From the NCBI GenBank assembly GCA_011523785.1, contig WTFW01000074.1, forward strand, positions 1 to 47,386: DNA of 47,386 nucleotides. The letters are read 5' to 3'. This DNA is from Chloroflexota bacterium (GTDB taxonomy: Bacteria; Chloroflexota; UBA11872). Positions 1 to 47,386 of the stretch are shown here, in pieces. The notes beneath the pieces are model-generated. The model did not search any database. It saw only the letters and a list, made by a program, of their open reading frames with translations, and had not been told where the DNA came from. A program made the translations under genes and the position numbers. The number at the start of each line of letters is the position of its first letter. The first letter of the stretch is position 1.

Positions 1-317
1 GTGCAGTCGAGGCGTGTTTCTGCGAGGACTTCCGTTCCCGCGCCGATCGTCAGTGCCGCGTCCGGCGCGCGTCCGGGCTCCCAGCCGGCCCGCACGTCAC
101 GCTTGATGCGGACGCCGTCGCCCACGGTTAGCCGCAAACCCGCCGGGTAGTAGAAGCGTCCGTCCACCCGAACCCCTGGTCCGCAGGTCACGCCCGTCGC
201 ACGCCGCAGCAGGGCCGCTCGGATCCGCCAGAGCAGCTGCTGGTATGGCGGCAGCACGTGCAGGTCCGGCAGTTGACCGACGAGACGGGCGAGCTGACGC
301 GACGGATCCAGGTTCAT
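1..317 (-). CDS. Hexapeptide-repeat (LbH) acyltransferase, N-terminal part only
   Basis: This open frame starts at ATG 317-315 and runs off the left edge, giving about 105 residues. The ATG overlaps the stop of the preceding glycosyltransferase gene (ATGA, 314-317), so it is the last visible gene of the polysaccharide transcription unit. After a helical N-terminus it shows a left-handed beta-helix pattern: LTVGDGVRIKRDV, then ALTIGAGTEVLAETRL, with aliphatic residues every sixth position. That pattern is typical of sugar O-acetyltransferases of the WcaF/Maa kind and of other LbH acyltransferases. By family, such enzymes move an acetyl group from acetyl-CoA to a sugar hydroxyl or amine. The catalytic histidine and the CoA-binding end would lie outside the window, so substrate and activity cannot be judged. 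Confidence 0.72.
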   Translation of the reverse strand, partial: MNLDPSRQLARLVGQLPDLHVLPPYQQLLWRIRAALLRRATGVTCGPGVRVDGRFYYPAGLRLTVGDGVRIKRDVRAGWEPGRAPDAALTIGAGTEVLAETRLDC

Positions 318-1453
318 AGCGACGCTTCCGTCTCGGCGACCGTTGGAAACTGCGGTCGCGCGCCCCTGCGCAGCGCGTTGCATGCCTCGGCCAGGCGCAC
401 TGCCAGACCGGGGGCGCCGTGCTCTTGCACCACCGAGGCGCGCAATCGTTCGACGACAGCCTGCCGTGAATCCACGCGCATACCCAGGAGCCGGCCCAAT
501 CCCAGCGCCAGTTCGTCGCTGGAACTCTCAACCAGGAAATCACCCGAGTGCTCCCCGAGTACGCCGCGGTAGGCACGGTTATTGGTGATGAGCGGCGTGG
601 CACAGGCCAACGCCTCCAGCCCCGTCTTGTCCAGCGCCGGTTGCGCGCGCCAGTTCACGAAGACATCCAGCGATCCATAGAACCCTGCCATGGCGTCACC
701 GGGTACAGCGCCCACGAACTCAACGGCGTTACGCACGCCTAGCGTATCGGCGAGCGCCTTCAACTCGTCCACATAGGCCCGATCGGACGGATAAAAAGGT
801 TCACCCGCGATGCGCAGCCTGGCTTCCGGACACGCATCGCGGCGCAGCGCGGCCAGGGCTGTGATGCCGGGCTCGAACCCCTTGAGCGGCGTAAGGCGTC
901 CCGCCATTCCGATCACCGGTCCCTGTTCCGGCTTGCGCTTATCCGGTGGTCGAAATCGTCCCGTATCGATCCCATGCCCCAGCACGTACGCCCGTTCGCT
1001 CGCGATCGGATAGCTGTCGAACGAAGCCGTAAGGGCAGCGTCGATCTTCCGGTTGGCCCGGCGCAGCATCGGCGTCAGGCCGTGACTGGCGTACCACAGT
1101 GCCAGCGGCGCGTTGGCGATTCGGGTCAGCGGCGCCAGCGCCACGGCGTAGGCCGGAACCATGTGAGCCAGAACCGCGTTCACACGGCGGCGCAGAACCA
1201 GCCGTGCGCAGACTGCACCAAACGCCATGGCCGCCAACGCCCGCGACCGCCCGTGTTCCCGGCCCAGCCCGGTCACGGAGACGTTTGATGGGAGATCAAC
1301 CTCGCCAACCCGCGCGGCGACCACGTGCACGGCTTCCGCCTGTCGTGCCAGTTCGGCCGTCCAGGTATGCGCCACCGCGAGGTTGGTGCTCGTGCGGTCG
1401 AGCTCCTGGGTTACGAACAGCAGGCGAAGGCCGCTGTCCGATGGCCTGCTCAC
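314..1453 (-). CDS. Family 4-type glycosyltransferase (GT-B fold)
   Basis: The product has 379 residues and starts at GTG 1453, which overlaps the stop of the upstream gene (GTGA). The N-terminal half opens with a Rossmann strand (LRLLFVTQELDRT). The C-terminal half carries the donor-binding pattern of GT4 enzymes: VIGMAGRLTPLKGFEPGI near residue 185, then LRIAGEP, VEFVGAVPGDAMAGFYGSLDVFVN and LEALACATPLITNN. The glutamate pair normally spaced EX7E is shortened here (DKTGLE), so the first glutamate is not where the family has it. Expected role is transfer of a nucleotide-activated sugar to the growing surface glycan on the cytoplasmic face. Context supports this: it is one of four GT4 genes in an overlapping minus-strand series that also encodes an ABC glycan exporter. 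The sugar cannot be read from sequence. Confidence 0.88.
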   Translation of the reverse strand: MSRPSDSGLRLLFVTQELDRTSTNLAVAHTWTAELARQAEAVHVVAARVGEVDLPSNVSVTGLGREHGRSRALAAMAFGAVCARLVLRRRVNAVLAHMVPAYAVALAPLTRIANAPLALWYASHGLTPMLRRANRKIDAALTASFDSYPIASERAYVLGHGIDTGRFRPPDKRKPEQGPVIGMAGRLTPLKGFEPGITALAALRRDACPEARLRIAGEPFYPSDRAYVDELKALADTLGVRNAVEFVGAVPGDAMAGFYGSLDVFVNWRAQPALDKTGLEALACATPLITNNRAYRGVLGEHSGDFLVESSSDELALGLGRLLGMRVDSRQAVVERLRASVVQEHGAPGLAVRLAEACNALRRGARPQFPTVAETEASL

Positions 1454-2580
1454 GTCGACCCGCGCTCGGCCAACCGGCGATAGGCGGCGGCATACGCGCC
1501 CAGCACCGCGGACTTCTCGAACTGAGCCGTGGCGGCCCGAGCGGCGCGGCCGGCCGGCCGTAGCGCGTCGGAATCGCTCAGCACAGCCCTTATCAGTTCC
1601 GCGCCAGCCGCGGCATCCCAGGGCAGCAACCAGCCGTTGGTTCCGTGTTCAATGGTCTCCGGCATCACGCCGACCGGTGTCGTGAAGACCGGCGTGCCGC
1701 AGGCCATGGCTTCCAGGCACACGCGCGGCCCTCCTTCGCTGAGCGACGGAGCAATGAGCGCGCGCATGCGGCGGTATAGATCCGCCAGCTCGGCGGGACT
1801 GTCAAGCCAGTCAACGAAGGTGACGCGGTCCAGGATGCCGGTACTCCTCAGTTTGCGGCGCAGCGGTCTGTTTTCTGGTCCCTGACCGGCAACCACGAAC
1901 CGCGCCTGCGAATCCTGCGAAGCAAGGGCAGCGAATACGTGCGCCACGTAGCCCAGATTCTTGTTGGCGACCAGGCGTCCAACGAACCCGAGAGCAAAGT
2001 CCCGAACAACTTCGCCCGGGGCGAATACCTCTCGGTCGATATAGGCCGAGGGCAGGATGAGCATCCGGTCGCGGGGAACACCCCAGTCCGACAGCAAGTC
2101 CGGTACTTCCCGCCGATTGACCACGCGGATGGCAGTTGCGCGGCATGCGACGCGCGACACATACGCACGGTAGAACAGCTTCGCCAGCGGCTCCCACCAC
2201 TGGGCCCGCTTCGGATGACCCGGCACGTGGTGGATTTCGCTTACAAAGGGCGTGGCGCTACGACGGGACAGCCACGCGGCCGCCCGACCGTTGGCGAAGA
2301 TCCCGTAGTCGTGCGTGACGATCAGGCCGTGACCATGGCGTTGCAGCAGGTCGGCGCCGCGGCGTCGCATCCAGGCCGACTGTCGCAGTCGTGAAACGGG
2401 TGCCGGCTCCACGTACACGCCGGGAAACGGCTCTGCCTTGCGAGCGCCCGCAGCTCGCGGCGCCAGCACGTCGATGCGATCGAACTGGGCCGCAAGGCCG
2501 CCCAGCGTGGTGTGAAACGGCCCCCGGCGACCCGTGGTGACATCTCGGTCACCGCTGAGCATCAGCAGCTTTGCGCTCAC
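1450..2580 (-). CDS. Family 4-type glycosyltransferase (GT-B fold)
   Basis: I take GTG 2580 as start because it forms a 4-nt GTGA overlap with the upstream stop and begins directly before the first beta strand (AKLLMLSGDRD). An in-frame ATG at 2652 would overlap the upstream gene by 76 nt and add a low-complexity tail. The protein is then 376 residues. The C-terminal half has the canonical GT4 signature: LGFVGRLVANKNLGYVAHV, FVVAGQGPE, VTFVDWLDSPAELADLYRRM and a proper EX7E pair in SEGGPRVCLEAMACGTPV. It should use a retaining mechanism to add a hexose-type sugar from a nucleotide donor. It lies in the middle of a run of three overlapping GT4 genes, which suggests that their products act one after another on the same glycan. 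Confidence 0.9.
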   Translation of the reverse strand: MSAKLLMLSGDRDVTTGRRGPFHTTLGGLAAQFDRIDVLAPRAAGARKAEPFPGVYVEPAPVSRLRQSAWMRRRGADLLQRHGHGLIVTHDYGIFANGRAAAWLSRRSATPFVSEIHHVPGHPKRAQWWEPLAKLFYRAYVSRVACRATAIRVVNRREVPDLLSDWGVPRDRMLILPSAYIDREVFAPGEVVRDFALGFVGRLVANKNLGYVAHVFAALASQDSQARFVVAGQGPENRPLRRKLRSTGILDRVTFVDWLDSPAELADLYRRMRALIAPSLSEGGPRVCLEAMACGTPVFTTPVGVMPETIEHGTNGWLLPWDAAAGAELIRAVLSDSDALRPAGRAARAATAQFEKSAVLGAYAAAYRRLAERGST

Positions 2581-3740
2581 GAAGCGGCGCGCGACGCGGA
2601 GCCGGTGACCTCGGAAAGGATCGCCATCGTTTCGTCGACTAGCCGGTCCCACGAAAAGTGATCCAGGCCCTGGGATCCCTCGCGGACGAGACGCTGGGCA
2701 AGCTCCCGATCGGTCAGGAGGCGGTTCACGGCGGCCACGAACGCGCGGTGATCGCCGAGCGGCGTTAGCAGCGCGTTGTGCTCGTGCGTGAGGATTTCAC
2801 GGTTCCCCCCGATATCCGTCGTCACAATTGGCGTTCCAACCACGCGAGCTTCCACGAGCGTGTGCGAAAGCCCCTCATACGAGGTGTTCAGCACAAAGAC
2901 GTCGGCGGCGCGCAGATACATGCCAACATCGCGGTGCGGCACCCGGCCCACAAAGCAGACGCGGTCGCCCAAGCCCAGTTCTGCGGCGAAGCGTTCCAGG
3001 GCCGGCTGCTCGGGCCCGTCGCCGACGATGGCCAGCACGGCGTCATTGGCAAAGTCCGGGACCATGCGGAGCAACTCGTCGACCCGCTTCCAGCCGTAGA
3101 GCCGTGACACGGTGCAGACCAATGGCCCTTCAAAGCCAAGTTTCCGCTTAGCCTCCTCGCGCGAAACGTCGATCTCTGGGATCTCGGTCAGCGCGTTATG
3201 GACCACGCGGAGCTTCTCCGGCCTGGCGCCCCAGTTCCGCACGAACGCACCCACGTAGCCGCTGGGAACCACGACCACCGTGGCCAGCGCCGTATACATC
3301 CTCTGGATGAACTGGAACGCTCGAGTCCGCAGCCCGTGACGTGTGCGCTGAAACTCCTCGATGCCCAGCGCCGTCATGCCGCGACGGTGCGCCGACTCCC
3401 AGGCCCAGTCGCCCACGATTTTCAGCACCCGCGGCCGGCCCGCCAGCAGCGCCGCCAGCGTTGAGGGCGCCTCGACGCCGTTGATATAGACCACGTCGGA
3501 TTGCAATGCGGCCCGCAAGGTATGCCACCACACCAAGGCGTAACGCAGCGGCACGGGTGTGTCCCAGGAGACTCGAACAATCGGGAACGGCGGACGCACC
3601 AGGCCCTCGGGATCGTCCGGGCAGACCACCGCCCTGACGTCGTGGCCGCGGTTGTGCAAGGTCAACGCCAGGTTGTAGATGTGCGTTGCCGGTCCGCCCA
3701 CGGTTGGCGGAAAGATGTTCGACACAAAGGTAATGCGCAT
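2577..3740 (-). CDS. Family 4-type glycosyltransferase (GT-B fold)
   Basis: The start is placed at ATG 3740, giving MRITFVSNIFPPTVGG, the classical N-terminus of this family with the glycine-rich acceptor loop. An upstream start at 3776 only adds twelve unstructured residues. The product has 387 residues. Donor-domain motifs are complete: LVCTVSRLYGWKRVDELL, AIVGDGPEQPAL, VCFVGRVPHRDVGMYLRAADVF and the EX7E pair in YEGLSHTLVEARVVGTPI. It is expected to act at the cytoplasmic membrane in glycan assembly. An 87-nt gap separates it from the radical SAM gene upstream, while its stop overlaps the next GT4 gene by 4 nt, so the three GT4 genes downstream of the gap form a tight translational unit. 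Confidence 0.92.
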   Translation of the reverse strand: MRITFVSNIFPPTVGGPATHIYNLALTLHNRGHDVRAVVCPDDPEGLVRPPFPIVRVSWDTPVPLRYALVWWHTLRAALQSDVVYINGVEAPSTLAALLAGRPRVLKIVGDWAWESAHRRGMTALGIEEFQRTRHGLRTRAFQFIQRMYTALATVVVVPSGYVGAFVRNWGARPEKLRVVHNALTEIPEIDVSREEAKRKLGFEGPLVCTVSRLYGWKRVDELLRMVPDFANDAVLAIVGDGPEQPALERFAAELGLGDRVCFVGRVPHRDVGMYLRAADVFVLNTSYEGLSHTLVEARVVGTPIVTTDIGGNREILTHEHNALLTPLGDHRAFVAAVNRLLTDRELAQRLVREGSQGLDHFSWDRLVDETMAILSEVTGSASRAAS

Positions 3741-3827
3741 CGCTCGGACGCTAGCACCGGGCCATTGACGCGACAACGCCGCGAAGTGCGCTCGCGTGAC
3801 GGCGGAGTTCGGCGCCCCGCCTGCCGA

Positions 3828-4949
3828 TCAGTTGCCTGGCGACTCGGTCCCGTTGATCGTGTGCGAGCCGTTCGTCCCAACCTGAAGCACGGGCAGCCGA
3901 TCCCCGGTCACCACGCCGCGAGCGCCGGCAAAGAGGTTCCAGGTCGAACCGTCCTCCTGCCAGATGGCGTCGCATCCACGGCACAGCTTGTAGTCATCCA
4001 GCTTGCCGCGCACGTGCGCCTCGCGAATCGCGCGATACGCCGGGTTGTTCCAGATGTCCAGCAGCGACTCGTTGGCAAGGTCTCCCATGATCTGGTCTTC
4101 GCCGAAGTCCGCGCAGCAGGAGGGGACCTTGCCGTCCCAGTAGATCGCCATGGACTTCCAGAGCCAGTTGCAGGGGTAGTAATTCGGGCCATGCGGACGC
4201 GCGGTGTAGAAGTCGGACGAGTCCATCTGCCCGGCCCAGCCGTGCGCCCAGAACGTGTCCCACTCGTCCACGGGCAATCCGTCGAAGCGCTGCCGGAAGT
4301 GCTCCGGAATCACCGGTGCGGCGCCCTTGGGATAGCTCGAGTCCCAGAGCTGAATCACCTGCATCACGAAGTACGGTTTCGGGCCGGAACGCTGCTTTCG
4401 CGATTCAAGGAGTCGAAGCACGCGCTCAAGTGTGCGGTCGAACTGCGCGCCCTTGCGCATGACTTCGTAGTGTTCGGGTTCGCCCGAGTCAAAGCTGATC
4501 GTCAGCTTGCTCGGCGCCGCGTCCAGCAACTGCTCGATCTTCTCGTCGCGCAGCAGGGTGGCGTTCGTGTTGATGTGGGCGGCAATCCCGGCCCGCTCGC
4601 ACACCTCGATCATCTCGTAGATGTCCTTGTGCATCAGCGACTCGCCGCGGAAGAACAGGTTGGCTTCCCGCACGAACGGCTTTGCCTCGTCGATGATCTT
4701 GCGGAACAGGCCCATGTCCATGAACGGCTTCTGCTTTTTGAGTTCGTCGGCGAGCACACTTTGCGGACACATGGGACAGCGCAGGTTGCAGGCGCTGGTC
4801 GGCTCGATGTGCAGCTTGATCGGCCCATACGGCAACTCGGTCGTGCCGCGCATCCAGTGGTAGGCAAAGCGACTAAGCGACGGCCGGAGGATCGCGCGGT
4901 GCCGCCGGTACTTGACCAGCAGGTCCTTCGCCTGGCTGATCGAATTCAC
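3828..4949 (-). CDS. Radical SAM enzyme with SPASM-type C-terminal domain
   Basis: The start is GTG 4949, which overlaps the upstream small gene's stop (GTGA); a longer frame from 5039 would overlap that gene by 94 nt. The product is 373 residues. Cysteines 54, 58 and 61 form the CX3CX2C site (CNLRCPMC) for the [4Fe-4S] cluster that cleaves S-adenosylmethionine. The C-terminal third holds cysteine-rich SPASM-like segments (YYPCNWLWKSMAIYWDGKV, PSCCADFGEDQ, YKLCRGC) with the usual MGDLANESLLDIWNNP motif. SPASM proteins bind extra Fe-S clusters and modify peptides, sugars or other small substrates. Its place among glycosyltransferases argues for a sugar- or carrier-modifying reaction, but radical SAM genes of this type are often annotated without known substrate. 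The pairing with a Trm112-like protein is notable. Confidence 0.88.
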   Translation of the reverse strand: MNSISQAKDLLVKYRRHRAILRPSLSRFAYHWMRGTTELPYGPIKLHIEPTSACNLRCPMCPQSVLADELKKQKPFMDMGLFRKIIDEAKPFVREANLFFRGESLMHKDIYEMIEVCERAGIAAHINTNATLLRDEKIEQLLDAAPSKLTISFDSGEPEHYEVMRKGAQFDRTLERVLRLLESRKQRSGPKPYFVMQVIQLWDSSYPKGAAPVIPEHFRQRFDGLPVDEWDTFWAHGWAGQMDSSDFYTARPHGPNYYPCNWLWKSMAIYWDGKVPSCCADFGEDQIMGDLANESLLDIWNNPAYRAIREAHVRGKLDDYKLCRGCDAIWQEDGSTWNLFAGARGVVTGDRLPVLQVGTNGSHTINGTESPGN

Positions 4950-5176
4950 GAGCTGGCGGCTTCCTCGCGCCTCGGTGGGATCGCGTCTTCCCACAGCATG
5001 TTGGGAATTCCGTCCTCGACCTTGTAGCGATAGCCGCAAACTGTACAGACGAGAAAGTCGCCCTCGATGCGCAGTACGCCGTCATCGCGCGGATGATCGT
5101 CGTTCACGCAGCGCAGGATCGCCAGGAAGTCGTCTGGAATGAGCGGCGGCGCGGACGTCGCGTCCGAATCAGCCAT
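4946..5176 (-). CDS. Trm112-like small zinc-binding protein
   Basis: This 76-residue protein matches the short Trm112/YcaR (UPF0434) pattern: a hydrophobic leader (LIPDDFLAILRC), a two-cysteine knuckle (FLVCTVCGYRYKV, C44 and C47) and the family-defining end VEDGIPNML. Only three cysteines are present (C23, C44, C47). The usual second residue of the first knuckle is missing, so zinc binding may use Asp or His, or be weakened. In eukaryotes Trm112 activates methyltransferases; bacterial relatives are poorly understood. Its ATG (5176) is 29 nt downstream of the preceding stop, and its end overlaps the radical SAM start by 4 nt, so equal expression and a partner role for that enzyme are plausible but inferred. 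Confidence 0.72.
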   Translation of the reverse strand: MADSDATSAPPLIPDDFLAILRCVNDDHPRDDGVLRIEGDFLVCTVCGYRYKVEDGIPNMLWEDAIPPRREEAASS

Positions 5177-5205
5177 TAGTGTCGCCTGCTCCCTTCTCTT
5201 GGAAG

Positions 5206-7452
5206 CTAGAGCATGAAATGTAGCGTGTCAAAGCTAATCAACAGCGCGGCAAACGCGCCAATCGCAAGAAATCGCGTGAGGCGAACGCCACGCACGGACG
5301 GCCAGATACGGCCGCTCAGGCCGACCCAGGCTCCCAGCGCGGCAAACTGCAGCAGCAACAGCAGGGCGGTCACCCAGATCAGGAATCCCGGATATGCCAG
5401 GAAACTCTCGACCAGTCTCAGCGACCAGAAATCCAACCCCAGACCGTTCTCCGGGCGTACTGGAACTGCGTCGATGCCGAATCGAAGCCAGGGTGTTCGG
5501 CCGAGGGAATCCGCCAGCCAGTCCGTGCGGTCGGGTGCGAGCAGATTGACTGCGTCAGCGCGAAGCAGCCAAGCGTGGGCCAGGAGTGGCGAGAACTGGT
5601 ACGCATAGAGCACCGCCGCGAAGTCGCCCTCCGGCTGAATGGACGACCACGGCTGGTAGTCGGCGCCGCCGTAAACGGCGCCTTTGAGCGGCACGCCGCC
5701 AGCCACCTGCTGCTGAAAGAGATCCAGATAGCTGATGAAGTCCTTGGCAACTCCCATGAATTGCACGCTGGCACTGATGAGCAGGACGACGGCGAGGGCC
5801 GCGCCGGGAAGCCAGGATCGCGCCCGTTCGATCACGCGCTCAAACAGCGGTGCTCCCACGATTACCAGCAGCGGAAGGGTCGGCACGAGGTAACGCGGAC
5901 CCCAGGAGTTTCCTCCGTACCAGACCTGCTTCCGACTGTAGAGCAGGGCATAGGCGACCGGAATCGCGACAAATATGAGCGACCGCCAACCATGGCGCCG
6001 CACGAACCAGGGCAACACGGGCAGCGTCACCAACAAGATCGGGTTGTACCAGAGCACACCCTTGCCCCAGCTCGTTATCAGCCCGCCCAGGCCCAATCCA
6101 AATGGCAGTTCCAGCCAGCCGCGCTGAAGGCCGCCGATCAGCTCATGAACATAGAGGATTTGAAACTCGAACAGCGTGGCCGCAGCCACCAACCCCGGCA
6201 GCAGCACGCCCGCGAACGGGGCAAGGAAAACCAGCGCTGGACGCACGGACGCCCGCAGGGCCCGGCGCCACGAATTCCCAGACTTCGCGAATACGACGAG
6301 ACTCGCCAGCAGCAGTGGCACGGCTATAACGCTGACATACTTCGTCAGGACCGCCGCGAACGCCAGCAATCCGGCGAGCAGCGCATACCGCCGCTGTCGA
6401 GTCGAGTCGAACACCAGTAAGAGCCACACCGAGCCCAGCAAGAGCGTCGTGACGATCGGCTCGGAAAAGTCGAACTTGGCATATGGCCAGGCCATGGTCC
6501 CGATGGCATAGATCAGGGCGCCAACCACGGCCACGCGCTCGCTATATGAAAGCCGACGCAGGATTCGGAAGACCAGCACGACGCCGAGCGCGGTCACTAA
6601 CGCGTTGGCGGCCACCACCCAGATGCGCCGAAAGAACTCACGGTTTTGCCGCTCGGACCAAACGCGGCCAACGCCGGGACCGTCCTGCCAGGTCCCATCA
6701 GGTGTTCGTACGGCAAGACCGTCCACGTAGAAGTTGCCGTCCGGCTGGACGTATGCAATGCGCGCTGAGGCCAGGTCGCGGGGAGAGTCGAATAGCCAGG
6801 TGGCCGCGTAGTAGTACGCCCGCGAATTACCAATGTGACGAGCCACCGGCGGCGGCTGGGCGTGTTTGATCACGGCACGCACGTCGCCTCGGTCATATGC
6901 CCACTCAGCCGTCTCGATTCCGACTCGAATGGGATGCTCGGTACTCCTGCCCGAGGTGTCATGTAGCCGAAGTCGCGCGATTTCAGTGCCTTGCACGAAG
7001 TCGGCGCTGAGTCCGCTGTGGGACACCAGGATCAGCGCGTCGTAGACCCCGGGCGCGATATCAAGATCAAGCTCCCGCTGCACGTCTTTTGCCGGTGTGC
7101 CGCCCAGCGGCGGATAGCTGACGAGCAGCACCTCATGGGCGTCGAGGGGAATCCGGTCCCGCTGCGGAGCCTTCTTGGCCAGCGGCTCCGCGAACGCGAC
7201 GATGGGAGCAAATGCCGTGGGCAGCCCGATGCCCCAGCGAGCGAAATTTCGATTCTGATCGCGAAGATACGCGTGGCCTGGATCGACCATCACGCTCTTG
7301 GCCATCTCAAACGCAAACGTGCCGTCGGCGCTGTAACCGGAGCCGTTGCGGGCAGGTCCCATGCTCAAGGCATACAGCGCAAAGCTGAACAAAAAGAGGA
7401 GCAGGGCCGGGCGCGCCTGTCCCCAGCGCATGAGCCGACCGGTTCGCGTCAT
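5206..7452 (-). CDS. Polytopic GT-C glycosyltransferase-like membrane protein
   Basis: The product has 748 residues and starts at ATG 7452. A first membrane helix (residues 16-32) is followed by SGYSADGTFAFEMAKSV. Its Asp43 sits where GT-C enzymes of the PMT/ArnT type place a catalytic acidic residue in the first extracellular loop. A long soluble insert follows (about residues 70-280) with strand-rich sequence including IRVGIETAEWAYDRGDV and YVQPDGNFYVDGLAV, which reads as an extracytoplasmic beta-sandwich. About ten further hydrophobic segments fill residues 285-560 and 690-748. Such enzymes use polyprenyl-phosphate sugars on the outer face of the membrane. The position between the GT4 gene and the Trm112-like gene puts it in the same glycan pathway. 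Donor and acceptor are unknown, and no residue beyond Asp43 is assigned. Confidence 0.75.
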   Translation of the reverse strand: MTRTGRLMRWGQARPALLLFLFSFALYALSMGPARNGSGYSADGTFAFEMAKSVMVDPGHAYLRDQNRNFARWGIGLPTAFAPIVAFAEPLAKKAPQRDRIPLDAHEVLLVSYPPLGGTPAKDVQRELDLDIAPGVYDALILVSHSGLSADFVQGTEIARLRLHDTSGRSTEHPIRVGIETAEWAYDRGDVRAVIKHAQPPPVARHIGNSRAYYYAATWLFDSPRDLASARIAYVQPDGNFYVDGLAVRTPDGTWQDGPGVGRVWSERQNREFFRRIWVVAANALVTALGVVLVFRILRRLSYSERVAVVGALIYAIGTMAWPYAKFDFSEPIVTTLLLGSVWLLLVFDSTRQRRYALLAGLLAFAAVLTKYVSVIAVPLLLASLVVFAKSGNSWRRALRASVRPALVFLAPFAGVLLPGLVAAATLFEFQILYVHELIGGLQRGWLELPFGLGLGGLITSWGKGVLWYNPILLVTLPVLPWFVRRHGWRSLIFVAIPVAYALLYSRKQVWYGGNSWGPRYLVPTLPLLVIVGAPLFERVIERARSWLPGAALAVVLLISASVQFMGVAKDFISYLDLFQQQVAGGVPLKGAVYGGADYQPWSSIQPEGDFAAVLYAYQFSPLLAHAWLLRADAVNLLAPDRTDWLADSLGRTPWLRFGIDAVPVRPENGLGLDFWSLRLVESFLAYPGFLIWVTALLLLLQFAALGAWVGLSGRIWPSVRGVRLTRFLAIGAFAALLISFDTLHFML

Positions 7453-7476
7453 GCCACGGCCCGTCGTGGAGCGCAG

Positions 7477-9057
7477 CTAATCGCCAACAAGCTCGTCCAC
7501 CAGTGAATTGAGGCGATCTCGAAACGCGGCAGCGCTGAATCGCTGGCTCGACTGTCGGGCCCGCCCGGCCATCGCGGCTCGTCGTTCAGCGTTTCGCACC
7601 AGATCCCAGGTCCGAGCGCGCAACTCCCCAGTCGTCATCCACAGAAAACCGTCGTGCCCATCGCGCACGACCTCGGGCGGTCCGCCCTGGTTCAGCACGA
7701 CCGGAACCACCTCGTTGGCCATGGCCTCAACCACGGAAATGCCAAAGTGCTCGAACTTGATCGGATCGCGCGCAGAACGTTCCCCGAATCCGGCGGCATG
7801 CCAGTAGATCTGCGCCTCACCATAGAATCGCTGCAAGTCGTTGAACGGAGCATCGACTGCGAACTCGATCGGGTAGCCCTGCGCTCGCTGGCGCAGATCA
7901 TCCGTGTAGGCCACGTCAACGTCCCGTTGACTCTGGTGGCCGACCAGCCGAAGGGTCCAGCCGGACAGTCCCTCGCGGCACATGCGCTTGAACTGTTCGA
8001 CCATCACGCCGTGCTTCTTTTCGTGCGAGCCGCGAAAAAACCGGCCAACGCTGAGGATCGTCTTGGACTTTGGCCGCGGTTTGGCCCAGCTGGTGTCGAC
8101 GGGCGGATAGAGCAGCGGCCCACTACGCTGCCAGTATGTCTCCATCCACCTACGGCTGAACTCCGAAATAGGGCAAATCCGATCGTATGTGTCGAGATTG
8201 GCCAGCGAGTACTCCTCCGGCAACCACTCAAGACGCCAGCCCAGGTCCGGTAGCACCCGACGAAAGATCAGCTCGTAGAGCAGGTGCCGGGGATGGCGGA
8301 CTCGAACATCGGTTACGGCCAGCCCAATCTCGCGATTGTCCGCCGCCGTCACTTCACGCGCGGGATTGATCGTGGCAGACGTCAGCGTAAGTTCGGCCGT
8401 GCCATCCGCCACAAAGCGGCGGTCCAGATCGATTCGCCAAGTTTCGAATTCCCCGGGACGCGGCGCAAACGAGTGCTCGGCAATGACCTGTCCGCCGGCC
8501 AGGCACCGCACCGGGAGGCTGTGCTCAGGCCTGAAGTTGCCGGCCACGACGTCAATCGGCACGGGTCCCCGGCCGCGCGGCACCCGCAGCCGGACCAGGG
8601 CCAGATCGGTCATGTACCGAAACCACCCACGCCCGAGTTCCTGCACGTCGTAGAAACCGTCGCTCCATTCGGGCATCAGGAGCTGCCGCTTCAGGAAACG
8701 GCCAACGCTCTGCCGCAGTCGCTGGTGCCAGGCGCGGTCAACCGGCGACGGGAACAACACCAGCATCATGCTGTAGCGCGCCGCGGATGGCTGGTTCGTC
8801 ATGAACGACGCGTTGACGAACAGGTCGTATTCGCGAGTGACCCTGGCAAAGCGGTTGGGGGGCAGCGCCGGAATCACTCGAATGCCGATCTGATCAAGAT
8901 CGATGTGCAGGGACTCCGCCAGGTCGTCCCGGTCGATCGGACGGTGCGTGATGAGCTCGGTTTCGAAGCGGTCCGCCAACACGCGGGCGGCCATCACGGC
9001 GTGACGCTCGCCACCACCCTTCTCATGCAGCCACCGGTTGTAGACCGCCGCTTTCAA
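7477..9057 (-). CDS. GT4 glycosyltransferase with an inserted beta-sandwich module
   Basis: The product has 526 residues, about 130 more than a usual GT4. The start is TTG 9057, overlapping the upstream stop (TTGA); the next methionine is residue 22, inside the conserved N-terminus MKAAVYNRWLHEKGGGERHA, so TTG is preferred. GT4 motifs are clear: KTILSVGRFFRGSHEKKHG, LRLVGHQS and an exact EX7E in EHFGISVVEAMANEVVPV. Residues 131-253 interrupt the acceptor domain. They begin WSDGFYDVQE, continue WFRYMTDLALVRLRVPRG and end NREIGLAVTDVRV. The same order of motifs occurs at the end of the neighbouring Wzt and, rearranged, in the neighbouring GT2. The overall layout resembles ALG11-like mannosyltransferases, but that is a loose likeness. 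The gene ends 24 nt before the GT-C gene. Confidence 0.85.
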   Translation of the reverse strand: MKAAVYNRWLHEKGGGERHAVMAARVLADRFETELITHRPIDRDDLAESLHIDLDQIGIRVIPALPPNRFARVTREYDLFVNASFMTNQPSAARYSMMLVLFPSPVDRAWHQRLRQSVGRFLKRQLLMPEWSDGFYDVQELGRGWFRYMTDLALVRLRVPRGRGPVPIDVVAGNFRPEHSLPVRCLAGGQVIAEHSFAPRPGEFETWRIDLDRRFVADGTAELTLTSATINPAREVTAADNREIGLAVTDVRVRHPRHLLYELIFRRVLPDLGWRLEWLPEEYSLANLDTYDRICPISEFSRRWMETYWQRSGPLLYPPVDTSWAKPRPKSKTILSVGRFFRGSHEKKHGVMVEQFKRMCREGLSGWTLRLVGHQSQRDVDVAYTDDLRQRAQGYPIEFAVDAPFNDLQRFYGEAQIYWHAAGFGERSARDPIKFEHFGISVVEAMANEVVPVVLNQGGPPEVVRDGHDGFLWMTTGELRARTWDLVRNAERRAAMAGRARQSSQRFSAAAFRDRLNSLVDELVGD

Positions 9058-10415
9058 GAGGATTCAAGGAAGGGGCGCAACTCGCGCCCGTCCAGCGGCG
9101 CCAGCCGGGCTTCCACGTTGCGCAACCTCCACGTTTGCGTCCCAGCTACCAAGGCGTCGCCAAGCGCGCGGAGTCGCGCCGCCACGCGCCGGGCCGCCTC
9201 CACGTCGCGCAGCGCCAGGGCGTTCCGTGCGTCACCGGCTGTGAACTTGAGCGCCGCCGCCGCGTGCTGGGCCACCCACGACCGCGGCGCGTTCTTCCCG
9301 AGCATTCGCAGCTTGCCGAACTCAACGCTGCGGATGAATCCCGGCGACCACTCGCGACTGAACGCGGCATGTTCATGGCGCACCACGGAGTCAGGCTCGT
9401 ACCAGAATCGCCAGCCACGGCGTTGGGCCCGCCAGGCCAGATCGGCATCCTCGTAGTACATGAAAATGCCGTCGTCCAGGTAGTTCAGCGACTCAAGCAT
9501 GGACCGCCGGTACAGCACGGCCGCGCCCTTCACCGCAAACACCTCACTCGCCTGACCGTACGTTGAATCGTCCCATGCCGACCAGGGCACGCCAGCCAGC
9601 AGGTGCGTGCCGCGATCGCGCATCGAGCCGTCCTGGAGCGGTGCGATGCCCGCACACTCAATTGCCGGCCGCGCCAGTCGCGCCACCAAGTCGGCGTTGA
9701 CGTCAAGCTGAAACGTCGTGCGCGCACTCGGTACCTGCGTGTCGACAAGGGGCTGGTCGCCGGCGTAGACACTGAGCGCGACCGGAGCCCGTCCATCTCC
9801 CGCCGCCAGATCCACGTGCAGCGTCGTTGCTTCGCTACGCACCGGTACGGCAAGTTCGGCGTGGCTCTCGGTCCATCGAAACGGGTGGCCGTACTCGTTC
9901 AGTTCAACGCCGTGCATGCCACCGGTCACGTCGGCGGCGCCTGCCCGTGTCTCGGCACCGTAGAACCGGACTCCGAGCTGCCTCGTGTCTGGCGCTGGCG
10001 CCGCTATCGTTGGGACTTTCAGTCGCAGCGGGATTCGGTCGAACTGATGCAGCAGCTTTGCTCCGACCCCACCGGCCAGCGGGTCACCAGCCAGGCGCGA
10101 GACCAAAGGGTGCAGCCAGTCCGGCTCGACCTCGGTGTCTGGATTGAGCAGCCCCACAAAGGGCTCGGATGCCCGACGCAGCGCCTTGTTGTTTCCCCGT
10201 GAGAATCCCAGGTTGGCTCCATTCTCGATGAGTTCGATTCGTGGAAACGCTTGTTCAACGCTGGCGGGCGAGCCGTCAGTCGAGGCGTTGTCAACCACGG
10301 TTACCCGCAAGTCGGGATAGCGCGTGGCGAGCAACCGCTCGAGGCAGCGTTCAATCCGTCCGGCGCCGTTGTAGTTGAGAACGACGATACGAACGGGCGG
10401 ATGCGCTGTGGTCAT
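9054..10415 (-). CDS. GT2 glycosyltransferase (rhamnosyltransferase-like) with inserted beta-sandwich
   Basis: This 453-residue protein has an ATG at 10415 that overlaps the Wzt stop (ATGA). The GT-A core is split. The nucleotide-sugar half is residues 8-125 (IVVLNYNGAGRIERCL, VVDNASTDGS and LLNPDTEVEPDW, whose D93 lies in the metal-binding NPD-type motif). The acceptor half is residues 290-350 (VFAVKGAAVLYRRSM, IFMYYEDADLAWRAQRRGW, with an ED pair as catalytic-base region). These are features of the WbbL/rhamnosyltransferase branch. Residues about 128-285 are inserted between the halves and contain TRQLGVRFYGAE, then MHGVELNEYG with PFRWTESHAELAVPV, and later DGSMRDRGTHLL. The inserted motifs match the module in the flanking genes but in permuted order. 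The 100-residue helical tail is of unknown use. Confidence 0.86.
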   Translation of the reverse strand: MTTAHPPVRIVVLNYNGAGRIERCLERLLATRYPDLRVTVVDNASTDGSPASVEQAFPRIELIENGANLGFSRGNNKALRRASEPFVGLLNPDTEVEPDWLHPLVSRLAGDPLAGGVGAKLLHQFDRIPLRLKVPTIAAPAPDTRQLGVRFYGAETRAGAADVTGGMHGVELNEYGHPFRWTESHAELAVPVRSEATTLHVDLAAGDGRAPVALSVYAGDQPLVDTQVPSARTTFQLDVNADLVARLARPAIECAGIAPLQDGSMRDRGTHLLAGVPWSAWDDSTYGQASEVFAVKGAAVLYRRSMLESLNYLDDGIFMYYEDADLAWRAQRRGWRFWYEPDSVVRHEHAAFSREWSPGFIRSVEFGKLRMLGKNAPRSWVAQHAAAALKFTAGDARNALALRDVEAARRVAARLRALGDALVAGTQTWRLRNVEARLAPLDGRELRPFLESS

Positions 10416-12121
10416 TCCACCCGGATGGAGCTCACGGCGATTCCGAGCGGGCGGGTGTCCGAGTCCAGGCCGACCGTGGCGGGCACCAGCGCGTCGTCAA
10501 CCTCGATGACCAGCTCGTGCGTCGTCGGCCTCGTTACCGGATCCAGGGGCACCACCACGTCCTCAAAATCCATGCCGTGAAGCTGGAACGTTGCAATGTG
10601 TAGCCCGTTCAGACGCACCCGGCCCTGGGCTTGTGCCCGTCCATGGAGCGGTCGGCAGGCCGATAGGATCAACGACCCCTGACCCACGTCCTGCCGGAGG
10701 TAGGCCACGGCCCGCTCGCTGGTCCACCGCACCCGTGGCGGCCAGTTTTCGGCAGGGAACCAGCCTTCGCCCAGCCACTCAGCTTCCCGTGCACCCATGG
10801 CCAGTTCTTCCGGGGGCGGCGTCCAAAACGGGCCGGCGGCTTCGGTCAGCATATCCGGCTGTGCAATGGGAGCCGATGTTGACTGCAACTCACCGTTGGG
10901 CGGAGCCATCGTCACGCGCCACTGCGACGGAAGGACCGCGACGCCACGCTGGGAGGTTGCGGCCTTGCCCACGAATAGCGTGATCGCGTCGGGCCACATG
11001 TGGTACGGATGAAGCCGATCCGCTTCCGGCCAGACGCCCAGCGACAGCTGGTAGCTCCCCGGCCCCAGCGGTAACGGGCCGAGCAAGCACTCAACGCGCG
11101 CACGCCCCGGCTGCACGGCCGTCGGTCCCAGCGATGCGGCCGTTGAGGTCTCGTGCAATAGCAGCCCGTCGCTGCGACGGACAGCACAGCCAACAATCAC
11201 GTCCTCAAGGTAGGATTCGGACTCCAACTCCAACTGCAGCCGTACAACGTCACCCGGCAGGAAGGTGTAACTCTCCGCGCCGGTCGATTCGTCAGCGGCC
11301 GTCGCCGCCCGGATACGGAGCTCTTCGCCGCCGAGGTCGGGCGTCGACTCCTTCCGCTCGGCGGTGGCGGAGGGTACGCCGCCGCCGCGCATGTGCTGCA
11401 GGTATTGCTGGATCACGTCCCGCGGGTCGCCCAATGCTTGAATCGTGCCGCGGTCGATCCAGAGCACCCGGTCGCAGAACCGTCGCACCTGGATCGGATC
11501 GTGTGACACAAAGACCAACGTGCGCCCACGGGCCTTGATGTCGGCCAGCGCCTCGTAACACTTGGACGTAAAGCGTGCGTCCCCGACCGCCAGCACTTCG
11601 TCGATCAGCAGGATGTCTGGATCAACATTGATGGCGATGGAGAATCCGAGCCGCATAAACATGCCGGACGAGTAGTGGCGAACCGGCGTGTCGATAAAGC
11701 GTTCCAACTCGGCGAAGGCGACGATGCGGTCGTAGAGCTGCCGCATCTCGTTACGCTCGATACCGAGGAATGAACCGTTCAGGAAAATGTTCTCGCGACC
11801 CGTCAGGTCCGGGTGCATCCCCGCGCCCAGTTCAAGCAGGCCGAAGACCTTGCCGCTCGTCAGGACTTCACCCGCCGTTGCTTCGATCGTGCGCGCCAAC
11901 AGCTTCAGAATCGTGGTCTTGCCAGACCCGTTGGGGCCGATGATTCCAAGGGTTTCGCCTTCCGCGACCTGCAGGTCAACGCCATCGAGCGCCCAGAATT
12001 CTTCGTGCTCGATCCGTCGTCGGCCAAGCAACGCCAACGCCATGCCCTGCCACGTGCGTGCGGCCTCGTGGCGGATCCTGAAACGCTTGCGGACCCCGCG
12101 AAGTTCAATGGCGGCTGGCAT
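10412..12121 (-). CDS. wzt: Polysaccharide ABC exporter ATPase with two C-terminal beta-sandwiches
   Basis: The product has 569 residues and starts at ATG 12121. The ATPase occupies residues 1-245: Walker A GPNGSGKTT (62-70), signature YSSGM (150-154), Walker B LLIDE (171-175) and H-loop His207. The characteristic FWALDGVDL and LLELGAGMHPDLTGREN stretches belong to the O-antigen/teichoic acid exporter class. Residues about 265-405 look like a Wzt_C-type domain, which in known systems binds the end of the polymer. A further domain (about 448-569) starts GEGWFPAENW, continues RVRWTSERAVAYLRQ and ends RPLGIAVSSIRVE. It is the module also seen in the two downstream glycosyltransferases. Wzt works with the Wzm permease encoded at 12798-13640, though a plus-strand gene separates them. 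The gene overlaps the GT2 gene by 4 nt. Confidence 0.92.
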   Translation of the reverse strand: MPAAIELRGVRKRFRIRHEAARTWQGMALALLGRRRIEHEEFWALDGVDLQVAEGETLGIIGPNGSGKTTILKLLARTIEATAGEVLTSGKVFGLLELGAGMHPDLTGRENIFLNGSFLGIERNEMRQLYDRIVAFAELERFIDTPVRHYSSGMFMRLGFSIAINVDPDILLIDEVLAVGDARFTSKCYEALADIKARGRTLVFVSHDPIQVRRFCDRVLWIDRGTIQALGDPRDVIQQYLQHMRGGGVPSATAERKESTPDLGGEELRIRAATAADESTGAESYTFLPGDVVRLQLELESESYLEDVIVGCAVRRSDGLLLHETSTAASLGPTAVQPGRARVECLLGPLPLGPGSYQLSLGVWPEADRLHPYHMWPDAITLFVGKAATSQRGVAVLPSQWRVTMAPPNGELQSTSAPIAQPDMLTEAAGPFWTPPPEELAMGAREAEWLGEGWFPAENWPPRVRWTSERAVAYLRQDVGQGSLILSACRPLHGRAQAQGRVRLNGLHIATFQLHGMDFEDVVVPLDPVTRPTTHELVIEVDDALVPATVGLDSDTRPLGIAVSSIRVE

Positions 12122-12211
12122 CTAAGACCTGATTTCCCCGAGTGGACCTAGACTAGCCAGGTGCCGAGAGTGATCGGCCTGCGACCATCCACTGACTGAG
12201 GGGCACGGGAG

Positions 12212-12673
12212 ATGAGGCTGAGTTTCGAAACGAAGGAGATCGGTGCGCAGCCCATGCTGGCCATCCGAACGACGAGCCCGATGGACAAGCTCGAAGAGCT
12301 GCTGGGGTCGTTGTTTGGCGAGGTCTACGGGTACATCCAGGAGCGCGGTGAACAGCCCGCTGGCATGCCGTTTTCCCGCTACCACTCGATGGACGGAACC
12401 ACAGTCGACCTTGAGTGCGGGATGCCCGTGGCTTCGCCAATGGAAGGGAAGGACCGCGTCCAGGCTGGGGAACTGCCCGCCGGAAGCGTGGCGACCGTGA
12501 CCCATTTGGGCCCGTACGACGGTCTTCCCCAGACGTGGTCCGCGCTGACGGAGTGGATGGCTTCGGAGGGTCACAATCCGGCGGGTGCGCCCTGGGAGGT
12601 CTACGTCACCGATCCCGGCGCCGAGCCCGATCAGTCGAAATGGCGCACCGAGATCTACTTCCCGGTGCGCTGA
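12212..12673 (+). CDS. Stand-alone GyrI-like (AraC effector-binding fold) protein
   Basis: The product has 153 residues and starts at ATG 12212, with purine-rich GAGGGG about 9 nt upstream. It consists only of the GyrI-like/SOUL-type small-molecule-binding fold. Diagnostic pieces are LAIRTTSPMDKLEELLG near the start, AGSVATVTHLGPYDGLPQTW in the second half (the HxGPY element) and the ending PWEVYVTDPG with TEIYFPVR. There is no HTH domain. In related proteins this fold binds hydrophobic ligands, inhibits gyrase (SbmC) or hydrolyses cyclic compounds; which applies here is not visible. It is the only plus-strand gene inside the polysaccharide locus and splits wzm from wzt, so it is probably an insertion with independent expression. 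I see no clear promoter. Confidence 0.8.
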   Translation: MRLSFETKEIGAQPMLAIRTTSPMDKLEELLGSLFGEVYGYIQERGEQPAGMPFSRYHSMDGTTVDLECGMPVASPMEGKDRVQAGELPAGSVATVTHLGPYDGLPQTWSALTEWMASEGHNPAGAPWEVYVTDPGAEPDQSKWRTEIYFPVR

Positions 12674-12797
12674 GCGGCGCCTGGCATCGAGGGCGCGGTT
12701 CCGCCGTGCCCGCAAGACCGCGTGCACCCAACGCGGCGTCACTTCGGATGGCCTCGCACGAGTCCGGGCTTCAAGTGCCCGCGCTCCGGCATACGCG

Positions 12798-13640
12798 CTA
12801 GAGCTCTTCCGCGAAGCGGCTGGCCAGACGCCGGAACATCCACCACCCAACGCTCAGGAGCGCGAGGGCCGTCACGATCGTCACTAACGTGTGCCGAATC
12901 GGCGGGAATCCCCACATGAAGGCGTAGCGGTAGTCCGTGACCAGCGTCGCCATCGGGTTGAGCATGAAGACCCAGCGGTGAATATCCAGACCAAGAACGG
13001 TCTGATTCGGAACGATGGACATCGCGTAGAAGATTGGCGTCAGAAAAAACCAGGCCAGCAACCCCACCTCAACAATGTGCTCGGTGTCGCGGAAAAAGAC
13101 GTTCACTGTCGCGAGCACGAGTCCCAGCCCCAGAACGAATGTCAAGTGCAGCAGCATGACGAGCGGCACGGCCAGCATGGTCCTGGTGACCCCAACGCCA
13201 AACGGCAGCGCGACCAGCCAGAAGACCACGTACGCCAGCACAAAGTTAATGAAGCTGGCCAGCACGGCGCTGAGCGGCAGGAGTTCGCGCGGAAAGTAGA
13301 CCTTCTTGATCAGCAAGGCGTTCGACGTGACGCTCCGCATCGCCGTCGTCAGCGCGTGCTGCGTGAACAGCCAGGGAACCAGCGCGCTCAGCAGGAAGAA
13401 CGGATATCGCTCGATGGGGTCCGACTTGGCCAGGACCTGGAAGACGAGCGTAAAGACGCCCATCATCAACAACGGGTTGAGCAAGGCCCAGGCAAACCCA
13501 AGCACCGACCCGCGATACCGAACCTTCAAGTCGCGCACGACCAGGTTGCGCAGCAGGTCGGCGTACTCGTGCAGTTCGCGCGCGGCGGCTAGAACCTGTC
13601 GGGCCGGGGCGAGTCGCCCCTTCGCAGCAATGGCGGCCAT
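12798..13640 (-). CDS. wzm: Polysaccharide ABC-2 type exporter permease
   Basis: The preferred start is ATG 13640, which has a strong GAGGGGG Shine-Dalgarno stretch about 8 nt upstream; a TTG at 13667 would place that stretch inside the gene. The product is then 280 residues. The N-terminal cytoplasmic helix (YADLLRNLVVRDLKVRYRGS) and the following VLGFAWALLNPLLMMGVFT are the standard beginning of O-antigen/teichoic acid ABC-2 permeases. About six membrane helices follow, with the conserved WFFLTPIFYAMSIVP in the second half. It forms the membrane channel that, with Wzt, moves lipid-linked glycan across the inner membrane. It appears to be the first gene of the minus-strand locus. A 676-nt stretch with an opposite-strand gene lies between it and wzt, so the two may need separate promoters. 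Confidence 0.9.
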   Translation of the reverse strand: MAAIAAKGRLAPARQVLAAARELHEYADLLRNLVVRDLKVRYRGSVLGFAWALLNPLLMMGVFTLVFQVLAKSDPIERYPFFLLSALVPWLFTQHALTTAMRSVTSNALLIKKVYFPRELLPLSAVLASFINFVLAYVVFWLVALPFGVGVTRTMLAVPLVMLLHLTFVLGLGLVLATVNVFFRDTEHIVEVGLLAWFFLTPIFYAMSIVPNQTVLGLDIHRWVFMLNPMATLVTDYRYAFMWGFPPIRHTLVTIVTALALLSVGWWMFRRLASRFAEEL

Positions 13641-13670
13641 AAAAAAGCCCCCTCGACACAGGGGCAAGGG

Positions 13671-13676
13671 ATTCTA
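13671..13676 (-). promoter_or_regulatory. Possible -10 element upstream of wzm
   Basis: On the minus strand this reads TAGAAT, five of six matches to TATAAT. It would put the transcription start about 25 nt before the ATG at 13640. No convincing -35 box is visible at the right spacing, so the call is weak. Confidence 0.3.
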
Positions 13677-13757
13677 ACTCAGTTTGCGGTCCATCCGGCC
13701 CGATTCGGCACCGTGCTACCCTTCGGAGTCCGACAGGCGTTGGAGCCTGCGCAGCGC

Positions 13758-14381
13758 ATGGAAATCACGTGGATCGGGGGCAGTTGCTTTCGATTCCGCG
13801 GACGCGGCGGCGCGATCGTCACCGACCCGCAGACATCCGGCCGAACTCGCCGGTCTACATTCCCCAAGGCTGATCTGGTCGCCATCACCAACCCTGATGC
13901 CCCTCCCGGCGTTGAACGCCTCGTGCTCCCGAACCAGCAGAGCCGTGATCCATACGTGGCCACCGGCCCCGGCGAATACGACGTATCCGGCGTCTACCTG
14001 CATGGGATCGCGGGCCCCCGCGCGCCCGGCGGCCGCCCCGGACACACCATCTACGCCCTGGATATCGACCGCGTCACGGTATCGCTGATTCCCAGCCTTT
14101 CGGGCGATCTAACCAATGAGATGCTTGAAGAACTCGGAACGGCGCAGGTCTTGGTCGTCAATGCCGACGACGGCGTAGAGCGCGTCGTAAGCCTGGTGAA
14201 CCGCGTAGAACCCAACATTGTGGTTCCCTTTGGCCAGTCGTCGAACGGTCGAAGTTCATGGCTCGATGCCGCCAGGGCGCTGAGTGAAGCTGAGCCGACG
14301 CCCGAAACGTCCGTCAATGTCTCGCTGTCAAACCTCCCTGAGCCTGTCGCCACCCGCGTGTTGGGCCAGCGTGCCGCTTGA
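13758..14381 (+). CDS. Degenerate metallo-beta-lactamase-fold protein, metal site lost
   Basis: Starting at ATG 13758 (MEITWIGGSCFRFRG) gives 207 residues; an upstream start at 13713 adds only unstructured sequence. The fold resembles UlaG-like/UPF0173 Zn-dependent hydrolases, where the N-terminus normally reads WxGHSCF. Here that histidine is Gly8. The metal motif HxHxDH, expected after the strand ADLVAIT (39-45), is replaced by NPDAPP. The downstream GDLG-type aspartate region is altered too (SLSGDLTNEML). Non-catalytic family elements survive: TGPGEYDVSGVYLHG (69-83), HTIYALDID and NIVVPFGQ. The frame is intact, so the protein is probably made but is not a standard hydrolase. A structural or binding role is inferred. 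It is followed 70 nt later by pyrG. Confidence 0.68.
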   Translation: MEITWIGGSCFRFRGRGGAIVTDPQTSGRTRRSTFPKADLVAITNPDAPPGVERLVLPNQQSRDPYVATGPGEYDVSGVYLHGIAGPRAPGGRPGHTIYALDIDRVTVSLIPSLSGDLTNEMLEELGTAQVLVVNADDGVERVVSLVNRVEPNIVVPFGQSSNGRSSWLDAARALSEAEPTPETSVNVSLSNLPEPVATRVLGQRAA

Positions 14382-14451
14382 TGACCTGCCGTCCCGAGCG
14401 CAGCCTGAGCCACCCCAAGACGCGCATTCACGCCTCGTGACTGGCGGTACG

Positions 14452-16101
14452 GTGCGCAAGTTCATCTTCGTAACCGGCGGCGTGCTCAGCGGCGTTGGCA
14501 AAGGCGTCAGTGTCGCCAGCATCGGTCGACTGCTGAAGAGCCGGGCGCTCAAAGTCTCCGTCATGAAGCTGGACCCCTATATCAACGTGGATCCCGGCAC
14601 CATGAGCCCCCTCCAGCACGGCGAAGTCTTCGTAACCGTGGACGGCGCCGAGACCGACCTGGACCTTGGTCACTATGAGCGCTTCATCGATGAGAATCTC
14701 CGGGCGGTTAGCAACCTCACCACCGGCGGCGTTTATGACCGGGTGATCAGCCGTGAGCGGCGCGGCGATTTTCTTGGTGGAACCATCCAGGTCATTCCGC
14801 ACATCACCGACGAAATCAAGGCGCGCATTCACGACGTAGGCGATACCCATGACGCCGATGTGGTGATTGTTGAGGTCGGCGGAACCGTCGGCGACATCGA
14901 GAACATCCCCTTTGTCGAGGCGCTCCGCCAGATGCGCCGCGAGGTTGGCAGCGACAACGTGCTGTATGTGCACGTCACCCTGGTGCCCCGCATCGGCGCC
15001 ACCGGCGAACTCAAGACCAAGCCCACCCAGCACAGCGTCACGCAACTTCGCGGCCTCGGCATCCATCCGGATGTCGTGATTTGCCGTTCCGACTCCCCGC
15101 TGCCGCTTGATCTGCGCGAGAAGATCGCCTTGTTCGCCGACATTGATGCGCGCGCGGTGATCTCCAACGTGGACGTGGACACCATTTACGAAGTTCCCCT
15201 GGCCCTTGAGGCCGCCGGTCTTGGAAGCTTCATCGCCGAGCGCCTGCAGCTGCCCGATCGTCATCCCGATCTCGACGAGTGGCGGGGCATCGTCGGTGCG
15301 CTGCGCGAACCTCGACCGCAGCTCGAAGTCGCCATTGTCGGCAAGTATGTTTCGCTGCCGGACTCGTATCTCAGCGTGATCGAGGCGGTACGACACTCAG
15401 GCATTGCGCTGGGCATTGATCCGGTGATTCGCTGGGTCGACTCAGAGGACCTGGAAGACCGCGACCCCGCTGACCTGCTGGACGGCACGGCTGCCGTCAT
15501 CGTTCCCGGCGGGTTCGGTCCGCGCGGGATTGAGGGGAAAATCCAGGCCGCCCACTACGCCAGGGTGCATAAGGTCCCCTATCTGGGCCTCTGCCTGGGC
15601 ATGCAGATCGCCGTCATCGAGTTCGCGCGCAAGGTTCTCGGCACCGACGATTGCGACAGCATCGAGTTCAATCCCGACACCAGGCACCCAGTGATCCACC
15701 CGATGCCCGAGTACTACGATGTCTCCGAAATGGGTGGATCGATGCGCCTTGGCCTCTGGCCCTGCGAACTCGTGGCGGGCACCCTGGCGCGCGCCGCGTA
15801 CGGCACGCCCTCGGTGCGGGAGCGCCACCGACATCGCATGGAATTCAACAACAGGTATCGCCGGCTGTTGCGTGCCGAAGGCATGACCTTTAGCGGGCTG
15901 TCGCCGGACAGCAAATTGGTTGAGATCATTGAATTCGAGGGGCATCCCTGGTTCGTGGGCTGCCAGTTCCACCCTGAGTTCGCCTCGCGGCCCAACCGCC
16001 CGCACCCGCTCTTTACCGGCTTGCTGCGCGCCGCTATCCGTCACGCCGAAGGCCGCCACGCAGTTCCCCTCCTGGAATCCAGACCCGAAACCGTCACCTA
16101 A
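14452..16101 (+). CDS. pyrG: CTP synthase
   Basis: The enzyme converts UTP, ATP and glutamine to CTP. GTG 14452 is chosen as start because it gives VRKFIFVTGGVLSGVGKG, matching the usual N-terminus; the frame is open upstream to 14284, and GTG 14437 is an alternative. The product is 549 residues, normal for the family. The synthetase domain holds the ATP loop SGVGKGV, LDPYINVDPGTMSPLQHGEV and GGTVGDIE. The glutamine amidotransferase half (from about residue 290) has the nucleophile loop YLGLCLGMQIAVIEFAR and the His-Glu pair in CQFHPEF. It lies 70 nt downstream of the degenerate MBL-fold gene and 70 nt upstream of purA, so these probably share a transcript. All key residues I can check are present. 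Confidence 0.97.
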   Translation: MRKFIFVTGGVLSGVGKGVSVASIGRLLKSRALKVSVMKLDPYINVDPGTMSPLQHGEVFVTVDGAETDLDLGHYERFIDENLRAVSNLTTGGVYDRVISRERRGDFLGGTIQVIPHITDEIKARIHDVGDTHDADVVIVEVGGTVGDIENIPFVEALRQMRREVGSDNVLYVHVTLVPRIGATGELKTKPTQHSVTQLRGLGIHPDVVICRSDSPLPLDLREKIALFADIDARAVISNVDVDTIYEVPLALEAAGLGSFIAERLQLPDRHPDLDEWRGIVGALREPRPQLEVAIVGKYVSLPDSYLSVIEAVRHSGIALGIDPVIRWVDSEDLEDRDPADLLDGTAAVIVPGGFGPRGIEGKIQAAHYARVHKVPYLGLCLGMQIAVIEFARKVLGTDDCDSIEFNPDTRHPVIHPMPEYYDVSEMGGSMRLGLWPCELVAGTLARAAYGTPSVRERHRHRMEFNNRYRRLLRAEGMTFSGLSPDSKLVEIIEFEGHPWFVGCQFHPEFASRPNRPHPLFTGLLRAAIRHAEGRHAVPLLESRPETVT

Positions 16102-16171
16102 CGGCCCCAAACCCAGAAATGCGGAGTCCTATGCGATCCCACGCTGTCGCGCCGCCTAGCAGGTGGCTGTC

Positions 16172-17467
16172 ATGAGCACCGTCGCCGTCCTTGGCGCCCA
16201 GTGGGGCGACGAAGGTAAGGGCAAGGTTGTCGACCGCTTCGCCCAGCACGCCGAAATGGTCATCCGCTTCCAGGGGGGCAACAACGCCGGCCACACGGTC
16301 ATCAACGATCAGGGAACGTTTAAGCTGCACCTGGCGCCGTCCGGGATATTCAACCCAGAGGTCACGAATATCCTTGGACCCGGCACCGTCATCAATCCGG
16401 CGGCCTTGTTGGAGGAGCTCGAAGAACTCCGAACTCAAGCCGATCTCTCCTTCGAGAGATTCTGGATCGCTGAGCGCGCCCACGCGGTGATGCCCTATCA
16501 CGTGGCGCTGGATGCCGCCGAGGAGGCCCAGCGCGGCGATCTGGCCCAGGGCACCACCCTCCGCGGCATCGGCCCGACCTACGCCGACAAGGCGGCCCGT
16601 TCCGGCGTTCGCATGGGCGACCTGCTCGATGCCGACTACCTGCAGGCCTGGCTGCCGGCAATCCTTGAGCCCAAGAACAGGCTCCTGGAAAACGGCTACG
16701 GCGTGGCGCCGCAGGATCCGCAGGCGCTGATCGATCAGGCCCTCGAGTGGGGTGACGCCCTCGCCCCACACATCGTGGACACCCTGCCGATCGTGAGCGA
16801 GGCCTTGGCCAACGACCGTCGCATCCTGCTCGAAGGCCAGCTCGGGGTCATGCGCGACCTCGACTGGGGCCACTACCCCTACGTCACGTCTTCAAGCCCA
16901 TCGGCTGGCGGCGCCTGCGTGGGCGCGGGCATCCCGCCGCGCGAACTCGACCAGGTGTGGGGCGTCGCCAAGGCGTTTAGCTCGTCGGTGGGTGAAGGAC
17001 CCTTCCCAACCGAGCTTTTCGACGAGACCGCCGAACACCTGCGGGAAGTCGCCGGCGGCGAGTACGGCGCCTCCACCGGCCGGCCCCGACGTTGCGGCTG
17101 GTTTGACGCCGTTGCCGTGCGCACCGCGGCCGCTCTCAGCGGTATCGACTGCCTGGCGCTGACCAAGGTCGACGCTCTCGACGGTCTGGAGCGCATCAAG
17201 GTGGCCGTGGCCTATGAGCTAGACGGCAAGCGCACCGAACTGGCGCCCGATACTCGTAAATTCGACCGAGCCCGCCCGATCTACGAAGACTTCCCGGGCT
17301 GGATGACCTCCACCGAGGGCGTCAGCGAGCTCGACGACCTGCCGCCTAACGCCCGTAGCTACATCGACGCCATCAGCCAGATCACCGGCATTCCGCTCGG
17401 CCTGATCGGCACCGGCCGCCACCGCGACGCCGCCATCATCCTGAAGGACCCGTTCGCCACGACTTAG
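16172..17467 (+). CDS. purA: Adenylosuccinate synthetase, variant active site
   Basis: The enzyme joins IMP and aspartate with GTP to make adenylosuccinate, the first committed step to AMP. ATG 16172 follows an AGGTGG ribosome site at a good distance; GTG 16163 is less likely. The product is 431 residues. GTP-loop and catalytic elements are present: WGDEGKGK (11-18, Asp13), NNAGHTV (His41), TTLRGIGPTYADKAAR and GRPRRCGWFD. The segment normally EGAQGTLLDIDHGTYP is here EGQLGVMRDLDWGHYP (221-236). The glutamine that contacts the IMP base is moved or lost, SSN becomes SSS, and KAYxTRVG becomes KAFSSSVG. I recall similar wording in other Chloroflexota PurA proteins, so this is probably a lineage subtype that still works, not a decayed gene. 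Confidence 0.93.
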   Translation: MSTVAVLGAQWGDEGKGKVVDRFAQHAEMVIRFQGGNNAGHTVINDQGTFKLHLAPSGIFNPEVTNILGPGTVINPAALLEELEELRTQADLSFERFWIAERAHAVMPYHVALDAAEEAQRGDLAQGTTLRGIGPTYADKAARSGVRMGDLLDADYLQAWLPAILEPKNRLLENGYGVAPQDPQALIDQALEWGDALAPHIVDTLPIVSEALANDRRILLEGQLGVMRDLDWGHYPYVTSSSPSAGGACVGAGIPPRELDQVWGVAKAFSSSVGEGPFPTELFDETAEHLREVAGGEYGASTGRPRRCGWFDAVAVRTAAALSGIDCLALTKVDALDGLERIKVAVAYELDGKRTELAPDTRKFDRARPIYEDFPGWMTSTEGVSELDDLPPNARSYIDAISQITGIPLGLIGTGRHRDAAIILKDPFATT

Positions 17468-17525
17468 GCTAACCCTGGCGTTCGGTACGCTGGCGGCCAC
17501 CAACTCGCCTGGCGGAGACGAACCT

Positions 17526-17996
17526 ATGGCCGCGGTATCCGAGGGCGTGCAAGCGCCTGACTTTCAACTGTCGTCCACGGAAGACGAGCCATTCTCGCTG
17601 CTCGCTCGCCGAGGTCGCAGCAACCTGGTTCTCTTGTTCCTCGACAACGCATCCGGTGGCACTGACACGGAAATCGCATCTTCGTTTCGCGATGCCAGCG
17701 ACATCTTTCGGTCGGTACGGAGCACGGTCATTGGGATCGCCAAGGCTGAACTTGACGAGCTCAAGGCCTTTCAGTCGGCGAATTCGCTGGCCTTTGAGCT
17801 CCTGAGCGACGACGGAGCCGTCGCCGCCGACTATGGCGTGCGCGTGCGGCAAGGATTCGGGCCATTCTCACGCGAGCGCTTTCGCCGCAGCACGTTCCTG
17901 GTGGATCGCACCGGCGTTGTCCGCCGCATTTTCCGCGACGTGGATGCCGGGGAACACGTCAACGAAGTCCTCGCCGCACTCGACGAGGGTCTCTAG
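17526..17996 (+). CDS. Cysteine-free peroxiredoxin-like (AhpC/TSA fold) protein
   Basis: The product has 156 residues and starts at ATG 17526. It follows the peroxiredoxin plan: GVQAPDFQLSSTED (7-20), a beta strand NLVLLFLD (33-40), the helix ending in FRD (54-56), then VIGIAKAELDELKAF, a GVRVRQGFGPF loop, RRSTFLVDRTGVVRRIF (120-136) and a C-terminal helix. Where the family has the peroxidatic cysteine (PxxxTPxC or GCT) the sequence is DNASGGTDTE, and there is no cysteine anywhere in the protein. It therefore cannot carry out thiol peroxidase chemistry. The conserved arginine before STFLVD is kept. It may be a binding or chaperone-like protein with the same fold. It is 58 nt downstream of purA and ends 58 nt before the pyr -10 element. 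Confidence 0.78.
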   Translation: MAAVSEGVQAPDFQLSSTEDEPFSLLARRGRSNLVLLFLDNASGGTDTEIASSFRDASDIFRSVRSTVIGIAKAELDELKAFQSANSLAFELLSDDGAVAADYGVRVRQGFGPFSRERFRRSTFLVDRTGVVRRIFRDVDAGEHVNEVLAALDEGL

Positions 17997-18053
17997 GCCA
18001 CGCTCGCCTCTCGGTCGCGGCGTCAAACTCAAGCCCTGGCGGCAGCCATTCGC

Positions 18054-18059
18054 TATAAT
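18054..18059 (+). promoter_or_regulatory. -10 element of the pyr operon
   Basis: The sequence is a perfect TATAAT. Transcription would start near 18066, exactly at the foot of the PyrR-binding hairpin, which fits an attenuated leader. No good -35 box is seen 16-18 nt upstream. Confidence 0.55.
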
Positions 18060-18064
18060 CTCGC

Positions 18065-18156
18065 CAGCCTTTAATCCAGTCCAGCGAGGCGGAAAGGCTG
18101 CATTCTGCGGCGTGCCGCGTCTGGCGGACTAAGGGCCTTCCGGGCCCTTTCTTTTT
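18065..18156 (+). promoter_or_regulatory. PyrR-responsive attenuator leader of the pyr operon
   Basis: Three mutually exclusive RNA pairings can be read. The anti-antiterminator is a perfect 8-bp lower stem, CAGCCTTT (18065-18072) with AAAGGCTG (18093-18100). It encloses an upper hairpin with the loop AGTCCAGCGAGGC, very close to the known PyrR-binding consensus (UCCAGNGAGGY). The terminator lies at 18131-18156. The antiterminator pairs GGAAAGGC (18091-18098, one bulged A) with GCCTTCC (18135-18141), which uses the 3' arm of the PyrR hairpin and the 5' arm of the terminator. By the established Bacillus mechanism, UMP-bound PyrR stabilises the first hairpin, frees the terminator and stops transcription before pyrR. 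The gene that follows is pyrR itself, which supports the reading. Confidence 0.85.
18131..18156 (+). terminator. Intrinsic terminator inside the pyr leader
   Basis: A 7-bp perfect stem, AAGGGCC (18131-18137) with GGCCCTT (18143-18149), has the five-base loop TTCCG and is followed by a T-rich run (TTTCTTTTT, 18148-18156). It lies 25 nt before the pyrR start codon and is the conditional terminator of the attenuator. Confidence 0.85.
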
Positions 18157-18180
18157 GCCCGGTACGCCATGGGAGGCAAC

Positions 18181-18753
18181 GTGGCGGTCAACGGCGGCGG
18201 CCGCTTGGTCATGTCAGCGGACGACTTGCGTCGCACCCTGACCCGTATCGCGCACGAGATCGTCGAACGCAACCGCGGCGCAACCAATCTGGTATTCGTT
18301 GGTGTCCCGCGCCCCGGACCAATTTTGGCGCGCCGCCTGGCCGCAGCCGTGGCCTCGTTCGAAGACGTGAACGTGCCCACCGGAGCCGTCGACATCTCGC
18401 TCTACCGCGACGACCTCGTCAGCCGGGCCACCACCCCGGACATGCACCCAACTGACATCCCGGTCGACGTCACCGACCGCGACGTCGTCCTCGTGGACGA
18501 CGTGCTCCACACCGGCCGGTCCGCCCGCGCCGCGCTGGACGCCCTCACCGACTTCGGGCGACCGCGCAGCATTCAACTGGCCGTTGTGGTGGACCGCGGG
18601 CACCGCGAGCTGCCTATTCGCGCCGACTACGCCGGCAAAAACATCCCCACCGCCCTCTACGAAAACGTGGAAGTCCGGTTGGACGAACTAGACGGCGAAG
18701 ACGCGGTTCGGGTCGTTGCCAGGCCGGAGGTTGCCAATGCCGCTGCATCGTAG
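18181..18753 (+). CDS. pyrR: PyrR, bifunctional pyr attenuation regulator / uracil phosphoribosyltransferase
   Basis: GTG 18181 is favoured as start because GGGAGG (18171-18176) lies just before it; ATG 18169 lacks a ribosome site, and ATG 18211 is a third possibility. The product is then 190 residues. The PRPP-binding loop is VVLVDDVLHTGRSARA (about 102-117), and VGVPRPGPILARRLA, DISLYRDDL and VVVDRGHRELPIRADYAGKNIPT are typical of PyrR. The usual family word RGHRELPIRADYVGKNIPT is almost exact. PyrR binds the leader RNA when UMP is high, and many members also make UMP from uracil and PRPP. Being first in the operon and behind an attenuator, it regulates itself. Its end overlaps the pyrB start by 17 nt. 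Confidence 0.96.
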   Translation: MAVNGGGRLVMSADDLRRTLTRIAHEIVERNRGATNLVFVGVPRPGPILARRLAAAVASFEDVNVPTGAVDISLYRDDLVSRATTPDMHPTDIPVDVTDRDVVLVDDVLHTGRSARAALDALTDFGRPRSIQLAVVVDRGHRELPIRADYAGKNIPTALYENVEVRLDELDGEDAVRVVARPEVANAAAS

Positions 18754-19675
18754 GCACCTGATTGACGTTGCCGACTTTTCGCGCGACGAGTTCGACACGG
18801 TCCTCGACACCGCCGTGTCCATGCGGCAGGTCCTGGATCGGCCGATCCGGCGCGTGCCAACCCTGCGCGGCAAGTCAATCGTCAACATGTTCTTCGAGCC
18901 AAGCACGCGCACCCGGGTGTCCTTCGAACTGGCCGGCAAGTCGTTGAGCGCCGATGTCGTCAACGTCGCCGCTTCCGGCAGCAGCGTCGAAAAGGGCGAG
19001 TCGCTGGTCGACACGTTCCACACCATCCAGGCTCTCGGCGCCGACATGGTCATCATTCGCCACGCCTGCGCGGGCGTGCCCGATCTGGCCGCCCGCCACC
19101 TGGACTGCGGCGTGGTGAACGCCGGGGACGGCCTGCGCGGCCACCCCAGCCAGGCGCTGCTGGACCTCTTCACCGTCCGTGAGCACGCCGGCGACCTGGA
19201 AGGTCTGAAAATGGTCATTGTGGGCGACATGCTCCACAGCCGCGTCGCCCGCTCCGACATCTGGGCGTTCGCGCGCATGGGCGCGCACGTCTACCTCAGC
19301 GGCCCGCCCACCGTGCTGCCGCCCGACTTTGGCGACATGCTCAACGGCGACGGCATGGTGCGCGTGGAATATGACCTCGACCGCGCCATAGAAGGCGCCG
19401 ACGTGGTCATGGCCCTGCGCATCCAGAAGGAGCGCATGGCCGGCGGCTTGCTGCCTGATCTCCGGGAGTACGCGCGGCGCTGGGGCATCACGCCCGCGCG
19501 CCTGAGCCGCGCCGACCGGCAGGTCCTGCTCATGCACCCTGGGCCCATGAATCAGGGCATCGAAATCTCGTCCGACGTCGCCTACGGCGAGCAGTCGGTG
19601 ATTACCGAGCAGGTCACCAACGGCGTCGCCGTCCGCATGGCCATCCTCTACCTCTTGCTGACGGGAGCGCATTGA
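18737..19675 (+). CDS. pyrB: Aspartate carbamoyltransferase catalytic subunit
   Basis: The enzyme makes N-carbamoyl-L-aspartate from carbamoyl phosphate and aspartate. ATG 18737 is used because GGAGG (18726-18730) lies 6 nt before it; the gene then overlaps pyrR by 17 nt. The product is 312 residues. The carbamoyl phosphate loop STRTR (56-60, in FFEPSTRTRVSFE) and SSVEKGESLVDT, with the lysine donated across subunits, are intact. The aspartate-site region is close to normal: NAGDGLRGHPSQALLD (usual EHPTQ), GDMLHSRVARS, ALRIQKERM and HPGPMNQGIEI (usual NRG). No pyrI regulatory chain is seen nearby, in line with control by PyrR attenuation. The stop TGA shares one base with the next start (TGATG). 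Confidence 0.96.
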   Translation: MPLHRRHLIDVADFSRDEFDTVLDTAVSMRQVLDRPIRRVPTLRGKSIVNMFFEPSTRTRVSFELAGKSLSADVVNVAASGSSVEKGESLVDTFHTIQALGADMVIIRHACAGVPDLAARHLDCGVVNAGDGLRGHPSQALLDLFTVREHAGDLEGLKMVIVGDMLHSRVARSDIWAFARMGAHVYLSGPPTVLPPDFGDMLNGDGMVRVEYDLDRAIEGADVVMALRIQKERMAGGLLPDLREYARRWGITPARLSRADRQVLLMHPGPMNQGIEISSDVAYGEQSVITEQVTNGVAVRMAILYLLLTGAH

Positions 19676-20281
19676 TGAGTCCCTATTCCGCCGCGCCGCC
19701 GCGCGAGATCCTGGCCGGCGTCTATCAGTGGACCGTGGCCTGGCATCGCTACACCCTGGAGTCCTACCTCGTCGAGACTGACGACGGCGTGATCGCCATC
19801 GATCCCCAGGACCTGTCGCCCACCGCCCTCCAGGGCGTCCTCTCCCGTGTCCGTCACGTCATTCTCACCAACCATTTCCACGAGCGGGCCGCCGCGATCT
19901 GGCGGCATCGGTTCGACGCCCCTGTCTGGGCGCCCGACGGTGATGTCGGCGATCTGGAGACGCTAACCCCGGATCACGTCTACTCGGCCGAGACCGAGTT
20001 GCCCGGCGGTCTGCAAGCCATTGGCCTGGGTGGGATCAGTACCGGGGAACATGCGCTGTTCACCCCCGAGAACCGCGGCGTCCTCTTCGTCGGCGACGCG
20101 CTGGGCACCACCAGCTACTGGACACACGGCGAAGGCGAGCTGGGCGCGCATCCGCGCATGCGTCCGCCGACGCCGCTACAGAAGCTGCTTGACCTGAACT
20201 TCACCAGCATCGCCGTCGGCCACGGCGAGCCGATCCTGGACCAGGCCAAGGTCGCCCTGGCCGCCTACCTGGAGTCAGCCC

Positions 20282-20292
<11 letters not shown>
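19675..20292 (+). CDS. Metallo-beta-lactamase-fold hydrolase within the pyr operon
   Basis: The start is ATG 19675 (TGATG junction with pyrB), giving 205 residues. The fold is read from SYLVETDDGVIAIDPQ (30-45), the metal region HVILTNHFHERAAAIW (61-76), GEHALFTPENRGVLFVGDAL (124-143) and SIAVGHGEPIL (178-188). Candidate ligands are His67, His69, His125, Asp141 and His183. The usual HxHxDH is altered to NHFHER, so a one-metal site or a changed geometry is possible. This branch is commonly annotated only as MBL-fold hydrolase. The gene is wedged between pyrB and pyrC with a 1-nt overlap upstream and an 11-nt overlap downstream, so it is co-translated with them. A link to pyrimidine intermediates is inferred from position only. 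Confidence 0.82.
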
Positions 20293-21629
<1,337 letters not shown>

Positions 21630-21640
<11 letters not shown>

Positions 21641-22829
21641 CGACTACGCCGTCCTCGCTCTCGAGACCGGCGACACGTTCTTCGGCTTCGCCTTCGGCGC
21701 GGAGGCGCCCGGCGCCGGCGAGGTCGTCTTCAACACCAGCATGACCGGCTACCAGGAGATTTCCACCGACGCGTCGTACCGCGGACAGATCGTCGTTATG
21801 ACCTATCCGCTCATCGACAACTACGGGGCCAATCCTGACGACGTGGAGTCGCGTCGCCCCTGGATTTCCGGTCTGGCCGTGCGTGAACTGGCCCCGACCC
21901 ACAGCAATTGGCGCCAGCAAAGCGACATGCACTCGTTCCTCGCCCAGCATGGAATCGCGGGCATCCAGGGGATTGACACACGCGCCCTCACGCGCACGCT
22001 GCGAATCAAGGGCCACAAGCGCGGCGTACTTGGCCGTGCCCCGGCAAGCGTCGCCGCGGGGATCGACCGCTTTGCGTGGATTCGCGGCCAGGCGCCCGCC
22101 GCCACGGCCTGGGCCGACGAGCAGGTGCAAGCCGCGAAGCGCGTGCTCCCCTACAGCGAACAGCGCTACGTGGCCGAGGTCACCACCCCCGATCGCCAGG
22201 TGGCCGGCCCCGTGCGCTGGGCGCCCTGGCCAACTCCGCAACAACGAGCCAACTCGCCACGCATCGCCCTACTGGACGTCGGCGTCAAGACCAACATCGT
22301 GCGCTCTCTCGTCAGCCGTGGTTGCCATGTGGACGTGCTGCCGTACGGCGCCGGCCTGCATGAAGTCGAAGCTACCGATCCTGACGGCGTCCTGGTCTGC
22401 AACGGTCCCGGCGACCCCGAGCAGGCCGATCGGGCCATTGACACGGTTCGCGACCTGATCGGCCGCCGCCCGCTCATGGGCGTCTGCCTGGGACACCAGA
22501 TTCTCGGGCTCGCGATCGGCGCTACCACCAGCCGCCTGCCCTACGGCCACCGGGGCGCCAACCAGCCCATCAAAGACCTCGAAACGGGCCGCGCCCACAT
22601 CACCTCCCAGAATCACGGGTTCCAGGTGGACGCCGCCTCGATTCCCCCTGGCAGCGGCTTCCGGGTCAGCCACGTCAACCTGAACGACGGTTCGGTCGAA
22701 GGCCTGGCGCACGACTCGCTCCCGGTCTTCTCGGTCCAGTACCACCCGGAGGCCAGCCCCGGCCCGCAGGACAATCAGTACCTCTTCGACCGCTTCCTCG
22801 ACCTCGTCGACGACCACCGCCGTTCATGA
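21630..22829 (+). CDS. carA: Carbamoyl-phosphate synthase small (glutaminase) subunit
   Basis: The product has 399 residues from GTG 21630, overlapping pyrC by 11 nt. It hydrolyses glutamine and passes ammonia to CarB. The N-terminal domain has GEVVFNTSMTGYQEISTDAS and GIDTRALTRTLR. The class I amidotransferase domain starts near residue 210 with IALLDVGVKTNIVRSL. The catalytic triad is Cys286 (GVCLGHQ), His372 and Glu374 (QYHPEASPGP). NHGFQVD is in place. Nothing is missing. It pairs with carB, which starts 27 nt later. Confidence 0.96.
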
Positions 22830-22856
22830 CTCGATCCAACCTGCTCGCTTTGCCCC

Positions 22857-26068
<3,212 letters not shown>

Positions 26069-26072
<4 letters not shown>

Positions 26073-26896
26073 CCCGGCGGATCGAATCCGCCCGCGTCCT
26101 GCGCAACACGCGTATCACTGAACGGCTCTGGTGGTGCGAGTACGAAGCGCCCCAAATCGCCGCCAGCGCCCGTCCTGGTCAGTTCGCACACGTCCTCTGT
26201 AGCGCGCCCGATCAGCTCGATCCGTTGCTACGCCGGCCGCTCAGCTTCAGCCGCATCGAACCCGACCGCGGACGGGTAGCCTTCCTGATCGACACCGTCG
26301 GCCGCGGCACGGCCTGGCTCGTGGATCAGCCGGAGGGGTCCGAAATCGACATGCTGGGCCCCCTTGGCGGCAGCTTTGTCTTTCAACCGGACAGTACGCG
26401 GGCGCTCATGGTCGGCGGCGGCATCGGCCTGGCCCCCCTCATTGCGCTCGCCGACCGTGCGCCGGCCCAGGGCGTCCAGGTTCGCCTGCTCGCCGGCGGA
26501 CGCGACGCCCACCAGGTAACCCCACCGGAGTGGCTGCACACCGACATCGATTACAACGTCGCCACCGATGACGGCGCCCTCGGCCATCACGGATTCATCA
26601 CCGACTTGGTCCCGGACCACTTCGCCTGGTGCGACCAGATCTTCGTCTGCGGCCCAACGCCCATGATGCGCGCCATGGCCGAACTCACCGACGAGTTAAC
26701 GGCAATCCACGGCCCCCGCCCCGCCTTCACCTCGCTTGAGGCCCGCATGGGTTGCGCCATGGGCGTCTGCTATTCCTGCGTCGTCCAAACCACCACCGGC
26801 CCCCTACGCGTCTGCCATGACGGTCCCATCTTTCCCCAGTCCGCCCTTACCTGGACCTGGGACCACTCGCCCTCTCCCTTGGCTCGAGTCAGCTAG
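26069..26896 (+). CDS. pyrK: Dihydroorotate dehydrogenase electron-transfer subunit
   Basis: The product has 275 residues with a 4-nt overlap to carB. PyrK takes electrons from PyrD (class 1B) and passes them to NAD. The FAD domain has RPLSFSRIE (56-64) and the NAD-side loop [16 protein letters not shown] (113-128). Pyridine-nucleotide motif [16 protein letters not shown] is at 191-206. The [2Fe-2S] site is Cys229, Cys234, Cys237 and Cys249 (CAMGVCYSC, then VCHDGP). All parts are complete. In most operons pyrD follows directly; here the plus strand downstream carries no gene until 30.6 kb apart from a pyrK-like remnant, so PyrD must be encoded elsewhere or be of another class. The last 20 residues are longer than usual. 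Confidence 0.93.
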
Positions 26897-26978
26897 TTGA
26901 ACACCCGGCGCGGGATTGCTTCACTCGCAGCAACGAGTCGATGACAGCCGGTTGATAGGAACACGGCGTAGGGCGACG

Positions 26979-29791
26979 TCAAGCGAGCGCGGCGTCAAGA
27001 GTTCCCTGGTAAACCTCGTAAGTGAGGTCGCCCTCGCCTGTCAGCGAGAACCGCAGCAGTGGGATCAGGGCCGCCTCATCCAAGTCAGCTTCGGTAAGGC
27101 GGACCGCGAGGATCCATTCGCCGGGGCCAAGTTCCGTGTGCGCCTGCCAGAGGCTGGCGTAACCACTGCCGTCCCATAGCGCCAGCGTTCCGGTCCGAGG
27201 CTCAAATTCGTAGAGGTACAAATACTCGTGAACTTGAGTTCGATAGACAGGTTCGAGTTGTCCCTTGAACCAGCGCGGGCCTTTGCGCACGCGGCCTTTG
27301 GCGTCAAATTCGTAGGGAAGGGCCCACGGGGAACCATCAGCCGCCAAGACGACCCAGTCCTGACCCGCCCAGCGATCAGTTGCGCGATCTGTGAACGTGG
27401 CGCTAAAGGCAAGGCGCCCGCTGGTTGTCCGCACGTCTGAAAGCGCGACGCTGAAGTGCCGTGGCGGTGGTTCCATGAGAGGCTGGTAAGCGCCGGAAGG
27501 CGAGTAGACCGCAAACTCGTCGTTCCACCAGATAGGCGAACGGGCGGCCGGTGCGAAGCCAGACGGTGCAACGTGCGCCGACGTCACGACTAAGTCCGGC
27601 ACCACGTCGCCCAGCGGCTCGACCTGAAAAACCGGTCGCAAGTGCACCCCGAACGTTCGGACTATTCCGAACATTCGGGTATGAGACAAGACCGACGCAG
27701 CCCGCACCGATCCAAGTTTTTCGATGGAAGGGGAGATGTAGACCTTGGCGGATGCTGGGACGCCTTGCCTGAGCGCGCCGAAAGATTCAGGCAGCGAAGC
27801 AGCTTCCAATTCACGGAAGGCTTGCTGGACCTGGTAGACGGCGTCAACGTCGTCGCGAATGAGCGGCCTGAACAGTCGCGGATCGCTAAGCCAGCGTCTG
27901 GCTCGGGCTGGAAGATTGGCGATCCAGTCATCTGTCGCGTGGATGTATGCGATTTCGAGCTGACGAATGGCCGCCGGATCCAGATAGCGGACGGCGTCAA
28001 GGTACTCGGGTCCTGTTGCATAGCTGAAATGCGTAAACTGTTGGTAACCTGAGGCATTGGGCCGACCGGTATCGACCGATAGTCCAATCGGATTGGGCGA
28101 GATGATACGATCGTCAATCGCAGTTTGGGCGCGGATCTAAGAGACAACCAACGGGGATATATACCGATCGATTGCATGGCGCCTCATTATCTGCACGTCG
28201 AACTTCCAACGACCCGCCTGGGCGTTGGTAACATGAATACCTTGTTCGAACGCTAAACCAAGATTACGCACAGGTACGGCAATCGTCGGCCAAATGATCA
28301 GAGCAGCAGTACACGTGGCGATCACACAGCGCCAGCGAGGCCGCAACGTGCGCAGTCGAATGCTCATAGCTACCAATAGACTCAAGAGCGCGAAGTTGCG
28401 GGAATGCCCATCGAAACGCGTGATGTCCTGTTGAGCATATTCATATTGCAGTGTGAGCGCACCGATGAGGAACAGGACGCTCCCAACAGCCAGTGCGACT
28501 ACAAGCTGACTCCGCCAAGCCAAAAGAGCACTAGCCGCAGCGACGGGAATCACTCCGAGCCCAAGTATTCCAACAGTGCCTGGCGGCGTTGTGAAGGTGC
28601 CAATCGGCCGTCGACTATCGAAATCCGCGATCCATCCAAGCGCTAGCCCGCCCCCAGATGTTCCGGTCAAGACGCCCGTAATCACGCCACCTCCCGTTAC
28701 CAGCAGGAAAGCGGCTAGCGCGGGTCCTGCTACTACGCGCAAAGTCGCAGGGTTGCGTACCGAGATTGCCGACGGCCTTCGAAGTAATCGCTCTGCCTGC
28801 AGCAGCGCCCAAAGGAGTAGCACCAGGACGGCGACAGTTTCTTCCACCAGCCCCAAGAATCCGATTAGCAAGGCCAAGGCCGGAGACGTGCCTGGCGCCA
28901 CCTGTCGACCGACGCCCCCGGGTGCCGCCCGCTCCAACACGACAAAGGCAAGGCCATAGGCAAGCAAAAATCCGGGTTTCCAGATGTTCGGCGGAGAAGC
29001 CTCGATAGTCCACGTCCAAGGAAGCGAGACCGACGGCCAGTAGACTTCGGTCAGCGTGGTGTGGAAGCCACCACCTGTAAGAGCCGTGGGTACAATCACC
29101 TTTAGAATGTCGGGAGGCTCGGTGTAGTAGATCAGGGTCCACACCGCTGCGGTCAGCAGAAGAGGCGTAAGGGTGAGTGCTCCGACTCTGCCTCCATACC
29201 TCAGCAGCGTCGTCGCTACGACGAGAACAAAGCCGACCCAGATGTAGTGCCGAAGAGTTCGGTGGTTAACGCTAGGTTGGGCCCAAACGGCGGAGCCAAC
29301 AGAGCAATCAGTAAGTCAACACCGTAGTGGTAATGAATTGGATCAGCTGGATTCCAAGGCAATCTCGGCGGCCATCCGCCGGCCTGAATTGAGGCAGCCA
29401 GGCCCAAATGGATCGTTGGATCAGGAATCGCTAGAAGTTGTCGACTAGCGAGCCCAGCCCAGAAGAGCACCAAGACCACGGTGGCGAATCCAGCCACGGC
29501 TCGTCGCGACAGTCGCAGCGCCATCGGGCAGCGCCAAGCCAGCCCAGCCGCGAGCGCAAGTGCAATTGTCCATACCGCGACTCTGCCGACGGAGGATGGG
29601 ATTAGGTATAGGACAAAGTTGGCAATCAATCCCCAAAGTGCCGGGCCGACTACTAGCCCCTGAGCAAGCGCCGACCAATCGTCCTCGTGCCGCAGCGCCA
29701 CTCGCACAACGATGAGACCCACTGCTGCGAGCGTCAGTAGTTCCAGCGCCAGGAGCAGCAGGCCAGGGAGAATTGAAGGATCGAGTGTCAC
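26979..29791 (-). pseudogene. Broken large membrane protein (GT-C-like), one frameshift and one in-frame stop
   Basis: Read as one gene (start GTG 29791, or 29821), it would encode about 935 residues. It has many membrane helices first and a soluble C-terminal region of about 400 residues. The N-terminal part contains ASIQAGGWPPRLPWNPADP and IHYHYGVDLL, reminiscent of membrane glycosyltransferases. Near 29250 the frame breaks: TTELFG is followed, one base out of frame, by the expected continuation HYIWVGFVLVVATTLL. At 28137-28139 a TAG interrupts PLVVS and IRAQTAIDDRIISP; the sequence continues in the same frame without other stops to 26979. A tyrosine codon (TAT or TAC) probably became TAG, since related proteins read YIRxxT at this point. 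C-terminal text includes TGRPNASGYQQF and SPIWWNDEFAVYSP. It lies convergent with pyrK. Confidence 0.78.
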
Positions 29792-30040
29792 CCGGTGGCC
29801 CTCGGCAGTGCAATGAGCCACTGCCTGCTAGTTCTACTGATCAAAGCCCTGCGAGACACGGCTGGCCAACGGATGACTCCGTGGAGGGAGCAGTGGGAGC
29901 ACGAGACTTGTATCACCTGGGCCAGCAGTCCGGGACCCGCATGCGATGGGCGCTGGAGTGGCGGGTGAGGCGCATGCGCAGCTGCGCAGCCGAATATGGA
30001 TGAAGCGTTCTGCCCTGCCGCTAGTGCGGAGTGCACAGGG

Positions 30041-30212
30041 AAACGTGTGCAGATGACGCCGTTGTGTACCCGTTTGCACCCGACCACTTTGGGCAAAGCC
30101 TCTGGGTACTCGTCTTTCGCACGTCCCCAAGATTGGAGCCATGGCCGAGCTGATCGACGAGCTTACGCCCGCACAAAACCCACGTTCCACCTTCACCTCG
30201 CTCGCAGCCCTT
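30041..30212 (+). pseudogene. Remnant homologous to the 3' half of pyrK
   Basis: Translated with one frame change near 30135, this stretch matches PyrK residues about 163-223. ADDAVVYPFAPDHF corresponds to TDDG...VPDHF (six codons shorter), LVFRTSPRLE to [10 protein letters not shown], and AMAELIDELTPAQNPRSTF to [19 protein letters not shown]. Spacing at DNA level agrees: GACCAC to CGTCT is 29 nt in both, and the MAEL ATG to CTTCACCTCG is 50 nt in both. The cluster cysteines are not preserved after FTSL. Weaker likeness may extend upstream to about 29850 (a TGG and GGA-rich stretch similar to [10 protein letters not shown]). It has no intact frame or ribosome site. It could be a decayed second pyrK or the ghost of another flavin reductase of this family. 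Confidence 0.62.
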
Positions 30213-30566
30213 GGAGCAGCTGCCCGATTCATCCGCGTTGACGCCGATAGCAGGGCCGTATGCGAGCATGCGGAGCAGTAGTTGCCTTCGACCACACTTG
30301 CCACGCATCGCCAGACGGACCGTTATCGTCCGGACGGAGCTCGTCCATGTACTGGATCGCCAGCCGCCAAATCGCATCGCCAAAGTTTGGACGGGCAGCG
30401 ATTCCCATGATACGTCTGAGCCCGCGGCATCGTTGGCGCTATCAGTGAGATCCATACGCAAGTCATGCCGCTTGACGTCTGATTCTGACCATCAGCTACC
30501 GCTGGTGGTCTGTCTTTTCCCTGACATTTCTACTTTCGCGTCATATCCATGAAAGTGGTCTCACGG
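30213..30566. other. Gene-poor stretch, no recognisable gene
   Basis: This part of the 29.8-30.6 kb gap is less GC-rich than the flanks. The only reading worth noting is a minus-strand frame of 59 codons (ATG 30408 to TGA 30229) containing FGDAIWRLAIQYMDELRPDD and GDAWQVW, which looks protein-like but is not recognised and has no ribosome site. It may be another decayed fragment. I see no RNA gene or repeat here. Confidence 0.3.
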
Positions 30567-30595
30567 TTGCGATTCACTGGCTGTTGTAGCAGAAT
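30567..30595 (+). promoter_or_regulatory. Candidate promoter for the 87-residue gene
   Basis: A -35-like TTGCGA (30567-30572) and a -10-like CAGAAT (30590-30595) are separated by 17 nt, each with four of six consensus matches. The predicted start site near 30602 would give a leader of about 36 nt before ATG 30638. Confidence 0.38.
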
Positions 30596-30637
30596 TATGT
30601 CGTGCATCAACTTGCACTGCGTCCAGGAGGACGATTG

Positions 30638-30901
30638 ATGAAGCTTAAGGAAGTCGTGTCGGGCAGCGAATGGGCAAGCCGCCCGCAGCGCATGCGGCGC
30701 GTGAGCCCGGAAATCAGGGAAATCGTTCGTGCAGCCGGGCGCAGCAAGGCCGGCGAGTGGACGGTTGTCAGCCTGACCGATGACGAAAAGAAGCGGCAGC
30801 CCACGCTGCGCGGTCGAATCCAGGCGGCCGCCGTCCAGGCTGGGTTCAAGGTGAAGTTTGAAATGCGCAACGGCGATCTGGGAGTCCAGAAGGAAAGCTA
30901 G
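30638..30901 (+). CDS. Small basic protein of unknown function
   Basis: ATG 30638 has a perfect AGGAGG (30625-30630) at ideal spacing, so the start is firm; the product is 87 residues. I do not recognise the family. The N-terminal half is rich in Arg, Lys and Ser (SEWASRPQRMRRVSPEIREI). The middle reads AGEWTVVSLTDDEKKRQPTL, and the end RIQAAAVQAGFKVKFEMRNG alternates like a helix followed by two strands. There is no signal peptide, membrane segment or cysteine. The gene is monocistronic: a candidate promoter precedes it and a strong terminator follows 16 nt after the stop. It sits at the border between the decayed zone and the conserved minus-strand run. A nucleic-acid-binding role is possible from charge alone. 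Confidence 0.8.
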   Translation: MKLKEVVSGSEWASRPQRMRRVSPEIREIVRAAGRSKAGEWTVVSLTDDEKKRQPTLRGRIQAAAVQAGFKVKFEMRNGDLGVQKES

Positions 30902-30916
30902 TCGCCAGCGTTTGAC

Positions 30917-30945
30917 GAAAGGCCGCGCCTTTGGCGCGGCCTTTC
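30917..30945 (+). terminator. Strong intrinsic terminator
   Basis: A perfect 13-bp stem, GAAAGGCCGCGCC (30917-30929) with GGCGCGGCCTTTC (30933-30945), has a TTT loop and is followed by GCTTTA. It ends the 87-residue gene and, being symmetrical, could also stop minus-strand transcription from the dehydrogenase pair, whose last stop is at 30976. Confidence 0.85.
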
Positions 30946-30975
30946 GCTTTAGGCGCGAATTATCGACGGATCGAT

Positions 30976-31422
30976 TCAGGCATCCCGCCAGAGTTTGCCC
31001 ATGCCACGCACGCGCGCAAGCCGCGATTCGTCGAACGCGGGCAGTTCAAAACCCACGGGTTGCGGTGGACCGTCAATGCCAAGTGACGCCTGCACGTCAG
31101 GCCTCGTGTAGTACGCGTTGTAAGTCTGCTTCACGAGTTCGGAAAACGACTCGGGATCGGCGCACTCGACCCGCCGAAGTACGTCTACCCGCCGCTCTGA
31201 GTCGAGTTCAACGAACGGTGTTCCACCGGCGATGACTTCGACTGCGCGCAGAGCAGTCAGCACAGGGTGTCGCAACTGCGGTCGTTCTGCGAGGTAGGCG
31301 TCAACCGTCTGCGCCGCGCCCAGCGTCCCGGCCGCCGACAGGTCGCCGTGGGCCGGCACCAATTCGTCCTGAACCATCGTCAGCAGCCCAAGTTCCTCTG
31401 GCGAAAGGATGCGCGGCGTCAT
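30976..31422 (-). CDS. Gluconate 2-dehydrogenase subunit 3 family protein
   Basis: The product has 148 residues with ATG 31422 overlapping the stop of the GMC oxidoreductase gene (ATGA). The family pattern is an N-terminal LSPEELGLLTMVQDELVPA, the stretch TVDAYLAERPQ and the ending QTYNAYYTRPDVQASLG followed by PPQPVGFELPAFDESRL. In studied complexes this small subunit helps fold and secrete the flavoprotein and often carries the Tat signal. Here the N-terminus (MTPRILSP) has no twin-arginine signal, so the pair is probably cytoplasmic. The coupled gene arrangement with the flavoprotein is the classical one, but no cytochrome c subunit follows. Confidence 0.88.
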   Translation of the reverse strand: MTPRILSPEELGLLTMVQDELVPAHGDLSAAGTLGAAQTVDAYLAERPQLRHPVLTALRAVEVIAGGTPFVELDSERRVDVLRRVECADPESFSELVKQTYNAYYTRPDVQASLGIDGPPQPVGFELPAFDESRLARVRGMGKLWRDA

Positions 31423-33035
31423 GCCGCTACCTCTCGATAATTTCGACCTAACCAGTCGGCACAGCGCAGAGCGACGGCCTGAATGGTGCTTGTTGGATTC
31501 ACGGCGGCGGACGTTGTAAATGTGCTGCCGTCAATAACGAACAGATTCGGACACTCGTGCGCCTGGCCCCAACCATTGATCACCGACCGCTCGGGATCGT
31601 CGCCCATGCGGCAGGTTCCCATGAGGTGCCAGCCGGACTCCTGGACCAGCGGGTCCACCAGGATCTCCACGGCACCCGCGGCTTCGAAGAGTTCGCGGGC
31701 ACGCGCAATGCTGAATTCGAGCATGCGTTGTGTGTTCTCTCCAGCGCGATACTCGATCAGCGGGGCCGGAATGCCGTGCGCGTCGGTCAACTCAGGATCC
31801 AGCGTGACCCGATTCTCCGGTTCCGGCAGGTCTTCCAGCATGACGGAAGTCGTCATCGTGTGCGCGTAGCGCGATCGTAATGCCTCGTGGTGCGCACTGC
31901 CCCACGGGACGGGATGCCCAAGGATGCCCCCATTGGCAACCGAGAGCGGTCCGACGCTTCGACTGAGCTGGAGCTCAAACCCTCGCACGAAGCCTCGCGC
32001 CAGGTCGGTTTCGTAAAACTCCTGGCAGTTCATCAGGCCACCAATCGGGCCACGCTGCCCGTTCACGACTTCTTCGAACACACCGCTGACAAATGCAACG
32101 GGATGAAACATCAAATAAGCGCCGACCACGCCGGAATTGTTCGCCAGGCCGTTCGGAAAGCGTGCCGAGGTTGAGTTGAGCAGAAGACGTGGCGTTCCCA
32201 CGCCGTTCGCGGCCATCACAACCACGCCGGCCGTATGGCTACGGCGCACGCCCTGGTCGTCGTAGTAGAGGGCTCCCGTGGCTCGCCCGGCGCGGTCCAC
32301 CGTTATCTGTTCAACGCGGGCGTGTGTGATCAGTTGTACGCCTTGGGCCAGAGCTTTCGGCCAGTACGTCACGTGCGCGCTGGACATGGCCCCAATCGGG
32401 CACCCAATGTCACACGGCCCGCAGCAGTTACAGGGCGACCGGTTCTCGCCAAACGGCTCGGAAATCAGCGCGTTGTCACACGGCCACCAGTGCCAGCCCA
32501 GCTTCTCCAGGCCACGGAGATACGCCTCACACCCGGCGTCAAAGGCCAGGGGCGGCGTCTGCCGCGGACTGCGTGGCGGATTGCCGGGATCGCCCGCCAA
32601 ACCCGATACGCCGACCATCGAATCGTTGAGGTCGTAATAGGGTTCCAGGTCCCAATACGTGAACGGCCAGTCGTCGGCCACGCCGTCCAGCGTGCGTACG
32701 CGAAAGTCGGACGGCCGCATACGCGGAAAGTGCCCGCTCCAGTGCACCGTACTGCCGCCCACCGCGTTGACCATCAGCGGAAAAATCGGCGTCCCGCTGT
32801 TGTTGATGGGGTAGTCCTCGGCCCAGCCGCGCACGTTCGGATCCTTGGCGAACGTTGTCTGCCGGGCGAGCTCGTAGTCGGGTCGGCTGTGCGCGTAGTC
32901 CGAGGGCTCGACCCAGCGGCCTTGCTCCAGGCACGTGACGCGCAATCCCCGGCGCGAAAGCGACCAGGCCGCCGCGGCGCCGGAGGCGCCGGAACCAACA
33001 ATCAGGACATCGGAATCAAGTTCCGGCGCTGCCAT
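31419..33035 (-). CDS. GMC-family FAD oxidoreductase with a cysteine cluster
   Basis: The product has 538 residues from ATG 33035. The FAD-binding loop VGSGASGAAAAWSL is at 13-26, with the adenine-binding Glu at LEQGR, and AVGGSTVHWSG (91-101) is the GMC signature. The C-terminal active-site region has GWHLMGTCRMGDDP and FVIDGSTFTTSAAVNPTSTI. Cysteines 202, 205, 208 and 212 (SPCNCCGPCDIGCPIGA) form a CX2CX2CX3CP pattern. In the FAD-glucose dehydrogenase of Burkholderia, three cysteines with the spacing of 202, 208 and 212 hold a [3Fe-4S] cluster. It probably oxidises an alcohol, sugar or polyol and passes electrons through the cluster. The substrate cannot be told. It is coupled to the subunit 3 gene; LiaF-like and reductase genes lie upstream. 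Confidence 0.9.
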   Translation of the reverse strand: MAAPELDSDVLIVGSGASGAAAAWSLSRRGLRVTCLEQGRWVEPSDYAHSRPDYELARQTTFAKDPNVRGWAEDYPINNSGTPIFPLMVNAVGGSTVHWSGHFPRMRPSDFRVRTLDGVADDWPFTYWDLEPYYDLNDSMVGVSGLAGDPGNPPRSPRQTPPLAFDAGCEAYLRGLEKLGWHWWPCDNALISEPFGENRSPCNCCGPCDIGCPIGAMSSAHVTYWPKALAQGVQLITHARVEQITVDRAGRATGALYYDDQGVRRSHTAGVVVMAANGVGTPRLLLNSTSARFPNGLANNSGVVGAYLMFHPVAFVSGVFEEVVNGQRGPIGGLMNCQEFYETDLARGFVRGFELQLSRSVGPLSVANGGILGHPVPWGSAHHEALRSRYAHTMTTSVMLEDLPEPENRVTLDPELTDAHGIPAPLIEYRAGENTQRMLEFSIARARELFEAAGAVEILVDPLVQESGWHLMGTCRMGDDPERSVINGWGQAHECPNLFVIDGSTFTTSAAVNPTSTIQAVALRCADWLGRNYREVAA

Positions 33036-33089
33036 CGCATCGTCATCCAGGCTCGATCGCTTGCAGCATACGAGCCGGGCGTCCGCGCG

Positions 33090-33764
33090 TCAGTCCTTGA
33101 TCGTCAGCCCGCCGAACAGGACGGTGCCTCGGATGCTGACCGTCGCCTCGTCCTCGGCGCCCACGTCATCGCGTTTGTCGTCAACGCCCCCAAACAGGGC
33201 CACAACGTCGTTGTGGACAGTCCAGTCCTCGGGTACCCGCAGTTCCACGCCGCCGAACATGCAGGTCACGTCGATGACCGCCGGCGGCCGCTCGACGCGG
33301 GCCCTTCGCAGGTCGTATTCCGCCCCGCCGAAGAGCGTCGTGGTCTGCAAGCCGGTGAACGATCCATCCACTTCGTCATTCACGCTGTTGAACACCGCCA
33401 CGTGATTCAACCCGCCACCGGACCGGCCGGCTGCCCCACCGCCACCGAGTGACGCCCGTGTGGCGATAAGCAGCACGCCTGCGACGATGATGAGCACCGG
33501 CCATACGGCCCCGCGAACGACGTCCGGAACTTCGTCGAGCACCGAAAGCTGAACGGCGATCCCCAGGGCGATCAGAATCCAGGGACCTATCGACCCGCGA
33601 AATCCACTACGAGCCAGCGCCCAAAGACCCAGGACGACAAGCAGCGATGGCGCGTATTCCCAGGGGCTGAAGTCGCCGAGTCCCAGGTTGCCAAGGAGCA
33701 GCAGCACCCCCACCGCCACCACAATCAGGCCGACCAGAACCCGACTCGAACCGCCGATGCTCAT
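33090..33764 (-). CDS. LiaF-like membrane protein
   Basis: The product has 224 residues from ATG 33764. Residues 8-107 hold four hydrophobic segments with the LiaI/DUF5668-type repeat (VGLIVVAVGVLLLLGNLGL and later AVWPVLIIVAGVLLIATRA). The C-terminal part, from about 120, is the beta-strand-rich LiaF C-terminal region in which FGG triplets recur (LFGGAEYDL, MFGGVELRVPEDW, LFGGVDD, LFGGLTI). In Firmicutes LiaF restrains the LiaRS cell-envelope stress system; in other phyla the fold is common but its job is unknown. No LiaR/LiaS-like genes are visible in the window. The gene stands alone between the aldo/keto reductase and the GMC gene on the same strand. Confidence 0.82.
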   Translation of the reverse strand: MSIGGSSRVLVGLIVVAVGVLLLLGNLGLGDFSPWEYAPSLLVVLGLWALARSGFRGSIGPWILIALGIAVQLSVLDEVPDVVRGAVWPVLIIVAGVLLIATRASLGGGGAAGRSGGGLNHVAVFNSVNDEVDGSFTGLQTTTLFGGAEYDLRRARVERPPAVIDVTCMFGGVELRVPEDWTVHNDVVALFGGVDDKRDDVGAEDEATVSIRGTVLFGGLTIKD

Positions 33765-33840
33765 CGGCCCCTCCGCCAGCGCTCAGTGTCGCCCCGCCGC
33801 AATGCCCGGCATCCGGATGTAGTCAAGGATGGGTTCGGAT

Positions 33841-34812
33841 TCAATTCCATCGGTGCGTTTCCGGATCGATGGACGACGACGGGACCGATTCCAGTTCTTC
33901 CCAGAGTTCGTCGGGAATCTCGAACGCGGCCAAAACCAGCGTCTTCTCAATGCGCTCTGGCCGGCTGGCGCCCACGATCGTCGAGACTATCCGCGGATCC
34001 TTCAGCGAAAACTGCAGCGCGGCCGCCGCTAGCGGAATCCCGTAGCGATCACAGATGGCTTGCAGGCGCCGCGCACGCGCCACCATCTCGGACGACGCGG
34101 CCTGGTAGGCATACCGCGGATACGACGCCGGTCCTCGCGACAGGATGCCGCTCCCGTAGGGCGCCGCGTTCAGCACGGCTACGTTGCGCATGGCCGCAAT
34201 CTCCAGCAGCGGCTCGGCCGAGCGGTTCAGCAACGTGTAACGGTTGTGCGTGACGACCACCTCGAAGCAGCCGGTCTCGACGTAGCGGATTTCCTGGTCG
34301 ATCGGGCCGCCGGCAATGCCCAGGTGTTCGATCAGCCCTTCCGCCTTCAAGTCGAGCAGCACCTCCAGCGGGCCGCCGGGCGCGGTGATGGCGTCAAAGG
34401 TCGAGTGCTCCGGATCGTGCAGGTGCAGGAGTTGCAGACGATCCAGGCCCAGCAGGTCCAGGCTCCGCTCAACCGAACGGCGCATCTGCGCCCCGCTGAA
34501 GTCGCCGGTCGTCAGGTCGCGGTCGGCCTTGGTTCCCAAAACGTAGCCATCGGGAATCCCGCCATGCTCGCGAAGCACGATGCCGATACGCCGCTCGCTT
34601 TCGCCGTCGCCATAGGACGCCGCGGTATCGATGAAGTTGATCGAACTCTCCAGCGTTTCCCGCACGGCCGCCAGCGCGTCCTTCTCCGCCACCGAGTAGG
34701 CAAAGGTCTCGGGCATGTCCCCAAGCGCCGCGGTGCCGATGCACAACGGCGTGACCCGCAGACCGGTCGTGCCCAGCGTGCGCAGCGAGAAATAGTCGCC
34801 GGGCGCCGACAT
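33841..34812 (-). CDS. Aldo/keto reductase
   Basis: The product has 323 residues from ATG 34812. It has the AKR barrel with the catalytic tetrad Asp62, Tyr67 (IDTAASYGDGESE), Lys95 (VLGTKAD) and a histidine in LLHLHDPEH (130 or 132). The NADP-binding end reads IVSTIVGASRPERIEKTL. The N-terminal RTLGTTGLRVTPLCIGTAALG, and the HDPE element, recall the L-fucose/D-threo-aldose dehydrogenase and pyridoxal dehydrogenase branch, so sugar oxidation is a fair guess. The start shares one base with the stop of the 84-residue gene upstream (TAATG), so it is probably translated by coupling. Confidence 0.9.
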   Translation of the reverse strand: MSAPGDYFSLRTLGTTGLRVTPLCIGTAALGDMPETFAYSVAEKDALAAVRETLESSINFIDTAASYGDGESERRIGIVLREHGGIPDGYVLGTKADRDLTTGDFSGAQMRRSVERSLDLLGLDRLQLLHLHDPEHSTFDAITAPGGPLEVLLDLKAEGLIEHLGIAGGPIDQEIRYVETGCFEVVVTHNRYTLLNRSAEPLLEIAAMRNVAVLNAAPYGSGILSRGPASYPRYAYQAASSEMVARARRLQAICDRYGIPLAAAALQFSLKDPRIVSTIVGASRPERIEKTLVLAAFEIPDELWEELESVPSSSIDPETHRWN

Positions 34813-35052
34813 TACGGCGGACCCGGAATAGGCGAACGCGAATCGCGGTCGGCTCGACGGCGCTCGCGCCCGGGCGTCGTCCGGCGACCCTCGATAACTT
34901 CCATCGCAATCAACACCGTCGTATACGCCTCGCTAGCCACGCGGCCGTCATCTCCGGCGAACGACGACGGCAATCGCGAGTAGTCGCCGGCGGACATCTG
35001 ATCGATACGCCGCCGCAGCCAGCTTCGCAGACGTTCCCAGGACTCGCCAGCA

Positions 35053-35066
<14 letters not shown>
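34812..35066 (-). CDS. Small hypothetical protein between the nucleotidyltransferase and aldo/keto reductase genes
   Basis: The product has 84 residues. ATG 35066 overlaps the end of the nucleotidyltransferase gene by 14 nt and its stop overlaps the aldo/keto reductase start by one base, so the position speaks for a real gene. I do not recognise the sequence. The first half reads as helices (SWERLRSWLRRRIDQMSAGD) and the middle as VASEAYTTVLIAMEVIEGRR. The last 20 residues are Arg- and Pro-rich and disordered-looking. No metal site or signal is visible. It could be a linker frame kept open by chance, but the coupling on both sides argues against that. Confidence 0.5.
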
Positions 35067-36450
<1,384 letters not shown>

Positions 36451-36472
36451 GAGATATGAGACGTCGCCCGGT

Positions 36473-39115
36473 TTAGGCGGTGCGCGAGATTGGCCAGTGC
36501 CGGCGCCGCAGCGCGCCAGGCGCCGCACGCAGCGATGTTACACGCTCGCGTAGCCGGTCCCGAATCTCACGCGGACCTCCAACCAGGCGCCGCACCCCGA
36601 TATCGGCCACAAAGGCCAGCAGGGCGATCGTGAGCCACTGCGCCCAGCCAAGCTGGGTTCCGCCGTCGCCGCGCAGTGCCAGCGCGGTCAGATCGCCGCT
36701 GGACTCAACGGTCACGCCGCCCGTCAACTCGGCTGCACGCCTCAGCACGCGGTGATCCGGCGCGATGTGGCCAACTTCCGCCCCCACCGGAACCACGAGG
36801 CCCGATGTCGCCGCGCGCTCCTCACCAGCGCCGTCACGCTGGGACACCAGCACCTCGTACACCCCGGCGGGCAATCCCTCCAGGCTGCCCTCGTAGCGGC
36901 CGGGCCCTACCTGCTCGACGGTTAGGGACTGGCGGGTACCCTGCGGGCCTACGAGGGTCACACGCGTCTCGAGTTGGTTCAGAAACCGCCCGGATGCATC
37001 CACCGCGTCGACCTCGATCACCGCAACGCCATCCGCGTGGGTCGCCTGGATTCGAGGGCTGTCGCCGACACCACCCGTCAACGGGCTGACCCACTGAACC
37101 GCCTGGCGCAGGAACGGGGCAAAGCCGTCCCAGCCAAGCCAAATGTCCGCCCAGTCGGTGCCCGCGTCCGACGTCCAGGCAATAGCGCGACCCCGCCCGT
37201 ATTGCCATTGCGCCAGGATCGGATCGTTGTTGTCGGAAGTCAGCACGACTTCGGCCGTGGGCTTGGCTCGGGTCCGAACGTAGCCGCGCAGGTCAGGAAG
37301 TTCCTGCCCCGCCAGGCTGCCGGTGAACACCGGGCTCGGCGCGTCCATCCGCGGCTGAAATTCGCGTTCCACCACCGCGAACTCGCCCGCCGTCAGCGTT
37401 TCCTGCGTCAAGACACGCGGAATCGAGCGCGGGTCCGGGACGAAGTAATAGCGGCCGTTTCCGACTCGCGCGATGCGCTCCAGCAATTCCTGGTCGGACT
37501 GCTGACCGACCGCGATCGCCGACACCGTGATGTCTCGCCGACGCAACGAGCGCGTCAGCCCGTCGAAGTCGCCGTAGTGGGCACGTCCGTCGGTTAGCAG
37601 CACCACGTGCTTGACCGACGCGCTGACCTGGTCCAGGCGGGAGCGCGCGAAGAACATCGCCCGTGCCAGATCGGTGGATGTCCCCATCTGAATCCCGCGG
37701 ATGCGGTTGATTGCCGCCCCTACATCCGCCGCCGAGGTCAGTTCGCGTGGCGGCACCACCCACTGCGAGTCGATGTCGAACGTCATCACGCCCAGGATGT
37801 CGCCCTCTTCCAGCAGGTCCACCGCGTCCACCGCCGCCTCGATTGCCATGTCGATCTTGGCCGCCCCCTCGCTTGCGCCCTCGGCCATGCTCGACGACCG
37901 GTCGATGACCAGCACCAGGGCCAGGCGCGGCTCCGGCGTCTCCTCGGTCGGGTCCGACCACACCGGCAAGGCCTCATCCAGGGCGGTTCCCTGGTAGTCG
38001 CCGGCGGCAAAGCTGTCGGGACCCCCCAAAACCACCAGTCCGCGACCGCCCGCCACGTGCGCGCGCAACGCATCAAGCGCGTCGGGTTCGAACGCTTCGG
38101 CCGGCACATTGGATAGCACGACCGCCTCGAACTGCGTGAGATCGACACCCCCAAGCGCGCCGGGGGCGACATCCCGCACCTCAAAGTCCGCGGCCCGCAA
38201 CGCCGCCCGGACCTGGGACGTCTCGCCGATCGTGAGCACTCGACCGGGCTCGGCCACGCGTACGAACGCCTCGGCCACGTTGTTGGCCAGCCTCGGGTCG
38301 GCGTCCTCGAGAAGCTCGGCCCGCAATCGGTGAAACCCAGGGGCAAGGCCTCCCAACTCCACCCCGTACGTGCGCGTTCCGGAGTCGACGACAATCGGCC
38401 CGTCGCTGATCAGGCGCGCACCGTCCCAGAGACGCAGGCGCGCCGTAGTGCGCCGCTGTGAGGCGATTCGAACGCGCGCCTGCACTGCCGTGGCGCTGTG
38501 GATGATGTCCGGGACCTCAACCGCCTGCACCACAAGGTCGGCGCCGCGAGTGGCCGCGGCCGGGATGACCGATATCGGCACGCCCCGCGCGGCAGCCGTC
38601 TGAACAGCCGACTCCAGCCCGGGTCCAGCGCCCGCGCCGTCGGAAATCAGCACCAGTTGCCCGCCCGCGTCGGGGTCGAGCAGGCCCAGCGCGGTCAGAA
38701 TCCCCGCCTCGTAGTTGCTGTCGTGTCCCGCTAGGCCGGAGCGCAAGGGCGGGGCTTCCTCCAGGCGCTGCGGCGCGGCCAACACCGCGGTGCTGGCGCC
38801 AAACTGCACGGCCCCCACCGGCGCGTCCGCCCCAAACGCGTGAACGAAGGCGTCGATGATCCCGTGGGCATTCGCGCGCTCGGCCAGCAGCATGCTGTCG
38901 GACGTATCCACGACAAACACCGTGGCCGGGCGCGTATCTCGTCCAACCGCGAATCCGGCCAGGGCCAGAACCATTGCGGTCAGGCCAATCAACCTCAGCA
39001 GGGTCGCCAGTCCCAGCCGAATCCGGGAGAGACGCGTGACGCTGAGCGACGTCACCCAAATGGCGACCGGCAACGCTGCCAGCAGAACGAGCACCCAGGG
39101 ACGTTCCAGGACCAC
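36473..39115 (-). CDS. Large membrane protein with two VWA domains and a glutamine-amidotransferase-like domain
   Basis: The product has 880 residues from GTG 39115, 3 nt after the upstream stop. Two N-terminal membrane helices (7-25, 36-58) are followed by a first VWA domain with MIDAS DTSDS (70-74). Next come a beta-rich CARDB-like stretch (about 190-285) and a GATase1-like fold (290-385, with VVLSNVPAE and GLVVLGGPDSF). A second VWA domain has MIDAS DRSSS (405-409) and LLTDGRAHYGD. A long beta-rich region follows, then one helix near the C-terminus (about 835-850). This layout is known from uncharacterised proteins next to MoxR and DUF58 genes. It should face the outside of the membrane and bind divalent metal and a partner. 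Its function is unknown. Confidence 0.85.
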   Translation of the reverse strand: MVLERPWVLVLLAALPVAIWVTSLSVTRLSRIRLGLATLLRLIGLTAMVLALAGFAVGRDTRPATVFVVDTSDSMLLAERANAHGIIDAFVHAFGADAPVGAVQFGASTAVLAAPQRLEEAPPLRSGLAGHDSNYEAGILTALGLLDPDAGGQLVLISDGAGAGPGLESAVQTAAARGVPISVIPAAATRGADLVVQAVEVPDIIHSATAVQARVRIASQRRTTARLRLWDGARLISDGPIVVDSGTRTYGVELGGLAPGFHRLRAELLEDADPRLANNVAEAFVRVAEPGRVLTIGETSQVRAALRAADFEVRDVAPGALGGVDLTQFEAVVLSNVPAEAFEPDALDALRAHVAGGRGLVVLGGPDSFAAGDYQGTALDEALPVWSDPTEETPEPRLALVLVIDRSSSMAEGASEGAAKIDMAIEAAVDAVDLLEEGDILGVMTFDIDSQWVVPPRELTSAADVGAAINRIRGIQMGTSTDLARAMFFARSRLDQVSASVKHVVLLTDGRAHYGDFDGLTRSLRRRDITVSAIAVGQQSDQELLERIARVGNGRYYFVPDPRSIPRVLTQETLTAGEFAVVEREFQPRMDAPSPVFTGSLAGQELPDLRGYVRTRAKPTAEVVLTSDNNDPILAQWQYGRGRAIAWTSDAGTDWADIWLGWDGFAPFLRQAVQWVSPLTGGVGDSPRIQATHADGVAVIEVDAVDASGRFLNQLETRVTLVGPQGTRQSLTVEQVGPGRYEGSLEGLPAGVYEVLVSQRDGAGEERAATSGLVVPVGAEVGHIAPDHRVLRRAAELTGGVTVESSGDLTALALRGDGGTQLGWAQWLTIALLAFVADIGVRRLVGGPREIRDRLRERVTSLRAAPGALRRRHWPISRTA

Positions 39116-39118
39116 GGG

Positions 39119-40957
39119 TCAGCGAACTCCCCGGACCCGATGGAAAATCCACCATTCGACCAACACCAGGGTCAGCGCCAGAACGGCCACCCACGGCCAC
39201 AGTTCAATCTGGTCCTGGATTCGCTGGGGTGAGTCGACCGTCGCACTCGACCCCGCCGAAGCCCCGCCTCGTGACGGTCGAGTCGCCAGTCCCGGAGCAA
39301 ACTCTATCGACGTCTGGGCCATCAGTTCCTGCCCCACGAACTGGCGAACCGTATAGACCCCGGGGACCGTCACTTCAAGGACCGCCGGCTCCGGCAGCGT
39401 GAACTCAGTCGAGTCCCCGCCCGGATCGGTTACGGCGACTCGATCGGCCCGCGGATGCGGGACGAGCCGGGCCGGCCGCCCCGGTTCCAGATCGGCCCCG
39501 TCCGGCAAGGGCGAAAATGGATCGGCCCAACGCACCACGTTGGACCAGAACACCGGAAACCAGGGCGCCTGAGTTACCCCGGGGCCGGCCACGTCGAATC
39601 CGATCACGGCGGTGCGGCGACCATAAGCAACCCCGTGCGCGAGCAACGCGCGGTCACCCACGCTCAGGTCCACCTGCGCCCAGGGAGGTACCGCATAGGT
39701 CACGTCCGAGTCGGACACCAGGTCGCCAACGTCGACCGACGTCAGGAGCGGGCTGTCCGCGACCGCCAATGGACGCGTGTCGGCATTGGCCGGCGAATCC
39801 AGGCCAAGTGCCGGCATGGCCCGAGGCTGGACGAAAACGGCAGAGGCGGAGGGCAGAAACTCGGGCGTGAACCCCTGGAACACGTAGAAGTCCGCGGACA
39901 AGTTCGCCTGGTCGTACGAATCGACAGCTATGGCCTGCGCCGTAACCGCCGGCACGGCCTGCAAGGCCCGAATGATTGGCCAGGGTTCGTTGCCGACCAC
40001 CACCACCGACAGCTCCGACGGCTCGGCCAGCGAGGCAAATGCTAGGTCGTCGGCCGGCAGACCGTCATCGGGCGCGCGAACTTCGGCCTGGTAGCCCGGC
40101 GCCGCCGGCAGGTCGTCGAACACCAAGATCTCGCGTGCCCCGGCCGCCAACTCGATCGCCCTGCTCGTCGGCGAGCCTTCACCTGCAGATACCAGCACCT
40201 CGGCCACGGCGCCGGTAATCCCGTCGTTTCGGACCGCGACCACGCCCTGCACGGCATCTGGCGTATCGAGGCGTCGCCGTACCTGGAACGACGCCAGCGC
40301 GACGTTCGGCGCCGGCTCGCCGACGACGACCGTCCGGACCCCGGCATACACGGGATCCGAAGCCTCCGCCGGCGGCTGATCCGTAAAGAGCGCCACGATT
40401 CCGCCGGCTGCCGGGTTCGCCAGCGAGCGCGCCATGTCCAGCGCCGCGTCCAGCCGTCCGCGCGAAGCTTCGGCTCGTATCCCACCGATCAATCGGTTCA
40501 CCTCGGCCCGATCGCCGGTCTGCGCGACAAGCGTTCGCGGAACCGCACCGGCGGTTATCAGCGACATGCGCCGGTCGTGGTCAAGCGAGTTCACAAACGC
40601 GGCGGCCTCATCGCGGGCGCGCTCGATTCGCCGCGTCCCGTCTCCGTCGGCTATGGCCATCGACGCCGAAACATCCATCACGATTGCCACTGGTGGGCCC
40701 AGTTCAACCGTGGCCAGGCGCTCCGGCCGCGCCAACGCCAGCGCAAACACGACCACAGCCAGCAACTGGAGCAGAAGCACGGAGTGCCGGCGCAGCCAGG
40801 CCAGCCAGGTGTCGTCGGCTCGCGCCCGCAGCGTGCGCCGCCAGACCAACAGCGAAGCCACCACGATGCGCTGACGGCGCGGACGCAGCAGAAAAAACGC
40901 CAGCACCGCCAGCGTCAGACCCGCCCAGGCAAAGGCCAGCGGCGCCGCCCAGGTCAC
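39119..40957 (-). CDS. BatA-like membrane protein with VWA domain
   Basis: The product has 612 residues; GTG 40957 overlaps the DUF58 stop (GTGA). It opens with a BatA-type N-terminus: a membrane helix (8-24), a short loop with VVASLLVWRRTLRAR, then a second helix (59-77). The VWA domain follows with MIDAS DVSAS (95-99) and ALFTDQPP. A beta-rich middle and a large region ending TRPLAVADSPLLTS resemble the domain used in exporter-side proteins of this module. A last helix (585-603) returns to the membrane. In Bacteroides, BatA proteins are linked with oxygen tolerance; elsewhere MoxR-VWA sets assemble enzyme complexes. Here the role is inferred only from neighbours. Confidence 0.85.
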   Translation of the reverse strand: MTWAAPLAFAWAGLTLAVLAFFLLRPRRQRIVVASLLVWRRTLRARADDTWLAWLRRHSVLLLQLLAVVVFALALARPERLATVELGPPVAIVMDVSASMAIADGDGTRRIERARDEAAAFVNSLDHDRRMSLITAGAVPRTLVAQTGDRAEVNRLIGGIRAEASRGRLDAALDMARSLANPAAGGIVALFTDQPPAEASDPVYAGVRTVVVGEPAPNVALASFQVRRRLDTPDAVQGVVAVRNDGITGAVAEVLVSAGEGSPTSRAIELAAGAREILVFDDLPAAPGYQAEVRAPDDGLPADDLAFASLAEPSELSVVVVGNEPWPIIRALQAVPAVTAQAIAVDSYDQANLSADFYVFQGFTPEFLPSASAVFVQPRAMPALGLDSPANADTRPLAVADSPLLTSVDVGDLVSDSDVTYAVPPWAQVDLSVGDRALLAHGVAYGRRTAVIGFDVAGPGVTQAPWFPVFWSNVVRWADPFSPLPDGADLEPGRPARLVPHPRADRVAVTDPGGDSTEFTLPEPAVLEVTVPGVYTVRQFVGQELMAQTSIEFAPGLATRPSRGGASAGSSATVDSPQRIQDQIELWPWVAVLALTLVLVEWWIFHRVRGVR

Positions 40958-41851
40958 GCCAGCGTTCCGTGCTCGCGCAGGCGCCGAAGCACGATGTCCT
41001 CCACCGGCCAGTTGGACCGGATCGGCACGTAGCGCACGTGCCGACGGTGACAGAAGCGCTGCAAGTCGCTGGTCCAGTCGCCGATCGCCTGGCGGTATGC
41101 GCGAAGCAGATCCCCGTCGCCAAGCACCTCCAGCGCGTCGCCGCGTTCGGCGTCGACAAGTTCGACCTCATCGCTAAAGACTGGACTGACGAATTCGTCG
41201 TCAAGCACGTGGATCACCGTCACTTCGTGACCCCGCTGGGCAAGCGACCCGATGGCCCGCGGAGCGTCGGGCGCAAGGAGATCGGAAGCCAGCACCGCAA
41301 CTCCGTGCGGGAGAGCCCGGGCGTTGTAGGCGGTCACGGCGCGCGAGAGCCCGGTTTCACCCGACGGTCGTTGGCGCTCCAGGAACTCGAACAAGCGAGC
41401 CACGTAGGCCTCCCCTTGCCGGGGCGCGAACGTCTCGCCCAGGTCGTTACCCAACGCGGCCCCCGCCACAACGTCGCGGCTGGCCAGGGCCGTCCACCCC
41501 AGCGCAGCCAACACGGCCTGCGCGGCTTCAAGTTTCGCGGGCGCACCCGATGCCATCGATCCGCTGACGTCCAGTAGCAAGTGCACCACCAGCGTCTCTT
41601 CCGACTCCCGGACCTTCACGAACAACTCGTCGGTCCGGGCGTAGATGTTCCAGTCGATCTGCCGGTAGTCGTCGCCCGGGCTGTACGACCGGTGGTCGGC
41701 GAACTCTAGCGATGAGCCGGTCGCCCGGCTGCGCCGCCCTCCCGTGTGCAGGTGCCCGTGCGGACGCTGCGAAACGAGCGAGAGATTGGCCAGCTTGGCG
41801 CGCAGCGCGGCGTCGGGCGCAAACGCCGGCAACGCGGCGCCGGCGCTGCGC

Positions 41852-41859
<8 letters not shown>
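40954..41859 (-). CDS. DUF58 protein with a VWA-like fold
   Basis: The product has 301 residues; GTG 41859 overlaps the MoxR stop by 8 nt. The DUF58 signature YSPGDDYRQIDWNIYARTDEL is at 59-79, cut here by other text only at its ends, and FVKVRESEETL follows. A MIDAS-like site is LLLDVSGSM (Asp97, Ser99, Ser101). DUF58 proteins are always found near MoxR-type ATPases and are thought to be their substrates or adaptors. The arrangement MoxR, DUF58, VWA, VWA is the standard order. There is no membrane segment, so the protein is cytoplasmic. Confidence 0.92.
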
Positions 41860-42861
<1,002 letters not shown>

Positions 42862-42865
<4 letters not shown>

Positions 42866-44376
42866 GGCGCGGCGAAGTAGCGATCCATCATTGGCAGCAT
42901 ATCCAGCGGGACGTTGCGGGCAACGTCGGGCCGCCCCACGGCATACCCTCGCCGTCCGGCAGAGGCCTCGTATCCGGACGATCCGCCGGGACCCAGTTCC
43001 AGCACCGGTCGCTCGATCAGCTCGGTGCCGTCCTCGGTCGGTGCGATCTCCACGATCTCCAATTGCCCGTCCACGTTGAGCCGCTGCTCGGGCGCCAGGG
43101 TCTCCAGCGTGCCCTCCAGTGCTTGGCCGCTCGCCACGGAGTCGCCGCCGCCTTGCGACCCGACGCTGCCCTCCGCGCTCCCCTCTGTCGCCCCCGCCGC
43201 CGCCGCCGCGGCCGCTGCGTCTCCGGGCGAATCCCCTTCCGTTCCAGGAAGCCCGTCCCCGGCCGCCGCCTCGGCTTCAGCGAGTTGTCGCGCAAGCTGA
43301 TCGAGTTGCGCTTCCAGTCCGCTGTCGGCCTGCACCGTGGACCCAACGGTTTCGATCTCTTGGGCCAGTTGCTCCAGCGCGCTGCGGGCGTCAGCCAGCT
43401 GGCCGCCTTCCAGCGCGTCGGCCGCCGCCCGCAACTGGTCGGCCAGCCCCTCGTCCAAGCCTTCAGCCCGTTCCGCCGCTTCCCTTAGACCGTCCGCCAG
43501 CTCATCCATGCGCGTGCTGTTCATGCCCGAAATCTGCTCACCCAGTTCGCGCGCCTCGCCCGCGGCCGTCTGGAAGTCGCCGCTGTCGAGGGCCCGACCA
43601 AGGCGCCGGCCCTCGGCTGTGCGTCGCAACGCCTCGCCGGCGGCCTCGGCGGCCAGCGCTGCGGGCGCGGCCTCGGGGTCGCGCTGGCGCTCCAGTTCGG
43701 CCATCGCCGCTCGAATCTGGTCGATCTGTGCCAGCACCGCCGGATCCGCCAGCGCGGGTGTCGCGCCATCCGCTTCGGCGCCCAGGCTCTCCGCCAGCGC
43801 CGAGGTCGTCGCGCCCCCGCCCACTCGCGGCAGCACGTCGGTCGTCGCGGCCAGCACCGCGGCCGCCAGGATTACTGCGGCAAGCGCCAGGATGCCCAGG
43901 TCGCCGCGCGGCGCCCGATACGGAAAGGCACTGGCCGCATCGACGCCCGCCAGGGCCTGCAGCGCGTCGCGCCGTTGCAGCTCCCGCACCTGCGAATCTG
44001 CCCGCGATCCGGCCACCGCCGTGGACAAACGCTCGAACATCGCCATCCGCCGGTCATAGGCCAACGCCGCGGCCAGCGGCGGCGGTGCCACCAGCGCCCG
44101 CGCGGCCAGCACCACGAGCGGAACCGCGGCCACGCTCGCGGCCACTGCCACCATCACCCGTGGTAAGCCGGCCACGGCCATGGCAATCACCAGGACAAGT
44201 GCCAGTCCTACGCCAGCGGTTAGGACTCGTGGCGCCTCCTGCAAGGTTCGGTAGCGCTGCCAGCGGCGGGCCAGCGGGAGAAGACGCTGCTCCAACGCAT
44301 CCGGCCCGTAGGCCGTGCCTCGAAATGCCGGCCACGCTATGCCACGAGCAATCCGCGGCGTTAGCTCAATGCGCAT
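42862..44376 (-). CDS. DUF4175-like membrane protein with long coiled-coil
   Basis: ATG 44376 is used; GTG 44385 is equally possible. The product is 504 residues. Two to three membrane segments lie in the first 190 residues (TAGVGLALVLVIAMAVAG, then ASVAAVPLVVLAARALV, and GILALAAVILAAAVLAATT). After them comes a long helical stretch (about 200-380) rich in Ala, Glu, Leu and Arg that reads as coiled coil (for example AEGLDEGLADQLRAAADAL). A Gly/Ala/Ser low-complexity linker follows, then a C-terminal piece with GYAVGRPDVARNVPLDML. DUF4175-type proteins occur next to MoxR/DUF58/VWA genes and are thought to be partners at the membrane. Its coupling to the MoxR gene supports membership in this module. 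Confidence 0.7.
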
Positions 44377-44463
44377 GGCGTCCACGCCGCGGGCCTGCCC
44401 GGAATCGCCAGCAATCCTGCAAACCCGTCATCCCGGCGTGACCGACACACCGCCAAAACGTCT

Positions 44464-46179
44464 TCACTGCTCACGCTTCCACGTCTGGGCCGATGTCAGC
44501 AGATCACGAGCCACCCGCCGGCCGGCGGCGGTGGACGCCCCGCTCATGGCCGCGATTTCCTCGACCACCTGGGCGCCATCCACGCGCGAGACCTCGGTCT
44601 TCGACACACCGTCCATGTCCGACTTCGCCACAACAAAGTGCGAGTCTCCAAACGCCGCCACCGGGGCCAGGTGCGTAATGCACAACACCTGCCGCCATGC
44701 GGCCAGCGCCGCCAGCTTCTGTCCAACAATGTCTCCGGCCCTCGGTCCAACGCCGACATCGATCTCGTCAAAGACCAGCGTAGGCGTCTCATCAACCCGC
44801 GCCAGCACGACTTTGAGTCCCAGCAGGATCCGGGACCGTTCGCCCTCGGACGCCACGTCGGCCAGAGGACGTCGTGGCTGGCCGGTGTTCACGCTCAGCA
44901 GGAAGTCGACGTGATCCATGCCGGACTCATCGAACGCGACCGGCCCAGGCTCGCCCTCCACCGGCAGGCCGTCCGCGTCAGCCTGCCGGCGCAAGCTGAC
45001 CTCGAACTCGGCGGACGCCATGTTCAGGTCGGCCAGCTGGACGGCGATGGCATCCGCCAGTTCCCTGGCCGCCCGCTCGCGCTCGGCTGAAAGTGCCTCG
45101 ACGGCCGGAATCAGGCGAGCCTTCAGCCTGGCGACGTGCTCGCGCAGCGCTTCGATTCGGGCGTCCCCGCGATCGAGCTCATCCAGCCGCTCGCGCGCCG
45201 ATTCGCCGTAGGCAATCACGTCAGCCGGTGTGTCCCCGTACTTGCGAGTGAGCGATTCGATCTGATTCAGGCGCTCGTCGATCTGTTCGAGACGCGCCGG
45301 ATCGGCCTCCACGTTCTCGGCATACGACTGAAACGTCAGGGCCAGGTCGGTCGCCAGCTCCTGCAGTTGCGCGGCCTGCTCGGCCAGCGGTCGCATGCCC
45401 GGATCCAGCGTCGCCATTTCCTCGGCCGATGCACGGGTCGATCCGAAAATGTCGGGCGCCGGATCCAGCGTCTCGCCCTGCAGTTGAACCGCGGCCTGGC
45501 TGGCCAGGCCGCGCAACCGCTCCGCGTTGGCCAGCACCAACCGATCCGCCCGCAGCCGCTCATCCTCACCCGCCGTGAGGCCCGCCGCTTCAATTTCATC
45601 GACCTGGAACGTCAGCAGATCGATCTCGCGTGCAGTTTCCCTCGCATTGCGCTGCAATTCGTCCGCTTCGCGACACGCCGCCCGCAGATCGCGTACCAGC
45701 GCGGCCGCCGCTTCGCGCTCCGGAATCAATCCGGCGAAACGGTCCAGGTACTCGAGCTGCTGCGAGCGCCGAAAAAGCGACTGGTGCTCGCTTGGCCCAT
45801 GCATGTCAACCAGCGTTCGACCCAACTCCGCCAGCGCGCGGACCGGGACGGCGCGCCCGTTGATGCGCGCCGTCGAACGGCCGGCCCCGCGAACTTCGCG
45901 CGAGAGGGTCAGCGACTCGTCGACCTCCGCGCCATACGAATCCAGGACAGCGACGGCCTTACCCGGCGTCGCGTCGAACACGGCCTCCACATAGGCATGC
46001 CGGGCGCCCGGCCGAATATCCGCTGGATGCGCCCGGCGTCCCAGCACCAACGCCATCGCGTCGATCAGGATCGACTTCCCGGCGCCCGTCTCGCCGGTCA
46101 GGACGTTCATCCCCGCTTCCAGCGCTACGTCAACGGCATCGATCAGCGCAAAGTCGCGAACGCTGACGTGCCTGAGCAC
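44464..46179 (-). CDS. recN: DNA repair ATPase RecN
   Basis: The product has 571 residues from GTG 46179, the standard length. Walker A is GETGAGKSILIDAMALVLG (29-47), and Walker B LVFDEIDVGVGPRAGDIVG is near the end. Two long coiled-coil arms lie between (about 150-350). The signature motif is unusual: where RecN has VASGGELSR this protein has VASEGERSRILLGLK. RecN is an SMC-like ATPase that acts in the cytoplasm at double-strand breaks. Six nucleotides separate it from the NAD kinase gene upstream, a pairing (nadK-recN) seen in many bacteria, so they form one unit. The next gene downstream starts 88 nt away. Confidence 0.94.
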   Translation of the reverse strand: MLRHVSVRDFALIDAVDVALEAGMNVLTGETGAGKSILIDAMALVLGRRAHPADIRPGARHAYVEAVFDATPGKAVAVLDSYGAEVDESLTLSREVRGAGRSTARINGRAVPVRALAELGRTLVDMHGPSEHQSLFRRSQQLEYLDRFAGLIPEREAAAALVRDLRAACREADELQRNARETAREIDLLTFQVDEIEAAGLTAGEDERLRADRLVLANAERLRGLASQAAVQLQGETLDPAPDIFGSTRASAEEMATLDPGMRPLAEQAAQLQELATDLALTFQSYAENVEADPARLEQIDERLNQIESLTRKYGDTPADVIAYGESARERLDELDRGDARIEALREHVARLKARLIPAVEALSAERERAARELADAIAVQLADLNMASAEFEVSLRRQADADGLPVEGEPGPVAFDESGMDHVDFLLSVNTGQPRRPLADVASEGERSRILLGLKVVLARVDETPTLVFDEIDVGVGPRAGDIVGQKLAALAAWRQVLCITHLAPVAAFGDSHFVVAKSDMDGVSKTEVSRVDGAQVVEEIAAMSGASTAAGRRVARDLLTSAQTWKREQ

Positions 46180-46185
46180 GGGTGT

Positions 46186-47049
46186 TTAGCCGGACCCGTG
46201 CACAGGTCGCGGCATCTCCCGCGGAACCCGCCAGCGCATCTTCTCGGCCAGCGTGGCGTAGAAGTAGTCGCTCTCCCGGAATCTCGCGAACCGGGCCAGG
46301 TGCTCGGACGCCTTGCACACCACCCGGTCGCCCGAGGTCAGCAACTGATCGGTCTGACCGTCAATCGAAAGTGTCGCCTCGTGCGTGGTGAAGGTCGTCA
46401 GTTCCACTCGCTCGTCATGGCCCACCACGATCGAGTTCGCGGGCGTCAGGAACGGAACCAGCGGCGTCATCACCAGGTCCCGCACTTTCGGATGCAGCAC
46501 CGGTCCGCCGGCCGCCTGCACGTACCCCGTCGTACCCGTCGGGGTAGCCACGATCACGCCGTCCGAGGTGTACGTCGTCAGCACCACGCCGTTGATACGC
46601 ACCTCGATCTCGACGACGCGCGCCATCCGCCCTCGACCGACCACCACGTCGCCCGCGGCCAGACCCGAAGCAACCACGCCGTTCGCATCGTGGTGCGTCC
46701 AGTCGATCAGGACGCGTTCTTCAATCCAGTAGCCGCCGTCGAGCACATCGTCCAGGCGTTCATCGAACTCGTCCGGTGAAAATTCGGTCAGGAATCCAAG
46801 ACGTCCGTAGTTGACGCCCAGGCAGATAGCTCGATGCGGAGCCGCGGCGCGTGCCGCCCGCAAAAGCGTGCCGTCGCCCCCGAACGTCACCACCAGTTCG
46901 GCGCCCGCCAGGTCGTCGGGCCGCTCGGTAATCTCCCAGGACGACACGCACCACGCGTCCAGGCCTCGACACTTGAGCCGGTTCTGGGTGCGTTGCGCGT
47001 GGTCGACGGATGCGGCAATGCGTGGCTGAAACAGAAGAGCAACCCGCAT
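46186..47049 (-). CDS. nadK: NAD kinase
   Basis: ATG 47049 has GGTGG just upstream; the frame also opens with TTG 47052. The product is 287 residues. The enzyme phosphorylates NAD to NADP. The GGDGT motif is at 57-61 (VTFGGDGTLLRAAR), followed by GVNYGRLGFLTEF (78-90), the second conserved region YTSDGVIVATPTGTTGY (usual PTGSTAY) and SIDGQTDQL near the end. It is the first gene of the minus-strand run and is followed by recN. A candidate promoter lies 30 nt upstream. The change from PTGSTAYS to PTGTTGYV is modest and should not remove activity. Confidence 0.95.
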   Translation of the reverse strand: MRVALLFQPRIAASVDHAQRTQNRLKCRGLDAWCVSSWEITERPDDLAGAELVVTFGGDGTLLRAARAAAPHRAICLGVNYGRLGFLTEFSPDEFDERLDDVLDGGYWIEERVLIDWTHHDANGVVASGLAAGDVVVGRGRMARVVEIEVRINGVVLTTYTSDGVIVATPTGTTGYVQAAGGPVLHPKVRDLVMTPLVPFLTPANSIVVGHDERVELTTFTTHEATLSIDGQTDQLLTSGDRVVCKASEHLARFARFRESDYFYATLAEKMRWRVPREMPRPVHGSG

Positions 47050-47078
47050 CAACCACCCACGTCATCGCTGTCCCGTTC

Positions 47079-47106
47079 ATCATAGTCGCTGCCCGCGCCC
47101 CACCAA
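47079..47106 (-). promoter_or_regulatory. Candidate promoter of nadK-recN
   Basis: On the minus strand TTGGTG (47106-47101) and TATGAT (47084-47079) are spaced by 16 nt. The start site near 47072 gives a leader of about 23 nt. The -10 matches five of six consensus bases; the -35 is partial. Confidence 0.42.
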
Positions 47107-47128
47107 TTCGGCCACGGTCCCCCGAGCA

Positions 47129-47376
47129 GAGACCTTTGCATAACCCCGCCTCGACCTCGAAACCGGGGCCGCTCTTTCTCCCTCTCCCTCTGGAGACCTT
47201 TGCAAGACGCCCCGTGTGCCCGAATGAGCAGCCGCGTCTTAATCCCTCTCCTGGGGGAGAGGGTTGGGGTGAGGGGTCTTCCGCGCAACCAGCCGAGGGT
47301 TATGCAAGAGTCTCCTCTGGGAGAGGGTTGGGGTGAGGGGTCTTCCGGGCACCCAACCTCCGGTTACGCAAGCGTC
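47129..47376. repeat. Cluster of degenerate 64-65 nt repeats with a central palindrome
   Basis: The element GAGACCTTTGCA occurs at 47129 and 47193, exactly 64 nt apart, and the two following stretches also resemble each other (GCCGCTCTT and GCCGCGTCTT, each before TCCCTCTCC). From 47246 a second pair of units is spaced 65 nt: each contains GAGAGGGTTGGGGTGAGGGG (47257 and 47322), then TCTTCCG, and each ends with a GGTTAxGCAAGxGTCTC piece. A perfect inverted repeat, CCCTCTCC (47244-47251) with GGAGAGGG (47256-47263), sits between the two pairs. GCAAGAGTCTCC is close to the reverse complement of GGAGACCTTTGC, so the whole looks like a palindromic intergenic repeat. No coding sequence is credible here. 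Confidence 0.75.
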
Positions 47377-47386
47377 TCGATCAGCA

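Follow-up and report, generated by a model that had tools for sequence, protein, structure and literature searches.

Coordination of chain extension, capping and export in ABC transporter-dependent glycan pathways is known mainly from a few model systems, with one carbohydrate-binding domain, carried by Wzt. Polypeptide GalNAc-transferases bear a C-terminal beta-trefoil lectin domain, and BcsB is a subunit of its own, located on the outer face of the membrane. Carbohydrate-binding modules (CBMs) of families 6, 35, 36 and 60 are best known from glycoside hydrolases, and jelly rolls also act as protein-interaction and structural domains. The C-terminal carbohydrate-binding domains of Wzt belong to a class known to contact glycan, and in Aquifex aeolicus Wzt (8dku) a tryptophan is described as stacking on an O-methyl cap (PMC9445017). 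The Klebsiella O7 terminator ORF6 is a methyltransferase-kinase with a predicted immunoglobulin-like CBM (PMC11231755). ORF6 resembles proteins considered here in that it is a methyltransferase from an ABC-dependent glycan system and bears a predicted CBM, but the fold of that CBM is immunoglobulin-like, whereas a single family here extends over methyltransferase, exporter and both glycosyltransferases.

Exporter and glycosyltransferase genes

The window, a stretch of 47,386 nucleotides from a Chloroflexota bacterium, contains the following genes and conventional domains.

12798..13667, minus strand: Wzm, membrane subunit of the exporter (PF01061, E 8.1e-13)
10412-12121, minus strand: wzt, placed as in the preliminary description
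11594..11989, minus strand: nucleotide-binding domain of Wzt, residues 45-176 (PF00005, E 1e-18)
10967..11326, minus strand: canonical polymer-end-binding domain of Wzt (Wzt_C), residues 266-385, not the module described below (PF14524, E 1.7e-11)
9054..10415, minus strand: GT2 glycosyltransferase of GT-A fold with a permuted insert (PF00535, E 1.5e-22; AF2)
7477..9057, minus strand: GT4 glycosyltransferase, Glycos_transf_1 at residues 329-502 (PF00534, E 4.1e-16)

Neighbors in the run of wzt, GT2 and GT4 overlap by 4 bases. The ABC2 membrane subunit, nucleotide-binding domain and Wzt_C were all detected by Pfam, the combination by which a Wzm-Wzt exporter is recognized, and as judged from these domains the exporter is of the ABC-dependent O-antigen/capsule type. 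Residues 35-404 of Wzt align to A. aeolicus Wzt with an E-value of 1.2e-69, and W376 appears to lie opposite the cap-stacking tryptophan described for that protein (alignment read by hand, with a one-residue numbering offset). The preliminary description had invoked polymer-end binding by Wzt C-terminal domains with regard to residues 448-569. This Wzt does possess such a domain, at residues 266-385, but the segment in question is a different one; its identity with the known polymer-end-binding domain was ruled out, since PF14524 matches residues 266-385 only and hhalign comparison of the two yields a probability of at most 1.9. Nor did a Pfam scan of 44 module copies match PF14524 to any of them. 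Both domains are beta-sandwiches appended to the same exporter ATPase, but the second is without detectable relation to the first.

One jelly-roll module in Wzt, GT2 and GT4

Two copies of the module have canonical strand order.

10415..10780, minus strand: module copy 1, Wzt residues 448-569, an additional domain at the C-terminus (GT4-insert HMM, E 8.8e-8; hhalign to the GT4 insert, probability 97; AF2; Foldseek)
8299..8667, minus strand: module copy 3, GT4 residues 131-253, an insert within the N-terminal half

Shared motifs had led the preliminary description to propose a single module common to Wzt, GT4 and GT2, and HMM and profile-profile comparison of all three segments bore this out: all are homologous and represent a single, undescribed beta-sandwich module with a jelly-roll, CBM-like fold. 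Profile-profile comparison of GT4 with Wzt yielded probabilities of 97.1-97.4 (E 7e-11 to 1e-11, 108-109 columns), and of GT4 with GT2 probabilities of 96.6-96.8 (E 6e-10 to 3e-10). Direct comparison of Wzt with GT2 was weak (18-40, or 73-77 under other column settings), so the homology link between these two goes through GT4. As a control, Wzt_C of the same Wzt did not exceed 1.9 against each of the three copies, which thus score well above an unrelated beta-sandwich. An HMM made solely of GT4 inserts matched GT2 (E 9.4e-6) in addition to Wzt, and exhibited no match at E≤10 in 8785 reversed and 8785 shuffled ORFs. The GT4 copy was recovered at its coordinates by a genome profile search (E 3.2e-30) with a profile that contains GT4 rows of relatives; its borders were set by comparison with the insert-less homologues L130 and L139. 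MAFFT and hhalign misplaced the GT4 opening motif relative to Wzt in some runs, while another alignment did not. Identical sequences were removed before insert, HMM, conservation and rotation counts.

AF2 models of Wzt residues 430-569 (pLDDT 92.7, pTM 0.87) and of GT2 (pLDDT 94.5, pTM 0.91) were obtained. Structure prediction had been proposed for all three segments; within the coverage of these models, the Wzt copy and GT2, the Wzt module proved to be a jelly roll and the GT2 model was confident. Foldseek returned 51 PDB matches to the Wzt module at E≤1e-3, the best being jelly rolls of CBM6/35/36 type. The best 50 of these 51 matches comprise 22 named CBMs (families 6, 35, 36, 51 and one other), 14 glycan-active enzymes, 12 entries for BcsB or cellulose synthase and 2 for a sugar-binding protein. 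Judged on the model of the Wzt copy, the predicted fold of the module is that of the CBM6/35/36 class. Foldseek TM-scores were low (0.41-0.59, query-normalized), so the likeness to CBMs is one of fold class, not of family. CBM6, CBM35, CBM36 and CBM60 thus share the fold class of the module (Foldseek E 2e-5 to 1e-3) but no significant sequence match, and the module sits on proteins of glycan assembly and export. BcsB (e.g., 5eiy_B) likewise has a jelly roll tied to a polysaccharide synthase, at 13-21% identity to the module; unlike the BcsB jelly rolls, the module forms part of soluble enzymes and of an ATPase, as an insert or a fusion.

Searches of Pfam, NCBIfam and PDB sequences gave no significant match to a known CBM family. 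Pfam returned no family for this Wzt module, and CBM60 was weakly matched by 2 of 44 module copies (best E 0.0057); NCBIfam returned three families only, all far below cut-off. A profile built without GT4 or GT2 inserts (A4) had no match at E≤1 among PDB sequences, nor did the whole GT4 protein match any, while profile A1 matched 19 PDB sequences in the catalytic half.

A circularly permuted module in GT2

The module copy of GT2 is divided into two pieces.

9942..10046, minus strand: module copy 2, first piece, GT2 residues ~124-158, the end of the canonical module, holding DTRQLG (hhalign against the tandem-duplicated GT4 insert crosses the junction; best rotation k=35)
9663..9941, minus strand: module copy 2, second piece, GT2 residues ~159-251, corresponding to the canonical start and middle, GMHGVELN..FRWT (tandem hhalign, rotation test, strand-pattern agreement with the Wzt model)

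The motifs that the preliminary description had listed for GT2 are present, but their order differs, D-x-R-x-L-G (residues 143-148) preceding G-x-x-x-x-E (residues 166-171). The extent given there, residues 128-285, required correction to ~124-251, residues from 252 onward being native and present in GT2s that lack the insert. HMM-end matches within residues 252-285 fall on GT2's own 'AG..L.DG..RDRG', which is kept in insert-less GT2s, and this segment was rejected as module. The GT2 row of our conservation table, which omits loci L151-L161 and rows with >60 gaps, is therefore meaningless for approximately the last 30 columns. The residues common to module copies across hosts (E, R, W, D, R) may be structural.

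The GT2 copy is a circular permutation: it aligns continuously across joined termini, scores better when rotated and differs in this from unpermuted relatives. When GT2 was aligned to the tandem GT4 profile, the alignment ran through the junction and the score rose from 63.5 to 86.5. With the GT4-only HMM, rotation improved the score of 52 of 58 GT2 inserts (3 equal; mean 22.8 to 35.6), as compared to 0 of 96 GT4 and 1 of 30 Wzt copies. With a Wzt HMM, 42 of the 58 GT2 inserts scored better rotated and 10 scored equally. The AF2 models of the Wzt module and of GT2, built from separate alignments, matched in strand pattern at 90 of 107 columns after rotation, an agreement equaled by 0 of 127 circular shifts. 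Two observations count against permutation: alignment of Wzt to a tandem GT2 profile fails to cross the junction (probability 9), and strand pattern in native order agrees at 66 of 75 aligned columns. Polypeptide GalNAc-transferases, which are among the top fold matches of GT2, are also GT-A enzymes with their own glycan-binding domain; GT2 differs from them in having a permuted jelly-roll insert.

Distribution and proposed role of the module

An insert is found at the same place in 80 of 82 related GT4 ORFs, as judged by length, and the final module HMM recognizes 71 of these 80; the nine missed comprise one from Anaerolineales and others in candidate-phylum or unassigned records. The same HMM recognizes 41 of 48 GT2 inserts, and A4 recognizes 37 of the 80 GT4 and 11 of the 48 GT2 inserts. 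GT2 and GT4 occur as neighbors or fusions in 57 pairs in 79 loci; both partners have an insert by length in 45 of the 57, both being HMM-recognized in 35 of the 45, and the pair is conserved in several phyla. Two GT4s at 42-44% identity are insert-less, as are seven GT2s beside or fused to insert-bearing GT4s (in GT2-then-GT4 order), so the chemistry does not depend on the module. The idea that the module is confined to this locus was ruled out, since copies also occur elsewhere, in Chloroflexota, Actinomycetota and several candidate phyla. Copies are further borne by methyltransferases, membrane glycosyltransferases, an O-antigen ligase and an acyltransferase. Repeats aside, a scan of 19 other carriers found a domain over cut-off in 12, nine for glycan assembly, export, ligation or acylation and three for methyltransferase; the module has thus spread through glycan-assembly proteins, as the preliminary placement within glycan machinery anticipated. 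In six neighboring loci (L082-L086 and L101) a module-bearing protein follows GT4; it has no counterpart in the source genome, where a search with one of these proteins gave only the Wzt module and two partial methyltransferase matches. No plasmid with 80% cover was found among the matches listed from the plasmid collection, and a literature search on the module returned nothing of use.

The preliminary description had further suggested a common glycan, read through this module by the exporter and the enzymes alike. One module of CBM-like fold is indeed common to them, but sameness of the glycan is hardly supported. We consider it quite unlikely that exporter and enzymes read one epitope via the same site, coupling chain building to export, although hosts share a fold class and have the same residues in common, and although in a tree the Wzt copies group most closely with most of the methyltransferase copies (91 of the collected copies, evenly spread by host; 136 columns; 30 of 88 forks open). 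In the same tree, copies largely group by host into their own lineages. Over the same loci, identity within a locus slightly exceeded that between loci for Wzt-GT4 (0.216 versus 0.206, a difference of 0.010; 19 of 2000 shuffles reached this value) and GT2-GT4 (0.188 versus 0.180, 0.008; 6 of 2000), but not for Wzt-GT2 (0.196 versus 0.197, -0.001; 1258 of 2000), and is unclear for Wzt-methyltransferase (241 of 2000; 6 loci). An unrestricted comparison gave higher within-locus identity in all five host pairs, by 0.01-0.03. These comparisons, which omit pairs with ≤60 shared columns and are uncorrected for kinship or composition, amount to a small positive signal of concerted evolution, of at most about one percentage point over the same loci. 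Moreover, among 37 Wzt ORFs from loci that have such GT4s, 15 are without the module, including all 11 that are not assigned to Chloroflexota.

It appears somewhat probable, from homology and fold, that the module is a glycan-binding, CBM-like domain that would hold the chain at several assembly steps. It would bind growing or finished polysaccharide and keep the chain near each active site and the exporter, which may raise local acceptor concentration or processivity. In GT4 the module interrupts the N-terminal half, which in GT-B enzymes is where the acceptor is held, and in GT2 the permuted module sits between the N-x-D motif region and a loop native to the GT-A enzyme. In Wzt, where it is an extra C-terminal domain behind a normal Wzt_C, two glycan contacts may exist: Wzt_C would engage the end of the chain, and the module its body. 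The copies have probably diverged in keeping with their individual steps; the proposal implies no single shared epitope.

Two alternatives dispense with a glycan ligand. The shared jelly roll might serve as a docking element, linking GT2, GT4, methyltransferase and exporter by homotypic contact or a common scaffold, as adjacent, overlapping genes, GT2-GT4 fused ORFs (L089 and L122) suggestive of joint action, and the slight identity excess for Wzt-GT4 and GT2-GT4 would support. Copies elsewhere on multi-pass membrane glycosyltransferases, ligase and acyltransferase, with up to 28 matches per genome, make this unlikely, and those copies probably face outside the cytoplasm, away from cytosolic partners. 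Similarly improbable is an old spacer or stability insert that shapes the acceptor groove or the fold with neither ligand nor partner of its own. That the module was attached independently to the ends of several proteins (Wzt, methyltransferases, membrane enzymes) fits groove-shaping poorly, and the named CBMs among the best fold matches also speak against it, even though GT4 inserts are very divergent (mean within-family identity 0.218) while keeping a small motif set, as expected of a structural signature, and homologues lacking the insert exist. Returning to chain holding, a broader and more tentative extension, which we regard as rather doubtful, is that a single chain-holding family serves a surface-glycan assembly line of the polymerizing GT2-GT4 pair, methyltransferase, exporter, membrane transferases and O-antigen ligase, the chain being handed along related binding domains on either side of the membrane. 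The module would have been mounted by fusion at the C-terminus, by insertion into loops and, in the case of GT2, by insertion in circularly permuted form.

For annotators, the module is a domain that no model of the two libraries searched, Pfam and NCBIfam, matches near cut-off. GT2 provides a clear example from nature of a domain whose insertion was accompanied by circular permutation. An unnamed module thus occurs at several steps of one pathway, and two of the enzymes carry their copy inside the catalytic protein.

The glycan locus of the window

The window, which is contig C146 of the 3.3-Mb genome G000, carries a glycan gene run with the following genes:

3828–5039, minus strand: radical SAM protein with a SPASM domain, inside the run
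5206–7452, minus strand: PMT-like membrane transferase
7477–9057, minus strand: GT4
9054–10415, minus strand: GT2
10412–12121, minus strand: wzt, with Pfam matches to ABC_tran (residues 45–176) and canonical Wzt_C (residues 266–385)
12798–13667, minus strand: wzm

Three further GT4-type enzymes are encoded in this run on the same strand. Four-base overlaps join wzt to GT2 and GT2 to GT4, as an operon would predict. The exporter genes are split by a GyrI-like small-molecule-binding gene on the opposite strand (12212–12673, plus), and the locus is adjoined by pyrimidine/purine synthesis genes (14284–26072, plus) encoding CTP synthase, adenylosuccinate synthetase, a carbamoyltransferase, an amidohydrolase/dihydroorotase-like protein, and the large chain of carbamoyl-phosphate synthase. 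In the PMT-like transferase, a large region (approximately residues 100–265) precedes the PMT match; the module HMM did not match this protein at E ≤ 0.1, so the region is something other than the module. A second GT4 paralogue lies on contig C167 of the same genome (locus L032, 5114–6637; 34% identity), its insert shorter and much diverged.

Homology of the three copies and circular permutation of the GT2 copy

The preliminary description proposed that Wzt (residues 448–569) and inserts in GT4 (131–253) and GT2 (128–285, corrected here to approximately 124–251) carry one beta-sandwich module and may read the same glycan. Its motif set was close to the residues common to hosts in the alignment, namely G, an aromatic, E, R-W-T, A, P, and D-x-R-x-L-G. 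Pfam gave no match within any of the three segments at E ≤ 1. For whole Wzt the best 25 of 202 NCBIfam families were covered, so NCBIfam was also run on cut-out copies; 44 such copies (Wzt, methyltransferase, GT4, and others, without GT2 inserts) yielded two weak CBM60 matches and one weak Ig match in Pfam, and in NCBIfam three families far below cut-off. Profile–profile comparison joined the GT4 and Wzt copies over their length (probability 97.1–97.4) and linked the GT4 and GT2 inserts (96.6–96.8), while the direct Wzt–GT2 comparison was weak (18–40 in one run, 73–77 in another). As a beta-sandwich control, Wzt_C of the same Wzt reached a probability of at most 1.9 against each copy. An HMM built from GT4 inserts only detected the window Wzt module (E 8.8e-8) and GT2 insert (E 9.4e-6); this HMM and the fourth-round HMM gave no match at E ≤ 10 among 8785 reversed and 8785 shuffled ORFs.

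In GT2, D-x-R-x-L-G (143–148) lies ahead of the opening G-M-H-G-V-E (166–171). Alignment of the GT2 insert to a tandem-duplicated GT4 profile crossed the junction, raising the score from 63.5 to 86.5, and the junction was also crossed against a tandem Wzt profile (probability from 40 to 89) and by GT4 against a tandem GT2 profile; Wzt did not cross that of tandem GT2 (probability 9). Rotated GT2 inserts scored better against the GT4-only HMM in 52 of 58 cases, equally in 3, and worse in 3 (mean 22.8 to 35.6), the best cut in the window GT2 falling near residue 159, and the same operation improved 0 of 96 GT4 and 1 of 30 Wzt controls. Against the Wzt HMM, scores were low but moved in the same direction (mean 2.6 to 5.1; 42 of 58 better, 10 equal), with improvement in 5 of 96 GT4 controls (12 equal) and 0 of 30 Wzt controls. 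AlphaFold models of Wzt 430–569 (pLDDT 92.7, pTM 0.87) and full GT2 (pLDDT 94.5, pTM 0.91) were built from separate alignments; after rotation their strand assignments agreed at 90 of 107 columns, a level equalled by 0 of 127 circular shifts (mean 0.50, maximum 0.79), as compared to native order, in which 75 columns were alignable and 66 agreed.

Distribution and history of the module

Scanning of species genomes with a GT4 profile gave at least 515 confirmed relatives, and 79 loci were kept. An insert of at least 90 residues occupied the site in 80 of 82 GT4 ORFs; 71 of these inserts were recognised by the final module HMM and 37 by an HMM holding no GT4 row (A4). The insert-less GT4s (L130 and L139) are 42–44% identical to the window GT4 by tblastn. 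GT4 orthologues were matched, some partially, in 35 of 41 relatives' genomes, the match in G018 being confined to the catalytic region. GT2 and GT4 were neighbours or fused in 57 pairs, and 23 loci gave no pair, partly from contig ends. Both inserts were present by length in 45 pairs (both HMM-recognised in 35), a GT4 insert only in 10, neither in 2, and a GT2 insert only in none. The 45 pairs comprise 23 from Chloroflexota, 14 from Actinomycetota, one each from four other phyla, and 4 unassigned. A GT2–GT4 pair occurs in L147, a MAG titled Bifidobacterium breve, a title that may be misassigned. Fused GT2–GT4 frames (973–1014 aa; L089, L122, and, in relatives, L047 and L048) have the insert in the GT4 part and none in the GT2 part. 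Among 37 Wzt ORFs in the 79 loci, 22 bear the module, all from Chloroflexota (22 of 26; 0 of 11 elsewhere). In six loci (L082–L086 and L101) the GT4's neighbour has a C-terminal module. Apart from L083 and L086, the Pfam scan covered three of these neighbours through L042, L061, and L041, taken from the corresponding loci in the relatives, as well as L162, equal in length to the L084 protein, and identified these four as methyltransferases.

Across 121 Chloroflexota genomes, the Wzt-type profile (E ≤ 1e-4) was found in 28, the broader module profile (E ≤ 1e-5) in 33 (G060 having the most matches, 28), and Wzt_C in 62; 12 of 88 Wzt_C rows fell on ORFs also bearing the module (coordinates matched by eye). 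The 24–28 matches in each of G060, G092, and G121 lie mainly in long open reading frames and mark a large expansion within a single Chloroflexota family (f16). Pfam was run on 19 other module carriers, with L166 in duplicate, and a telling domain exceeded cut-off in 12: Wzt (L163), methyltransferases (L162, L164, and L172), PMT_2 (L169, L173, and one L102 protein), Acyl_transf_3 (L171), GT87 (L174), GT2 (L084), Mannosyl_trans2 (L141), and a Wzy_C O-antigen ligase with a C-terminal module (second L102 protein, 17015–18961). L102 combines the Wzy_C protein, a module-bearing PMT, and an insert-bearing GT4 in one locus. Of the other seven, L165 and L167 matched TPR only, L176 matched PMT below cut-off, and L166, L175, L177, and L178 had no Pfam match; each of the seven has 4–8 hydrophobic segments, several being truncated where the locus ends. 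On the Pfam domains of the 12, nameable hosts are predicted to be glycan machinery, an acyltransferase, or methyltransferases.

In a 91-copy tree that took in the rotated GT2 pieces, the 14 Wzt copies formed one side of a branch (100/96), 7 of 9 methyltransferase copies lay beside them (96/71; branch not firm), GT2 copies with five odd GT4s were set apart (98/95), and GT4 and membrane copies spread over several groups. Identity within as compared to between the same loci was 0.216 versus 0.206 for Wzt–GT4 (27 loci; 19 of 2000 shuffles reached the observed mean), 0.188 versus 0.180 for GT2–GT4 (57 loci; 6 of 2000), and 0.196 versus 0.197 for Wzt–GT2 (24 loci; 1258 of 2000). The small excess may stem from shared ancestry or composition.

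Fold and proposed role

Foldseek with the Wzt module model returned 51 PDB chains at E ≤ 1e-3; the best 50 were 22 named CBMs (6, 35, 36, 51, and BT0996-C), 12 BcsB or cellulose synthase chains, 14 glycan-active enzymes, and 2 sugar-binding EclA domains. The modeled domain shares a fold class with these matches and is not a close family member (query-normalised TM-scores 0.41–0.59). The GT2 model matched GT-A enzymes (GalNAc-transferases and GlfT2); in GT2 the insert sits between the N-x-D motif and a native loop that insert-less GT2s also have. Upstream of its Glycos_transf_1 region (329–502), GT4 carries the insert within the N-terminal half; in GT-B enzymes the N-terminal half holds the acceptor.

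In two published accounts, the exporter checkpoint is recognition of the capped chain end, by Wzt_C (PMC9445017 and PMC11231755). An alignment read by hand places W376 of the window Wzt_C opposite the cap-stacking Trp of Aquifex, and W364 and R369 at the positions of the two histidines discussed for the Aquifex protein. Because capped-end recognition belongs to Wzt_C, the module is more likely a second contact on Wzt, with the chain body. A non-exhaustive search of the open-access literature turned up no earlier description of such a module. CBM-like domains are already known from glycan enzymes; the CBM-like family here is unnamed, has an unusual host range, and includes a permuted inserted form. 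Holding of the glycan chain best accounts for a CBM-like fold at these places in two neighbouring transferases as well as on a methyltransferase and the exporter: the module would hold the chain at GT2, GT4, methyltransferase, and exporter, with putative binding, specificity, and hand-over between proteins.
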